Shown: piece by piece, positions 1-49,146 of the stretch | Position numbering within the stretch: position 1 is the first letter of the stretch | Layout: the number at the start of each line of letters is the position of its first letter | From: a virus | Length of the DNA: 49,146 nucleotides | IMG/VR virus record: IMGVR_UViG_3300025131_006800 | Coordinates: 1 to 49,146 of that record | Reading direction: 5' to 3' (one strand) | Notes under the pieces: model-generated | What the model was told of the DNA's origin: nothing | Seen by the model: the letters and a program-made list of their open reading frames with translations, nothing else | The model's database searches: none | Made by a program: the position numbers and the translations under genes

Positions 1-532
1 CTTCGTTCCAATCTGTTAATTTAGGATGTTCAAGAGGTGAAGACCACCATGCTTCCCAAGGAAAGTGTATCCATATATTCTCTGAGTCTTTAGCACAATC
101 TCGTACCCAATATTGAGGTTTAAATTCTACTTCATTATTCCACCAAAGAGATGCAAAACGTATGTCGCATTCCTGAGCCCAAGGATGCATAGGTTCGCTA
201 TTATCTCTGCGTCTAGCATCAATAAATCCTTGCATCTTTTCAAATGTTTCGCCACTATCACAAATGTCATCAACAATTAGTACTTTATTATCCGAGGGTT
301 TTGGTAGGTAGGTATCCCAATGTGGGAAGTCTCTTAAACTTGCATGTACAGGCTTAAAAGGAAGGTTAAACCAATGCGAAAGCATAACGCCCGGTGTTAA
401 ACCTCCACGTGATAACCCAACTATAACATCGGGTGTGAATTCATCTATTGCTAGTTGCCTTATAAGGGCATTTGTATCTAGCATCATATCTTTCCAACTA
501 TACCATATAAACTTTGTCTGTGCTGACATCAT
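1..532 (-). CDS. Phosphoribosyltransferase-family protein (C-terminus beyond window)
   Basis: The 177 visible residues carry the type I phosphoribosyltransferase PRPP-binding loop VLIVDDICDSGETF, preceded by a beta-strand and loop VIVGLSRGGLTPGVML typical of the purine/xanthine PRTase fold. Such enzymes join a base to PRPP, usually for nucleotide salvage; the base cannot be told from sequence. The start is the ATG at 532, 5 bases after an AAGGAG ribosome site and overlapping the stop of the upstream radical SAM gene as ATGA. A Trp-rich C-terminal part resembles xanthine/hypoxanthine PRTase-like proteins. A PRPP synthetase at 15394-16323 could supply the substrate. The gene runs off the left edge. 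Confidence 0.8.
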   Translation of the reverse strand, partial: MMSAQTKFIWYSWKDMMLDTNALIRQLAIDEFTPDVIVGLSRGGLTPGVMLSHWFNLPFKPVHASLRDFPHWDTYLPKPSDNKVLIVDDICDSGETFEKMQGFIDARRRDNSEPMHPWAQECDIRFASLWWNNEVEFKPQYWVRDCAKDSENIWIHFPWEAWWSSPLEHPKLTDWNE

Positions 533-1749
533 ATCTCCTTGATTAAATTGTGTAACTCTGGTATATAATCTTTTAAATGTTTATTATAAACTGTATCTTG
601 TACTTTATAATGTGTCTTAAAAGTATTAAAATATTCTTCATTAAATTTTGCATTCCTAAGTGCGGTCACGGCATTCATGCTTACACTATTTTCATGTTCT
701 TTATTGTATATTAATATTTTTTCTAATGCGTTGTTTTTTACTGTCTGAGGAATTGCGTACAGGCCTGTCCATTCAGGTTCGGATACCCAATTTGGTAATA
801 ATATATCTAAATTGTTATCATTGCACCATGTCCAGATATTAGTAATATCTAAAATATTAAAAATTGTTGTTGCAGTTTCAACATGGATTTCTTCGACATA
901 GTCTTTAAATTTGTTAACATTACTATTTACTACATTCCAGTCGCCCGGGTGCCTTATATAATTGTATGTGTCGCCAATACCATCTATGCTAAGAACAAAC
1001 CAAGTCTTTTTAAATTTAGATAATTCATTATATATTTTTTTATTAAACAAAGTACCGTTAGTTGTTATTTGTACTACGCAATCTTTATTAAGTTGTTTAA
1101 GTACATTAACAAGTTCCGGTATTAACATTGGTTCCCCTCCAGTAATATTGAGTTCATATAATTCTCCACATGCTTCAATTAAACTTGATAGGAATTTTTT
1201 CTGTTGCCACCAACGACTACTTTGTACTGTTATACTTTCTTTTGATTGGCGTATAGGTTCTTTCCACCTTGCATCTTTAAATGCTTGTTGATTTTCATCT
1301 ACAATTTGTGACCACATGCTAGAACTTATAGGACTACACATTCTACATGCAAGATTACAGGTAGATCCAAAACGTATATCAATTTGCTTTATGGGAGTAT
1401 CAACATGTGTGCCTTGCTTAACAATGTTGAATATTTCAATTGGTGAGTATCCGTGCCAGGATGTTTCGACTGCCTTATCAAGAGCCAATTGGCGTTTACT
1501 GCGAACACCATTTAATTCTCGCTTATAGCATATTTCACAAGATCTATGCCACTTTCCAGCAAGCATAGTTGCTCGTACTTCTTTTGCATGTTTAGAATTC
1601 CAAAAGGATTGGATAGATGTATCTTTTACAGATAACGGAAGGCCATTTCGTTGTTCGCAACAATGACTAAGGGTGCATTCTATGCCAACATGAACTGTGG
1701 TCCAAGGCCATGGACAAATTGTTTTGCTAAAATCATGCAGGCTCGGCAT
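529..1749 (-). CDS. Radical SAM protein with extra Cys clusters (twitch/SPASM-like)
   Basis: The core carries the radical SAM 4Fe-4S motif CNLACRMC (CX3CX2C), followed by a glycine-rich LNITGGEP segment and TTNGTLF, as in SPASM/twitch radical SAM enzymes. Upstream of the core, Cys residues in a CPWPWTTVHV...CTLSHCCEQR region and a later CEICYKREL resemble the auxiliary-cluster part of that group, here placed N-terminally. Such enzymes generate a 5'-deoxyadenosyl radical, often to modify peptides; the substrate is unknown. I prefer the ATG at 1749 over a TTG at 1779 inside the upstream gene. It is one of two related radical SAM genes in the same operon as the SUF genes that could build their clusters. 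Confidence 0.85.
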   Translation of the reverse strand: MPSLHDFSKTICPWPWTTVHVGIECTLSHCCEQRNGLPLSVKDTSIQSFWNSKHAKEVRATMLAGKWHRSCEICYKRELNGVRSKRQLALDKAVETSWHGYSPIEIFNIVKQGTHVDTPIKQIDIRFGSTCNLACRMCSPISSSMWSQIVDENQQAFKDARWKEPIRQSKESITVQSSRWWQQKKFLSSLIEACGELYELNITGGEPMLIPELVNVLKQLNKDCVVQITTNGTLFNKKIYNELSKFKKTWFVLSIDGIGDTYNYIRHPGDWNVVNSNVNKFKDYVEEIHVETATTIFNILDITNIWTWCNDNNLDILLPNWVSEPEWTGLYAIPQTVKNNALEKILIYNKEHENSVSMNAVTALRNAKFNEEYFNTFKTHYKVQDTVYNKHLKDYIPELHNLIKEI

Positions 1750-2062
1750 CTGAGGTAGCCAATACTGATTTTGCTTCAACCATACGTGTAACTATTTTAC
1801 CCTTATCAGTTCGTATTTCACGAGTCCAACGCCCATGGTCGACTAGCATATATTCGCCTACTTTAATATCAAATACTTCTGGGCCGATTGCTTTACATTT
1901 AAACCAACGTGGTCGAATGCCTTCATCTTTGCCGTCGTCATCCATTAAAATAACGCCTGCTTTAGTTACTCTTTCGCCTTTATCAATAAGTTCGGCTAAA
2001 ACTTTTCCTCTAAGTGGTTTTATATCCATTGTTTTATGTGTAATATGGTTTCTTAAATTCAT
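1733..2062 (-). CDS. GroES-like co-chaperonin (T4 gp31-type role)
   Basis: The 109-residue protein fits the GroES fold. After a short lead, MDIKPLRGKVLAEL matches the GroES start (ikPL.drVlv), followed by a mobile-loop-like stretch containing TKAGVILM, where GroES has the GroEL-contacting GG(I/V)L sequence. The end has the VGEYMLVDHG and VLATS strands. GroES caps the GroEL chamber; T4 encodes gp31 to replace it when folding capsid protein. The loop is longer than in host GroES, as in gp31, but assignment rests on pattern alone. The start ATG at 2062 overlaps the upstream stop as ATGA; a Met at 2029 is an alternative. Confidence 0.65.
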   Translation of the reverse strand: MNLRNHITHKTMDIKPLRGKVLAELIDKGERVTKAGVILMDDDGKDEGIRPRWFKCKAIGPEVFDIKVGEYMLVDHGRWTREIRTDKGKIVTRMVEAKSVLATSDAEPA

Positions 2063-2463
2063 TTTTTACTCTTGGTTTTAGTAGTAGTAGTAGATTTTAC
2101 AGGTTCCTTTTTTATTTCTCTAACTTGTATACTACCATCAGCAAATTCAACCTCCTGGTACATTTTGCCATCTTTCCCTTCGTATTCATTAAGTATGTGT
2201 CCTTCGTCGATTTTTTCTTCCTCAGTCGCGATATCCGGATCACCAAAATTTTCTTTAATATTAACTTCTTCGACTTGTGGTTTTTCTATAACTGCTTGGC
2301 GAGTTTTTGCAACCTCTGAATAAGGTTTAATAACAACATCGCCCTTTACTACATCACCACGAGCATTAACTGGTATATTACCAATTGCTCGAGTTTCCTG
2401 ATGTGCATCCGACAACTCTTGCATGTTAATAGTTCTGCCTTTATTTGTCTTTACTTCTCTCAT
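2059..2463 (-). CDS. Hypothetical protein, 134 aa, Lys-rich tail
   Basis: I do not recognise this protein. It is hydrophilic, rich in Glu, Val and Lys, with no membrane segment and an end built of Thr and Lys (TTTTKTKSKK). A segment EYEGKDGKMYQEVEFADGS looks like a small beta hairpin. It is coupled by ATGA overlaps to both neighbours, the polymerase-like gene upstream and the GroES-like gene downstream, so it is surely translated as part of the operon. Confidence 0.7.
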   Translation of the reverse strand: MREVKTNKGRTINMQELSDAHQETRAIGNIPVNARGDVVKGDVVIKPYSEVAKTRQAVIEKPQVEEVNIKENFGDPDIATEEEKIDEGHILNEYEGKDGKMYQEVEFADGSIQVREIKKEPVKSTTTTKTKSKK

Positions 2464-2903
2464 CTTAAAAACTCCTTAATATCTAAATTGTATTTAATGC
2501 TATTAACTTTGTGTACTCCTAGCAAATATAAGCAGTAACTACCTACACTACTACCTCTACCGACCCCAAGTGCAACATTATTTTCTTTGCATTTATCTAC
2601 AAAGTATTTTAAAAAACGTAACAAATTAATTAAGTCACGTGCTTTAAATAAGTCTAATTCTTCTGTTACTCTATTACGTTCTAAATCGTTTTGTGTTTTA
2701 TCTAACAAAAATTGTTCTATATTAAAATCTTCATAATTATCTGGCATCCACCATGTAGTACTTCGATATTCGTCTGCCTCTGGTGTTTTGAAAATATCTG
2801 TTTTATCTTCAACACAAAAATCCCAAGGCTGTATATCATTTAATAATACCTTGACTGCTTCGTTTTCTGTGTATATGGGATTTAAATCTTTATCTAATCT
2901 CAT
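2460..2903 (-). CDS. C-family DNA polymerase (Pol III alpha-like) palm fragment, N-terminal half
   Basis: Residues from about 95 to the end align by eye with the start of the Pol III alpha palm. The segment NNVALGVGRGSSVGSYCLYL corresponds to the bacterial GPGRGSGAGS.VAY motif that binds the incoming nucleotide triphosphate, and the end (KYNLDIKEFLR) matches EFDLLFERFLNPER. In DnaE the very next motif is PD(I/F)DVD; here the protein stops, and that motif opens a separate gene at 46931-47485. There is no PHP domain. The first 90 residues are acidic with an ER..EL helix as in DnaE. It sits between small unknown genes, with ATGA overlaps on both sides. Homology is clear to me; activity is unknown. 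Confidence 0.82.
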   Translation of the reverse strand: MRLDKDLNPIYTENEAVKVLLNDIQPWDFCVEDKTDIFKTPEADEYRSTTWWMPDNYEDFNIEQFLLDKTQNDLERNRVTEELDLFKARDLINLLRFLKYFVDKCKENNVALGVGRGSSVGSYCLYLLGVHKVNSIKYNLDIKEFLR

Positions 2904-3127
2904 GTACTAATTAACTCGTCGTATGTATCTTGCTCGTCTTCATCTTTTGCATTTTTACGAAGGCGTTCATTAATAGCATCGTCAATAGTATCTAAAGTAA
3001 TATGCATTTGATTTACGGCTCCAGAGCGGGCAATGCCCGCCTGTTGAAGTTTTGTAATAACATTACGCTTCATCTCTTGGAGCTCTTCTAAATTTTTATT
3101 TGTTAAATCTAATAATGGATTAAACAT
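2900..3127 (-). CDS. Hypothetical protein, 75 aa, helical
   Basis: This is an unrecognised small protein, predicted mostly helical with heptad-like leucines (LLDLTNKNLEELQEMKRN) and an acidic C-terminus. It starts at the ATG at 3127, sharing a base with the stop of the gene upstream, and overlaps the polymerase-like gene downstream by 4 bases. Confidence 0.65.
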   Translation of the reverse strand: MFNPLLDLTNKNLEELQEMKRNVITKLQQAGIARSGAVNQMHITLDTIDDAINERLRKNAKDEDEQDTYDELIST

Positions 3128-3387
3128 TAGAATGATAATCTAATTAAAACGTTAACTTCTTTTTGATTTCCGTCAAATATCCAAAACTTTACTTTTAACG
3201 GATATCTGTCCTCATGGTAATCTTGGAACTTCCTAAGGCGTTTAACTATTCCCTTAGGACCTTTCCACCTATTCTTACCACAAACTCTATTTAATATCCC
3301 CACGGCCCGATAGAATTGTTCTAAAGTTTCGATAGACAATTCTATCGGGATAATGGGTATCTCTTTGTATTCACTCATAATTCGCAT
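3127..3387 (-). CDS. Hypothetical protein, 86 aa
   Basis: This is an unrecognised basic protein with alternating helix (LETLEQFYRAVGILNRVCG) and a C-terminal beta-rich part. It is the first gene after a 117-base gap (3388-3504) that holds a GCGGG...CCCGC inverted repeat just upstream of the start and a TTGACA without a convincing -10 partner. The ATG at 3387 gives the longest form; a second Met follows three codons later. Confidence 0.6.
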   Translation of the reverse strand: MRIMSEYKEIPIIPIELSIETLEQFYRAVGILNRVCGKNRWKGPKGIVKRLRKFQDYHEDRYPLKVKFWIFDGNQKEVNVLIRLSF

Positions 3388-3504
3388 ATTTGTTTTCGCG
3401 GGATCGCAATGAGAGCCCGCATTAAAGGTAACCTTGCCAAAGGGTTTTAGCTATGTCAATTATCGGGTGTTTTTTTCATACAAAAATCTTTCCTTTGTTA
3501 GTTG

Positions 3505-4215
3505 TTAGTTGTCATCTGGTCTAGTTATTTGAAACATGTTACATTCAAATCCCTTTCCGGTAGTGTCTCCGCCTATGTTATCCAATTCCATTGGTTCGTC
3601 AGGTTTCTCACCAGGGTTAATGTAACCTATACTTTGTAAAAAACTATTACCATCTAAATCTATTGTGTTGAATACTAATCGCCGTACGTCAAATTCTTCG
3701 CCTTCGTCCAATGTCATTGTTGCGTCTATAAATCCGCCCTTTTCGCTACTATATGCAGTAAAGTAATAGCCTGGTTCATAACAATAGTTATGCCCTTCAT
3801 GTGTATATACTTCTCCTTGTTCACGAATCATTTCATCTTCGAGCCAATAGCCTTTGCCGATATCGTCGAATTCGCCTTCATCTGCTTCTTCATACTTTTG
3901 TTTTATTTGATATATATCATCATAATTTACTGTTGTATCGTCTGGTAATTCAATATCCATATATGCACTATCTAAATCGACGCCGTATTCATGTGCTACA
4001 TTATCACATTCGTACCAACCTTCGCCATTTAGAAAGTCCATATCTTCGGGGATACGATTTTCTTCTACATAATCGGCCGCATCCCAACAGTATGCTTCTA
4101 GTGCTTCTGCTCCAAGTGTTTGCCAGTAATCATATTGTTCTGCTGTAATTTCACCTAGTACAAATTCGCCACCATAGCCACCGATATACATCTTGACTTC
4201 TTTTTCATTGCTCAT
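3505..4215 (-). CDS. Hypothetical acidic protein, 236 aa
   Basis: The protein is very acidic and rich in Tyr, Gly, Asp and Glu, with no membrane segment or recognised motif. It opens with MYIGGYGGEFVLGEI after a short lead and has several aromatic-acidic repeats such as GEGWYECD. It overlaps the MazG gene by four bases, ATGA type. I assign no function. Such acidic early proteins in phages can be DNA mimics, but nothing here shows that. Confidence 0.65.
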   Translation of the reverse strand: MSNEKEVKMYIGGYGGEFVLGEITAEQYDYWQTLGAEALEAYCWDAADYVEENRIPEDMDFLNGEGWYECDNVAHEYGVDLDSAYMDIELPDDTTVNYDDIYQIKQKYEEADEGEFDDIGKGYWLEDEMIREQGEVYTHEGHNYCYEPGYYFTAYSSEKGGFIDATMTLDEGEEFDVRRLVFNTIDLDGNSFLQSIGYINPGEKPDEPMELDNIGGDTTGKGFECNMFQITRPDDN

Positions 4216-4637
4216 GTGTCGCTTTTTGATCTGTTCTCGCTACGTTCAACCGAAAACGCACCCTCAGGAAAACGTTCGAGAAGTTTGTCTTTATTACGTT
4301 GTATTACTTCGTTTGGATTTACTTCAAGAGCAGTACAGGCATTAGCCCAATACCATGCTACGTCACCTAGTTCTTTAATTAGTTTGTCTCTAAGTTCCGG
4401 GGTAATTTCTTTTCCTTGAAATAATATTTTTTTAACAATATCACCAAACTCGCCTCCTTCAGCCATCATACCAAATGCGGCTGTTACTAATCGTGGTATG
4501 TTTACATTAGTTTTTAAATGAGCATCTGACATTTCTAGTTCTGCTAATCTATGTAAAAAACTAGCATATTGTTTAGATGTGTCGCTCGTAATACTGTCTA
4601 CAAATTGTCTGTATTCTTCAAATGTTAATTGTGTCAT
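4212..4637 (-). CDS. MazG-like nucleotide pyrophosphohydrolase
   Basis: The protein has the all-alpha NTP pyrophosphohydrolase pattern. A helix with GGEFGDIVKK (the EExxE-like metal site, here partly changed) is followed by LIKELGDVAWYWAN, the second ExxD metal motif of MazG. MazG enzymes cleave (d)NTPs to monophosphates, and phage versions are proposed to alter alarmone or nucleotide pools. The start chosen is the ATG at 4637, because the longer frame opens with TTG inside the A-type carrier gene. The usual first motif EE is GE here, so the exact substrate and activity are uncertain. Confidence 0.75.
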   Translation of the reverse strand: MTQLTFEEYRQFVDSITSDTSKQYASFLHRLAELEMSDAHLKTNVNIPRLVTAAFGMMAEGGEFGDIVKKILFQGKEITPELRDKLIKELGDVAWYWANACTALEVNPNEVIQRNKDKLLERFPEGAFSVERSENRSKSDT

Positions 4638-4648
4638 ATAATAGTTGT

Positions 4649-5005
4649 TTACGGCATCCAAGCCGGTTTGTCTGAGAAAGACTCTTTAACATTAAAACTT
4701 GTAGAACATCCACAAGTTGAAGAAGCCTTAGGGTTTTCAAAACGTGGCCCTGGTGCCGATAAATCGGTTGCCCAGTCAATAGTTAAGCCATCTACTAATA
4801 AATGACTTTTTCTATCTACACATATTTTAACACCTAATTGTTCAAAAATCAAGTCTTTCTTTTCGGGTTCATCAAAGGTAAGTTTATATTCATAGCCTGC
4901 ACATCCTCCGCCAGTAACTGTTACTCGAAGATGTTTATCCAATGCTTCAGAATCTTCTGCCATTCTTGTAAAATTTTTACTTGCAATCGTTGTAAGATTA
5001 ATCAT
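4649..5005 (-). CDS. sufA: A-type Fe-S carrier protein (SufA/IscA/ErpA family)
   Basis: The 118-residue protein has the three invariant cysteines of A-type carriers at the usual spacing: C35 in GGGCAGYEY, and C98 and C100 in TCGCSTSF near the end. A-type proteins take clusters from the SUF or ISC scaffold and pass them to apo-enzymes. The start ATG at 5005 overlaps the stop of the ferredoxin gene. It closes a run that starts at sufB, the same last position that sufA holds in many alphaproteobacterial suf operons. The subtype (SufA, IscA or ErpA) cannot be settled by eye; the name follows context. Confidence 0.9.
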
Positions 5006-5378
5006 CGTCGTTACCTGTTCCTGGTATCGGTAAAAAGTGTTCTTTCTTTTCAGGATCACCTTTATACTCTTTTTTGTGATTCCATTTATCTGCATCAGGT
5101 AATGGCCCTTTGTCTTTGCTAGTTAAATTAGGCCATATTTTACTATACTTAATATTTATATCTAGCCAGTATTTACGTTTTTCTTCGGGGGTATCTTTGT
5201 GTTTTTCGGGTATAATTGCATTTACAGGACATTCTGGTTTACATACACCACAATCAATACATTGTGTCTCGTGTATTACAATCATGTTCTCGCCTTCATA
5301 AAAGCAATCAACAGGACATACTTCTATGCAATCCAAATATTTGCACTTAATGCATTCTCCAGTTACTATAAATGTCAT
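4998..5378 (-). CDS. fdxA: 7Fe-type (3Fe-4S/4Fe-4S) ferredoxin, FdxA-like
   Basis: The first 55 residues match bacterial FdxA closely: [17 protein letters not shown], then [11 protein letters not shown] and [12 protein letters not shown]. These are the cysteines for one 3Fe-4S and one 4Fe-4S cluster. The following 70 residues are hydrophilic and charged, as in FdxA. It is a low-potential electron carrier, plausibly feeding radical SAM enzymes or cluster assembly. It lies between sufT and the A-type carrier, overlapping both by 4-8 bases. Confidence 0.93.
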
Positions 5379-5698
5379 TCGTAATAGTATTCCATTGGTG
5401 GGTCATTCCACATGTCTAAATGTGCTTTTGCTTCTTCACTCATCATATGTTGTCCCCACGGAGGATCAAACGTAATTTCAACATTTGCACTTTCGACTTC
5501 ATCTATTATTAATACTGCTTCTTTAACCCATCGGGGTAATTCCTCTGCTACGGGACAGAAGGGACTTGTTAAACTCATTAATATTTTAACATCTTTTTCT
5601 AAAATGTCAACATTATATATTAACCCTAAATCATATACGTTTACAGGTATTTCAGGATCAAAGACTGTTTTTAATTGTTCTATTATTTTCTCTTTCAT
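5375..5698 (-). CDS. sufT: SufT-like Fe-S maturation protein (MIP18/DUF59 family)
   Basis: The protein shows the family pattern clearly: [18 protein letters not shown] at the start, a central [15 protein letters not shown] with the conserved Cys, and [13 protein letters not shown] near the end. SufT proteins help deliver Fe-S clusters to client enzymes and commonly sit in suf operons. Its 107 residues are the normal domain size, without the N-terminal extension of some SufT. It overlaps the radical SAM gene upstream and the ferredoxin gene downstream by 4 bases each. Confidence 0.9.
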
Positions 5699-6732
5699 AT
5701 TAAATGTGGACAGACATTTTCTAACTTTTGTTCTCTTGATTTATCTAATTCGTCTGTGTACGAATAAAATTTATCTAATAATTCTTTGCTACAAGGTTTT
5801 TTAACAACATCTACTATGTCTTTATATTCTGTATCTAAATATTTACTTATTATGTCTTCTTTAACTTTAGCAGGTAAAACCCATGCACCTAAGTGTGGTA
5901 TGTCAAAATTAAATCCATAGTTCATGTCTGTTCCTATTTCGTTTTCTATCCAAGATTTAAATTCTGCTATTTCATGTACATTATAGTTTGTTACAGTTGT
6001 ATGAATATCAATGTAACATATTTCTTTTAACTTTTTAGTATTTTCTAGTATAGTTTCGTAATCTGATTCAGGACCTCTTATATAGTTATGTGTTTCTTTA
6101 AATCCATCTATACTAACACTCATATCTATTTCAAACAAGTTAAGTTTATCTAACCAAGATGGTAATTTACTGGCATTAGTTGATGTAGTAATATGTATAT
6201 TTTTTGTATTATCAACTGTTGATAATTTGTCTATAAACTTTTCTACACTAGGCATTAAAAATGTTTCACCACCTTTAAGTTCTATATAAACTGTGCCAGT
6301 CTTAATACTGTTTGTTATGCTATATACTAAATCATTAATTGTATCCTCTGTTGCATCATATGCTCTACCATGTCTTTCTTGAAACCAACCTGTGCTATTT
6401 CCTGGATTACACATTCGACATCTAAGGTTACAAAAATTACCTAGGTTGATATCAAAAATTTTTATATCCTGACTAGTAAATTTTTTACCTTGTTTTTCTA
6501 AATATTGTCGTCTACTTCTTACATTATTTTCTTCAGCAGTTTTACAATCAATACATCCTATAGGCCAATTACCTTGGCGCATTTTTTCAATTTCGTTTTC
6601 ATATATAGGTTGTAGTGAAGTGAACTTATACTCTGGCTTATATGGTATTCTTTGTTTAAACCAACAACAAGGTGATATAGCCCCCCACGGAGTAAGTTGT
6701 ATTGCTTGTGTAAATGCTATGCATGGTTTCAT
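5695..6732 (-). CDS. Radical SAM protein with N-terminal Cys-rich region
   Basis: The core motif is CNLRCRMC (CX3CX2C), with ELKGGETF and TSTNASKL as the following SAM-site segments and VSIDGF further on, as in twitch/SPASM radical SAM proteins. N-terminal cysteines (MKPCIAF, SPCCWFKQ, then GCIDCKTAEE) could bind a second cluster. The layout and order of segments resemble the radical SAM gene at 529-1749, so the two are probably paralogs. The gene sits inside the SUF operon between sufE and sufT, which makes it a likely client of the pathway. The substrate is unknown. The ATG at 6732 overlaps the stop of a 34-residue membrane peptide. Confidence 0.88.
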   Translation of the reverse strand: MKPCIAFTQAIQLTPWGAISPCCWFKQRIPYKPEYKFTSLQPIYENEIEKMRQGNWPIGCIDCKTAEENNVRSRRQYLEKQGKKFTSQDIKIFDINLGNFCNLRCRMCNPGNSTGWFQERHGRAYDATEDTINDLVYSITNSIKTGTVYIELKGGETFLMPSVEKFIDKLSTVDNTKNIHITTSTNASKLPSWLDKLNLFEIDMSVSIDGFKETHNYIRGPESDYETILENTKKLKEICYIDIHTTVTNYNVHEIAEFKSWIENEIGTDMNYGFNFDIPHLGAWVLPAKVKEDIISKYLDTEYKDIVDVVKKPCSKELLDKFYSYTDELDKSREQKLENVCPHLI

Positions 6733-6833
6733 AGATATATGTATGCAAGATATTCACCTAAAGCCGCACCTAACAAAATCGCAATTATTATGGACCATAT
6801 CCAAAATTTAGTCGATATTGTTGGGTCGTTCAC
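6729..6833 (-). CDS. Small single-span membrane protein, 34 aa
   Basis: The frame starts with GTG at 6833, 8 bases after an AAAGGA ribosome site, and ends with TGA overlapping the ATG of the radical SAM gene (ATGA). The peptide has a polar start (NDPTISTK), then one hydrophobic span (FWIWSIIIAILLGAALG) and a short tail EYLAYIYL. It is nested 26 bases into the end of sufE. Good ribosome site, tight coupling and the lack of any other gene in this gap support it. Function is unknown; it might anchor the Fe-S or radical SAM machinery, but that is speculation. Confidence 0.6.
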   Translation of the reverse strand: MNDPTISTKFWIWSIIIAILLGAALGEYLAYIYL

Positions 6834-7200
6834 GGGCTAAGTCCTTTAGGCGCCATATGAGTTGATTCATACCGTTTGCTCTGCTGGGACTGAATATTAA
6901 TCCTAATGCTGACATTGATTGAGTATTAAAGGCTTGTGCTTCGTTTATTGACATGCTATTAAAGATTTCACAAACCATCTTAGCAAGACCGTTGGTCAGT
7001 AATGAATCTGCTCTTGTCTTATATTTACTCTCGTGTATATCGCACCATAGTTTACTTGTACATCCTTTTACAAATGTTTTATCTGTACAAAATTCTTCAG
7101 GTAGATCGCTACCTTTATCAGACCAATCTATTACATATTGATATCTATCAAAATCGTCTAGTGCGTCTATTTCTTCTTTTATTTCGTTAAAAGTTGACAT
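6808..7200 (-). CDS. sufE: SufE-type sulfur acceptor
   Basis: The family signature VKGCTSKLW with the sulfur-accepting cysteine C47 is present, with the early segment DFDRYQYVIDWSDKG and the late segment LGLIFSPSRANGMNQLIWRL matching SufE. SufE takes persulfide sulfur from SufS and hands it to SufB. Length (130 residues) is normal. The gene overlaps the end of sufS by 22 bases and is followed by the small membrane peptide. Confidence 0.93.
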   Translation of the reverse strand: MSTFNEIKEEIDALDDFDRYQYVIDWSDKGSDLPEEFCTDKTFVKGCTSKLWCDIHESKYKTRADSLLTNGLAKMVCEIFNSMSINEAQAFNTQSMSALGLIFSPSRANGMNQLIWRLKDLARERPNNID

Positions 7201-8315
7201 ACTTCTTTATATGCTTTACTAAATTTTACTAAATCTCTTTCATCATTGTAAAAACTTATACTTGCTCTTACCAGTCCTCTTTCGTCAATTGACTTTACAT
7301 ACGGCTCAGCACATAACATACCACTTCGTACTGCAATGTTTTTTTCGCCTAATACTGTTGCAACATCTCCTGGATGAGCATCTGTTTTAAAAGTAACAAT
7401 ATTTACGCCATCTTCCCAAACAGGAGTAATTATTTCTTTTAATTTTGCTGTTAGTTCTTTTTCGTATGCTAATAATTCTTCTCTTCCTAATGTTGTAATA
7501 AGTTCACATGCTTTTTGTAACTGCAATGCACCTGCTATATTAGGAGTACCTGCTTCAAACTTTCCGCATCCATCAATATAGGTTTGTTCGTGTTTTTCAA
7601 CTTCAACTACAATACCGCCACCAACTTGGTATGTATCCATTTTATCAAAGTGTTTTTCTTTTACACATAAACATCCTATACCTGTTGGACCATATAATTT
7701 ATGTCCACTAAAACTTACAAAGTCTGCACCTGGATATTTAAATTTTACTATGCTTTGTGCGGCATCTACATGTACTAATGCATTATATACATTTGCTAAT
7801 ATTAATATCTTTTTATAAGGTTGTTGAATGCCACTTACATTTCCAATGTGTGCAAAACTTATAATAGTTCGATCATATACACCTTTAGTACGTTTAAGTG
7901 TTTCATTTAATACTGCTAAATCAATATAACCGTTTTCGTCTAAGTCTAAATATTCTATATTAGCATTAGAATGGCGCCACGGTAATAAGTTTGCATGATG
8001 TTCTGTCCATGGTACTAATACTAAATCTGCTGAAGATAACGTTAATGCATTTGCTAATAAGTTTATGCTTTCGGTTGTGTTACGTGTGAATATTAACTCG
8101 TTGTTTTTAAATCCTGCAAATTCTGCAACAACCGATCTTGCTTCTTCATATTTTGTTGTTGCTTCTTGCCCTAGTTTATGCGGACTTCTATGTATGTTTG
8201 CATTGAAGTACCAATAATAATTGTATTCTGTAATGACTCTGGCTGGAGTCATTGTAGTTGCCGCATTATCTAAATAGACGTGATCTTTATAGTTTGGAAA
8301 GTAACGTTTGTACAT
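7179..8315 (-). CDS. sufS: Cysteine desulfurase, SufS type
   Basis: This is a PLP enzyme that removes sulfur from cysteine. The PLP lysine is K206 in FVSFSGHKLYGPTGIG, the His-rich site is TEHHANLLPW, and the catalytic cysteine is C335 in VRSGMLCAEP, the short group II (SufS) form rather than the long IscS loop. Length of 378 residues is slightly below the usual 400 or so, the difference being mostly at the N-terminus, which begins at YLDNAATT after 14 residues. It overlaps sufD by 29 bases and sufE by 22. Confidence 0.95.
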   Translation of the reverse strand: MYKRYFPNYKDHVYLDNAATTMTPARVITEYNYYWYFNANIHRSPHKLGQEATTKYEEARSVVAEFAGFKNNELIFTRNTTESINLLANALTLSSADLVLVPWTEHHANLLPWRHSNANIEYLDLDENGYIDLAVLNETLKRTKGVYDRTIISFAHIGNVSGIQQPYKKILILANVYNALVHVDAAQSIVKFKYPGADFVSFSGHKLYGPTGIGCLCVKEKHFDKMDTYQVGGGIVVEVEKHEQTYIDGCGKFEAGTPNIAGALQLQKACELITTLGREELLAYEKELTAKLKEIITPVWEDGVNIVTFKTDAHPGDVATVLGEKNIAVRSGMLCAEPYVKSIDERGLVRASISFYNDERDLVKFSKAYKEVCQLLTK

Positions 8316-8868
8316 TGTCTATACTTCGTTTAAGTGTTAGGTGTTTTATTGCAGGGAAAATGCTTAAGATACTTTCTATTAGTCCATAGAGTAATACTTC
8401 TTTTGTATTTTTAATACCTCTAGTGTTCATATAATATATTTGATTAGTATCAAAATTTGACATTGTGCATCCGTGTCTGCAGGAAACATTTTTATTATCT
8501 ATTATTAAATTTGGTTTAGCACTAATTTCGCCTGTTTCTGATAGTATATAGTTTTTTACATCCATATTAGCATCAACATTCTCACCAGTTGGTGGTATAA
8601 TAATTTGACTAGTAAAATTTATTTTGCTATTATTGCTTGCAATATTTTTAGAAACGATATCAACTTTAGTATCTGCTTCGCAAATTACATCAGTTGTAAT
8701 AGTAGTTTTACCTTCAGTACATGTTGTAATAGTAAGTAGATTGAATTCAATGCCCTTCTTAACATAGATGGTTGTATCAATTACATCATTTGTTTTAGCA
8801 AATAATCCGTATGTTGTATTTTTATCAATTGTTATTTCTTTGCTATCCGGAAATACATCATAAAACAT
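8287..8868 (-). CDS. sufD: Short SufD scaffold subunit
   Basis: At 193 residues this is under half the length of cellular SufD (about 420), yet it keeps the C-terminal core. SAKPNLIIDNKNVSCRHGCT matches the SufB/SufD segment holding the conserved Cys/His pair, followed by NQIYYMNTRGI and a helical end. The N-terminal helical domain and much of the beta-helix are missing. SufD pairs with SufB and two SufC to form the scaffold on which clusters are built. Position between sufC and sufS supports the call. The gene looks intact, so the shortening seems to be a real reduced form. Confidence 0.85.
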   Translation of the reverse strand: MFYDVFPDSKEITIDKNTTYGLFAKTNDVIDTTIYVKKGIEFNLLTITTCTEGKTTITTDVICEADTKVDIVSKNIASNNSKINFTSQIIIPPTGENVDANMDVKNYILSETGEISAKPNLIIDNKNVSCRHGCTMSNFDTNQIYYMNTRGIKNTKEVLLYGLIESILSIFPAIKHLTLKRSIDNVQTLLSKL

Positions 8869-9568
8869 TATAACCCTGCTTCTGTATCTTTTTTAACATA
8901 CGTTTTTCGTGTGTCCTTAATACACCATCTTTAATTATATGTACTTTGGTTACATTTAAAAAATCATACAACTTAAAATTATGACTTATAATAAGTGCTG
9001 ACTTATCACTAGTTAAATATTCTCGTAATGATGCACCAATTGAATTTATTGCATCAATATCTAACCCACTATCTATTTCGTCTAGTAAAACACAAGTTGG
9101 TTTCAAATGAAACATTTGCATTATTTCATTTTTCTTTTTTTCACCGCCACTTGCATTATAATTTACTTTACGTTTATACCAGCCTTCTCCCAATCCAAAC
9201 TTATTTGAAAATTCATTGTACGTATTAATAATATCGCGAACAGTAGTTTCTTTACCAAGATTTTTTTTGGCTTCTTTAATTAACGCCATGTTACTAACGC
9301 CATCAATTTCAATAGGATTTTGAAAGCTCATAAACATTCCATGTTTTGCTCTTTCGTGGGTTGGCATATTTGTTATGTCTTTATCATTTAAAAACACACG
9401 ACCAGATATATCAAATTCCTTACCCATAATAGCATTAAGCAAAGTACTTTTACCAGATCCGTTTGGTCCTAGCAAAGCATGTATCTCACCTTTGGGTACT
9501 TTAAAGTTAGCATTTTTAATTATTGTTTTTTTGTCTGCTCGGACCCGCAGATCTAATACTCTTAACAT
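8858..9568 (-). CDS. sufC: SufC ATPase of the Fe-S scaffold
   Basis: This is an ABC-type ATPase with Walker A GPNGSGKST at residues 34-42, Q-loop MSFQNPIEIDGVS, signature SGGEKKKNE, Walker B with D-loop CVLLDEIDSGLD and H-loop ISHNFKLYDF. The SGGEKK and DEIDSGLD forms are specific to SufC. It powers structural changes in SufB-SufD. It overlaps the last base of sufB and 11 bases of sufD. Length is normal (236 residues). Confidence 0.96.
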   Translation of the reverse strand: MLRVLDLRVRADKKTIIKNANFKVPKGEIHALLGPNGSGKSTLLNAIMGKEFDISGRVFLNDKDITNMPTHERAKHGMFMSFQNPIEIDGVSNMALIKEAKKNLGKETTVRDIINTYNEFSNKFGLGEGWYKRKVNYNASGGEKKKNEIMQMFHLKPTCVLLDEIDSGLDIDAINSIGASLREYLTSDKSALIISHNFKLYDFLNVTKVHIIKDGVLRTHEKRMLKKIQKQGYNVL

Positions 9569-10995
9569 TAGCCTATTGAGTTTTCTAGTTGAACGGCCAT
9601 TAATTTATTTGCCTCTGCGGCAAATTCAAGTGGCAAGTTGTTAAATACTTCTTTACAAAAACCATTAACTAAAAATGTACTTGCTTGTTCGGGATCGTAT
9701 CCTCTTGATTGCAAGTAAAATAATTGCTCGTCACTTAGTTTGCTTGTGGTTGCTTCGTGTTCAACAATAGCAGAAGGCTGTTTGCTTTCTATATAAGGTA
9801 ATGTTACTGCTGAACTATCACTATTTAATATTAAACTATCGCATTGAGTAAAATTTCGTGCATTGGTAGCACTTTCGCCTATACGTACAAGTCCCCTGTA
9901 TGCATTAGAACTTTGCCCTGCTGATATACCTTTGCTTATAATAACACTCTTGGTGTTCTTACCAAGATGAATCATTTTTGTTCCTGTATCAGCAACTTGT
10001 TTATTATTGGTAAGTGCTACTGAGAAGAATTCGCCGGTGCTATCATCGCCAGACAAAATACAACTAGGATACTTCCAAGTAATGCTAGAACCAGTCTCAA
10101 CTTGGGTCCAAGATATTTTGCTTCGCTTGCCGGAGCAATGACCTCTCTTTGTAACAAAGTTATAAATGCCACCATTACCTTTTTCATCGCCCGGATACCA
10201 ATTTTGTATTGTGCTATATTTAATTTCTGCATCGTCTAATGCTACTAATTCAACAACCGCGGCATGTAGTTGATTCTCGTCTCGCATAGGTGCCGTACAT
10301 CCTTCTAGGTACGATACGTACGATTGCTTGTCGGCGATAATGAGTGTTCGCTCGAATTGACCTGTATTTCTTTCGTTAATTCTGAAGTAGGTACTAAGCT
10401 CGAGAGGACACCTGACACCAGGTGGTATATACACGAAACTACCGTCGCTAAAAACACAAGCATTAAGGCAGGTCCAGTAATTATCATTAAATGGAACAAC
10501 CGTTCCCAAATATTTTTTAACCAAGTTTGGATACTTTTGTACTGCATCATTAAAACTCCCAAATATTATTCCTAACTTACTTAGTTGTTCTTTATATGTT
10601 GTTGCTACACTAACAGAATCAAATACTGCATCAACTGCCACTCCTGCTAGAGCTTCTCGTTCATGTAACGGAATGCCTAGTCGCTCAAAATCACGAAGTA
10701 TTGCGGGATCAACTTCATCTAAACTTTTAGGACGTTTTTTAGGGCGAGAAAAATAATGTATGTCTTGGAGATCAATCGTAGGTACACTAAAACTAGGCCA
10801 TTGCGGTTGTTGCAATCTTTGCAACAACTTATATGCTTTTAGCCTATATTTTAACAACCAGGCAGGTTCGTTGTTTTTTTGTGAGATAGTTTTAATTATC
10901 TTTTCATTAAGGCCTTTTTCTAAAACCTCGCTTTCAACTTGTGTGACAAATCCTGCTTCATATTTTTTATTGATTATCTCCGTTAATTCTGTCAT
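9568..10995 (-). CDS. sufB: SufB Fe-S scaffold subunit
   Basis: The protein is full length (475 residues) and closely matches SufB. Key segments are [41 protein letters not shown], the C-terminal [10 protein letters not shown] (the essential Cys region) and [20 protein letters not shown] with the catalytic Glu. SufB receives sulfur from SufE and assembles the cluster with SufC and SufD. I place the start at the ATG at 10995, two codons inside a TTG. It leads the run sufB-C-D-S-E. Confidence 0.96.
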
Positions 10996-11029
10996 TAACA
11001 ATGTTCCAAAAGTGTATTCGTGTACGTAC

Positions 11030-11290
11030 TTATCTAATCATTTTATGCAGTTTAAACCAAGCGGCCAGTTCGGAATCTCGAAATCTTACATGAAAAATGT
11101 CGCCTATTTTGGCGTTTGTAAACATATAATCTATATTTGGTTCGCCAAATTTCTTCATTACATTAATAAACTCCTTATTCTGTGCTTTAACACTGGTGTA
11201 AGGAGCATTTAATTTAACCATCACACTATACTTGAAATTGTCATTAGGTGATACTGGTATTATATCGTCTAAAACTTCAAGGCTACTCAT
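11030..11290 (-). CDS. Hypothetical protein, 86 aa
   Basis: This is an unrecognised protein with no membrane span. It has a mixed alpha/beta look ([20 protein letters not shown], then [11 protein letters not shown]). It sits between queD (4-base overlap) and sufB (34-base gap). Co-transcription with the SUF genes is likely, but nothing links it to their job. Confidence 0.65.
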
Positions 11291-11817
11291 TCGTCGACTT
11301 CAAATAAGTCTTCGCCCCATTCTCTGTGTCCTTCTCTCCAAGCCATATTAGTTTGTGTTTCACGTACTTCTACTCTAAAACACCAAAGTCTTTCTGCTTC
11401 ACCCGGACCCCACATATCAGGAATGAATACTCCGTTTACATATTTGTATAATTGATCTGCTAAACCTTCACAACCAAGTTTTGGCAAAACAGTAAGTCTA
11501 GCAATTCCTGCTTTTTCTAATTGTTTATAAAGATCCAAGTGTGGCTCATCTTCTGCTACCAATAATGTGTGATCGAACATGTCATCTAAAAAACTTTTAA
11601 GTTCTCCCATGCCACCATAATCAGCAACCCAATTTCTAACATCTAAATCATCTGTACCAAAAAAGAATCTCATACTAAAACTATAACCATGAATAACATT
11701 ACAATGGCTATCTGCTTTCCATTGTCTATATGCACATGGAAATTTATCTACGTATTCTTTTGTACTATTATATTTGTATGTTCTTGGTGATCTATTCTCT
11801 AAAGTAATTGTACTCAT
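11287..11817 (-). CDS. queD: QueD/PTPS-family enzyme (6-carboxy-tetrahydropterin synthase-like)
   Basis: The zinc-binding and catalytic pattern of 6-pyruvoyl-tetrahydropterin synthase homologs is visible: HCNVIHGYSFSMRFFF (two zinc His), MFDHTLLV (catalytic His/Asp) and C-terminal FRVEVRETQTNMAW with the conserved Glu. QueD makes 6-carboxy-tetrahydropterin on the route to preQ0, used for queuosine or, in some phages, 7-deazaguanine in DNA. QueC and QueE were not seen here, so the pathway must continue elsewhere in the genome or in the host. It overlaps both neighbours by 4 bases. Confidence 0.85.
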   Translation of the reverse strand: MSTITLENRSPRTYKYNSTKEYVDKFPCAYRQWKADSHCNVIHGYSFSMRFFFGTDDLDVRNWVADYGGMGELKSFLDDMFDHTLLVAEDEPHLDLYKQLEKAGIARLTVLPKLGCEGLADQLYKYVNGVFIPDMWGPGEAERLWCFRVEVRETQTNMAWREGHREWGEDLFEVDE

Positions 11818-12371
11818 TTTTTTACATCCGTTATGTTTAACTCTTTGAATGCTCTTTGCAATCCAACTATTTGATTAAAGCAATCATATAATGCATGGTG
11901 CTTCCACTTATTTGGAGCCTCTGCATGGGACATTTTCATCATTGTTCTTGAATCTTTAACTTGCCAATACATCCATTTAAATCCTCTACCACATGCTTTA
12001 TGGGCATGTTCTAATATAGGATAATCAAATGTACTACCATTTGCCCAATAATGATCTACTCCACTACAAAATTTATATAAACCTTTTAATGCTTCTGCTA
12101 ACGGAACTCTTTCCTTTGAATTGAAGGCTTCTTCTTTTATATGTTCTTCTTGCTTTGCCCACCATTCCATTGTTGGTTCACTTACATCAAATTCATCGCC
12201 CTGTGATTCAATATCAACACGAGAATAAAATGTTGGAAGTGTTACAGTTCCGTTTGGACAAGCACCTTCGTCGTCATCAAATGGATTAAATTTTACTGCA
12301 CCTATAGATAGAATCAAGGCATTAGGCAAAGTGCTTAACGCCTCTAAATCAATCATAATGTGATTATTCAT
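11814..12371 (-). CDS. 3'-5' exonuclease, DnaQ-like (Rv2179c/DexA type)
   Basis: The exonuclease motifs are present: HIMIDLEALSTLPNALILSIGA (ExoI Asp-x-Glu), ANGSTFDYPILEHA (ExoII Asp) and HHALYDCFNQI (ExoIII His...Asp). The form with an N-terminal MIDLE and a C-terminal HxALxD matches phage T4 DexA and Rv2179c-like nucleases, which degrade single-stranded DNA or RNA 3' ends. Overlaps with both neighbours show it is part of the operon. Confidence 0.85.
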   Translation of the reverse strand: MNNHIMIDLEALSTLPNALILSIGAVKFNPFDDDEGACPNGTVTLPTFYSRVDIESQGDEFDVSEPTMEWWAKQEEHIKEEAFNSKERVPLAEALKGLYKFCSGVDHYWANGSTFDYPILEHAHKACGRGFKWMYWQVKDSRTMMKMSHAEAPNKWKHHALYDCFNQIVGLQRAFKELNITDVKK

Positions 12372-12714
12372 CTTTTTCTCCGCATCCTTCGTCTCCTCGC
12401 CAACCTATTCGAACAAGGTCCAGTCGGATGTCATCTTCGATACATCCTTCGTTACCTGAGCAGTAATAGTCGAGGTAATCTCCTCCACTGGCTTTGAGTG
12501 TGCTGACAATGCTCCCAGCATGACGCCAACTACAAGACCAATAATTAACATCCTGTTTATTGCTATGTACAACAGAATCATGAAGCCACCTAGTATTGCA
12601 TAAAGCGGCATAGAGTCGCCTAGAATATCCATCGTTTTCCCTTACTTTATCTTTAATGGTTTTACAATCAATTAGATCTCTTTCGAGATCCGGTTTACGA
12701 GTTCTTGTATTCAT
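12364..12714 (-). CDS. Conserved-looking phage protein, 116 aa
   Basis: The protein starts MNTRTRKPDLERDLIDCKTI and contains WSCSWRHAGSIVSTL and YLDYYCSGNEG, segments I associate with a family of small unknown proteins in marine T4-like phages. Function is unknown. The ATG at 12714 lies within a sigma70-type -10 box (TATAAT), so transcripts from that promoter would begin downstream of it; read-through from the ClpS gene would be needed, or the true start lies later. A different frame, 12405-12632, with its own ribosome site, overlaps it; see findings. Confidence 0.65.
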   Translation of the reverse strand: MNTRTRKPDLERDLIDCKTIKDKVRENDGYSRRLYAALCNTRWLHDSVVHSNKQDVNYWSCSWRHAGSIVSTLKASGGDYLDYYCSGNEGCIEDDIRLDLVRIGWRGDEGCGEKDE

Positions 12715-12741
12715 TATACAGTATTTAGATAATAAAGTCAA
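12713..12741 (-). promoter_or_regulatory. Sigma70-like promoter
   Basis: On the minus strand, TTGACT (12741-12736) and TATAAT (12718-12713) are 17 bases apart, close to the bacterial consensus. It lies in the gap after ClpS and points toward the exonuclease, queD and suf genes, so it may be a main promoter of that operon. The -10 box overlaps the start codon at 12714. Confidence 0.7.
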
Positions 12742-13050
12742 TCACTCAACTTCTTCTACTGTCGCTAACAAAGGAAAATTATTTTGTTTTGCGGCAAGTA
12801 TTGTATCGTGTGCTTTTGTTTCTGCTATTTCGTGTCTAAATATTCCTGCAATACCTTGTCCTTTTTCGTGTACTGCAAATGTTATTCGACTGGCATGTTC
12901 TTCGGATCTTTTAAAAATGCTAATAAGAACCCATACAACAAAATCCATTGGAGTATAATCATCGTTGTGTATCACGACTGCCCAATTTTTTGGTCGTTTA
13001 ACTTTATTTTTAGATTTGGTCTTGGGTTTTTGATCTATAACTTCGGTCAT
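12742..13050 (-). CDS. clpS: ClpS adaptor protein
   Basis: Residues 23 to 102 are a canonical ClpS core: NWAVVIHNDDYTPMDFVVWV, a helix ending in the HEKGQGIAGIF turn, and HEIAETKAHDTILAAKQNNF. ClpS binds proteins with N-end-rule residues and hands them to the ClpAP protease. The N-terminus is a Lys-rich tail, as usual. A phage copy could redirect host proteolysis. It overlaps the preceding gene by 41 bases. A second, divergent ClpS lies at 19644-19928. Confidence 0.93.
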   Translation of the reverse strand: MTEVIDQKPKTKSKNKVKRPKNWAVVIHNDDYTPMDFVVWVLISIFKRSEEHASRITFAVHEKGQGIAGIFRHEIAETKAHDTILAAKQNNFPLLATVEEVE

Positions 13051-13423
13051 CTTTTAACTTGTTAAGTACAAATTGTTTTTCACAAATTCCGCCATGTTTT
13101 TCTATAATTTCGTTAACACGAGCAACCGGAACCCAACCATAAACTGTATCACTTAAATTATCAGGATCTTCTGCAAATTCCTTTAGTAAAGGTTCTGGCT
13201 CATTTGGAAAGCCTAGTTCAACGCTATCGTAATGATCGGCAATTGCCTGAGGATCTGAGTACATTGACGGACCTGCTTGCAGTGAAAATTCAAATCCATC
13301 TTCGCATTTTACATGCTTAGAGATTTTAGACCAGCCGCCCTCTGGAAGATTGGTAAATGATCCAATTTCTTTAAAAGCACGGATCCAAGTATTCGCCCAA
13401 TCTTTTACAATATTATCGCCCAT
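13010..13423 (-). CDS. Hypothetical protein, 137 aa
   Basis: This is an unrecognised protein. It has a helical start (DNIVKDWANTWIRAFKEIGS), a central GFEFSLQAGPSMYSDP segment and a YGWVPVARVNEIIEKHGGI segment, with no membrane span. It runs 41 bases into clpS in another frame. It is preceded by a 53-codon gene. Confidence 0.7.
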   Translation of the reverse strand: MGDNIVKDWANTWIRAFKEIGSFTNLPEGGWSKISKHVKCEDGFEFSLQAGPSMYSDPQAIADHYDSVELGFPNEPEPLLKEFAEDPDNLSDTVYGWVPVARVNEIIEKHGGICEKQFVLNKLKDDRSYRSKTQDQI

Positions 13424-13434
13424 ATCAGTATTTA

Positions 13435-13596
13435 CTATTCATCCTCTTCTAAAAGATGTGGAATAACTACTCCTTCTCCACCAAAGAGGTCTAACTGTAC
13501 TGAACAACGAACCTCAACCCATTCGCCTGTGTGGTCTTTGAATGTCTTCTTTCCCCACATCATCAAATGCTTAATTCCTTTTTCTACTTCTGTCAT
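13435..13596 (-). CDS. Small hypothetical protein, 53 aa
   Basis: The frame begins at the ATG at 13596, 4 bases after a strong AAAGGAGG ribosome site, and overlaps the upstream stop as ATGA. The peptide is soluble and acidic at the end (PHLLEEDE) with a WGKKTFKDHTGEWVEVRCSV core. It fills the otherwise empty space between two genes. I do not recognise it. Confidence 0.7.
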   Translation of the reverse strand: MTEVEKGIKHLMMWGKKTFKDHTGEWVEVRCSVQLDLFGGEGVVIPHLLEEDE

Positions 13597-13883
13597 ACAT
13601 CCTCCTTTGGAACTAATTGATATCCACCTTTGTTATAGGCAATGCTAACTGCAAAGCCCTCTGGTATTGTCTTTCTTTCTGGCTTTTTAACTCCCCCGCC
13701 TTTTCCGGCACCTGCCATCATACGTTCTGCAAAGTTATCTGGTATGTTATCTAATTGACATGTTCTACGAAACGGCTCTGGTTCTGGCCTATCTATAGAA
13801 GTTTTATTAACTCCCCTAATTGGATTCTTTGGCATATCTTCCTCGTATTCTACAATACATCCTGATAAGATTTTTTGCTTCAC
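13593..13883 (-). CDS. Hypothetical protein, 96 aa
   Basis: This is an unrecognised protein with a Gly-rich stretch (MMAGAGKGGGVKKPERK). The GTG at 13883 overlaps the stop of the upstream gene as GTGA, which favours this start. A Met at 13835 (MPKNPIRGV) with a nearby GAGGA is an alternative giving 80 residues. Confidence 0.6.
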   Translation of the reverse strand: MKQKILSGCIVEYEEDMPKNPIRGVNKTSIDRPEPEPFRRTCQLDNIPDNFAERMMAGAGKGGGVKKPERKTIPEGFAVSIAYNKGGYQLVPKEDV

Positions 13884-14059
13884 GCAACCTTTATTAATTC
13901 GGTTTCACCGTTAACCTTTTTGGTTTTTACATATCCTCCTGCTTCAAGCATATTTAGAGTCTGGCTTGCGACTCGATCTACTGCTCTATACCAAGCAAAA
14001 CGATATCCTAACAATGTTCCTACTGCATAAACTAATATAAACCAAACATATATTTCCAT
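13880..14059 (-). CDS. Small membrane-anchored protein, 59 aa
   Basis: The frame begins with ATG at 14059 after an AAAGGG ribosome site. The N-terminus is one membrane span (MEIYVWFILVYAVGTLLGY), followed by a soluble tail with a helix and LEAGGYVKTKKVNGETEL, a small beta hairpin. It couples to the next gene through a GTGA overlap. The segment order looks real and is typical of small phage membrane proteins. Function is unknown. Confidence 0.75.
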   Translation of the reverse strand: MEIYVWFILVYAVGTLLGYRFAWYRAVDRVASQTLNMLEAGGYVKTKKVNGETELIKVA

Positions 14060-14060
14060 A

Positions 14061-14396
14061 TTACACTACCCTTTCTTTACGAATTATTTCTGCTTGTAAT
14101 TGTTTCCAATATTTGCCAATTTTTATATTACCAAATTTGTCTTGTTTACGAGCAATTTCCATCTGCTTTACGGAAAGTGAACGCCCTTTAATAATATGTT
14201 TTGCAAAGGAGGAAAAGATATCTGCATCAAATGCAGTAAAACCAATGCCATTAGCCTTGCTAGTCATATCGCAGGCTTGTTCGTCGGCTTCTTGATTATT
14301 GAAAATGACAATTAAGGCACGTTCTACTGCCTTATCGCTGTTTTGAAGGAGGTTAACAATTTTAGTTCTGGTCCAACTTGTTTCAACTTTAGCCAT
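14061..14396 (-). CDS. Conserved-looking hypothetical protein, 111 aa
   Basis: This is a soluble alpha-helical protein beginning MAKVETSWTRTKIVNLLQNS. It resembles small unknown proteins of marine T4-like phages, but no function is known to me. Its ATG follows AGGAGA by 6 bases, and it has its own sigma70-like promoter 45 bases upstream, so it probably heads an early operon. Confidence 0.75.
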   Translation of the reverse strand: MAKVETSWTRTKIVNLLQNSDKAVERALIVIFNNQEADEQACDMTSKANGIGFTAFDADIFSSFAKHIIKGRSLSVKQMEIARKQDKFGNIKIGKYWKQLQAEIIRKERVV

Positions 14397-14440
14397 CTAT
14401 GTCTCCTAGCAAGTGTTTAACTAATTTAACCTATACATAT

Positions 14441-14468
14441 ATTATACGCTCTTTGTATTAAATGTCAA
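14441..14468 (-). promoter_or_regulatory. Sigma70-like promoter
   Basis: On the minus strand, TTGACA (14468-14463) and TATAAT (14446-14441) match the bacterial consensus exactly, with 16 bases between. It drives the gene starting at 14396. The leader contains GTTAAACACTTGC before AGGAGA, as does the leader of the gene starting at 15324. Confidence 0.85.
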
Positions 14469-14481
14469 CCTTTTTATGTAG

Positions 14482-14616
14482 TCATTCGTAAAATCGTTTA
14501 TATGTTTCTTTGATTGCCTCGTCTTCTGTCATCCCTTCTTCTATGCATTCTTCATACAAGTAAATTGGTATTAGGATGAGTTGTCTTAATTTTTTGTATA
14601 CTTCCTTTGTAATCAT
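14482..14616 (-). CDS. Small hypothetical protein, 44 aa
   Basis: The frame runs from ATG at 14616 to TGA at 14482 and encodes a helical, charged peptide (EVYKKLRQLILIPIYLYEE, then EEGMTEDEAIKETYKRFYE). The ribosome site is weak. It is the last gene before the promoter at 14441. The amphipathic composition looks coding. Function is unknown. Confidence 0.5.
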   Translation of the reverse strand: MITKEVYKKLRQLILIPIYLYEECIEEGMTEDEAIKETYKRFYE

Positions 14617-14645
14617 TTTTGTCTAAATCTAATACTTTGAAAGCG

Positions 14646-14894
14646 TCATACATGAATTGCATTTCGGATTCCAAATGTAAAAAGCATCCGTCTGGTAATT
14701 AATGCTTCGTTATTTTCTTCTTTAAATGTATCTATAAATTCTTCTTTACTATCGTCTTTAAATGTATCTATAAATTCTTCTTGGTCTGTTGGAATTGTTA
14801 GGGTATCGTTTTCCCAAGGATCTGCTTCCTCTAAAAAGTCTTCGAGGCGTGTTTCGTTTAAAAAATCGTTGCTATTTTGTGTTGTCATAATCAT
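14646..14894 (-). CDS. Small acidic protein with internal repeat, 82 aa
   Basis: The ATG at 14894 lies 7 bases after GGAG and overlaps the upstream stop as TAATG. The protein is acidic and contains two copies of EEFIDTFK at 12-residue spacing, the product of a 36-base tandem duplication. It is otherwise unrecognised. Confidence 0.65.
   Translation of the reverse strand: MIMTTQNSNDFLNETRLEDFLEEADPWENDTLTIPTDQEEFIDTFKDDSKEEFIDTFKEENNEALITRRMLFTFGIRNAIHV
14719..14782. repeat. Tandem repeat, 28 bases identical at 36-base period
   Basis: The bases 14719-14746 and 14755-14782 are identical (starting TCTTTAAATGTATC). The period is 12 codons, so the reading frame of the host gene is kept and the peptide EEFIDTFK is doubled. 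Confidence 0.9.
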
Positions 14895-15064
14895 TATAGT
14901 GCTCCAAAGAAAATATATTGATCCATAAATGCCCAAACTCCGTGTGGTAATTCTGCCCACCTACAAAGTTTAATGAAGTGAAGTTGCCAGAAAGTATACC
15001 AGTCTATACTAACAAAACTGTATGCATACCCGAATAAAAATCCTATTAAAAGGTATTTTAACAT
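14894..15064 (-). CDS. Small membrane protein, 56 aa
   Basis: The frame starts with ATG at 15064, overlapping the stop of the upstream gene. It encodes an N-terminal membrane span (MLKYLLIGFLFGYAYSFV) and an aromatic-rich second half (WYTFWQLHFIKLCRW, WAFMDQYIFF). It ends in TAA overlapping the next ATG. Tight coupling on both sides supports it. Function is unknown. Confidence 0.7.
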   Translation of the reverse strand: MLKYLLIGFLFGYAYSFVSIDWYTFWQLHFIKLCRWAELPHGVWAFMDQYIFFGAL

Positions 15065-15324
15065 GGTGGAAAGTATACTTCAGAACGTAAGTTTCGAATT
15101 TGCCAACGTTCCCAAACAATGTCTTCTGTGTCGGATTCGTCAACACCAATAAGTGCAAATGTTTTGTAGACTTGTGCTGGACGGGGACCGTCGATGGTTT
15201 CTAAGGAATGAGTAGATCCACGCTCTTTCGCCCATTCACTTGGTGCTCCAAAAGCACAATAATGACGGTGTCCTACTTCTACTTCGTTAAAACTGACGTT
15301 GTGTGCTTGAAGTTGCTTTAGCAT
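15058..15324 (-). CDS. Hypothetical protein, 88 aa
   Basis: This is an unrecognised soluble protein (NVSFNEVEVGHRHYCAFGAP; VWERWQIRNLRSEVYFPPC). It is the first gene of a small operon with a strong sigma70-like promoter and an AGGAGA ribosome site 5 bases from ATG. Confidence 0.7.
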   Translation of the reverse strand: MLKQLQAHNVSFNEVEVGHRHYCAFGAPSEWAKERGSTHSLETIDGPRPAQVYKTFALIGVDESDTEDIVWERWQIRNLRSEVYFPPC

Positions 15325-15360
15325 GGAATCTCCTGTGCAAGTGTTTTAACTGTTACAACT

Positions 15361-15388
15361 ATTATAACATCTGCACAGGAAAAGTCAA
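15361..15388 (-). promoter_or_regulatory. Sigma70-like promoter with nearby inverted repeat
   Basis: On the minus strand, TTGACT (15388-15383) and TATAAT (15366-15361) lie 16 bases apart. A perfect 9-base inverted repeat, TCCTGTGCA at 15331-15339 and TGCACAGGA at 15372-15380 (plus strand), has one arm in the promoter spacer and one over the ribosome site. One arm is outside the transcript, so this would act on DNA, for example as an operator. Confidence 0.8.
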
Positions 15389-15393
15389 CCGTT

Positions 15394-16323
15394 TTATTCA
15401 AATAAAACGGATATTGATTCGTCGTGATTTACTCTACGAATTGCTTCTGAAAAGATCTCTGCAACAGAGATTATATTGACATGTTTGTTATCGCAAGGTA
15501 TTGTGTCGGTTATGTTCAGTTTCGCTATTGCTCCAGACTGTTTCATCTTGTCTGCACCTTCCTTGCTTAATACTCCGTGTGTTATATATGCTTGCACTTC
15601 TTCGGCGCCGTCTCTTAAGAGGGCCTGTGCCGCCTTGATTAATGTTCCTCCAGTATCTACGATATCGTCGATAATTATACATTGCTTCCCCTTAACGTTA
15701 CCAATGACATTCATTGCTTCGGACTCGTTAGCCCTATCTCGTCTTTTATCGATAATAGCAATATCACAATCTAATGCTTTTGCTAGTGATCTTGCTCGTG
15801 GAACACCTCCTGCATCGGGGGAAACAATAACGCCATTTCCTGCTTTCCCAATCATCGGGCTGTTGTTTAATTTTTTTACAAACAACGGTTTTGCTTTTAA
15901 ATCGTCTACAGGAATATCAAAAAACCCTTGTATTTGTCCTGCATGTAAATCCATTGTTAATACTCGATTAGCACCTGCTGATTCTATCATGTTTGCTACC
16001 AATTTGGCAGTAATCGGTGTTCTTGATCTAGATTTACGATCTTGTCTGCCATACCCATAATAAGGTACTACGGCAGTTATTCTACCTGCACTTGCTCTTT
16101 TACATGCATCTATTAAAATTAATAATTCCATTAAATTATCATTTGCTGGATTGCATGTACTTTGTATTATAAAAACGTCCTCGCCACGAACGTTATCTTT
16201 TACCTCTACCCAAATTTCATTATCAGCAAACCGTGTAACCAATGTTTCAGTTAGCCCACCATTTGCTAATTTAGCAATCGCCTCTGCTAATGGTTTATTT
16301 GAATTTCCTGCTATTAACTTCAT
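15394..16323 (-). CDS. prs: Ribose-phosphate pyrophosphokinase (PRPP synthetase)
   Basis: This is a complete 309-residue enzyme that transfers pyrophosphate from ATP to ribose-5-phosphate. Recognised segments are the start KLIAGNSNKPLAEAIA, VRGEDVFIIQSTCNPANDNL, YYGYGRQDRKSRSRTPITAK, the VSPDAGGVPRAR loop, and the PRPP-binding IIIDDIVDTGGTL. PRPP feeds purine, pyrimidine and NAD synthesis, and some T4-like phages carry prs. The PRTase at 1-532 could use its product. It is coupled to the next upstream gene at the start codon. Confidence 0.97.
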   Translation of the reverse strand: MKLIAGNSNKPLAEAIAKLANGGLTETLVTRFADNEIWVEVKDNVRGEDVFIIQSTCNPANDNLMELLILIDACKRASAGRITAVVPYYGYGRQDRKSRSRTPITAKLVANMIESAGANRVLTMDLHAGQIQGFFDIPVDDLKAKPLFVKKLNNSPMIGKAGNGVIVSPDAGGVPRARSLAKALDCDIAIIDKRRDRANESEAMNVIGNVKGKQCIIIDDIVDTGGTLIKAAQALLRDGAEEVQAYITHGVLSKEGADKMKQSGAIAKLNITDTIPCDNKHVNIISVAEIFSEAIRRVNHDESISVLFE

Positions 16324-16844
16324 TAAAGTGTCTCCGTAAAATATGTTGAGAAGTTGTATTGGTTTTTCTTCTTAAAAAGATAATTCCATAACCATTTGTA
16401 CCAAGGTACCACCCCGGTCTCAAACGTAAATATTTTACCTTTTGGTTTTGAATTGTATATATTAACATCGTCGATATATGCATAACTTTCTGCTTGTTTG
16501 GGATTAAATTTCTTCTCCCATGCAGGACTTATAGCATATATTATATGACCGTCATGTGCTTGTCGAGGAACAACTTGTGGAATGTACTGTACCGCTTCGC
16601 CAAATGCACATGTATAATGTACAAATTCGCTGACTGGATAAACAGTTTCCTCTCCTGGATTACCATACATAAAAACACAAGTTTTTCCTCCAGGATCTCT
16701 TGCTTTACATATATGTAAATCTCCAAATTGTTTTTTTACAACCTCTGAATAATTTGTCGCTTTAAAATGTTTCCTTGCGGTCATAGGTTGTAATTGTGTT
16801 TTATTAATATTTTCTATTATGATTAATAAATCTTCAATCTTCAT
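16323..16844 (-). CDS. Hypothetical protein, 173 aa
   Basis: This is an unrecognised protein, soluble, with a helical start (KIEDLLIIIENINKTQL), a middle rich in Tyr and Val (VYPVSEFVHYTCAFGEAVQY) and a basic, Trp-rich end (WYKWLWNYLFKKKNQYN). It overlaps the 2Fe-2S ferredoxin gene by 11 bases and abuts prs. Confidence 0.65.
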   Translation of the reverse strand: MKIEDLLIIIENINKTQLQPMTARKHFKATNYSEVVKKQFGDLHICKARDPGGKTCVFMYGNPGEETVYPVSEFVHYTCAFGEAVQYIPQVVPRQAHDGHIIYAISPAWEKKFNPKQAESYAYIDDVNIYNSKPKGKIFTFETGVVPWYKWLWNYLFKKKNQYNFSTYFTETL

Positions 16845-17136
16845 TGACTATTATAAATTTGCTTCCATCATGTTGTTCGGTTAAACGTATTTGACAACCC
16901 AATTTTGAATCGTCATATCTATTTAATGCATAGGCATCTAAAGTTGCATCTTCTTCTTCGTTTACTGGATCAATAGTTCCAGTTACTCGAACATGGCATG
17001 TTGCACAATCGCAACATCCGCCACAAATACCAACTCCATGATCTAAATTATTACGAACAATACATGTTAATAATGTTTCGTTAATATTAAAATCAACGTC
17101 ATTCGTTCTTCCGAGTTTATCTATTATTGTAATCAT
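16834..17136 (-). CDS. 2Fe-2S ferredoxin (adrenodoxin/plant-like fold)
   Basis: The cluster cysteines are visible in CGGCCDCATCHVRV, with the last one in SKLGCQIRL, the CX5CX2C...C pattern of vertebrate- or bacterial-type 2Fe-2S ferredoxins (one extra Cys is present). The end LTEQHDGSKFIIVNE matches the family. It carries single electrons; the reductase at 18155-19150 in the same operon is a plausible partner. It overlaps the amidinotransferase-like gene by 4 bases. Confidence 0.9.
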   Translation of the reverse strand: MITIIDKLGRTNDVDFNINETLLTCIVRNNLDHGVGICGGCCDCATCHVRVTGTIDPVNEEEDATLDAYALNRYDDSKLGCQIRLTEQHDGSKFIIVNED

Positions 17137-18158
17137 TTTTCCCTTAATATATCACATGTTATACAATGTAGTCCATGATCAAAAAACCATCTATGACGAA
17201 GGGGAACTGTAATAAGTTCGTGTCCTTCTTGTTCAATTTTCTTTTTTAAATTGCTATCAGTACCGACTGTTAAACTGAGATCAGGATTGATTGTTAACAT
17301 ATTTACATCGAAATGAGTTTCGTATGCTCTGCCAGTCCAATTACTAAAATTGGCATTAATTGTTTCTACTACTTCTTTGGGGTTATCTCCATCAAAACCT
17401 GCTATATCCCATTCACCATCTGTTAACGAATGTATCGCATCTGAATAATTTATTGCACCCTCGTCGTGACCTATTACATTAAAACCAAATTTATTACAAA
17501 AAAGATGTGTCCAATTTGGGAATGTTCTGTTTAAGTCTTTTTCAGAAACACGTTGAGAATAAACTACTAATCCTTCTCTTAATGTTGCCATTGCGGCATC
17601 TACATGTCCTGATATATCTGTTTTAATGTATTTTGTATCTTTAGGAAAAACTGGTTTTAATACTTCAAATTCTTCATCTGTTATTTCCTTACCAATAATT
17701 AAAGTATCATTACATCTAAAAATACATGGTATGTGCATTTTCCGATATTGTGTTTTATTAAACGATGTTATATCATTATCTATAATATCTTCAAATAATG
17801 TTACCATTTCTGTAAGACCAATAACTACGTCTTTATAAACTATTATTTCATTTCGTGGAGAAATAGGAATAGGTAACTTTTTAAATTCAGGATCCCAGGT
17901 ATCAAGTCGTTCTAGGTATTTGGTTTGCCATTTTTCAAAAGCAAACGGTCTTAATACTTTAACACCGTGTTGTTCTAAAATGTGTTGGATGTTATTTAAA
18001 TCTTCTTCTGTTTCCTGTGCAATTTTCATTAGCCAGGGTTTTATAGCATCAAACTGACTAAAATTTAAAGTTTTTTTTAATAAATCTGGTGGTATGAAAT
18101 CTCCCAACATAACTATTTTGAGAGGATCCCAACCATTTTCCGAATATGCATGAATCAT
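17133..18158 (-). CDS. Amidinotransferase-like enzyme (pentein fold)
   Basis: The end LRHRWFFDHGLHCITCDILR matches the catalytic Cys region of glycine/inosamine amidinotransferases (GGSFHC.T.DVRR), with C332 as the probable nucleophile. SGHVDAAMATLREG carries the catalytic His, and SPRNEIIVYKDVVIGLTE matches the early conserved region. Length of 341 residues is near the family's size. Such enzymes move an amidino group from arginine to an amine acceptor; dimethylarginine hydrolases and arginine deiminases share the fold, so the exact reaction is uncertain. It sits between the ferredoxin and its reductase. Confidence 0.75.
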   Translation of the reverse strand: MIHAYSENGWDPLKIVMLGDFIPPDLLKKTLNFSQFDAIKPWLMKIAQETEEDLNNIQHILEQHGVKVLRPFAFEKWQTKYLERLDTWDPEFKKLPIPISPRNEIIVYKDVVIGLTEMVTLFEDIIDNDITSFNKTQYRKMHIPCIFRCNDTLIIGKEITDEEFEVLKPVFPKDTKYIKTDISGHVDAAMATLREGLVVYSQRVSEKDLNRTFPNWTHLFCNKFGFNVIGHDEGAINYSDAIHSLTDGEWDIAGFDGDNPKEVVETINANFSNWTGRAYETHFDVNMLTINPDLSLTVGTDSNLKKKIEQEGHELITVPLRHRWFFDHGLHCITCDILREK

Positions 18159-19150
18159 TTTTTTAACTTCTCTTGTAATGCCGTGCTTGTCGTAGTATAC
18201 ATAAATTCAGGATCGGATTTATGTATTCTTTTATATGCTTCTTGAACTGCTAATGTTGTTTCATGAAATCCAGATAAAATTAATTTTAGTTTGCCTGGAT
18301 ATATATTACAATCACCTACTGCAAATATACCTGGTGTGCTTGATTGGAACTTTTCTGTATCAACAGGTATACGTTTATCAACATTGTATATATCTTGTGG
18401 TATTCCATTAATAGCATTTATATCTGTAAGCAATCCAAAAAACATAAAAACTTTATCTGCTTTAAGAGTAACTCGCTCGCCTTTTTTGTTTATTGTTATT
18501 TTGTTACCTTCTATTTTTTCAGGTTTCCATCCAAAGAATTTTCTAATATTATCTTCATTTTTAACTGCTTCTACATTGGCAGGTACTGCTTTAAATTTAT
18601 CTGATCTATGTACAAGTGTTAATCTACATTTACTATGTAGTTCTAATGCCCAATCAATAGCAGAATCGCCTCCTCCAAAAATAACAACATCATCACCTAT
18701 AATTTCGTCGATATTTTTTACTGCAAAATCAACTATATTATCTGCTTCTGCTTTAGCAAGCCCGTGTACTTCAGGACGCCTTGCTATAAATTTTCCTGGT
18801 CCAGATGCTAAGAAAATATTCCTAGTCATTAATGTTTCACCATTTGATAGTTCAACTGTATAATTTCCAATTTCGTGTCGTTGTACAACTTTTACATCTG
18901 TATTTAAAAAATATGTTGGATCAAATGGTTTTATTTGTTCCTCTAATGCTTTAACATGTTCTTTAGCAGTTTGGTAAGGAACACCTGGTATATCATATAT
19001 TGGTTTTTCAGGATACAATTCTATGCATTGCCCACCTACTTGACTTAGTGAGTCAATTAATGCACATTTTAAATTAAGTAAACCTGCTTCAAATACTGTA
19101 AAGAGTCCAACAGGTCCGGCTCCTACAATTACAATGTCAAAATTTTTCAT
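18155..19150 (-). CDS. Ferredoxin-NADP reductase, thioredoxin-reductase-like type
   Basis: The FAD site is IVIVGAGPVGLFTVFEAG, the NADPH site VVIFGGGDSAIDWALEL, and the second FAD motif GIFAVGDCNIYPGK. The redox CXXC of thioredoxin reductase is absent from the place before GGDSA, which is the hallmark of TrxR-like ferredoxin-NADP reductases. Its 331 residues are the usual size. It would reduce one or both ferredoxins coded here, providing electrons for Fe-S assembly and radical SAM enzymes. It overlaps its neighbours by 4 bases. Confidence 0.9.
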   Translation of the reverse strand: MKNFDIVIVGAGPVGLFTVFEAGLLNLKCALIDSLSQVGGQCIELYPEKPIYDIPGVPYQTAKEHVKALEEQIKPFDPTYFLNTDVKVVQRHEIGNYTVELSNGETLMTRNIFLASGPGKFIARRPEVHGLAKAEADNIVDFAVKNIDEIIGDDVVIFGGGDSAIDWALELHSKCRLTLVHRSDKFKAVPANVEAVKNEDNIRKFFGWKPEKIEGNKITINKKGERVTLKADKVFMFFGLLTDINAINGIPQDIYNVDKRIPVDTEKFQSSTPGIFAVGDCNIYPGKLKLILSGFHETTLAVQEAYKRIHKSDPEFMYTTTSTALQEKLKK

Positions 19151-19647
19151 GCTAAATGCTCCAAATCAATGTGTATATTCTTTTGAGTAAAATAATCATG
19201 TATCATATAAGTTTGTATATAATATTCTTTATCTCCTGCTACATAGTCTGTTTTCTTTTCTATTTTTCTTATGTCAATTGATTTTGATTGTTGAGTATAT
19301 CTCAATTCTGTAATATGAGAAAAACCAACTTCAGAAAAATACGTTTTGTAAATCGGACCATGAAATATATTAATTATATGTACATTACCAAGGAATTTTT
19401 TTAATCCCGGAATAGCATCTTGTATATTAATGTTATTTAAAACCGTATCTGATTTAATACCAAAATTAGGAAAGCAAAAGTTTTCTGCTAGGATTATTTT
19501 ATTTTTTATAAAAACGTTTGACGCTATATCATATAATACTTGATGCCCAATATACCTGTTATGATCTCTGTTTTCATATTTTAATATATTAGGTTGTTCT
19601 TCAAAATATATAATTAGATGATTAAGATATGCGTCCTGGTATGTCAT
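19147..19647 (-). CDS. Hypothetical protein, 166 aa
   Basis: This is an unrecognised soluble protein. It has alternating hydrophobic segments suggesting alpha/beta structure (IILAENFCFPNFGI, NVHIINIFHGPIYKTYF) and a helical end. It is coupled by ATGA overlap to both the reductase and the second ClpS. Confidence 0.65.
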   Translation of the reverse strand: MTYQDAYLNHLIIYFEEQPNILKYENRDHNRYIGHQVLYDIASNVFIKNKIILAENFCFPNFGIKSDTVLNNINIQDAIPGLKKFLGNVHIINIFHGPIYKTYFSEVGFSHITELRYTQQSKSIDIRKIEKKTDYVAGDKEYYIQTYMIHDYFTQKNIHIDLEHLA

Positions 19648-19928
19648 AATGCTTTAAGTGAAAATTCAAGTGGCATATTATTGATACGAGAAATTTTTGT
19701 TGCTTCGATTGTTTTTTGTTCTGCTATCTCATAACTGTAGGTACCTAAGGCAACATTGTCTGAACTTTTACATTTTTCAATTAATTGCATACTAATGGTT
19801 TCGGGGATATTGAATACATGTTCCATGACTTTAAGTAAAAAATCATCCGGAGTTGCTACACTATATTCAATAATGACAGCATACTTACTTGGAGGTATCT
19901 GCCTATCTTTAAGTTCAACATCATTCAT
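19644..19928 (-). CDS. Divergent ClpS-like adaptor
   Basis: The fold pattern of ClpS is preserved: PSKYAVIIEYSVATPDDFLL in place of the usual NDDYTPMEFV, a helix (VMEHVFNIPETISMQLIEKC), an ALGTYSYEIAEQKTIEATKI segment and the final PLEFSLKAL. The NDDYTP substrate-pocket residues are changed, so it may recognise other N-termini or act as a decoy. The phage also carries a canonical ClpS at 12742-13050. It follows a terminator at 19941-19977 and has no clear ribosome site. Confidence 0.75.
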   Translation of the reverse strand: MNDVELKDRQIPPSKYAVIIEYSVATPDDFLLKVMEHVFNIPETISMQLIEKCKSSDNVALGTYSYEIAEQKTIEATKISRINNMPLEFSLKAL

Positions 19929-19940
19929 ACATATATTTAA

Positions 19941-19977
19941 TTAAATTTAAAGTGGGGGCTTCTCTCCATGCCCCCAC
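19941..19977 (-). terminator. Rho-independent terminator
   Basis: On the minus strand, GTGGGGGC and GCCCCCAC form a perfect 8-base stem around a 10-base loop, followed by TTTAAATTTAAT. It ends the transcript of the gene at 19987-20241 (and possibly hsp20). Confidence 0.8.
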
Positions 19978-19986
19978 ATAAATTAA

Positions 19987-20241
19987 TTATTCAGCGTCAG
20001 TTTCTTCATTTCCATCTCGTTTTTCAACGAACGAATAAAGTTCTTCTGCTTTTTTCTTAATGTTACTAATTGAATAAGTTTCTGGTTGGAGGCTTTTGTA
20101 AAGTTCCATATTTGCTTCGCCTTGTTCTTTTGCAAGTTCCCACATTTGATATGAAAATTCTTCTTTACGTTTCATTGATTCTTGAAGATATTGTTGTGCC
20201 ATCTCAAGTAATCTAAATCTAAGTTCAAATGGATTTGACAT
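19987..20241 (-). CDS. Hypothetical helical protein, 84 aa
   Basis: The start is the ATG at 20241, 6 bases after AAAGGA. The protein is nearly all helix (FELRFRLLEMAQQYLQESMK, WELAKEQGEANMELYKSL) with an acidic tail. It resembles small helical proteins found in T4-like marine phages, but I know no function. It is isolated between two terminators just after hsp20, suggesting separate control. Confidence 0.75.
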   Translation of the reverse strand: MSNPFELRFRLLEMAQQYLQESMKRKEEFSYQMWELAKEQGEANMELYKSLQPETYSISNIKKKAEELYSFVEKRDGNEETDAE

Positions 20242-20274
20242 AATTATTCCTTTCTGTGTGTGTGTGAATGTGTG

Positions 20275-20311
20275 TGTCAAAGTGTGGGGGTTTCTAAATT
20301 GAAGCCCCCAC
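20275..20311 (-). terminator. Probable terminator after hsp20
   Basis: On the minus strand, GTGGGGG and CCCCCAC pair, with TTC/GAA inside, around an AT-rich loop. The following T-run is weak (ACTTTGAC), so partial read-through into the next gene is likely. Confidence 0.6.
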
Positions 20312-20319
20312 TGAAAATA

Positions 20320-20781
20320 TTAATTAACTATAATAGGGATTTCCTTGGGCTTTTCTTCCTCAGGTATATCCTGTTCTAAGTCAATTACCAGCATGCCGTT
20401 TGTAAGAGTTGCATTTTTAACAAGTACATGCGGGCCTAAGCGAAAAGTTCTCTCAAAAGAACGATTTGCAATACCGCGATGAACTAGACATGTTGTATTG
20501 TCTCCTTCATCTGCTTTGTCTTCTATTGCACCTTTAACTGTAAGGTTACGTTCTTTTTGCGTAACTTTTATATCGCCTTCACCAAAGCCAGCAATGGCCA
20601 TTGAAATTATCCATTTACCGTCCTCGATTTGCTCGATGTTGTAGGGTGGATACCCTGTGGATGTTCCGCTATATGAATTAGAGAACTGCTCTAAGTCCCT
20701 AAACATGCGGTCCATTCCAACCGTAAATGGTGTAAGTGAAGTAATGAAATCGTTAAGATTTCCAGTGTGAATTCTAGTCAT
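20320..20781 (-). CDS. hsp20: Small heat-shock protein Hsp20
   Basis: This 153-residue protein has the IbpA-type architecture: LTPFTVGMDRMFRDLEQF at the start, PPYNIEQIEDGKWIISMAIAG leading the alpha-crystallin domain, GIANRSFERTFRLGPHVLV, and ATLTNGMLVIDLEQDIPEEE with the C-terminal IPI motif. Hsp20 proteins hold unfolding proteins; T4-like cyanophages carry them too. The ATG at 20781 follows AGGAG by 6 bases. It has its own sigma70-like promoter and a structured leader of about 140 bases (see that entry). Confidence 0.95.
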   Translation of the reverse strand: MTRIHTGNLNDFITSLTPFTVGMDRMFRDLEQFSNSYSGTSTGYPPYNIEQIEDGKWIISMAIAGFGEGDIKVTQKERNLTVKGAIEDKADEGDNTTCLVHRGIANRSFERTFRLGPHVLVKNATLTNGMLVIDLEQDIPEEEKPKEIPIIVN

Positions 20782-20920
20782 AATCTTCTCCTGTATAAGC
20801 AAGAATAATAATTTTGAGATGAACCACCATTGGTCTCACCTCTGGTAACAAGTGTTGAAACACCTTACCTAAACTCATAATTGGATCGACGATACGTCCG
20901 TATCACTTACATTATGAGTT
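20782..20920 (-). promoter_or_regulatory. Structured hsp20 leader, possible ROSE-like RNA thermometer
   Basis: The predicted transcript begins near 20920 with a 9-base stem (20873-20881 with 20911-20919), whose loop holds a smaller GATACG...CGTATC hairpin. Nearest the gene, 20786-20805 can fold as UUCUUGCU, a five-base loop UAUAC, and AGGAGAA, hiding the ribosome site. UUGCU facing AGGA is the pattern of ROSE thermometers, which control alphaproteobacterial hsp20 genes. The fold was drawn by hand. Confidence 0.5.
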
Positions 20921-20926
20921 GTTACT

Positions 20927-20955
20927 ATTGTAACAAAAATATTTATCAAAGTCAA
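20927..20955 (-). promoter_or_regulatory. Sigma70-like promoter of hsp20
   Basis: On the minus strand, TTGACT (20955-20950) and TACAAT (20932-20927) are 17 bases apart. The -35 box overlaps the last codons of rpsU. Confidence 0.75.
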
Positions 20956-21161
20956 TATCTCTTTTGATACTGCTCAATTAGTTTTTGATTACGTTTTCTA
21001 ATCCGTGCCTTAGCACGTTCTTTTTTAAGCCTGCGTTTTTCGCCAGGCTTTGTAAAATATTGTTTTTCTCTTAATACATTAAATGTATTTTCGTTGTTTA
21101 CTAGTCTTTTTAATTTTTTGATCGCTTTGTCTGGATGGCCTATTACTATTACTGTTATCAT
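20952..21161 (-). CDS. rpsU: Ribosomal protein bS21
   Basis: The 69-residue protein matches bS21: MITVIVIGHPDKAIKKLKRL at the start (host form: v.v...e..e.AlrrfKr), then LREKQYFTKPGEKRRLKKER and a basic end. bS21 sits near the 3' end of 16S rRNA and influences initiation; phage bS21 can be incorporated into host ribosomes. Its ATG at 21161 overlaps the stop of infC as ATGA, so the two are translated together. Confidence 0.93.
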   Translation of the reverse strand: MITVIVIGHPDKAIKKLKRLVNNENTFNVLREKQYFTKPGEKRRLKKERAKARIRKRNQKLIEQYQKRY

Positions 21162-21691
21162 TCTGCGGTTATTATGCAACTAAATCGGCCATGTGTCCTA
21201 CTAATGCTTGAATCAAATTTGACATTATCCAGTGCCTCAAGCACCCTATCAAAAAATGATTTATAATCAAACAGAGCTATTTCTCTGCCTTTAGTCTTTA
21301 CAACGACTTTGACCTTACTGCCTTTATTTATAAAATCTTTAATTTTTCGACACTTTGTTTCAAAGTCATGTTGATCAATGGATGGTCTGAAATCCATCTC
21401 TTTCAATTGGGTTAATTTCTGTTGCTTTTTTTGTTGTTTTTTAATCTTTTGTTGATCAAAGTTAAACTTAGCATAATCTATAATTTTACATACAGGTGGG
21501 TTAGAAGTTGGATTGATACATACCAAATCCAACCCTGCATCTTCTGCTATATATAATGCTTTACCCGGCGATACTAATCCATGATTCTGCTTTTCAGAAT
21601 CAATCAATCTTACTTGTTTAAAACGTAAACAATCTCTATTAGTTAGGTTGTTCTTTTTAGGTGGTTGCCTATAAACCTTTTGTCTTCTCAA
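21158..21691 (-). CDS. infC: Translation initiation factor IF3
   Basis: This is a full-length IF3 (177 residues; E. coli has 180). The N-domain has LVSPGKALYIAEDAGLDLVC and CKIIDYAKF, then a Lys/Gln-rich linker. The C-domain has KEMDFRPSIDQHDFETKCRK and a KVKVVVKTKGREI strand with the usual VLEALDN end. IF3 splits ribosomes and rejects wrong start codons. The only possible start is TTG at 21691, 7 bases after AAGGAG. Cellular infC also uses a rare start codon, which lets IF3 limit its own synthesis; the same control may exist here. Confidence 0.95.
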   Translation of the reverse strand: MRRQKVYRQPPKKNNLTNRDCLRFKQVRLIDSEKQNHGLVSPGKALYIAEDAGLDLVCINPTSNPPVCKIIDYAKFNFDQQKIKKQQKKQQKLTQLKEMDFRPSIDQHDFETKCRKIKDFINKGSKVKVVVKTKGREIALFDYKSFFDRVLEALDNVKFDSSISRTHGRFSCIITAE

Positions 21692-21703
21692 TTTCTCTCC
21701 TTC

Positions 21704-22105
21704 TTAGGGTGCAAAGTCTTCTGCTTGTTGCAGGGTGTCAATAAAATGTTCTATGGTAGTAAATATTTGACATAAACTACCAAATGATAATATCTTAGTA
21801 ATAGATTCATTCTTGCCAATTAATATTACAAATTTGTCAATAAGATAAGGAGATATCCAATATACATCCTTATCCTTAAACTCTAAATCAAAAATTACAG
21901 AATCAACATGTGCTAAATTTAATAATAGCCAATCGTAATTTTTTCCAACAAAAATATAAAACGTTAAATTACTTTCTAAGTATAGTGATTCGTATTCGGT
22001 TATTATTTGTTCTGTAAACGATAAGTTATCGCTTATGATAATAATTTTTTTACCAATTGAGGGAATTAAAATGCTAGGTTCAGTTATCTGAATTGTTTCT
22101 GACAT
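21704..22105 (-). CDS. Hypothetical protein, 133 aa
   Basis: This is an unrecognised protein with an alternating strand/helix pattern (KKIIIISDNLSFTEQIITEY; VDSVIFDLEFKDKDV; KFVILIGKNESITKIL), suggesting a small Rossmann or receiver-like fold without the phosphorylation residues in clear form. It lies just upstream of infC and could share its transcript. Confidence 0.65.
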   Translation of the reverse strand: MSETIQITEPSILIPSIGKKIIIISDNLSFTEQIITEYESLYLESNLTFYIFVGKNYDWLLLNLAHVDSVIFDLEFKDKDVYWISPYLIDKFVILIGKNESITKILSFGSLCQIFTTIEHFIDTLQQAEDFAP

Positions 22106-22108
22106 AAT

Positions 22109-23671
22109 TTATTTTGTTAGAGTTGCCCGTTTATGCATTGCGGCTTTTAATTGATTATAAACAGTTTCTCTTGTCTCCGGATCAACTTTTGCTAATGCCT
22201 CTGCTATTTCTGGTTCTCTTAAGATGTGTTCTACATGTCTTTCAAGTTTATGTTCATCTCGTTCATCGATCCTCCACGTAGGACCTTCTGCTTTTTCTTT
22301 TTCTTCAAGTTCGTCTAACTCGCCTAATATGTCATCTACTATTTCGTCGGCGACAGATTCGCCTTCACCGGATGGTGCTATATCTTCTGCTTCTTCTTCT
22401 TTTGGCTCAGGTGTAGGTTCATCTTTTTCTTCAATCTCTGGCATCTCTTCAATAATGTCAGGCACTTGATCAGGTCTAACTTCTGTGCTACTGTCAGGCG
22501 TTGTTGGCCCGGGGAGTGGTCTATCTTCCATAATAGGTTGTTCAAATCCATCATCATATTCTTTCCTTCCTCTTGCCCAAACTATTGTCATATTTCCTGC
22601 AATTACAAGTAAAACGGCCAATGGATCAAAAACAAATATTAATGTTATTATAACACCTCTTACGGCAGAGTCAAGCATATTTTTTGCATCCTCACCATAA
22701 ATCATATCTGCAATATATTTTACCGGACCTACTTCTACTTCTAATTGTCTAAATTTACTTTCAAATTTTAATTTGTTAGTTCGTGCGTTGTCAGCAACTA
22801 CTTGTTCTTTCTCAATAAATCCTTCTAATTGAGCAACTTTAGCATCTACATCTTCTGTTTTTAATTGTGCTTGTGTTCTTAACCCTGCTATTCTTGCATT
22901 GATGTCTTCTATTTGTGATGCATATTTTTTATCTACTTCTGCAAAGTCTTTACGTAATCGCTCGTTTATTTTTCTAATCTTATCTCTTGCTACCCACGAA
23001 ACACCTCTATCTCTTTTACGTACTTTGTCTATTGCTATTTCTTTTTCAGACTTGCCTGTTTCTTCATCTATTTTACCTTCAGCTCTTTTATCTAATAATG
23101 CTAAATCATTTTTAGTACGTTCTGCATATTCTACTAATTTACTATCCTGTACTGCAACTTGTTCGTTGGCTATTGTTTTAAACTGGTCCTTTTCTTGTTT
23201 AATTCTTTCGTAAATTACATTTAATGCTTCTTGTTCAGTCTTAACTAAATTATCTACCCGAAAGTTTTCACCGCGATTAAGTCGTCCAATTTCTTCATTC
23301 CATCGTATAATCTTTGATTTAGCCCTCACTAACTTTTCTTCATATACATCTATTTGTGCGATAGACTCTTCAGTCATAGCACTTTGTTCAAGATGGGCCT
23401 TTGAGAGGTAACCAAAAATACCCATAGAAGTTATGAGCATTAATATAATAACTGATATTAAAAGGTATGATCTTATTAATTTGGGAATTCTAGGCCAGAA
23501 CTGATATAACCAACTTGCAGTAACAAGTTTTCCAACTTCTAATACTGTACCCATAATTGCTATGGATAAAGTCGCACCGCTGAAAATAGCCATTAGGCCT
23601 ACTATTGAATAGTAGGCCGCTGTTGCTGATATACATAGTGCCGTAAAAAGTACAAAGAGTGCAAAAATCAT
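22109..23671 (-). CDS. Large membrane protein with coiled coils, 520 aa
   Basis: The N-terminus has three predicted membrane spans (IFALFVLFTALCISATAAYY; a second span in GATLSIAIMGTVLEVGKLVT; LLISVIILMLITSMGIFGYL). Then come about 200 charged residues of likely coiled coil with a Lys/Glu pattern, one more span (VRGVIITLIFVFDPLAVLLV), and an acidic Pro/Glu-rich tail. The layout resembles large membrane proteins of unknown role in marine myoviruses. It might organise something at the host membrane during infection. No enzymatic motif is seen. Confidence 0.75.
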   Translation of the reverse strand: MIFALFVLFTALCISATAAYYSIVGLMAIFSGATLSIAIMGTVLEVGKLVTASWLYQFWPRIPKLIRSYLLISVIILMLITSMGIFGYLSKAHLEQSAMTEESIAQIDVYEEKLVRAKSKIIRWNEEIGRLNRGENFRVDNLVKTEQEALNVIYERIKQEKDQFKTIANEQVAVQDSKLVEYAERTKNDLALLDKRAEGKIDEETGKSEKEIAIDKVRKRDRGVSWVARDKIRKINERLRKDFAEVDKKYASQIEDINARIAGLRTQAQLKTEDVDAKVAQLEGFIEKEQVVADNARTNKLKFESKFRQLEVEVGPVKYIADMIYGEDAKNMLDSAVRGVIITLIFVFDPLAVLLVIAGNMTIVWARGRKEYDDGFEQPIMEDRPLPGPTTPDSSTEVRPDQVPDIIEEMPEIEEKDEPTPEPKEEEAEDIAPSGEGESVADEIVDDILGELDELEEKEKAEGPTWRIDERDEHKLERHVEHILREPEIAEALAKVDPETRETVYNQLKAAMHKRATLTK

Positions 23672-23677
23672 GTATAA

Positions 23678-24253
23678 TTAGACTACTGCTGTCACTGCGA
23701 TATTAGCATTACCGCCGACTGCCTCGATATTTGTAATTGTATCGACGGCCGCGGCTGCGACGCTCTCAATCTTGTGTTGATGTCCTTGTCCAGTTCGAAC
23801 TGATATATTTGCGTATGTCATTCTGTTTGATGTTCTAGCGGTTGCCATTGCGGTTGCCACTGCACGTTTAACTGCCGGGATATCGGTAAGATATGCACTT
23901 CCGTCCCAAAATTTTGGTTGGCCACTAAATTCTGCCGTAATATCTAAAGCAGTGGCTACACCGTTGGTATGTGTTATAGTTGCTCCTGTTGCAAAATAAC
24001 ATTCAATTAGATTAGCATTACAAGAACCTAATTGTTCTATGATCTGCTTCCAACGCATATTTCCACGTTCTACTGCGAGTTGTTTATTTTCTGTATTCAT
24101 TGCAGTTCCTGCTTCTTCTAACTGTTGGGAACTTTGATGAAATACAGTACCTTCGTTTGCACTTGGTGCTGACATTGCTGATAAGGCGATCTTATATCTT
24201 CGATCTACTTTTCCGCCTTGATGTTGTAATTGTTTAATGTATCCGTCGTTCAT
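23678..24253 (-). CDS. Probable virion protein, 191 aa
   Basis: The protein is Ala/Thr-rich with an early helical part (QSSQQLEEAGTAMNTENKQL) and a later part of short strands (GATITHTNGVATALDITAEF; GGNANIAVTAVV), a composition common in phage structural proteins. I do not recognise the family. A GATAAATA late-promoter-like octamer at 24277-24284 lies 23 bases before the ATG, but it overlaps the stop of the upstream gene. Confidence 0.6.
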   Translation of the reverse strand: MNDGYIKQLQHQGGKVDRRYKIALSAMSAPSANEGTVFHQSSQQLEEAGTAMNTENKQLAVERGNMRWKQIIEQLGSCNANLIECYFATGATITHTNGVATALDITAEFSGQPKFWDGSAYLTDIPAVKRAVATAMATARTSNRMTYANISVRTGQGHQHKIESVAAAAVDTITNIEAVGGNANIAVTAVV

Positions 24254-24275
24254 TTATTATCTCCGAACTTTTGTA

Positions 24276-24614
24276 TTATTTATCTGCAACGCCCAAGTGA
24301 GTCGTTGCAAATGGTTGGGTTATTAATAGTCCGTTTATATCTATGTATTTGTCTGTGCCTTTTTCTTTTGCGAATAATGTGCCAAAACTTCTACCCTGTT
24401 TACCTTTTTTGGAAAAAGCAATTTGGCACATTAAATCTTTGCCTTCAAGCGTTTTAGAAAGAAACTCTTTACCATCATCTGATTTATCTGGTAATATACT
24501 AACGCCGTATAGTTTAACTTTCTGAGTGATGCGAACATAAAAACCTAGGTCCAAGACCATATCTAGTTGATCGCCACTTATAATCTTGTAAAAAACTACT
24601 CTGTATTCGTACAC
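24276..24614 (-). CDS. Staphylococcal-nuclease-fold protein, catalytic site altered
   Basis: The pattern follows thermonuclease-fold proteins: YRVVFYKIISGDQLDMVLDL for the usual Y.v.vvDGDT..v.idlG, then ITQKVKLYGVSI where nucleases have RlyGiDaPE, and FGTLFAKEKG for GR.l. The essential Arg of RLyGi is Lys here, and DGDT is SGDQ, so it is probably not an active nuclease of the standard kind. The GTG at 24614, 8 bases after GGAGAG, is the start. It sits beside the lysis genes. Confidence 0.7.
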   Translation of the reverse strand: MYEYRVVFYKIISGDQLDMVLDLGFYVRITQKVKLYGVSILPDKSDDGKEFLSKTLEGKDLMCQIAFSKKGKQGRSFGTLFAKEKGTDKYIDINGLLITQPFATTHLGVADK

Positions 24615-24642
24615 TCATTGCTCTCCTGTTAATTCAACGTAT

Positions 24643-25242
24643 TTATTGATCCCACCTATAAAAAATATGTGTGTCAATATGTACGGTTTGTTTATAATCT
24701 CGTCGTTTCCCCCACCTAGGCACATCTATATAATCTGCATGGTAATGGGTTGCGCCTTCTGTAAAATCTATAATCATCATTGATCGCTTTAAAAAATACT
24801 TTGTTAAAGCAATCGAATAAACATATGCTTTAATATTCGCTGGCCTGTCATCTTTGCCATCGCAATACCAACTAAATTGACACATATCCCTATAAGGGAA
24901 ATATGCATCCTTGCGTTTTACATACCTATGTTTGCCCTCATGCACTACTCCACAAATCGTATTTGGAAATCTTTTGTCTGCCACTCTATTCATTGTAACT
25001 AAAATTACTGCTACTTTGCCCGCCAAACTTTCGTTGCGAGCTTCGTGGTAGATATTCATTGCCATGCATTTTATTTCCGCTGGAGTAAATGCTATAAACG
25101 TATTCCGATATTTTGGTTCCGAATGTTTTTTAATTGTCATTTCGGCTTTTGCTATTTTTATCTTTTCTGTGTTAGCCGCGATTGTCGTGCATCCTATAAA
25201 GATACAGGTCAAGGTGGCTATACAAAGTTTTCTAAAACTCAT
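24643..25242 (-). CDS. SleB-type cell-wall hydrolase (endolysin) with lipoprotein-like signal
   Basis: The catalytic region matches Hydrolase_2/SleB: CMAMNIYHEARNESLAGKVA, VTMNRVADKRFPNTICGVVH, and MCQFSWYCDGK. The family cuts peptidoglycan. The start ATG at 25242 follows AAAAAGGA. The N-terminus KLCIATLTCIFIGCTTIA is a signal sequence whose FIGC resembles a lipobox, so the protein may be exported and lipid-anchored, unlike classic cytoplasmic endolysins. It follows a likely holin gene across a terminator. Confidence 0.85.
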   Translation of the reverse strand: MSFRKLCIATLTCIFIGCTTIAANTEKIKIAKAEMTIKKHSEPKYRNTFIAFTPAEIKCMAMNIYHEARNESLAGKVAVILVTMNRVADKRFPNTICGVVHEGKHRYVKRKDAYFPYRDMCQFSWYCDGKDDRPANIKAYVYSIALTKYFLKRSMMIIDFTEGATHYHADYIDVPRWGKRRDYKQTVHIDTHIFYRWDQ

Positions 25243-25292
25243 ATATACTATCCTTTTTAATTTTTTACTACATTTATACAAGATAAGTTTTA

Positions 25293-25332
25293 AGGAAAAA
25301 CCCAGCCATGCCTTCATGGCTATAACTGGGTT
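25293..25332 (-). terminator. Rho-independent terminator
   Basis: On the minus strand, AACCCAG and AGCCATG pair with CATGGCT and GGGTT in a long bulged stem, followed by TTTTTCC. It ends the transcript carrying the tmRNA and the 75-residue membrane protein. Confidence 0.8.
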
Positions 25333-25347
25333 GGTTCTGTGTCCTTG

Positions 25348-25575
25348 TTACTTCTTGCTATAAATACCCCATAAAATCCAAAGGGCAATTAAGCCAACAA
25401 GTCCTTCACCACCTAATGCTTTCACGAATGCGATTACATTTCCCAGGATGTCGAAAGGAAGGAATACTACGTTCGCTCCAAAAATGATTTGAAGAACTAT
25501 ACCCATCATCAGAATCGATAATCCAACTTCTGTTAAACCTCGTATCCAAGCAGATACACTTTTGATAATATCCAT
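25348..25575 (-). CDS. Two-span membrane protein, holin-like, 75 aa
   Basis: The start ATG at 25575 follows AGGAG by 11 bases. There are two hydrophobic spans (GLSILMMGIVLQIIFGANVV and GGEGLVGLIALWILWGIY) with a short polar start and a KK end. The size, two spans and place just upstream of the SleB endolysin suit a holin. It is directly downstream of the tmRNA and shares its transcript and terminator. Without a family match, holin remains an inference. Confidence 0.6.
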   Translation of the reverse strand: MDIIKSVSAWIRGLTEVGLSILMMGIVLQIIFGANVVFLPFDILGNVIAFVKALGGEGLVGLIALWILWGIYSKK

Positions 25576-25596
25576 CTTATTTTTTCTCCTAAAATG

Positions 25597-25935
25597 AAAG
25601 GTTGATTCTGTTTCCAGGTTCAACCTTTAAAACCCACTAAATTATGCGGCTAACGCCATTGCATAATTAGGACTATACTCTGCATTGTTTGCAGTTATTG
25701 TTAATACAGTCTCTCCGATGCATCATTACGCTGTCGAAATCTATTTCGCCCCCATCAGCGAAATACAACATCTAAAATCCATATTAACCCTCCGGAGCCC
25801 AATAAAATTACAAAGGCCCAAAATAGGTTTTGATTGCTCATTGTTGTACCTCTCTGGTGGAGGCGGGCGGTATCGCACCGCCGTCCAAACGTCGTCAACA
25901 AAGTGTCATCGACCGTGTGTATATTTACCTGAATT
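25597..25935 (-). ncRNA. ssrA: Permuted two-piece tmRNA (alphaproteobacterial type)
   Basis: The 3' (acceptor) half comes first. It has a T-arm GGCGG-TGCGATA-CCGCC and ends CGCCTCCACCA at 25855. The coding half starts GGGGGCGAAATAGATTTCGA at 25753. The 5' GGGGGCG pairs with CGCCUCC, leaving the G3-U70 pair used by alanyl-tRNA synthetase. The tag frame, GCA at 25692 to TAA at 25642, reads ANNAEYSPNYAMALAA. Outer ends are approximate; a hairpin (25597-25605 with 25620-25628) may mark the coding end. tmRNA frees stalled ribosomes and marks their products for proteolysis. Confidence 0.92.
25755..25841 (-). CDS. 28-residue membrane peptide encoded inside the tmRNA intervening segment
   Basis: Between the CCA end (25855) and the first G of the coding piece (25753) lies a frame with GAGAGG, 6 bases, then ATG at 25841. 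It encodes a polar start MSNQN, one hydrophobic span (LFWAFVILLGSGGLIWILDV) and VFR, ending in TGA at 25755, one base before the coding piece. It fills the segment normally removed in two-piece tmRNA. The ribosome site and exact fit support it, but at 28 codons chance cannot be excluded. Confidence 0.55.
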   Translation of the reverse strand: MSNQNLFWAFVILLGSGGLIWILDVVFR

Positions 25936-26364
25936 TCAGGTAGATTCCCCGGAATTACACCGAGGTGCGTGGATCTCAACTAGGTAAGATTCACGTTTTT
26001 CTAGCACTTTTTTACTAGTAAAATTAGCACACGGGGTAAATATAACCTCCACGTCATCTAATGTATCCTTGGTAAAAAATATGTGCCTAAACTCATCCCA
26101 ACTTTTAGTTTGTCTTGTTCCGTGTTTAGTAATGCCTAACAACTTTCTTGCATGTTGTCGTAATCTTTGTGGTGTTCCAGCATTATAACTGGTATTATCA
26201 CTTGCATTAATTCCGATATAAAAAATGCCAAAACTTGGCGAACTTAGCATATAAATGCCTTGAGAACGAATCTCTTTTGGTGAATCTTTCCGTGTTCTGA
26301 CACTAAAACTGTTATCTTTTGGTATAAAATCTAGAATTTTTTTTAAAGGAAATTTATACTGCAT
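25936..26364 (-). CDS. GIY-YIG nuclease-family protein
   Basis: The domain is clear: QGIYMLSSPSFGIFYIGINA has GIY and YIG, then QRLRQHARKLLG with the conserved Arg, and EKRESYLVEIHAPRCNSG with the metal-binding Glu and final Asn. The family cuts DNA (homing endonucleases, UvrC, Slx1). At 142 residues it holds little beyond the domain. The ATG at 26364 is 7 bases after a perfect -10 box, so its mRNA may have no leader. It ends at the start of the tmRNA acceptor piece. Confidence 0.85.
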   Translation of the reverse strand: MQYKFPLKKILDFIPKDNSFSVRTRKDSPKEIRSQGIYMLSSPSFGIFYIGINASDNTSYNAGTPQRLRQHARKLLGITKHGTRQTKSWDEFRHIFFTKDTLDDVEVIFTPCANFTSKKVLEKRESYLVEIHAPRCNSGEST

Positions 26365-26371
26365 AAACTGT

Positions 26372-26401
26372 ATTATAACATAGATGTTACAAAAAAGTCA
26401 A
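26372..26401 (-). promoter_or_regulatory. Sigma70-like promoter for GIY-YIG gene and tmRNA
   Basis: On the minus strand, TTGACT (26401-26396) and TATAAT (26377-26372) are 18 bases apart. The -35 box contains the stop codon of the SET-domain gene. Expected transcription start is at or next to the ATG at 26364. Confidence 0.75.
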
Positions 26402-26694
26402 GAGATTTTATATAACGTGTAGATCCAAGTTAATTCTTCGCCGGCTTTAATATCACGATTTGTTCGAATATACCAACCAGCACCATCTACTAAAGAATCC
26501 CAAAACTTCATACAATTAGGATTATTGGAATGATTACCAAACGCACCTAACGGAGTTCTTACTATATTTCCGTTAACAAAAAAATGGATTTGTCCTAACA
26601 TTTTACCTTCTGGAATGTCTTTGGTAGCAAATAAACCAAGACCATGAATTCCCGAATCTTTAATGGTTACTAATTCCGGAAGTGGATTATACAT
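26398..26694 (-). CDS. Minimal SET-domain protein (putative protein-lysine methyltransferase)
   Basis: The 98 residues show the SET order: IKDSGIHGLGLFATKDIPEG, then AFGNHSNNPNCMKFW (the NHS..PNC SAM-site motif), then WYIRTNRDIKAGEELTWIYT (the GEELT.dY motif with catalytic Tyr). There is little room for the usual insert between the halves, so it is about the size of the smallest known viral SET enzymes. It would methylate lysines in host or phage protein. It lies between the fibre gene and the GIY-YIG promoter. Confidence 0.85.
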   Translation of the reverse strand: MYNPLPELVTIKDSGIHGLGLFATKDIPEGKMLGQIHFFVNGNIVRTPLGAFGNHSNNPNCMKFWDSLVDGAGWYIRTNRDIKAGEELTWIYTLYKIS

Positions 26695-26704
26695 TGAGGA
26701 TCCG

Positions 26705-28909
26705 TTATGCTTCCATTAGTTTAAAAAATACGGACCACTTCACGGACTGTCCTGTTTCACCGTAAAGCATAACTTTTAATTTGTGAGAGGATGTATCAGC
26801 AATAATATCTGCATTCCAATGAGTTGCTGAATTTTGGTATGTTGTTTTTGCATTTGAACCAACAATAGATAATGTACCAGCAGTATTATCGGCTACGCCT
26901 TCTACTTTAAATGCATTTTGTAATGTACCGCCTATTTGACGTCCGATAAAGCGAACATCAAAATACCATGCTTTATCACTAGCAGGTCCTATTTGAGCTC
27001 CGCCAAACACTATTTCTTCGCCAGTATTACCTGTTGTTGTGTGTGTAGCCGTATAAACTTGTCCGTCTGGATTTTGTGTTTGAGTTAAAGTCCAAGGTGC
27101 TCCGGTTGGAATTTCTATGTAATCAATTTGATCTACTAAACTTGCACCAGTACCTTGTTTAAGCCTTTTTAGTGTTACATCACCAGAAACATTGCTTTTA
27201 ATTAAACTAATAGCACCCGATGTTCCGGTATCACTAAATGAATGAGTAACAGTTTTCCAGTCCGTAGATCGAAACTCAAGAACACTTGTATCTGTATTAT
27301 AACGTAACGTACCGTTATTAGTTATTGTACGTTGTGCATCAGTTCCACTAGGAATAACTAACCCGCCTGTTCCTGGTATCCATGTATTATCTGTAAGACC
27401 AATAGTTGGATTACCGGCAGTACCGTCGCCTTGATTAATTGTAATTTCATTTGGTGTTCCGGTTAACGTTCGATATAATGGAGTATCGCCGGATCTTGCA
27501 AGTATACCTGTACCTGATGTAGAACTTAAATTTTCAATCCATGTTGTTGGTATAATGCTAGTTACTGTCCAAGCACCATTAAGATATACATATAATGTCA
27601 AGTTATCTTCACGTAATGCTAATGCACCTTCTAGTACTGTTAATGCTTCTAAACCTGCTTGTGAAGAAACAACAATTACGTTTGCAGTAGAACTACCCGA
27701 ACCTCCTCCGCTACTTGATCCGCCACCACTGCTTGAACCTCCGCCTGGTGATGTTGATGCACCCGAATCTTCGCCACCTGCGGCAGTAGTTTCACCAATA
27801 CTGCCTGTTGCACCTGGTGCAGTTTGTGATACAACGGTTGTACCTGACGTTGGCGTTGCTTCGCCATGTAATGTAGATGTTGAGTAGCCTGTTATATTAC
27901 CACAATAATCATATATGGCTGTTTTATCTTGTATTAGTGCATCATAGTTATTACCTTTTTTAAGTAATGCAATCATTTCGGGTTCTACAAGAACTTCAAA
28001 AATATTATTAAACTCTTGCCCTGCCATGCTTGTACCTGCGGCACCAGTAACAGGATAACCTCCTAGTTTATCAAATGTTGCAGATAAGTTACCAGCAACA
28101 TTTGTTGCATCTTTTACTCCACCTTTAAATGAAGTTCCAATTCCTTGTGACCTTGGTAATCCTAAAGAAGCACTACATTCGCCTCCATGTAAACTACTTC
28201 CGCCATTACTATATGCACCATTTAGTAATCCTTCTAAACTAATTAAACTTTCTAAACTACTAATATTAGAATTAACACTTGATATTAACGAATCTAAACT
28301 TGGTGTCGCAAAACTACCATCTAGGATAGCCGTCATGTTATCGCTTATTGATTTTAAAGCACCACTATTTAAACTAGAAAAATTAAACTTACCATCGAGT
28401 CCTACACAGGCACACATATTATCAGGACCTATTGCTCCAATAGCATTTATTATATCTGCACCTTTTCCTAAGAATGATCCAAATGCACCTTCAAGCATGT
28501 TAGGAATACTTTTTGGATTTACTGGATCGGCACAAAAGTTAATCATGCTACCAATTGCGGCAACTTCACTTATAACACCATTGAGATTTTTAAGTACACT
28601 ATCAATGCCCGTATGGTCATTAAACGAATCCATAGAATCACGTAATGATTCTAAAACATCTTTTAATTCACCTTGTAATGGATTTTTTAATAGTTCGTCT
28701 AATGCAACCGTTAGACAAATTTGGAGGTTAGGTAAGAGTAAGCCTTGTCCTGCGAGCAAGGCACATATCATATCTTTTAAATTGTAACTATATTCGGCTT
28801 GTACACCAATTAAGTCAGAATCACCGAGTAAATTTGTAGTATTGTTTACTGTCGGGGATATATAATCATTAAATGATGATAGTCCGTTACTAAAGTCGTC
28901 GAATGCCAT
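26705..28909 (-). CDS. Large tail/fibre structural protein, 734 aa
   Basis: Residues 1-330 are helical with a few cysteines. A Gly/Ser linker (GGGSSSGGGSSSGGGSGSS, around residue 400) follows. The C-terminal half is Thr/Gly/Asn-rich and beta-like (GTGGLVIPSGTDAQRTITNN; TTDW.TVTHSF), as in fibre or adhesin parts. Position next to a PAAR tip protein and class II fibre-like genes supports a tail or baseplate role. I cannot match it to a T4 gene. The linker is unusual for a phage protein. Confidence 0.7.
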   Translation of the reverse strand: MAFDDFSNGLSSFNDYISPTVNNTTNLLGDSDLIGVQAEYSYNLKDMICALLAGQGLLLPNLQICLTVALDELLKNPLQGELKDVLESLRDSMDSFNDHTGIDSVLKNLNGVISEVAAIGSMINFCADPVNPKSIPNMLEGAFGSFLGKGADIINAIGAIGPDNMCACVGLDGKFNFSSLNSGALKSISDNMTAILDGSFATPSLDSLISSVNSNISSLESLISLEGLLNGAYSNGGSSLHGGECSASLGLPRSQGIGTSFKGGVKDATNVAGNLSATFDKLGGYPVTGAAGTSMAGQEFNNIFEVLVEPEMIALLKKGNNYDALIQDKTAIYDYCGNITGYSTSTLHGEATPTSGTTVVSQTAPGATGSIGETTAAGGEDSGASTSPGGGSSSGGGSSSGGGSGSSTANVIVVSSQAGLEALTVLEGALALREDNLTLYVYLNGAWTVTSIIPTTWIENLSSTSGTGILARSGDTPLYRTLTGTPNEITINQGDGTAGNPTIGLTDNTWIPGTGGLVIPSGTDAQRTITNNGTLRYNTDTSVLEFRSTDWKTVTHSFSDTGTSGAISLIKSNVSGDVTLKRLKQGTGASLVDQIDYIEIPTGAPWTLTQTQNPDGQVYTATHTTTGNTGEEIVFGGAQIGPASDKAWYFDVRFIGRQIGGTLQNAFKVEGVADNTAGTLSIVGSNAKTTYQNSATHWNADIIADTSSHKLKVMLYGETGQSVKWSVFFKLMEA

Positions 28910-28914
28910 TCATG

Positions 28915-29205
28915 TTACCCGTCTGCAAATACATCTGGGCTTCCATCAATACGTACATGACCACAAGAATCAGGATCTCCTTGCCTATTAACAGGAATAT
29001 TGTTTGCAAAAACAGTTCCACTTCCGCTTGTAGTTTTCCATACCTTGTCCTTGTGTGGATAAGTCCACGGATAATGAAATGTTCCCATACTACCATCAAC
29101 TGCTACTTCTAAATTATTAGCAAAAACAGTTGCTTGAGGTATTAAATCTATTATACCCGGAGGCGTTGCATTATTTTTATCTGATTTTCGTTGTACTTGT
29201 GGCAT
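28915..29205 (-). CDS. PAAR-repeat tail-tip protein
   Basis: Two similar halves, DLIPQATVFANNLEVAVDGS and GSGTVFANNIPVNRQGDPDS followed by CGHVRIDGSPDVFADG, match the PAAR pattern (g.p..V.vng.p.ar.gD....CG....G...V..ng). PAAR proteins cap the membrane-piercing spike of contractile tails (T4 gp5.4). Its 96 residues are the usual size. It abuts the upstream gene at one base. Confidence 0.85.
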   Translation of the reverse strand: MPQVQRKSDKNNATPPGIIDLIPQATVFANNLEVAVDGSMGTFHYPWTYPHKDKVWKTTSGSGTVFANNIPVNRQGDPDSCGHVRIDGSPDVFADG

Positions 29206-29480
29206 TAGAGCACTATCCCAGTTGTTGCTTCAATATATTTATCGGCTAATTCTTTAACCGCCGGAGCCATTGCAACAATTTGATCTTTGTTAATCCAAAC
29301 TTTACTATTATCGCCTGTTGCAGGCCATTTAACCATTGCTACACCTTGCGTTGTTCCTTGCAAAGTCATTGAATTTTTTATATACTGAGCTCCATCTTCT
29401 GTAGACAGGCGGCCTATAACTTCATTGCCGCCTGCTAAACTTATAGACATTACTTGATCTTTGTCTTTACTTACTAGCAT
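29205..29480 (-). CDS. Hypothetical protein, 91 aa (LSm-like beta fold?)
   Basis: The segment MSISLAGGNEVIGRLSTEDG, then YIKNSMTLQG and VWINKDQIVAMAP, resembles the strand order of Sm-like proteins (l.gG..v.G.l...d...y.l.np ... I....I). This is a weak visual match. The ATG at 29480 overlaps the end of the reductase gene; a Met at 29450 is an alternative start. A similar small gene next to tail genes is seen in other marine myoviruses as far as I recall. Confidence 0.6.
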   Translation of the reverse strand: MLVSKDKDQVMSISLAGGNEVIGRLSTEDGAQYIKNSMTLQGTTQGVAMVKWPATGDNSKVWINKDQIVAMAPAVKELADKYIEATTGIVL

Positions 29481-31461
29481 ATTCCTCGTTTTGAGTAGGT
29501 ATATCCATTAATTCTGTTAAGTCAACAGATTCGCAACCACCAGTATCAGCAGAACAGGCTAATTCCTGCGACCCTGCTGTAAAATCGCTTTTTTCAAAAT
29601 TTGAAAGTTTAGTCCAATCAACGCCTTTAGGCATATTAATTAAACCTGCTTTAAATTCTTTTTCATTGCAATCTTGATACGGTGCTTGTCTATATGTATG
29701 TTCGCTAAATGGCAAGAACGAAACGCCACTTACCGAATCGAAGTGTTCCCAAACCCAATTACCAACTTCCATCCATTCGTCTTCTTTAACAGAGATAGTT
29801 ACAGATGGTTTGTGTTCACACCAATGAGTTTGATACGTCATCCAAAGTTTTAATTGATCTACTGCCGACATATCAGTTCTAAATACCGAATCTTTTGGTG
29901 CTGACATTGGAAAACTAAAAACAGTTGTATGATTAGGTTTCATAACATCGGGTTCATTTGGAAAGCCTTCATCCATCATGAATTTACATAATGGATCTTT
30001 ATTGTCTGCTCTTACAGTACGGATATAATAAGGATTATGACGGGCATGAATACCAGAAGCAGAATCAACGAGCTGAGACACAGTACCACTAGGTTTGACA
30101 CAAGTAACACTGGCTGACTGATTAATTCCGAGTCTTTCTGCCCATTCTTTGTTTGTTCTGACAGCGACATTTCGTAATCCTTCCAATAGTGATTCTAATC
30201 CTTTTTTCTTTCCATTGGTTAACGGACTATCCATTATTCCTGTGAGGCTAACTCCAAGAAGTCGTTCCTCCTCGCAATTTCTGTTCCATTCTTTTGTGAG
30301 GTATTTAAAGTTAGTAAGGGTTGATTGAAAAGTTCCAAGGATAGTTGCAATTCGTACTTTCTCTTCCAGAGATTCAACATTGTCCCCTCTTCTGATAACG
30401 CATTCACTAAGGTTGCAGAATTCGCGGGACCGTAAAATGATTTCAGAGCACGGATTTGTGCCAAAGTCATGTCCAGGATCTCGTCGTTGTCCTTCATCGC
30501 CGTTCCTTTCATTAATTCTTTGCACTTGTGTCTGTGCAGATTTTCCGTTATAAACACCACGTTCACCGGATTTACTGTCATATAAACTAAGCCATTCTCT
30601 CATGAATGTGCCTATGTCTGGTTTGCCTTGATAGTTAACCGAATTATTTGCTAAAGCCCTCTGTCCATGTTGCTCCCACCAATTACCTGTTTTTGCAAAT
30701 CGTAATTCTCTATCATTTAGATCAGATAAACTAATTAATGCACTACGTCTAACACCGCCTACAACAACAATTTCTGCTGTCTTACATACAATGTCGTGTG
30801 CTTCTATAGGTTTTAACTTTCGTCCTGCCGCTTGTTTAAATGTAGCAACAGTAAAATGAAACAAGTCATTAAGAGGCGCCGGTCCTGACGCTCTTCCACC
30901 AAATGTTTTTAATGGTGCTCCTGCTTCTCTAATTTTAGACAAATCCCATTTTGGAACTTGGCCTGTCCATACTAAGCCTAGCAATTCTTTAAATGCTTTT
31001 GCCCAACCTAACTTACTATCAGCAACAACTATTGTTGTATCTGTTGGCCAAAATTCACTAGCAACCGCTGGCATTTTGTCTGTAAATTTACTTTCAACAC
31101 TAAAACCTACGCCTGTACCATTCATCAATATGTATAAAATCTCATCAAATGATCTTGGGTGATCTACTGCGACATATGAGCAATTATATCCTGCAACATT
31201 TTCTCGTTTTAATGCTTCTCCTGCAGTCATCATGCATCGCATACTCGGCATAACTTCTAATTTAAGAACTGCTTGTTCTAGTTCTTTACGTTCTTCTTTT
31301 TTTAATGTGTAGCCACATTCTTCTTTAATATGATTTTCAAAAAAATCAAAATAACGGGCAACAGTTTCGTTCCACGTTTCTCTTCTCTCTTTTTCATAGT
31401 CCCATCGTGCATACCTGGACAAATGAATAAATGATTGGTATTCGGTAGGTAAACCAGACAT
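29467..31461 (-). CDS. nrdJ: Adenosylcobalamin-dependent (class II) ribonucleotide reductase
   Basis: This monomeric RTPR-like enzyme has the following segments: VMPSMRCMMTAGEALKRENV and AGYNCSYVAVDHP (first active-site Cys), GTNPCSEIILRSREFCNLSE (the NPCxEI site), TCVKPSGTVSQLVDSASGIH, and SQELACSADTGGCESVDL near the end. It reduces nucleoside triphosphates to deoxy forms with B12 in place of a separate radical subunit. At 664 residues it is compact. The ATG at 31461 follows AAGGAG by 5 bases. Cobalamin must come from the host or sea water. Confidence 0.93.
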   Translation of the reverse strand: MSGLPTEYQSFIHLSRYARWDYEKERRETWNETVARYFDFFENHIKEECGYTLKKEERKELEQAVLKLEVMPSMRCMMTAGEALKRENVAGYNCSYVAVDHPRSFDEILYILMNGTGVGFSVESKFTDKMPAVASEFWPTDTTIVVADSKLGWAKAFKELLGLVWTGQVPKWDLSKIREAGAPLKTFGGRASGPAPLNDLFHFTVATFKQAAGRKLKPIEAHDIVCKTAEIVVVGGVRRSALISLSDLNDRELRFAKTGNWWEQHGQRALANNSVNYQGKPDIGTFMREWLSLYDSKSGERGVYNGKSAQTQVQRINERNGDEGQRRDPGHDFGTNPCSEIILRSREFCNLSECVIRRGDNVESLEEKVRIATILGTFQSTLTNFKYLTKEWNRNCEEERLLGVSLTGIMDSPLTNGKKKGLESLLEGLRNVAVRTNKEWAERLGINQSASVTCVKPSGTVSQLVDSASGIHARHNPYYIRTVRADNKDPLCKFMMDEGFPNEPDVMKPNHTTVFSFPMSAPKDSVFRTDMSAVDQLKLWMTYQTHWCEHKPSVTISVKEDEWMEVGNWVWEHFDSVSGVSFLPFSEHTYRQAPYQDCNEKEFKAGLINMPKGVDWTKLSNFEKSDFTAGSQELACSADTGGCESVDLTELMDIPTQNEEYASK

Positions 31462-31495
31462 CAACACTCCTTTTAATTGTGTAATCTTGAATTGT

Positions 31496-31524
31496 ATTTT
31501 ATGATAATGCTAATTGCATGTAAA
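31496..31524 (-). promoter_or_regulatory. Possible promoter of nrdJ
   Basis: On the minus strand, TTTACA (31524-31519) and TAAAAT (31501-31496) are 17 bases apart, in a 60-base gap upstream of nrdJ. An AATAAATA octamer lies just upstream. Confidence 0.5.
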
Positions 31525-31533
31525 AACTATTTA

Positions 31534-32205
31534 TTAGACTGATGTATTCCAGACCCGGATTTGGAAGAAAAACTCAGTTGCAGTGGCAACCGTATATTTT
31601 AAATCAACTATACTTGTCGCAATAACGGTTGAAAATGAAAATCCTAAGGTAGTTGATAAGTCCTCAAACGAATCGTGTAGACTTACTGCCGTTCCATCCG
31701 TAATAAATCGTAACGTACCAACTCTAAATGTTGAACCTTGTTTTAAAGAATAATCTAAAAACATGGTATTATAATATGAGGTGTTAAAACTGAAACCAGT
31801 ATTAACATTTGTACCGGAGGCTAAAGTTACATGGTGTGCTTGTTGAGCTCCACCAGTCATTCCAACTTCACTGTTATAACCTACTTTTACATTAGGGGAA
31901 CCTGTAGCAGTGACACCATTTACAAGTGTAACTTGGTTAGTTGCTAAGGTAAAATCTGTTGTTAATGCTAACTTACTGTAACCCGAGCCGGCATCGGCTA
32001 AAACAGTTAATGTATCAGGTTTAACAGTCTTATTGCTAAGAGTAAGAACTTGACTAGCACTTCCTGTACTTTGAAATGTTTCGTATGCATTGCCTATGAA
32101 TAGGCGTTGTGTATCGGTGGCGTATCCAAATTCACCTTCATTAAGTACTGGTAAATCGGCTTGGTTGCCTCGCCGTACCTGCATTCGTGCTGTCGTTGTT
32201 GCCAT
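31534..32205 (-). CDS. Tail-fibre-type protein with Mtd-like N-terminal domain
   Basis: The start ARMQVRRGNQADLPVLNEGE with FGYATDTQRLFIGN is the anchor domain shared by many phage fibres and the Bordetella phage Mtd protein (rRg...dlp.l..GE.gy.tDt..l.iG). The remainder is Thr/Ser-rich and beta-like. It is likely a virion protein, either a short fibre or a decoration. It lies upstream of nrdJ with a 66-base gap. The ribosome site is AAGGAT. Confidence 0.8.
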   Translation of the reverse strand: MATTTARMQVRRGNQADLPVLNEGEFGYATDTQRLFIGNAYETFQSTGSASQVLTLSNKTVKPDTLTVLADAGSGYSKLALTTDFTLATNQVTLVNGVTATGSPNVKVGYNSEVGMTGGAQQAHHVTLASGTNVNTGFSFNTSYYNTMFLDYSLKQGSTFRVGTLRFITDGTAVSLHDSFEDLSTTLGFSFSTVIATSIVDLKYTVATATEFFFQIRVWNTSV

Positions 32206-32218
32206 TTATTATAAATCC

Positions 32219-32902
32219 TTAAAACGGGAGCTCTTCTCTACTTGTATTTAGCTCATAATATTTATCGACTGTTTTGGACCATTTATCTGCATATGATTCA
32301 AATTCCTCGCTTATATCAAACTCTTTAAAATTACCATCTCTATCCACCATTAAAATATAGCAATTTTTAATGTCTGTGTCAAACATTTTATTATGTGCTA
32401 ATGCATAGGCAGTACCTTGTAAAAAATAATTTTCTACCCATTCACGTTTCTTTATTTTTTTAGATGTTTTAAAATCAATTATTGCGGGTTCGCCTTTGTA
32501 TATACCAACTAAATCACTAGTACCAGCATAAAGTCCTGGATAAAAAAGAGTACATTCTACGCCCCAACATTCATCCATATTATCTTGTAAATTCGTTATA
32601 AGGGGCTTACTAATTTTTTCAGCCATTTGCCAAACCAAATTACCATTTGGTTTTGCCTCTACCTCTAACAAATAATTTTCAACAAGTTTATGAGTTGCAG
32701 TACCAAGTCCTGCCGCTTCTTTTTTAACTTTATTTGCTTCTTCTTTTCCTACACGTTTTTGCCATGCAAAAATTGCTGACTTATCAGATGTAGCATCTAA
32801 TATTGATGTTACACTAGGTAAGTTTTCGTCGCCAACTTCATATACGCGACTGCCTTTTACCATCGAACGTTGTGATGCTGGATAATCATATTTTGGTTTC
32901 AT
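32219..32902 (-). CDS. PD-(D/E)XK exonuclease-like protein
   Basis: The RecB-like nuclease pattern is present: LPSVTSILDATSDKSAIFAW, the helix GLGTATHKLVENYL, then YAGTSDLVGIYKGEPAIIDF and KTSKK (the D...DFKTSKK catalytic core), and YFLQGTAYALAHN with the conserved Q..aYa. Related phage and mitochondrial (MGME1-like) enzymes act on single-stranded ends. Length is 227 residues. It overlaps the upstream gene by 4 bases. Confidence 0.85.
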   Translation of the reverse strand: MKPKYDYPASQRSMVKGSRVYEVGDENLPSVTSILDATSDKSAIFAWQKRVGKEEANKVKKEAAGLGTATHKLVENYLLEVEAKPNGNLVWQMAEKISKPLITNLQDNMDECWGVECTLFYPGLYAGTSDLVGIYKGEPAIIDFKTSKKIKKREWVENYFLQGTAYALAHNKMFDTDIKNCYILMVDRDGNFKEFDISEEFESYADKWSKTVDKYYELNTSREELPF

Positions 32903-33471
32903 TTTACCCCGGTAATTAAGTTATATAGATAATTCGCCCATTCCGCGACGGCTTCTTCTTCATAATAACCATAACCACTAGGTTTAGGTTGCACCGTTCT
33001 ACATATATTATAGTATGTTTTGTAGCCTTTGTCAAGTTGAGATTTAATCTCGTATAACTTTTCTACTATATGAAAAACATAAACTTTATGTCCTCTATAT
33101 TCTAATAATTCTTTACATCTGTCTATTTGTATTTTTTGATAGTCTGATGCACTATTAATATCAAATTTATTGTCAAGCCATTGTTGATATATTTCATCAT
33201 CATCACTTGACTCTATAGATTTATTATTCCAGTACACTCTATCTGGAAATGTTGTCATAATAATAATTAATGATTTTTCAGTGGCAGGACTATTAGAAAG
33301 GGCAAGATGTATAATTTCTTCATTTGATCCAACTTCAACGCCATAATTTTCAACAGGCAAGTTTAATTTATTTCCTAGTAAAACAGGCCATGAGGAATTA
33401 TGATCTTTTAACATAGAACCTTTGGTATGTGAATCACCAAAAGTTTTTAATTTTACCAGTAAATTTTCCAA
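32899..33471 (-). CDS. SGNH/GDSL-like hydrolase family protein
   Basis: Block I is LKTFGDSHTKGSML, with GDSH as the family GDS(L/H) nucleophile motif. NYGVEVGSNEEI matches the block with Gly, and SLIIIMTTFPDRVYW the region with the next conserved residue. The expected C-terminal Asp-x-x-His is not clear (PSGYGYYEEEAVAEWANYLY), so activity is uncertain. Similar proteins occur in marine phages near tail genes, where they may trim surface polysaccharide. Confidence 0.65.
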   Translation of the reverse strand: MENLLVKLKTFGDSHTKGSMLKDHNSSWPVLLGNKLNLPVENYGVEVGSNEEIIHLALSNSPATEKSLIIIMTTFPDRVYWNNKSIESSDDDEIYQQWLDNKFDINSASDYQKIQIDRCKELLEYRGHKVYVFHIVEKLYEIKSQLDKGYKTYYNICRTVQPKPSGYGYYEEEAVAEWANYLYNLITGVK

Positions 33472-33782
33472 TCGAAGGTGTTGGTTGTAACGGTGTCTGT
33501 TACTCTCTCAACTGTATAGCCAGCATCTACAAAATACTTAACTACACGGTCCATTTGATATTTTTTAGATCTATCTTCAACACTACCTTGCCATACGTTA
33601 TAGTAGGATTGTGCCGTTGCACCTGTGGTTGTCATTGTGGTGCCTGTAGCAATAGTCGATTCTAAATTCCCAGCGGCAACATCAGTAATAATTTGTGTTT
33701 CAATGGCTTTTATTTCACCATGTATAGTTGAATCTATTGATGTCTTTTTTCTTGCCTCTGCGGCATTCATATATGCACTCAT
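33453..33782 (-). CDS. Hypothetical, probable virion protein, 109 aa
   Basis: This is a Thr/Ala-rich protein with a helical N-terminus (NAAEARKKTSIDSTIHGEIK) and a DRVVKYFVDAGYTVERVTD segment before a short WKIYW end. The latter segment resembles domains in phage proteins that recur near fibres, but no family is certain. It overlaps neighbours by 4-19 bases. Confidence 0.6.
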   Translation of the reverse strand: MSAYMNAAEARKKTSIDSTIHGEIKAIETQIITDVAAGNLESTIATGTTMTTTGATAQSYYNVWQGSVEDRSKKYQMDRVVKYFVDAGYTVERVTDTVTTNTFDWKIYW

Positions 33783-34099
33783 TTTTTAATCGCCTTTATT
33801 GCTTGTTTTTTTGCTGTCGCTTTCATTTTATCTTTTGATTTTTTTGCTGGACTCATTCCTAGTCCTGGGTCTAATGATATTTCGTGTTCATTAGCATCCG
33901 TAACTAAAGGAATAGAGCCTAATATTTCTATTAAGCTCACATTGTCTATATCAAAATTATCTTTGTGTAAATTGTTTTGAAGTGCTTGTAATGAAATTTT
34001 TGTGATGCCATTTAATTTAGCCATGCCCAAGAGATTAATGATAGTATCTCTTAGTGCTGATTCATAATCTGTGGCTTCTACCAAAGTTGCTAATTTCAT
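33779..34099 (-). CDS. Hypothetical protein with capsid-targeting-like N-terminus, 106 aa
   Basis: The start MKLATLVEATDYES resembles the short N-terminal peptides of T4 internal proteins, which end at a gp21 protease site (L/I-x-E). The body is helical and the end is a Lys-rich tail (KKSKDKMKATAKKQAIKAIKK) that could bind DNA. I infer that it may be packaged inside the capsid. No enzyme motif is seen. Confidence 0.65.
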   Translation of the reverse strand: MKLATLVEATDYESALRDTIINLLGMAKLNGITKISLQALQNNLHKDNFDIDNVSLIEILGSIPLVTDANEHEISLDPGLGMSPAKKSKDKMKATAKKQAIKAIKK

Positions 34100-34113
34100 T
34101 CATTCCTGTCCTA

Positions 34114-34944
34114 CTACTTAACTTGCATTTTTAAATATGCGGCGGCTTTTTTAATTGCATCTACAGGAACTTTGCCATTTTCCATTTTATGTTCATAAAT
34201 GTAACGGCCGGCTTTTTCTAAAGATTCTTTAGGAATACGTCCGGTTGGTTCATCAATAGCACCTGATGCGGCTTCTGCTCCAGCAAAATCATCTTCAGTT
34301 GGAACATCCATACCCGGATCCATTGCTGGATCTGCTGGTGCCATACCGGCATCCATTGCCGGGTCCATTGCCATTTCAGGAGCAGGACCTTCACCCGACA
34401 TTCCTAATACTGCATTGTCCATTCCATCACGAGCAGACTTAACTGCATCTAATGCTGGTTGCAAAATACCTTCTGCTTGTTGGTTGAAACCATTTGCCAT
34501 TTCAATACCGAAACTTTGTTTCATAGCATCAACAATAGGCATTAATTCCTCTACTTGCATTTCTGCAAGATCTTCTGCCATACCTTGCAACTTATCAATC
34601 ATTGCTTTAGCGGCAAGAACAACTTCGGCTTGATCCAAATCTTGTTCCATAAGTGTAGCCAATTTCTGTGGCTTTGCACTTTCTTTGACTTTCTTTTTTG
34701 TTTTACGCATTGTGGGGCTCACTTCTCTTAGCACTTCTTCGTACAAACTAGCCTGCAATACATTTATTGCATATTCGGGAGTTGATTCAGACCCCGGATT
34801 GTTTCTTTTATCTTGTATATGTTCTTTTACTTTTTTTAACTTGCCTGAGGCATTAGTAAAATCTTTTATCTTTTTGCCAGTGAACGATTGCAATGCGGAA
34901 TTGATTGCCGTTGGCTCCGAGACAGTAATATCAAATAACTCCAT
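34114..34944 (-). CDS. Hypothetical virion/core-like protein, 276 aa
   Basis: The protein is helical, with a Met/Pro/Asp-rich low-complexity middle (MAMDPAMDAGMAPADPAMDP) and a C-terminal domain GRIPKESLEKAGRYIYEHKM with VDAIKKAAAYLKM. The start MELFDITVSEP loosely resembles the beginning of T4 Alt. It has a GATAAATA late-promoter octamer 33 bases before the start. A packaged or scaffold role is possible but unproven. Confidence 0.65.
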   Translation of the reverse strand: MELFDITVSEPTAINSALQSFTGKKIKDFTNASGKLKKVKEHIQDKRNNPGSESTPEYAINVLQASLYEEVLREVSPTMRKTKKKVKESAKPQKLATLMEQDLDQAEVVLAAKAMIDKLQGMAEDLAEMQVEELMPIVDAMKQSFGIEMANGFNQQAEGILQPALDAVKSARDGMDNAVLGMSGEGPAPEMAMDPAMDAGMAPADPAMDPGMDVPTEDDFAGAEAASGAIDEPTGRIPKESLEKAGRYIYEHKMENGKVPVDAIKKAAAYLKMQVK

Positions 34945-34976
34945 GGTTAAATCCTGTATTTGTACGATGTTTTAAT

Positions 34977-34984
34977 TATTTATC
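34977..34984 (-). promoter_or_regulatory. Late-promoter-like octamer GATAAATA
   Basis: A variant of the T4 late promoter TATAAATA lies in the intergenic gap, 32 bases upstream of the ATG at 34944 on the minus strand. Confidence 0.5.
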
Positions 34985-34986
34985 AA

Positions 34987-35580
34987 TTATAATGAGTTTA
35001 GTATCTTTCTTTTAATATCAGTAGCCTTCATTTTTACTTCAGTTAATTTGGCTTCATATATACCGTTTGGATTTGTTTTTACTCGTCGGCTTAAATTAGC
35101 ACCTTCGAATAATTTACCACCATACTCGTCGTCTAATTTAGCAACTACATTTGCTTTTGAATGGTTGTTTTCCATTAAATGTTTTACAATAGCAGATGCA
35201 GATGCATATAAACAGACATTTTCGTATAATATGTCTGTTCCTTGCATTATATTATAATACTTTTTCTTAATATTACCTATAGTACCTTGTATTTTTTCTA
35301 TAGAATATCCGTCTATTTGTATGCGATTTTCGGTTACTTGCATTGGTACTTCGGCTTTTACTGTTTCTACTGCATCATGTGTCGCATTTGTAAAATTTTC
35401 AAGTATTCGACGCATTTCAGGATCTTTACCTGCCATTGGTGCAATAGGTGTATCAGTTGATACCGTTGTTTGAGTTGTTGACGGTGTAGTACTTGCAACA
35501 GGTTGTCCACTTGAGGCGGCATTAAACTTGCTTAGTACATCCACCATACCTTTTCGTTCTTCGTCCGTAATTGCTTGCAT
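34987..35580 (-). CDS. Hypothetical protein, 197 aa
   Basis: This is an unrecognised protein with a Thr/Ser/Pro-rich segment near residue 30 (ASTTPSTTQTTVSTDTPIAP) followed by helices and a basic end (KMKATDIKRKILNSL). It is part of a run of unknown virion-like genes. The start at 35580 is an ATG just after the preceding stop. Confidence 0.65.
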   Translation of the reverse strand: MQAITDEERKGMVDVLSKFNAASSGQPVASTTPSTTQTTVSTDTPIAPMAGKDPEMRRILENFTNATHDAVETVKAEVPMQVTENRIQIDGYSIEKIQGTIGNIKKKYYNIMQGTDILYENVCLYASASAIVKHLMENNHSKANVVAKLDDEYGGKLFEGANLSRRVKTNPNGIYEAKLTEVKMKATDIKRKILNSL

Positions 35581-35581
35581 T

Positions 35582-35773
35582 TTATACCTTTATAATTTGT
35601 CCGCCAATGTAATCAATAACTCCACGTGATCGCATTTTTTGCAATAATAACTTTTCACGTTCATCAATATCTTTATTTTCTTTTATGTTTGTATTAACAT
35701 ATTTAAAGAACACTTCGTGTTCTTCATTACTTAGCGGAATTGAAATCGCATTATCTAATTCTATAAGTTTCAT
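35582..35773 (-). CDS. Hypothetical protein, 63 aa
   Basis: This is a small helical protein, MKLIELDNAISIPLSNEEHE at its start and RSRGVIDYIGGQIIKV at its end. It is coupled to the 623-residue gene upstream by a 4-base overlap. It is unrecognised. Confidence 0.6.
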   Translation of the reverse strand: MKLIELDNAISIPLSNEEHEVFFKYVNTNIKENKDIDEREKLLLQKMRSRGVIDYIGGQIIKV

Positions 35774-37641
35774 GCCATGCCCCCTACTCTTTTGGCTCGT
35801 TGCATCATTTGACTTGCTACCATGTCATTAGTAACAAGAAATTCTTCTCCTGTATCAGGATTTGTAACTACTGCATTACGTTTAACTTCACTTCGTTTCA
35901 TTGTTGGAACAGGCTTCCTTGTTGATTGTGATGCTCCGGTTGGTGGTGCTTCTGGATTAGGATTGTTGCCAGCAATTCCGGGTTTTTGTTCGGGTGCAAT
36001 AGGTGCTAATTGTGTTGATTGTGTTTGTTGTGGGCTTTGCGGTTGACTAGGTCCTTTTTCTTTTTGTGCAGGAGTAATATATTCTTCAAGTTTTTGTTCT
36101 CCTAATTTTAATCCATAAAAATTACCAGAATGCATAGCCTGTTTAATGCTTATAATATCTGTAACATCAAGTTGATTCATAAATTTTTCTATTTGTTGTT
36201 CTGATGCATTTAGTTTTAAAACATTTTTAACAAATAAAGATATAATATCTTTATCTACATGATGATGTCCTTCTTCGTGACTGTATTCGGTTATTGATTC
36301 TTTTTTTAATTTGCTTGATTGCTCGCCACGTGTAGCATTGTTAAAAGCAGATTGTATTTTTGATGCCATAGTTGTTCCGTCTTTTTTAGGATTCCCAGAA
36401 GGTTCGTCAAGTGAAAATTTTCTTATTAAATCTTTTCCATAGCCTTTAGCCCATTCTTGAGCATCCCAAGATAATTGTTGTACTACTTGATCGGCAACAC
36501 CGGTTTGCCATTTTTCTTTATTTTTACGTTGAGCTTGGGTCATTTGATCTGTGTCTTTACCAAAAAGATACTGACCGTAATTCCTAGGATCCCATACAGA
36601 CGGACCTTTATTTGTTAGTCCGTCAAACGGATTAATATCAGTAGGTAAGGTATCTTTAAAGTCATCATGTTTATCGGTTATTCCTCTACTCCTTGTTAAA
36701 GGACTACTATGAATACCTATTGATGCTATTGAGGTAACATCCTTTATTGTATCTGCACGACGAACATCGACGAAATATTTTTGACCTTCTTTGCTATATT
36801 TGATTGCTCTTTTTCTTTGCTTGTTAAGACCCGGATTGTTTGTCTTAGTGTTCCAAAAATTAGCACCTCCATTATAACTGCCAAATGCACTTCCTCTTAT
36901 ATACTGGTCTGCTTCTATTTTTGCGTTCTTCTTTTCCCTCGTCATTGGTCCTATATCATAATTTCTCAACGCCTGAAGATGCCCTTGGTACCTTTTCCAT
37001 TCTTTAGTTCCTGGTTTTAAATTTGATTTTACTTGTTGTGTATAGGTTGGATCGCCTGATTTTAATTTTTCTTTCTTACTAATAAAATATAACATTCCAA
37101 TTCTAAATGGATCTATGCCGTCGCCCTTCCAGTTTACATCTTGTACTTCTATATTTGTATATCCTTTTGGTGCAGTTGGATCAACTGATTTTGTGTTTGC
37201 TGGTTCTACAAAATCTGTAACATTAAATTGAGTATCGTAGGCGGCCCATTTACGATTAAATTTCTTATCCTTTAACCATGAATTAACTGAATTTAAGCAG
37301 GTGCTCCGACATCCTATAGGACCATATGCTCGATCTTGCCAAGGACGTTCTTCGTAAGTTGCGTTACCATTTTTGTCATACCCGTTAATTTGAAAATTAT
37401 CTGCAACTTGATCTGGGTTCCATTTACTACCCATTTCCTGATTAATTAATGTAAGTGCCTCGGATCTAAAGTCAGCTCTAGAAGCCGCATCATTTCTAAT
37501 TAATTTTCTAGTAGTAAATTCATTTTCAAGTTGATCAATCCACCCCATAATAATTTTACCAGCCTTTTTTTGAAACTGTTTAGAGACTTTTGCGCCGACT
37601 TTTTTTGCTTTACTATACGTTTTTACTTCTTCAATACGCAT
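35770..37641 (-). CDS. Hypothetical protein, 623 aa
   Basis: This is a large soluble protein with no family I recognise. The first 250 residues are rich in Lys, Trp and Asn (GCRSTCLNSVNSWLKDKKFN). The middle has HGVRR-like basic segments (FVDVRRADTIKDV). A His-rich EEGHHHVDKD lies near residue 460, and a Pro/Gln-rich stretch (QPQSPQQTQSTQ) precedes a short C-terminal domain (NPDTGEEFLVTNDMV). It is probably a virion or packaged protein because of its place among such genes. It abuts the preceding basic protein at one base. Confidence 0.65.
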   Translation of the reverse strand: MRIEEVKTYSKAKKVGAKVSKQFQKKAGKIIMGWIDQLENEFTTRKLIRNDAASRADFRSEALTLINQEMGSKWNPDQVADNFQINGYDKNGNATYEERPWQDRAYGPIGCRSTCLNSVNSWLKDKKFNRKWAAYDTQFNVTDFVEPANTKSVDPTAPKGYTNIEVQDVNWKGDGIDPFRIGMLYFISKKEKLKSGDPTYTQQVKSNLKPGTKEWKRYQGHLQALRNYDIGPMTREKKNAKIEADQYIRGSAFGSYNGGANFWNTKTNNPGLNKQRKRAIKYSKEGQKYFVDVRRADTIKDVTSIASIGIHSSPLTRSRGITDKHDDFKDTLPTDINPFDGLTNKGPSVWDPRNYGQYLFGKDTDQMTQAQRKNKEKWQTGVADQVVQQLSWDAQEWAKGYGKDLIRKFSLDEPSGNPKKDGTTMASKIQSAFNNATRGEQSSKLKKESITEYSHEEGHHHVDKDIISLFVKNVLKLNASEQQIEKFMNQLDVTDIISIKQAMHSGNFYGLKLGEQKLEEYITPAQKEKGPSQPQSPQQTQSTQLAPIAPEQKPGIAGNNPNPEAPPTGASQSTRKPVPTMKRSEVKRNAVVTNPDTGEEFLVTNDMVASQMMQRAKRVGGMA

Positions 37642-37931
37642 TATCGTCTCTTATTCATTGCTTGAATTCGTTTACTAGCGGCATTATATTTTTTAGTTCT
37701 TAGAGCTTTTCTTATCAAACGGGGGCCATATTTTGCCTTAGTTTTTTTAAGTTGTAGTCGTTTTTTTAAATCGATTGGTGCGTTGCATTGACTGGGGGAA
37801 GAAACTGCTCTACCTTTACGCATTCCGTATGTACATCTATATTTTTTTATAACTTGATTTTTTCCTTTACGAGCCCAAACTACTTTGGTTTCGATAAGAA
37901 TATCATCATTTAGGCATTCTTCGAGAAGCAT
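37641..37931 (-). CDS. Very basic small protein, 96 aa
   Basis: The protein is rich in Lys and Arg throughout (VVWARKGKNQVIKKYRCTYG; RIQAMNKRR at the end), with two cysteines (RCTYGMRKGRAVSSPSQC). It likely binds nucleic acid. It has an AATAAATACT sequence 27 bases before the ATG, close to the T4 late promoter TATAAATACT. Similar basic proteins occur in T4-like marine phages. Packaging with the genome is one possibility. Confidence 0.7.
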   Translation of the reverse strand: MLLEECLNDDILIETKVVWARKGKNQVIKKYRCTYGMRKGRAVSSPSQCNAPIDLKKRLQLKKTKAKYGPRLIRKALRTKKYNAASKRIQAMNKRR

Positions 37932-37957
37932 ACAATGAACCTATATTAACTTTTTAG

Positions 37958-37965
37958 TATTTATT
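37958..37965 (-). promoter_or_regulatory. Late-promoter-like octamer AATAAATA
   Basis: AATAAATACTA on the minus strand matches nine of the ten bases of the T4 late consensus TATAAATACT and lies 26 bases before the ATG at 37931. It overlaps the stop of the gene upstream. Confidence 0.55.
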
Positions 37966-38266
37966 ACAACATGTGAGTTAGCCATGCACCTACAATAGAA
38001 ACAACAATACCTACTAATAGGCCCATTAACATTTTATGTTGGGAGGCTTGGTTTTCGTGCATTTTCATCATAATATCGTCTACTTTACGGAAAAGTATAT
38101 CAAATTTATGATCACTGGATTTTGATTCTTCTTCTATACGTTTACTCAAATTGTCTAATTTCTCATTCATTTGTTTGTACCTTTCACCGCATTTATCTAC
38201 GTGAAATTCAAGAGAAGTTTCCTCTCTCAGTGGTTCTATTTTTTTGGGTCTTGCGGCTCTAGGCAT
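37964..38266 (-). CDS. Coiled-coil protein with C-terminal membrane anchor, 100 aa
   Basis: I start at the ATG at 38266 (MPRAARPKKIEPLREETSLE), 11 bases after AAGGA. A long helix with heptads (GERYKQMNEKLDNLSKRIEE; DILFRKVDDIMMKM) leads to one membrane span (LMGLLVGIVVSIVGAWLTHML). The shape is like XhlA-type and similar small phage membrane proteins linked to lysis. The same frame stays open upstream to 38449 across a GC-rich stretch, so a longer form is possible. Confidence 0.65.
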   Translation of the reverse strand: MPRAARPKKIEPLREETSLEFHVDKCGERYKQMNEKLDNLSKRIEEESKSSDHKFDILFRKVDDIMMKMHENQASQHKMLMGLLVGIVVSIVGAWLTHML

Positions 38267-38467
38267 AATAAAACTAATCCTTAAAATAACAATTTGCCGA
38301 GTGGCTTTGAGTAAAGTATTTGTGGTGTTAGCCTTTGTTTGCCTCTGTCGGGGGATACCGTCCCCAGCACCCCCACAGTAGATACCCCCTTCGTTATTAA
38401 CATTTCCCAACAAAAGTTTAGGAAACATAACCTCCAGAGAGGGTTTCATAATATATTTATGAAGTCA
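38267..38467 (-). other. GC-rich leader region
   Basis: This stretch between the terminator and the ATG at 38266 is unusually GC-rich for the window. It contains CATAAATA (late-promoter-like, near 38455) and a GGGGGTATC ... GATACCCCC-like arrangement (GGGGACGGTATCCCCCG) that can fold as a hairpin. It may be a structured leader; the frame through it is open, so coding use cannot be excluded. Confidence 0.4.
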
Positions 38468-38500
38468 TAAAAAAAGGTAGGCGTTATAATACGCCTACCC
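38468..38500 (-). terminator. Strong Rho-independent terminator
   Basis: On the minus strand, GGTAGGCG and CGCCTACC form a perfect 8-base stem around TATTATAA, followed directly by TTTTTTT. It ends the single-gene transcript of 38532-38900. Confidence 0.93.
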
Positions 38501-38531
38501 ATTGTTTCGGAAACAACTTAATTAATTAAAA

Positions 38532-38900
38532 TTAAGCGTGGTATCCTCTAAAGTCTGCTCTGTAAAAAACGTCTGCAGATGAAAGGTTGATTGAATCAAC
38601 TGTTCCTAATGCACGAATTGCTACTTGTAAATTCGCGGCGGTTACGTTGATTGGACCTTGTGATATAACGTGTACGTGTGATGTATCATCAGCAGGTACA
38701 GTTACAACAGCAATAGTCATATAATGCATGAAAGCATGTGCGATTGCAGGCACAGTACTTAAATCACCTGAAGAGTCAATTCCGGTTTTTGCATCAACTG
38801 CGGCTTTGCAGTCAACTGCCCAATAACCTAAATCAGCTCCGACCATTTCTTTAGCGGCGGTTCCACCATGTTGTTTCAATGTAATTGTTCCAGCGGCCAT
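38532..38900 (-). CDS. Probable abundant virion protein, 122 aa
   Basis: The protein is Ala/Thr/Val-rich with predicted strands (AGTITLKQHGGTAAKEMVGA; HVHVISQGPINVTAANLQVA) and a final SSADVFYRADFRGYHA. It has its own late-promoter-like octamer, a good AGGAG ribosome site and a strong terminator, and is cut off from the neighbouring operons. That arrangement suits a highly expressed capsid decoration or tail protein. I do not recognise the family. Confidence 0.7.
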   Translation of the reverse strand: MAAGTITLKQHGGTAAKEMVGADLGYWAVDCKAAVDAKTGIDSSGDLSTVPAIAHAFMHYMTIAVVTVPADDTSHVHVISQGPINVTAANLQVAIRALGTVDSINLSSADVFYRADFRGYHA

Positions 38901-38932
38901 AATATTTCTCCTAATGCTTCTGGTTGTTAAGT

Positions 38933-40381
38933 TTATTTATCAAAAGAATTAAAATATTTTTCTCTAACAGTAGAGAATATATCCATGATTCTTCCGTGTG
39001 TATTAAAATACCCATATAGCAATCTAAATAGTTTATGCTTTTCGTTGCTATGTAATTTATTATATCGTTGTGCTAAACTTAGTGCTTGTGAAACATTGCT
39101 ATTCTGTACACCAAATGTAGATTTTAACTTATAAAGAAACGCAATAGTATCTGAATTTGTCATGTTACCTGTGCTTATTTTAGTTAAATATTTTCGCATA
39201 TACCATGCCGGCAATGCTTTTGATTTAAGTAATTCGCATGTTTTATCATCTAGCATGTGAGTTTTAGTATAAAATGCAGATATAAGAGTATAGGTATCAT
39301 TCATTGAAATTGAAGTTTTATTAAATCCTGGATAAGCACTATAAATTTTTCTTGTATATTTTTTAGCATCTTCGTCGCCTTCTTCACCTAACACATATAA
39401 TAAAATTATACTACATGTTGTTAAATTAACAGCATCAACAGCAGATAATTGTTTGCTCCAACTTCTATTATGAAATGCTTTGCCTTCGGTTAATATATTA
39501 TCACGGAAAAACGTAAATCTTTCCATTGTATTAACCATGTCAATTGTTTCTTGTTTTCGTTCACCTTTAGCCGTGCCTACTTCGCCTGATTTAATAGATA
39601 CCATAGAATTAAACAATCCTTTAACCCTTTCTTTGCTTACAGGGTGTTTTAAAGACAATTTAACGTCATCTAACAGCTCTTCAAACGACTGTCGTAGGTT
39701 AAAATGACTTAATAAATTAACTGTATCAGCCCATTTATTTGATTGCCATAATATTTCTCTTGTACCTTTTACTTCTCTACCGGCTTCATCAGCATCATAT
39801 GCTCGTAAACTTAAATTAACTCCACTTAAATTAAACTCTAATTTCTTATCTGTTTCTGGAACTTGTAAACCGACTCTAGCAAGTAAATCAGGTAATTTTC
39901 GTACATGTTGTGCTTCTTGTATTGCAATCTTAACAAGCCCTAAAACCAGTCCTTGTTTTTCAGCAGTCATATTAAGAAAGTTTTCTTTAAATGAACTTTC
40001 CTCGGGTGTTAATGCTATAATGTTATCAATTTGAACTGTTTTTTCTTGTCCAACTTGTGGGTAATTTACTGTTATAATTTCACCTGAATTGTAACTACGT
40101 CTACCAGTATATTTGTCGCTAGTAAATGGAAGTATCTCAGTATTTGGGCGAGCTTCTAAATATCGTTGTAAATCTTTTTTAATATCTTTCTTATTGTCAG
40201 CATCTAAATGTATAATTAAATCAATGTCACCAAAATCGTCTTTACCTGACGCATTAAAACTTCCACTGATTATAGCATCACGGAAAGGCGGAAAACCTTT
40301 TAAAACGTCATTTACATAACGATCTACTGTAGGCTTAACATATTCTCTATCAATTCTGTGTGATCCTGCTACACCGCTCAT
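38933..40381 (-). CDS. Nucleotidyltransferase-fold protein, 482 aa
   Basis: Near residue 40, DAIISGSFNASGKDDFGDID carries the Pol-beta-type nucleotidyltransferase signature (GS ... D-x-D in DIDLIIHLD), and TVQIDNIIAL could give the third Asp. The N-terminus DREYVKPTVDRYVNDVLKGF matches NRENIQPTLERYFAELKQVF in the gene at 41129-42091, so the two are paralogs. The rest is helical with no known domain. It could modify RNA, protein or nucleotides; the substrate is unknown. Unlike its paralog it lacks a capsid-targeting-like start. Confidence 0.75.
   Translation of the reverse strand: MSGVAGSHRIDREYVKPTVDRYVNDVLKGFPPFRDAIISGSFNASGKDDFGDIDLIIHLDADNKKDIKKDLQRYLEARPNTEILPFTSDKYTGRRSYNSGEIITVNYPQVGQEKTVQIDNIIALTPEESSFKENFLNMTAEKQGLVLGLVKIAIQEAQHVRKLPDLLARVGLQVPETDKKLEFNLSGVNLSLRAYDADEAGREVKGTREILWQSNKWADTVNLLSHFNLRQSFEELLDDVKLSLKHPVSKERVKGLFNSMVSIKSGEVGTAKGERKQETIDMVNTMERFTFFRDNILTEGKAFHNRSWSKQLSAVDAVNLTTCSIILLYVLGEEGDEDAKKYTRKIYSAYPGFNKTSISMNDTYTLISAFYTKTHMLDDKTCELLKSKALPAWYMRKYLTKISTGNMTNSDTIAFLYKLKSTFGVQNSNVSQALSLAQRYNKLHSNEKHKLFRLLYGYFNTHGRIMDIFSTVREKYFNSFDK
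38934..38941 (-). promoter_or_regulatory. Late-promoter-like octamer GATAAATA
   Basis: GATAAATAAAC on the minus strand lies 33 bases before the ATG at 38900 and would drive the single-gene cassette. It overlaps the last codons of the upstream gene. Confidence 0.5.
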
Positions 40382-40590
40382 TAGTATTTCCTTTTCTCTA
40401 AATTACTACCTTTGTTATTTTCATCTACACATTGGTAGTAAGGTAAACTGGCATCTTTATTAAGAGCTCTAGTTCCTCTTTGAGGTCCTGGCCCTTTAAC
40501 CCAATGTCCAAAACACCCTGATGTACTTGTTCCACATCCAACAACTATCCATGTTGCCATCATTACGAAAAGTAATAATAGTCTCTTCAT
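40381..40590 (-). CDS. Small lipoprotein, 69 aa
   Basis: The start KRLLLLFVMMATWIVVGCGT is a lipoprotein signal with the lipobox VVGC, giving a mature protein of about 51 residues with further cysteines (SGCFGHWV; YYQCVDEN). Phage lipoproteins of this size act as outer spanins or superinfection-exclusion factors; neither can be shown here. The ATG at 40590 follows AAAGGTAAAAT. Confidence 0.75.
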   Translation of the reverse strand: MKRLLLLFVMMATWIVVGCGTSTSGCFGHWVKGPGPQRGTRALNKDASLPYYQCVDENNKGSNLEKRKY

Positions 40591-40599
40591 ATTTTACCT

Positions 40600-40785
40600 T
40601 TAAACTGCTTTATTACATTCATACCTAATATTATTTAAACAATTATTACATATGGTATTATTTTCTCGTTTTTCTTTCGTTTTTTCTAATACATGGTCTA
40701 ATGTTTTAAGTATTTTTCTTTTAGTATTTTTTATTTGGCTTAAAAGATAATTTTCAGAAAAGGTTATATATTTGTTTTTATGCAT
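40600..40785 (-). CDS. Small Cys-containing protein, 61 aa
   Basis: The peptide is basic and helical (LLSQIKNTKRKILKTLDHVL), with ICNNCLNNIRYECNKAV at the end (CxxC...C), which could bind a metal. The ATG at 40785 follows AGGAG by 6 bases. It is unrecognised. Confidence 0.65.
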   Translation of the reverse strand: MHKNKYITFSENYLLSQIKNTKRKILKTLDHVLEKTKEKRENNTICNNCLNNIRYECNKAV

Positions 40786-40805
40786 AATTTGCTCCTATTT
40801 TACCT

Positions 40806-41132
40806 TTAATTTGTTGGATACATTTGATCTGTATAATCAACTTTAAATTTCTTTTTCTTAGGTATAAAATCTCTAGCACGTTTTACACCTGCTTGCATTG
40901 CTTTTTGTATCTTTTTTCGTCGTCCAGGTGTTACCCATTTAAATCCTCTATCGGGGTGTTGGGGCGAATTCATTGCGGCAGTATGTAACCAACTACCTTT
41001 GGGTGCGGCAAGTGCTTTATTAAAATAATCTTGGCTATGAAAAAATGCACCACCTTTTAATTCCGGTCGTAAATCACCTCTAACCCATTGCTGAATTCCT
41101 GCACCTTCTGTCATTATCTCACTTGCTTTCAT
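40806..41132 (-). CDS. Basic protein with capsid-targeting-like N-terminus, 108 aa
   Basis: It starts MKASEIMTEGAGIQQW, similar to MKISEIINEAE (42499-42963) and MLVREVILEGG (41129-42091). In T4, internal proteins start with such a peptide and are cut after an (L/I)-x-E site. The body is basic toward the end (GRRKKIQKAMQAGVKRARDF; IPKKKKFKVDY), fitting a DNA-associated internal protein. This is an inference; no family is known to me. Confidence 0.65.
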   Translation of the reverse strand: MKASEIMTEGAGIQQWVRGDLRPELKGGAFFHSQDYFNKALAAPKGSWLHTAAMNSPQHPDRGFKWVTPGRRKKIQKAMQAGVKRARDFIPKKKKFKVDYTDQMYPTN

Positions 41133-42091
41133 GCAGTCTCCGTTTGATACTTTGTTAGGTTACTATTATTTGGTAAAAACTTACCAGATAATCCCAATGC
41201 TTTTTGATTTCTAATCCAATATTTTTGTAAATCATCCGGAATATCTACTCGAGTTTTATCTAATATTTTTAAGTAAATTTGTATAACACTATCATAATCT
41301 GGATGATTTAAAATAGAATCATGTAATGTAAAATAATTATCTAATTCTGCTCGTGATAAACTAATACCAAATAATTCATTGAGTAAGTTTAATGCTTCCT
41401 CTGGTGTTCTTGCAACTACTTCTTTAGTTGCCTTATCTTTAACACCTACTTTATGATTAAATGAAAAATTCTTTGCTTGAAACATTGCTAACATTAATTG
41501 TGTTCTATGCAATCCTTTAATATTAGAATTTTCATCATACTCACTAGAGGAATAACTAAATTCTAACCAAGGTAAATGTCCTACCATCCAATCAATTTGT
41601 ATACCTATATTTAAATTATTACCTTCTTCATCAAATTGCGGAAACATTCCAAAAGCATTACCAGGAGTAACTTTTTTAGGATCCATATGTATAGTAGGTG
41701 CATGTTCATTAACATATTCGCTAATTAAAACTAATGCGGTTTTCATAGCAACTTGTTCGTCGCTTGATGTTCTTGCTCGCTTTTTAAACTGATCAAATCT
41801 TTGAACAAATTCTTCAGGTTTAATATTCCATTGTTGAACTGTTTGAGTAGAAATACCTCGAGGAAATAATTTTGTAGCATCTATTGCTAAATCAATATCA
41901 CCACTGGTACTTCTTTTACCTACCGAACCTGTAGGATGAAAATCGCTAGGATTTATATTTGCTCTAGGAAAAACTTGTTTTAATTCTGCAAAGTATCGTT
42001 CTAAGGTAGGCTGAATATTTTCTCGATTAATGCGGTCGGTATTACCTCCAAAGACGTTACCGCCTTCTAATATAACCTCCCTGACTAGCAT
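41129..42091 (-). CDS. Nucleotidyltransferase-fold protein with capsid-targeting-like N-terminus, 320 aa
   Basis: The signature HPTGSVGKRSTSGDIDLAID (GS ... D-I-D) and a later IQIDWMVGHL match Pol-beta-type nucleotidyltransferases. Residues 20-45 match the paralog at 38933-40381. The start MLVREVILEGG ends in I-L-E, like T4 gp21 cleavage sites, so the enzyme may be loaded into the head and injected, as T4 Alt is. Its substrate is unknown. It overlaps its neighbours by 1-4 bases. Confidence 0.75.
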   Translation of the reverse strand: MLVREVILEGGNVFGGNTDRINRENIQPTLERYFAELKQVFPRANINPSDFHPTGSVGKRSTSGDIDLAIDATKLFPRGISTQTVQQWNIKPEEFVQRFDQFKKRARTSSDEQVAMKTALVLISEYVNEHAPTIHMDPKKVTPGNAFGMFPQFDEEGNNLNIGIQIDWMVGHLPWLEFSYSSSEYDENSNIKGLHRTQLMLAMFQAKNFSFNHKVGVKDKATKEVVARTPEEALNLLNELFGISLSRAELDNYFTLHDSILNHPDYDSVIQIYLKILDKTRVDIPDDLQKYWIRNQKALGLSGKFLPNNSNLTKYQTETA

Positions 42092-42495
42092 TAAATTTCT
42101 CCGAATTGTTTTTTATATCTATTTTGTTTGGCAAGTTTATTGTATGCATTTACTAATGTTTCCATCTTGTCTTGAAACACCGGGTTGTCGTTATTGTATA
42201 ACAATTTATATGCTCGCCGTACCATAAACGGATCTGCAGGGTCATTAATATCTGCGGTTGCAATGCTTTTAGCAAGTTCCATTAATTGTCTAGCAACATT
42301 ACTTTGCAATGACTTAATATCATATGTTCCACCACTGCCAGGAAAAACGTCGGTGCTAAAAGGATCCTTAGGATCTTCTTTTAATCTATCAATTACATCT
42401 TTCTCAGTAAAAGCCTGTTGGATTCTACGTTTAGGTCGTGGACCTCGCATCACTCTTTTTCTAGTTCCTGCTATTTCAATTTCGGCTATTTTCAT
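42091..42495 (-). CDS. Hypothetical basic protein, 134 aa
   Basis: It begins MKIAEIEIAGTRKRVMRGPR and is basic at the start and end, with a helical middle (SNVARQLMELAKSIATADIN). The start is weaker than neighbouring genes as a capsid-targeting match. It is linked to the nucleotidyltransferase gene at the start codon. Unrecognised. Confidence 0.6.
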   Translation of the reverse strand: MKIAEIEIAGTRKRVMRGPRPKRRIQQAFTEKDVIDRLKEDPKDPFSTDVFPGSGGTYDIKSLQSNVARQLMELAKSIATADINDPADPFMVRRAYKLLYNNDNPVFQDKMETLVNAYNKLAKQNRYKKQFGEI

Positions 42496-42498
42496 GTT

Positions 42499-42963
42499 TT
42501 ATCCCTGTATATCGCTTGCTTTGCCAAAAGTGGTCTTTTTAGATTGATGTGTTACTACCCCTGGTTTTGTTTTTTGTGTTGGGGTTTTGCGAGGATATCT
42601 TGCTCTCCAATCTTCTAAAGAACCTCCTCCGGAAGATATCTGTGCCATCGTTGCAACATCTGTTGGCGACATACCATATTTTTTTCTATGTGGCATCATT
42701 CTTTGAGCCATTTGGTCCATGTTTGGACTTCGACCAGCATAAGGTTGTCCTCCTGCGGCGGACCATTTACGTTGAGCATCATCTCTTGCACTTTGTTCTG
42801 AACTATATTTTCTGCCCCAATGACCTTGCTTATTGTATTGGTACCATTCTTTACCGGTCTTTTTATCTATGCCTTTTCTATAACGAGCAGACTGACCACT
42901 TGAATCACCTCTAGTAGGGGAAGTTATTAGTTCCGCTTCATTTATTATCTCAGATATTTTCAT
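42499..42963 (-). CDS. Basic protein with capsid-targeting-like N-terminus, 154 aa
   Basis: The start MKISEIINEAELITSP has an I-N-E site followed by Ala, the closest match here to T4 internal protein I (MKTYQEFIAEA). The body is basic and Gly/Gln/Arg-rich with WYQYNKQGHWGRKYSS, similar to lambda-type or AP2-like strand patterns only loosely, and ends in Lys/Thr. It is probably a packaged protein. Function is unknown. Confidence 0.65.
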   Translation of the reverse strand: MKISEIINEAELITSPTRGDSSGQSARYRKGIDKKTGKEWYQYNKQGHWGRKYSSEQSARDDAQRKWSAAGGQPYAGRSPNMDQMAQRMMPHRKKYGMSPTDVATMAQISSGGGSLEDWRARYPRKTPTQKTKPGVVTHQSKKTTFGKASDIQG

Positions 42964-43204
42964 TGCTTGGTGCCCTTTTCATTCCTGTTACGAATTTTTT
43001 TGGATCTTGATTTTTAATGCTAATCAACAGCCGTCGGTGTAGATCTAGTGCTACTTCTTTATCATATGTTTCATAAATCATATCAATCAAATTAGTTACA
43101 GTTGATACAATATGCTGTCCACGAGATTCAATAACCATGCCTTTATTCTTAGGAGGTATTACTTCGTTAATCTCTTGTAACAGACTTTTAGTTCTACGTT
43201 GCAT
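42950..43204 (-). CDS. Hypothetical protein, 84 aa
   Basis: The protein is helical (HIVSTVTNLIDMIYETYDKE, then ALDLHRRLLISIKNQDPKKF). I recall similar small proteins in T4-like cyanophages, with no known function. Its ATG at 43204 lies 22 bases downstream of a palindromic TATAAATA promoter shared with the divergent plus-strand gene. Confidence 0.7.
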   Translation of the reverse strand: MQRRTKSLLQEINEVIPPKNKGMVIESRGQHIVSTVTNLIDMIYETYDKEVALDLHRRLLISIKNQDPKKFVTGMKRAPSNENI

Positions 43205-43220
43205 ATTTTTTAGATCCTGT

Positions 43221-43234
43221 TATAAATATTTATA
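43221..43234. promoter_or_regulatory. Palindromic, bidirectional late promoter
   Basis: The 14 bases TATAAATATTTATA are a perfect palindrome, giving the T4 late octamer TATAAATA on both strands. The minus direction leads to 42950-43204 (22 bases to ATG), and the plus direction to 43234-43440, whose ATG would be at or within one base of the transcription start. Confidence 0.7.
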
Positions 43235-43440
43235 TGAAATTGACACATATTATTGAACAACCCGAAGGGCCTCCGCCCATTAATCTTCAAGCAATCGAAG
43301 GCATGATTGATCAAGTTGTCCCCGATCCTGCATATGCTGATGAAATCCGTCAAGCAATCGGTATGTTAGGAAGCGGACGACAATTAACTCGTGAACACAA
43401 CCAAGTAATATTGACATATCTTACAATGATATCTGGTTAA
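43234..43440 (+). CDS. Small protein with capsid-targeting-like N-terminus, 68 aa
   Basis: It starts MKLTHIIEQPEGPPPINLQA, with I-I-E as a possible gp21-type site, followed by a helical domain (IEGMIDQVVPDPAYADEIRQ). It is the only plus-strand gene of this region, and its stop overlaps the stop of the helicase gene in TTAA. The ATG is 5 bases after TATAAATA, so a leaderless mRNA is likely. Unrecognised. Confidence 0.7.
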   Translation: MKLTHIIEQPEGPPPINLQAIEGMIDQVVPDPAYADEIRQAIGMLGSGRQLTREHNQVILTYLTMISG

Positions 43441-44801
43441 TGTATCTTTTTAATTAACGATTTTAATCTATCTGTTTGGTCAACTGTTACTGCTTCTTTT
43501 GGTTCAGTATCACGCATTGTTGACGTCTTTTTTAGTTTTTCGTACAGATTTTCTTGCGGTGTTTCTTCCATATCATCTGCTAAATCTTGTATTCTTAGTG
43601 TATTAATATCAAAATCTAATTCTACTTTTTGTCCTACACCACTACTGGATCTAGTTTTCATAAATTGTATTTGCACTCTACCACGTTCTCGCATTATTCT
43701 ACTAGTAAAAATTGCAATAACATTATCTGCTGTTTGTATTTTACTAATACCACCTGCAATATGACTGTGATCAAACTCTATTTCATCTACTGCACCTCTG
43801 TTTAATTGTGATGCTGTGGCAAACAAATAATTTCCTTCTACTGCAAAGTTCCTAAGTTCTTCACTAACAAACTTATCTTTAATAAACAAATCACTTGGTG
43901 GTACTTTCCGTTGTGCTGGCATCATTAAATCTAGATAATCTACTAGTATGCATTGTGGTTCTATACCTGTTTGTGTTATGTACTCTTTAATGTATACTTT
44001 AATATCATTAACTGTACAACCATTTGGTAATTGTATAATTTGTAAATTACCTTTTTTCTTTCCGTGCATTTTAACTTTTAATTCAACATCGTCAATATTT
44101 TTAAATATTTCTCTTGTTGAATATCCTGTTATCATGCTGTCTAGTCGCATTGCAGTTAATCCTTCACTAAGTTCTAAACTCAAGTATATTACATTAAATC
44201 CTGCTTCGACCCAGTTAAGTGCTAAGTTTTGTAAGAATAAACTTTTACCTGCACCAGATCCTCCTGCAAATATACTAAGTTCTCCTCTATTAAATCCACC
44301 ATACAATTTGTCATCTATTGTTTTCCATCCTGTACTTGTACTACCATTTTTATCTCTTAACTCTGTTAACCGAGCAAGTGGATCTTGCCAATAATCTGTT
44401 CCTAGGTTTTTTGTTAAACCAATACTAACTGCTTCTTTAATTATACCTTCTACTGTACCATATTCTTGTGTTTCTAATAAATCTGCAGATTCTATAATTG
44501 CTTTTTCTAATGCCTTATGTTTACAAAATTGTTCAAACTCTCCTAAGAACCAATCTGTTTCATGTTTTGTAACTGGTACTTTTTCAAACTTTCCTTTTGT
44601 CTTTGCATTTAATATTTCAAACCCAGGCATAGCAGAATGTTCATCTGAATATTCTTGTATAAATTCTACACTTTCTCTAAGTGTGGCATCAAAGTATTCA
44701 GGTTGAACAATATTACTACATCTTGCATAAAGTTCTGGTTCTGTTACCAAAAATTCTATAAACATTTTTTGTAATTCGTATGTATAATCTACTTCAGCCA
44801 T
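43437..44801 (-). CDS. Replicative DNA helicase, T4 gp41/DnaB type
   Basis: The RecA-like core has Walker A FAGGSGAGKSLFLQNLALNW (residues 180-187), VIYLSLELSEGLTAMRLDSM, Walker B CILVDYLDLMMPAQR and an FATASQLNRGAVDE segment with the conserved Gln, plus FMKTRSSSGVG near the end. The N-terminal 140 residues are helical as in DnaB. It unwinds DNA ahead of the fork as a hexamer with the primase. It overlaps the primase gene by 13 bases. Confidence 0.93.
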   Translation of the reverse strand: MAEVDYTYELQKMFIEFLVTEPELYARCSNIVQPEYFDATLRESVEFIQEYSDEHSAMPGFEILNAKTKGKFEKVPVTKHETDWFLGEFEQFCKHKALEKAIIESADLLETQEYGTVEGIIKEAVSIGLTKNLGTDYWQDPLARLTELRDKNGSTSTGWKTIDDKLYGGFNRGELSIFAGGSGAGKSLFLQNLALNWVEAGFNVIYLSLELSEGLTAMRLDSMITGYSTREIFKNIDDVELKVKMHGKKKGNLQIIQLPNGCTVNDIKVYIKEYITQTGIEPQCILVDYLDLMMPAQRKVPPSDLFIKDKFVSEELRNFAVEGNYLFATASQLNRGAVDEIEFDHSHIAGGISKIQTADNVIAIFTSRIMRERGRVQIQFMKTRSSSGVGQKVELDFDINTLRIQDLADDMEETPQENLYEKLKKTSTMRDTEPKEAVTVDQTDRLKSLIKKIH

Positions 44802-45778
44802 TTTTTCTGCTTTAATTTAATTTTGATTTTGTTATATTCCTTAGCATACAGAATTGTAAGTAAGGCTTCGAGCCTGCCATAATATGCTACTGCATCACAA
44901 ATATCTTTAATACCTTCCGGCCATTCTGGCAAACTTATATGCCATCTATTCTCAACTGCAATATCCATTAAATTGGATTCTTTGCCGTCTTTATCTGGTA
45001 CTACAACTTTTATTGTTGGCAAGTGATTTAATAAATCTACTTGTCTACTATTACAATGATTACCGCAAACTGCAACACCATTTACCATTAGTGCATCAAA
45101 TGGGCCTTCGCATACAATCGTATATTTAACATTAGTTTGCTGATCATAATTAAATAAAAAACTTTGCGGAGACCTTGTAATATATTTTGGCGTATTTCTT
45201 GACTTTGGTCGTTTGCATAATCTAGCAGTATATCCAACAATTTTATTATTATACTCAAATGGTAAAATTATACGTTCATTAAAATTGTATACTTTCTCAC
45301 TTGTATAGTGCCAATTACCTGCTTCCAATAAACTACGTTTTTCTAAGTATTTTAATGCTTTAGTAAACTCGTCTGTAACTGAACAATCTAATACAGGTTT
45401 AGCATTAATTGGTAATTTCTCTTCTTTCCATTGTCCTGGTATTGCTAATGAATCAAATGTAACTTGTGTTTTGTCAGGCTCTATTTGCATTGAAGCAAAT
45501 ATAAGTTTTTTAATGTCATTATCTGTTGCTCCAAGATTAGTTAATAAAACCCTAAACTTAGATGTAATTTTTCTACCTGGAAGCCATGATGTTTTAAAGC
45601 CACAATTAAAACAATGATATGCTACTGAATCATTGTTAAAATTAAACCCTCCTCGTTTTCTTGTATCGGGTCGTGATTGTCCATTAAACGTACATACCGG
45701 ACAGTTCATGGTATGCCAGCCACTAGGACTAACTTTAGTATTGATTGGAAGTAATGTTTTTACGTAATCTAGTATCAC
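44789..45778 (-). CDS. DNA primase, T4 gp61 type
   Basis: The N-terminus has a zinc ribbon (MNCPVCTFNGQSRPD, then YHCFNCGFKTSW), a linker, and a Toprim core with YTIVCEGPFDALMVNGVAVC (Glu site) and VVPDKDGKESNLMDIAVENR (Asp-x-Asp region). It synthesises RNA primers with the gp41-type helicase encoded next to it. Length of 329 residues is near T4 gp61 (342). Confidence 0.9.
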   Translation of the reverse strand: MILDYVKTLLPINTKVSPSGWHTMNCPVCTFNGQSRPDTRKRGGFNFNNDSVAYHCFNCGFKTSWLPGRKITSKFRVLLTNLGATDNDIKKLIFASMQIEPDKTQVTFDSLAIPGQWKEEKLPINAKPVLDCSVTDEFTKALKYLEKRSLLEAGNWHYTSEKVYNFNERIILPFEYNNKIVGYTARLCKRPKSRNTPKYITRSPQSFLFNYDQQTNVKYTIVCEGPFDALMVNGVAVCGNHCNSRQVDLLNHLPTIKVVVPDKDGKESNLMDIAVENRWHISLPEWPEGIKDICDAVAYYGRLEALLTILYAKEYNKIKIKLKQKKWLK

Positions 45779-46485
45779 GCTCGTATTAAAATTTTGGTTA
45801 ATGTTCCTGCATTACTTACATCTGGTACATGCTGAAATTTTATATACTTTGTTGCAATAGTTAAATTATACGGATCTAATTTTGTTGTAGCAGATGTATA
45901 ATCAACATAATCATTTACTGATCCTAATGGTATAGCAAACCATGCACTACTACCTGAAACTGTATCATCTAACGTTCCATATGCATATAGTTTACCAAAA
46001 TAAGCATCTAGGTATGCAACAAAAGTAATTAACCCGTGTTTATCTGCAACTTCATGTACTCTAATTGAAGAACTTTCAAATATGCCCGAACCACCACTAG
46101 TTTCATTAAATGTTGAAACTGTAATACTATCTTTTGGCGATGCTATAATTGAATCTTCAATTTCTACATTTAAATTACCAGTTCCTGCTAAGTTTGTAAA
46201 CAACGGTTTTTTAACTCCAATTGAATCTTCTGTATAAAAACCTAATCTATACATTCCTGGATCTGTGTGTTCAAAATCACCAGCGGCAGTAATCAAATCG
46301 AAGTTTCCTTCTGTTACAGTATTTTTAGAACACTTAATATTTTTTATTAATGTCCCGTCCGTATTCAATATATTAGCATATACAGACAAGTTATCAATCT
46401 TTACTGCTTTTCTATCTTTATCTTTAACTTGAAAATTAACCGTATTTGCTACGGACTTTATTATTTTAACATTTCCTGCTTGCAT
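45775..46485 (-). CDS. Probable virion (baseplate/tail-associated) protein, 236 aa
   Basis: The start chosen is the ATG at 46485 after AAAAGGTG; the longer frame opens with TTG further upstream. The protein is all-beta (TVNFQVKDKDRKAVKIDNLS; DPGMYRLGFYTEDSIGVKK), a pattern like Ig-like domains of phage structural proteins. The N-terminal part resembles BppU-type baseplate domains only loosely. It sits out of place between primase and a plus-strand gene. Confidence 0.55.
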   Translation of the reverse strand: MQAGNVKIIKSVANTVNFQVKDKDRKAVKIDNLSVYANILNTDGTLIKNIKCSKNTVTEGNFDLITAAGDFEHTDPGMYRLGFYTEDSIGVKKPLFTNLAGTGNLNVEIEDSIIASPKDSITVSTFNETSGGSGIFESSSIRVHEVADKHGLITFVAYLDAYFGKLYAYGTLDDTVSGSSAWFAIPLGSVNDYVDYTSATTKLDPYNLTIATKYIKFQHVPDVSNAGTLTKILIRA

Positions 46486-46538
46486 TGTCAAGGCACCTTT
46501 TGCGGGGTTATTTTCTAAATAGTACGTGTTGGTAAATG

Positions 46539-46546
46539 TATAAATA
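46539..46546 (+). promoter_or_regulatory. Late promoter TATAAATA
   Basis: A perfect T4 late octamer lies on the plus strand, 32 bases upstream of the ATG at 46579. A second weaker TATAATAT is directly before the ATG. Confidence 0.65.
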
Positions 46547-46578
46547 TTCACAGTGAAGTATACCCCTTTATAATATTT

Positions 46579-46944
46579 ATGGACTACGAACAAATTTTAA
46601 AACGATTCCCTTTTTTAAGTATTATTAGATCTAACGATAAAGAATACTTAGGAATTATACAACAATGTGATTCTGCATATGTTATGTTTTTTGATTATAA
46701 TTCTATAAAGAACCCACAACTTAAAAAAGCATTCATCAGTTTAGGTGAAACTTGGTGGTGGGAATCTAATAGAAAAATTCCGATAACATTTTTTCTGTAT
46801 AACGACATGAAAGAGTTTTATCCATTCTTAATGGTTCTTTCGGCAAAAAATACAACAATTGACAGAGGTCACGAAATTAATTTATTTAATATCTCAGAAA
46901 AGCGGACTAAGCGTCGCACTATAGAATTAGTTAAAAAACAATAG
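46579..46944 (+). CDS. Hypothetical protein, 121 aa
   Basis: The protein starts MDYEQILKRFPFLSIIRSND and has a GETWWWESNRKIPITFFLYN segment, ending basic (EKRTKRRTIELVKKQ). I recall related small proteins in T4-like marine phages, function unknown. It has its own late promoter and converges with the polymerase-like gene, overlapping it by 14 bases. Confidence 0.7.
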   Translation: MDYEQILKRFPFLSIIRSNDKEYLGIIQQCDSAYVMFFDYNSIKNPQLKKAFISLGETWWWESNRKIPITFFLYNDMKEFYPFLMVLSAKNTTIDRGHEINLFNISEKRTKRRTIELVKKQ

Positions 46945-47485
46945 AATTTAACTGCATTACAATAAGTATTGCATAACTTATAGCATGAGATTTTTTAAAG
47001 TAATATGTTCCATCTACTGGTTTTTGCCACACTTTTTGTTCTATCTGTTGCCATGTTTCTTCCAATAGTTGTCGCTTTGCTGGCCTTATAATTGCTAGAA
47101 CTGCGGCTAATTGTTCAACACTTCTTGGTTGCAACTTTCGTAAAATATCAATATGATCGTGTATATGAAATAGTTTTTTAACTACTTTCTCATCTAATAA
47201 TAAGTCCCAATTTGGTTCTTTGGAAATCAGTTCTTCCAGTTTATTTGGATTAATATCTTTGTATGCACTATTATTAATCACATCTAGTTTAAAAAATCCA
47301 AGAGTATCTGCTGTTTTATAATCAACGGCACAAGTACCATTTAACCAATCGGCTGGTACATTATGAAAATAAACACCAGTCTTGTGCTTTTTATTATCTG
47401 TGAGTTTAGCAGGAACATGCTTGAATAATTCTAATACTTTATCTCTATCTGCTACATCAATATCAACATCTGTATTAAACGCCAT
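46931..47485 (-). CDS. C-family DNA polymerase (Pol III alpha-like) palm/fingers fragment, C-terminal half
   Basis: The start AFNTDVDIDVADRDKVLELF matches the DnaE segment (S.PD.DVDF....R..V) with two catalytic Asp. TADTLGFFKLDVINNSAYKD matches aGlvKfDfLGL with the third Asp. LRKLQPRSVEQLAAVLAIIR matches the kRLqP..fEdliAl.AlyR segment, and YYFKKSHAISYAILIVMQLN matches FNKSHA.aYalls.qtAyLK. It continues exactly where the protein at 2460-2903 stops. The region between is much shortened compared with DnaE. It is coupled to a zinc-finger-like gene by an 11-base overlap. Confidence 0.85.
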   Translation of the reverse strand: MAFNTDVDIDVADRDKVLELFKHVPAKLTDNKKHKTGVYFHNVPADWLNGTCAVDYKTADTLGFFKLDVINNSAYKDINPNKLEELISKEPNWDLLLDEKVVKKLFHIHDHIDILRKLQPRSVEQLAAVLAIIRPAKRQLLEETWQQIEQKVWQKPVDGTYYFKKSHAISYAILIVMQLNSIVF

Positions 47486-48161
47486 TAAACTTCATTTCCA
47501 TTATTACATTATTAGCCCAATTAATGTCATCTCTATTTCTATCAAATAACCGATTCCATTTTGGTAGATCGTCTCCAATCCAAGTATCTAAATGTTTAAG
47601 TTCGCTATCTTCCATTTTAGATAATAACTGCTTTCCAAAGTCTGTACCAACTGCAATCCATAAACTTAATTTACCATCACGTATAAGTTTTAATATCGTT
47701 GGCGAGTTAACATTTTTATAGAAGTCTTGCATTGGTTTATTTTGATCCTCTGCCCAATCTTGTGTACACAATACAAATTTTTCTAATGCACGTTGACACG
47801 ATTCTTTTAATGCATGTTGTTTAATAAATTTGTCATACGTTGTATCCTTTCTCCAATGATCAACTTTAACGTTATTATCACAGATCCAATCCATAAACTC
47901 TTGATAGTTTTTAATTTGTGCTTCTAACAAATACCTAGCAAATTTAATAAATTCCATGTAATGTCGTGATGATAAAAACTTTGATATATCTGCTTGTCTA
48001 TATGTATTTCTAGCAAGAAATTTATTATAACACCATAGTGCTATAATCATATACTTCTCATCTTTATCGTTGTTATATAATTTTTTTGGACAAGAATGCG
48101 ATGCTAATGTTGTTTCTTTTACAAATTCACGGTTACAAAAACTACATTTAAACTTTGCCAT
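47475..48161 (-). CDS. Zinc-finger-like protein, 228 aa
   Basis: The start FKCSFCNREFVKETTLASHS with a following CPKKL is a C2HC/C2H2-type zinc finger. The remainder is helical and Trp-rich (FMDWICDNNVKVDHWRKDTT; DLPKWNRLFDRNRDDINWAN). I know no function. It is translated together with the polymerase-like fragment and the gp62-like gene, suggesting a replication-related role. Confidence 0.65.
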   Translation of the reverse strand: MAKFKCSFCNREFVKETTLASHSCPKKLYNNDKDEKYMIIALWCYNKFLARNTYRQADISKFLSSRHYMEFIKFARYLLEAQIKNYQEFMDWICDNNVKVDHWRKDTTYDKFIKQHALKESCQRALEKFVLCTQDWAEDQNKPMQDFYKNVNSPTILKLIRDGKLSLWIAVGTDFGKQLLSKMEDSELKHLDTWIGDDLPKWNRLFDRNRDDINWANNVIMEMKFNGV

Positions 48162-48576
48162 CTATTTCATTTATCATATTTTGAATTGCTTTTTTATCAT
48201 TTAGCAATATGTTTAATTCGTCTTGATTTAAACTTGGATACAACGAACTTAATCTATCTACAAGTTCGTCTTTTTTAGTTTTTTTACTAACACCAATCCA
48301 CGGATGAAATTGATTAGTGCCTATACCAATAACAGATGCTAATTGCCAAAATAGTTTTTTGTGTTTGTATAAAACTGAAAAGTTTTTGTTTAGCAATTCA
48401 TTAGCATATGTTAGATAATGTGTTTGTAATTCTTTGCTACCTTTAATACTACTAGTCCATCGTAACACCATAAACGGACTAAACTCTTTTTCTTGTTCTT
48501 CGGATAGTTGATCATAGAAGTCTTTATTGCGTCTATCAACTGCTCCTAACATTGATTTAAGATCAATCTTTTTCAT
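48148..48576 (-). CDS. Possible clamp-loader small subunit (T4 gp62-like)
   Basis: The segment KEFSPFMVLRWTSSIKGSKE, then YLTYANELLNKNF, FWQLASVIGIGTNQFHPWIG and KDELVDRLSSLYPSLNQDEL follows the order of T4 gp62 (YSKFMVENALS ... NL ... AAV..GKRYGKW ... LLAKRYQVNTNDA). The match is by eye and weak. Its place with helicase, primase and polymerase-like genes supports it. Length of 142 is shorter than gp62 (187). Confidence 0.5.
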   Translation of the reverse strand: MKKIDLKSMLGAVDRRNKDFYDQLSEEQEKEFSPFMVLRWTSSIKGSKELQTHYLTYANELLNKNFSVLYKHKKLFWQLASVIGIGTNQFHPWIGVSKKTKKDELVDRLSSLYPSLNQDELNILLNDKKAIQNMINEIDGKV

Positions 48577-48671
48577 AATAAATATATATTACACTATTTA
48601 GGTTGTTTTCGCAACCTTTATTATGGGGCACCATCCCCGTAGTGGATAGAACCCACTTTAGGAGAAAACAA
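48577..48671 (+). promoter_or_regulatory. Late promoter and structured leader
   Basis: AATAAATA (48577-48584, plus strand) resembles the late octamer. The leader then has an AGGTTG...CAACCT hairpin near 48599-48618 and a GGGG CACCAT CCCC hairpin, before AGGAG at 48660-48664. Paired 5' ends like this can protect abundant phage mRNAs. Confidence 0.5.
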
Positions 48672-49070
48672 ATGGGAAGACCAATTAGTAAAAGACATAT
48701 CGGTACACCCGATGCTGGCAACGAATTAAAATGTCGGTATCATACCGGAGCCGCAGAAGTAAACGGCTGGATTGTTGCACAAAAAGGTACCAAGCGATAT
48801 AAATGCTACGATGGTTCCACTTATGCAACATGCTCATTAGTTGATAAAGCACAAGGTACATTAGCCGCTGGCGAAATGACTGTTACTGTTAAAGACGATG
48901 GCGGAACAGTTCGCCAGGTCACAAAAATTACAGGACATAGAGTTATGCTTGATTCAGGCACATCTCAGCCTTGGACATTTACAACAGATGCCGCTGATGA
49001 CAAAGTGGAAATTGAAGAAGCAGGTACGGACGATTCCTTTACCGGCGCAGACGATTTCGAAGCAGACTGA
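48672..49070 (+). CDS. Probable virion protein, 132 aa
   Basis: The start is the ATG at 48672, seven bases after AGGAG. The protein begins MGRPISKRHIGTPDAGNELK and is otherwise beta-rich with two halves (RYHTGAAEVNGWIVAQKGTK; GHRVMLDSGTSQPWTFTTDA) and an acidic end. With its own late promoter, structured leader and terminator it looks like a highly expressed structural gene. I do not recognise its family. Confidence 0.7.
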   Translation: MGRPISKRHIGTPDAGNELKCRYHTGAAEVNGWIVAQKGTKRYKCYDGSTYATCSLVDKAQGTLAAGEMTVTVKDDGGTVRQVTKITGHRVMLDSGTSQPWTFTTDAADDKVEIEEAGTDDSFTGADDFEAD

Positions 49071-49076
49071 TAATCT

Positions 49077-49101
49077 AAAAGGGGAACTCTTGTTCCCCTT
49101 A
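49077..49101. terminator. Bidirectional hairpin terminator
   Basis: AAGGGGAA and TTCCCCTT pair around a 6-base loop. On the minus strand a TTTT run follows, ending the gene that enters from the right. On the plus strand the T-run is weak but it ends the gene at 48672-49070. Confidence 0.75.
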
Positions 49102-49146
49102 TACCCACAACTTTTCAAAATCTAATACCTCAGGAATCTTTTGTAT
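49099..49146 (-). CDS. C-terminal end of a minus-strand gene (partial)
   Basis: A frame open from the right edge ends with IQKIPEVLDFEKLWV and TAA at 49099, right at the hairpin terminator. Only 15 residues are visible, so the product cannot be named. Confidence 0.55.
   Translation of the reverse strand: MQKIPEVLDFEKLWV

Follow-up and report, generated by a model that had tools for sequence, protein, structure and literature searches.

The window, the whole 49,146-nucleotide stretch of IMG/VR record IMGVR_UViG_3300025131_006800, is a fragment of a marine jumbo myophage genome. Its helicase and structural genes relate it to PA5oct, Atu_ph07, Sinorhizobium phage Phosso and Vibrio phage 2.275.O. 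A DnaB-like helicase gene serves as the landmark at the edge of a gene block at 33.4-43.4 kb (Table 1), whose counterpart in PA5oct runs from helicase gp260 to exonuclease gp244. From its sequence, this block is best read as encoding head proteins and packaged proteins of the phage. Elsewhere the window carries a permuted tmRNA (25642-25911, minus strand; RF04321, 78 bits; ARAGORN-predicted tag ANNAEYSPNYAMALAA), a SUF iron-sulphur assembly cassette (5375-11001, minus strand) comprising SufS, a SufD-like protein, SufC, SufB and FeS_assembly_P, two radical SAM proteins (529-1779 and 5695-6732, minus strand) and a freshwater-2 RNA motif (48600-48674, plus strand; RF02980, 58 bits).

N-terminal leaders in the window

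The first-pass annotation had drawn attention to five proteins of the block, here named by their first coordinate (42499, 40806, 41129, 33779 and 43234), said to share the N-terminus M-(K/L)-x-x-x-(I/L)-(I/V)-x-E. All five genes and their starts were found exactly as read. The literal pattern is exact in MKISEIINE, but the other four leaders deviate from it, either requiring V or M to be allowed at one position or being one residue shorter. A common register is regained when the leaders are aligned on [LIM]-x-E (MKISEII-NE/A, MKASEIM-TE/G, MLVREVI-LE/G, MKLATL-VE/A and MKLTHI-IE/Q, the slash marking the predicted cut). The bodies were correctly described as otherwise unrelated, with 40806 and 42499 aligning only over residues 1-20. 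The description of these proteins as mostly basic is weaker: it fits three of the five (pI 10.2, 10.1 and 8.9) but neither 41129 (pI 5.9) nor 43234 (pI 4.8).

Table 1. Genes of the 33.4-43.4 kb block and its flanking helicase, with predicted leaders and cut sites (slash)
Feature	Position	Strand	Leader or site	Codons of leader or site glutamate	Remarks
106-aa protein	33779-34099	-	MKLATLVE/A(TD)	34076-34099	PHROG 15050, head and packaging
Virion structural protein	34114-34944	-	internal candidate site KLATLME/QDLDQAE	34645-34647 (E100)	
96-aa strongly basic protein	37641-37931	-	MLLEECLNDDILIE/T(KVVWARKG)	37890-37931	
Nucleotidyltransferase fused to C-terminal domain	38933-40381	-	junction NILTE/GKAF	39485-39487 (E299)	
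108-aa basic protein	40806-41132	-	MKASEIMTE/G(AG)	41106-41132	
Pol-beta-type nucleotidyltransferase (predicted)	41129-42091	-	MLVREVILE/GG(N)	42065-42091	
134-aa protein	42091-42495	-	Arg-rich N-terminus MKIAEIEIAGTRKRVMRGPRPKRR		resembles long Arg-rich leaders of relatives
154-aa basic protein	42499-42963	-	MKISEIINE/A(EL)	42937-42963	
84-aa virion structural protein	42950-43204	-	no leader		PHROG 11854
68-aa acidic protein	43234-43440	+ (opposite strand)	MKLTHIIE/Q(PE)	43234-43257	
DnaB-like helicase	43437-44801	-			53% identity to PA5oct gp260

A loosened regular expression, fitted to the five leaders themselves, matches 5 of the 18 genes in the block and 1 of the 60 window genes outside it (Fisher P = 0.002, block versus rest); shuffling residues 2-25 5000 times predicts 0.06 matches for the block. 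Because of this fitting, the independent tests, namely the counts in related contigs described below and a position weight matrix (PWM), carry more weight. The PWM was built exclusively from other phages and families; when it was used to rank the 78 window genes, 40806, 42499 and 43234 took the top three places, 33779 came 7th and 41129 13th. Two apparent carriers were rejected. The Fe-S assembly protein at 5375, the sole match of the regular expression outside the block, has an ordinary-looking N-terminus and is a clear false positive; 35582 matches parts of the pattern, and its N-terminus likewise looks ordinary. Also outside the block, the gene at 16323-16844 (minus strand) has a start, MKIEDLLIIIE/N, that resembles a leader and also scores.

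Three genes with candidate sites had been overlooked: 37641, with a leader of its own; 38933, with a junction between its two domains; and 34114, with an internal site. The last matches a virion structural protein family (PHROG 14154, E = 1e-25), and its candidate site is kept in Phosso, Atu_ph07 and the Vibrio phage. The protein encoded at 42091 is only a possible member of the set, because no conserved glutamate junction was found in it. At least six proteins of the block carry an N-terminal leader, typically with M-[KR]-x-x-[DEQ]-[ILVF] at its start and [LIV]-x-E at its end. Leader length is 8-14 residues in the window and reaches about 50 in relatives.

Leader-body junctions in related phages

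The strongest evidence is the junction itself: whatever the length of the leader, orthologous bodies follow [LIV]xE from the same residue onward. Among orthologues of the nucleotidyltransferase 41129, leaders of 9 to 52 residues end in junctions such as VILE/GGNV, AICE/GGNV, PIKE/GGNI and KLRE/GGKM. With only the GG of the body as anchor, P1 is glutamate in 26 of 26 sequences, and E9 is nearly invariant among 25 homologues. In Atu_ph07, Phosso and Flavobacterium phage immuto the leader is missing, and the orthologues start MGGRAF, MGGAAF and MGGNVF. The family of 37641, also anchored on the body only, has [LIV]xE/[TSA] before the conserved body in all 28 relatives.

Anchor-based counts for the DUF6267 proteins, the C-terminal domain of 38933 and one further family (family 14) required or sought the glutamate, and alignments were used for the first two. 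In these alignments E9 is invariant in 17 DUF6267 proteins, and the glutamate column is filled in 34 of 34 relatives of the 38933 C-terminal domain, which relatives encode as a separate gene whose leader ends in [LI]xE/[SA]. Some DUF6267 proteins start MRANQFLTE/ATQKGREY, and in others a long Arg-rich leader runs up to LRE/SVGREY; cyanophage members have no leader, and that of phage Melnitz starts MINFSKYITE/D. Family 14 provides examples only, in which short or Cys-rich leaders precede a body that follows a glutamate. Across families, the (L/I)-x-E motif that the first-pass annotation had taken from T4 recurs at the junction, with an aliphatic P3 (in a few cases M or V) and glutamate at P1. 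The same kind of body can carry different leaders, or begin with Met just before the same residue.

Individual window genes have relatives of several kinds. The 40806 orthologue in contig L061 carries MKINEVILE/GAILE/GAGIQ ahead of the same body. The leader of 43234 is identical in contigs L004 and L005, while the stretch behind it varies; genes at this position in other contigs start MKALDLNE/A and MRAFDLDE/A. For 42499, phage records held no homologue, and it recurs only in the near-identical contig L001.

Two leader variants were also observed. One starts MKIMDI and has many cysteines ahead of its glutamate junction (L046:6719, L049:9079, L064:7803, L053:16094) and possibly binds metal. The other is the long Arg-rich form (MKIKDILGGTKKRKRRGSR..) on nucleotidyltransferases and DUF6267 proteins (L009:8731, L014:6603, L049:3484 and others).

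The signal extends across the clade. The helicase was used to collect 80 related contigs, in which ^M[KRL]xx[DEQ][ILVFM].{0,5}E matches 56 of the 533 distinct ORFs lying downstream of it, with 2.2 +- 1.5 expected from shuffling, and none of the 515 upstream.

Virion proteins and prohead protease of relatives

From gp259 to gp245 of PA5oct, 11 of 15 genes are annotated as detected by ESI-MS/MS (P = 1.3e-5 versus the rest of the genome), and 29 virion proteins of Atu_ph07 identified by MS derive from CDS 31-76, the same block, according to the published account (PMC6102473). Published MS annotation places this cargo in the virion for the relatives only, and detection by MS does not distinguish a packaged protein from a surface protein or a contaminant. 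The PA5oct counterpart of 33779, gp246, is among the detected proteins and starts MKIKDILVE/S. Predicted mature N-termini in PA5oct are SDEYVDR.. for gp246, GYYNPAD.. for gp333 and NASAGAT.. for the capsid protein. Over the PA5oct proteome, the N-terminal pattern occurs in 6 of 93 MS-detected versus 1 of 159 undetected proteins (P = 0.011), a moderate test of a pattern that had already been seen in homologues. Taken alone, literal T4 (L/I)xE expressions failed to set the MS-detected PA5oct proteins apart from the others (P = 0.25-0.42); the separation comes only with the clade pattern, including its fifth and sixth residues. The block also includes virion proteins with no leader, namely PA5oct gp253 (a nucleotidyltransferase) and gp252, and in the window 38933 has none at its own N-terminus. 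Proteins such as gp253 indicate that the leader is not the sole route into the virion. The ligase-like PA5oct gp256 was not detected by virion MS.

A gp21-type protease, as the proposed processing would need, is present in the relatives: Pfam S77 was found in all four complete genomes but not in the window record, as expected of a fragment. Matches above the cut-off came from PA5oct (gp331), Phosso, Atu_ph07, Vibrio phage 2.275.O and one 115-kb environmental contig, with H, S and D conserved. The first-pass annotation had proposed looking for the same cut pattern in scaffold and capsid genes; in these relatives it is present in capsid, protease and core genes. Candidate cut sites precede the conserved region of the major capsid protein (LVE/NAS, IME/NAS, LME/SAT), the S77 protease carries an invariant E7, and a small gp67-like core gene, located between those for portal and protease, starts MKINDIITE/G, MKLTELFNPLTE/S or MKLVELFE/A. 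The same site on leaders, capsid and core proteins argues for one common cut rule, as in T4.

Function of the leader-bearing proteins

Some of the bodies look like enzymes. In the structure model of 41129, residues 1-13 are disordered and the body is folded. Its family has invariant G55, S56, S63, G64, D65 and D67 (GS..G[DE]xD motif), and a fold search of the PDB returned DNA polymerases beta and lambda as top matches (best E 2.5e-3, probability about 1, TM about 0.36). By motif and predicted fold, 41129 is a remote member of the Pol-beta nucleotidyltransferase superfamily. The DUF6267 proteins share an invariant KWDG motif, and their fold matches, mostly nucleic acid ligases, fall below significance (best E 0.07). 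Profile searches of both families against PDB sequences gave no matches.

Atu_ph07 gp053-gp063 (L083:11485-22593) form a tandem array of ~11 genes, most with near-identical leaders, M[KR]Wx[DEQ]LxE; starts include MRWEQLTE, MKWHQLTE and MRWHQLNE. When nine of these proteins were aligned with one contig protein, the bodies were 20-40% identical, and M1, Q5, L6 and E8 were invariant. Most bodies in the array contain YRG together with conserved S and E residues, which recalls the R-S-E ADP-ribosyltransferases, a motif reading with no profile hit. Atu_ph07 gp053 additionally contains a Zeta-toxin-type P-loop kinase domain.

The arrangement resembles that of the T4 internal proteins and Alt in several respects: a short N-terminal leader on unrelated cargo, a glutamate-ending cut site (in Alt the cuts fall at ITE-6 and LTE-619; PMC5694885) and, in the relatives, an S77-family protease and a similar capsid site. 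The proposed likeness to the leader of T4 internal protein I holds for the kind of leader and cut site, but the leader sequence is distinct. Unlike T4, the clade uses M[KR]xx[DEQ][IL]..E (MKWHQLTE in Atu_ph07), has long Arg-rich and Cys-rich leaders, and has a gene fusion split by an internal site. In Pfam and PHROGs, the leader-bearing window cargo had no homology to T4 IPI-III or Alt. The ejection proteins of phiKZ and SPN3US are comparable in coming from jumbo phages with a glutamate-specific prohead protease and processed inner head proteins (PMC5694885), but SPN3US propeptides are mostly long (over 100 residues), the protease is of family S80 and the phages are of another lineage. The virion protein clusters of PA5oct, RaK2 and Atu_ph07 share the gene block and have homologous virion proteins. 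The portions consulted of the corresponding papers and records list virion proteins, and neither a leader nor a rule for cutting was found in them; the open-access literature searched reports capsid-targeting leaders in T4 and propeptides in phages of the SPN3US type, and none in the PA5oct/Atu_ph07 clade.

We consider it likely (probability about 0.8) that these N-termini are T4-like capsid-targeting leaders removed by a prohead protease, with a distinct sequence of their own and modular long forms. The comparative data support the targeting and cleavage parts of the original proposal (the junctions, leader swapping and loss, the S77 protease of relatives and the virion synteny with PA5oct), but its injection part is weaker. 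The leader would dock the protein into the prohead core, a gp21-type protease would cut after the glutamate during head maturation, and the mature body would stay inside the head; from there, the enzyme-like cargo at least would probably enter the host with the DNA. For the window proteins we infer packaging and cutting, and injection of the enzyme-like members is plausible by analogy with T4 Alt.

Could the leaders be real and cut, yet belong to resident head or core parts, such as scaffold remnants, internal structure or DNA-condensing proteins, that are never ejected? The structural PHROG matches of 33779, 34114 and 42950 fit such a role, as does the occurrence of the same signal in the capsid protein and in the core gene resembling gp67. 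We nonetheless regard this as unlikely, since the enzyme-like leader-bearing bodies in relatives (the Pol-beta nucleotidyltransferase, DUF6267 with its KWDG and the ADP-ribosyltransferase-like arrays of Atu_ph07) would make poor building blocks and recall the logic of T4 Alt.

Short amphipathic N-termini can also act in localisation or stability unrelated to the head, for example at membranes or in proteolysis, and ClpS-like proteins, seen by eye, are encoded in the window. The presence of the signal on genes for virion proteins and for the prohead core, the conserved junction glutamate and the co-occurrence of S77 make such a role very improbable. Resemblance by chance, or through a bias toward MK-rich translation starts, is disfavoured and less credible still: the literal pattern is a loose one, derived by fitting five sequences, and there is a false positive at 5375, but the absence of matches upstream of the helicase in the same contigs and the conservation of junctions across families and leader lengths run against it.

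Under the capsid-targeting reading, a broader proposal, for which we see roughly even odds, is that the clade loads a varied enzyme kit into the head for delivery at infection by means of an exchangeable, cleavable address tag. The kit would comprise RNA-repair-like nucleotidyltransferases, a ligase-like DUF6267 enzyme and tandem arrays of ADP-ribosyltransferase-like effectors, and the extended Arg- or Cys-rich leaders would make up a second type of tag for packaging. Jumbo phages have dozens of unexplained virion proteins, and a sequence rule for head cargo that also gives the exact mature N-terminus would predict packaged, possibly injected, proteins, also in uncultured phages. The rule is open to test in PA5oct and Atu_ph07, since MS analyses of the virions of both exist. 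It also suggests that counter-defence enzymes may arrive in the host ready-made instead of being expressed there.
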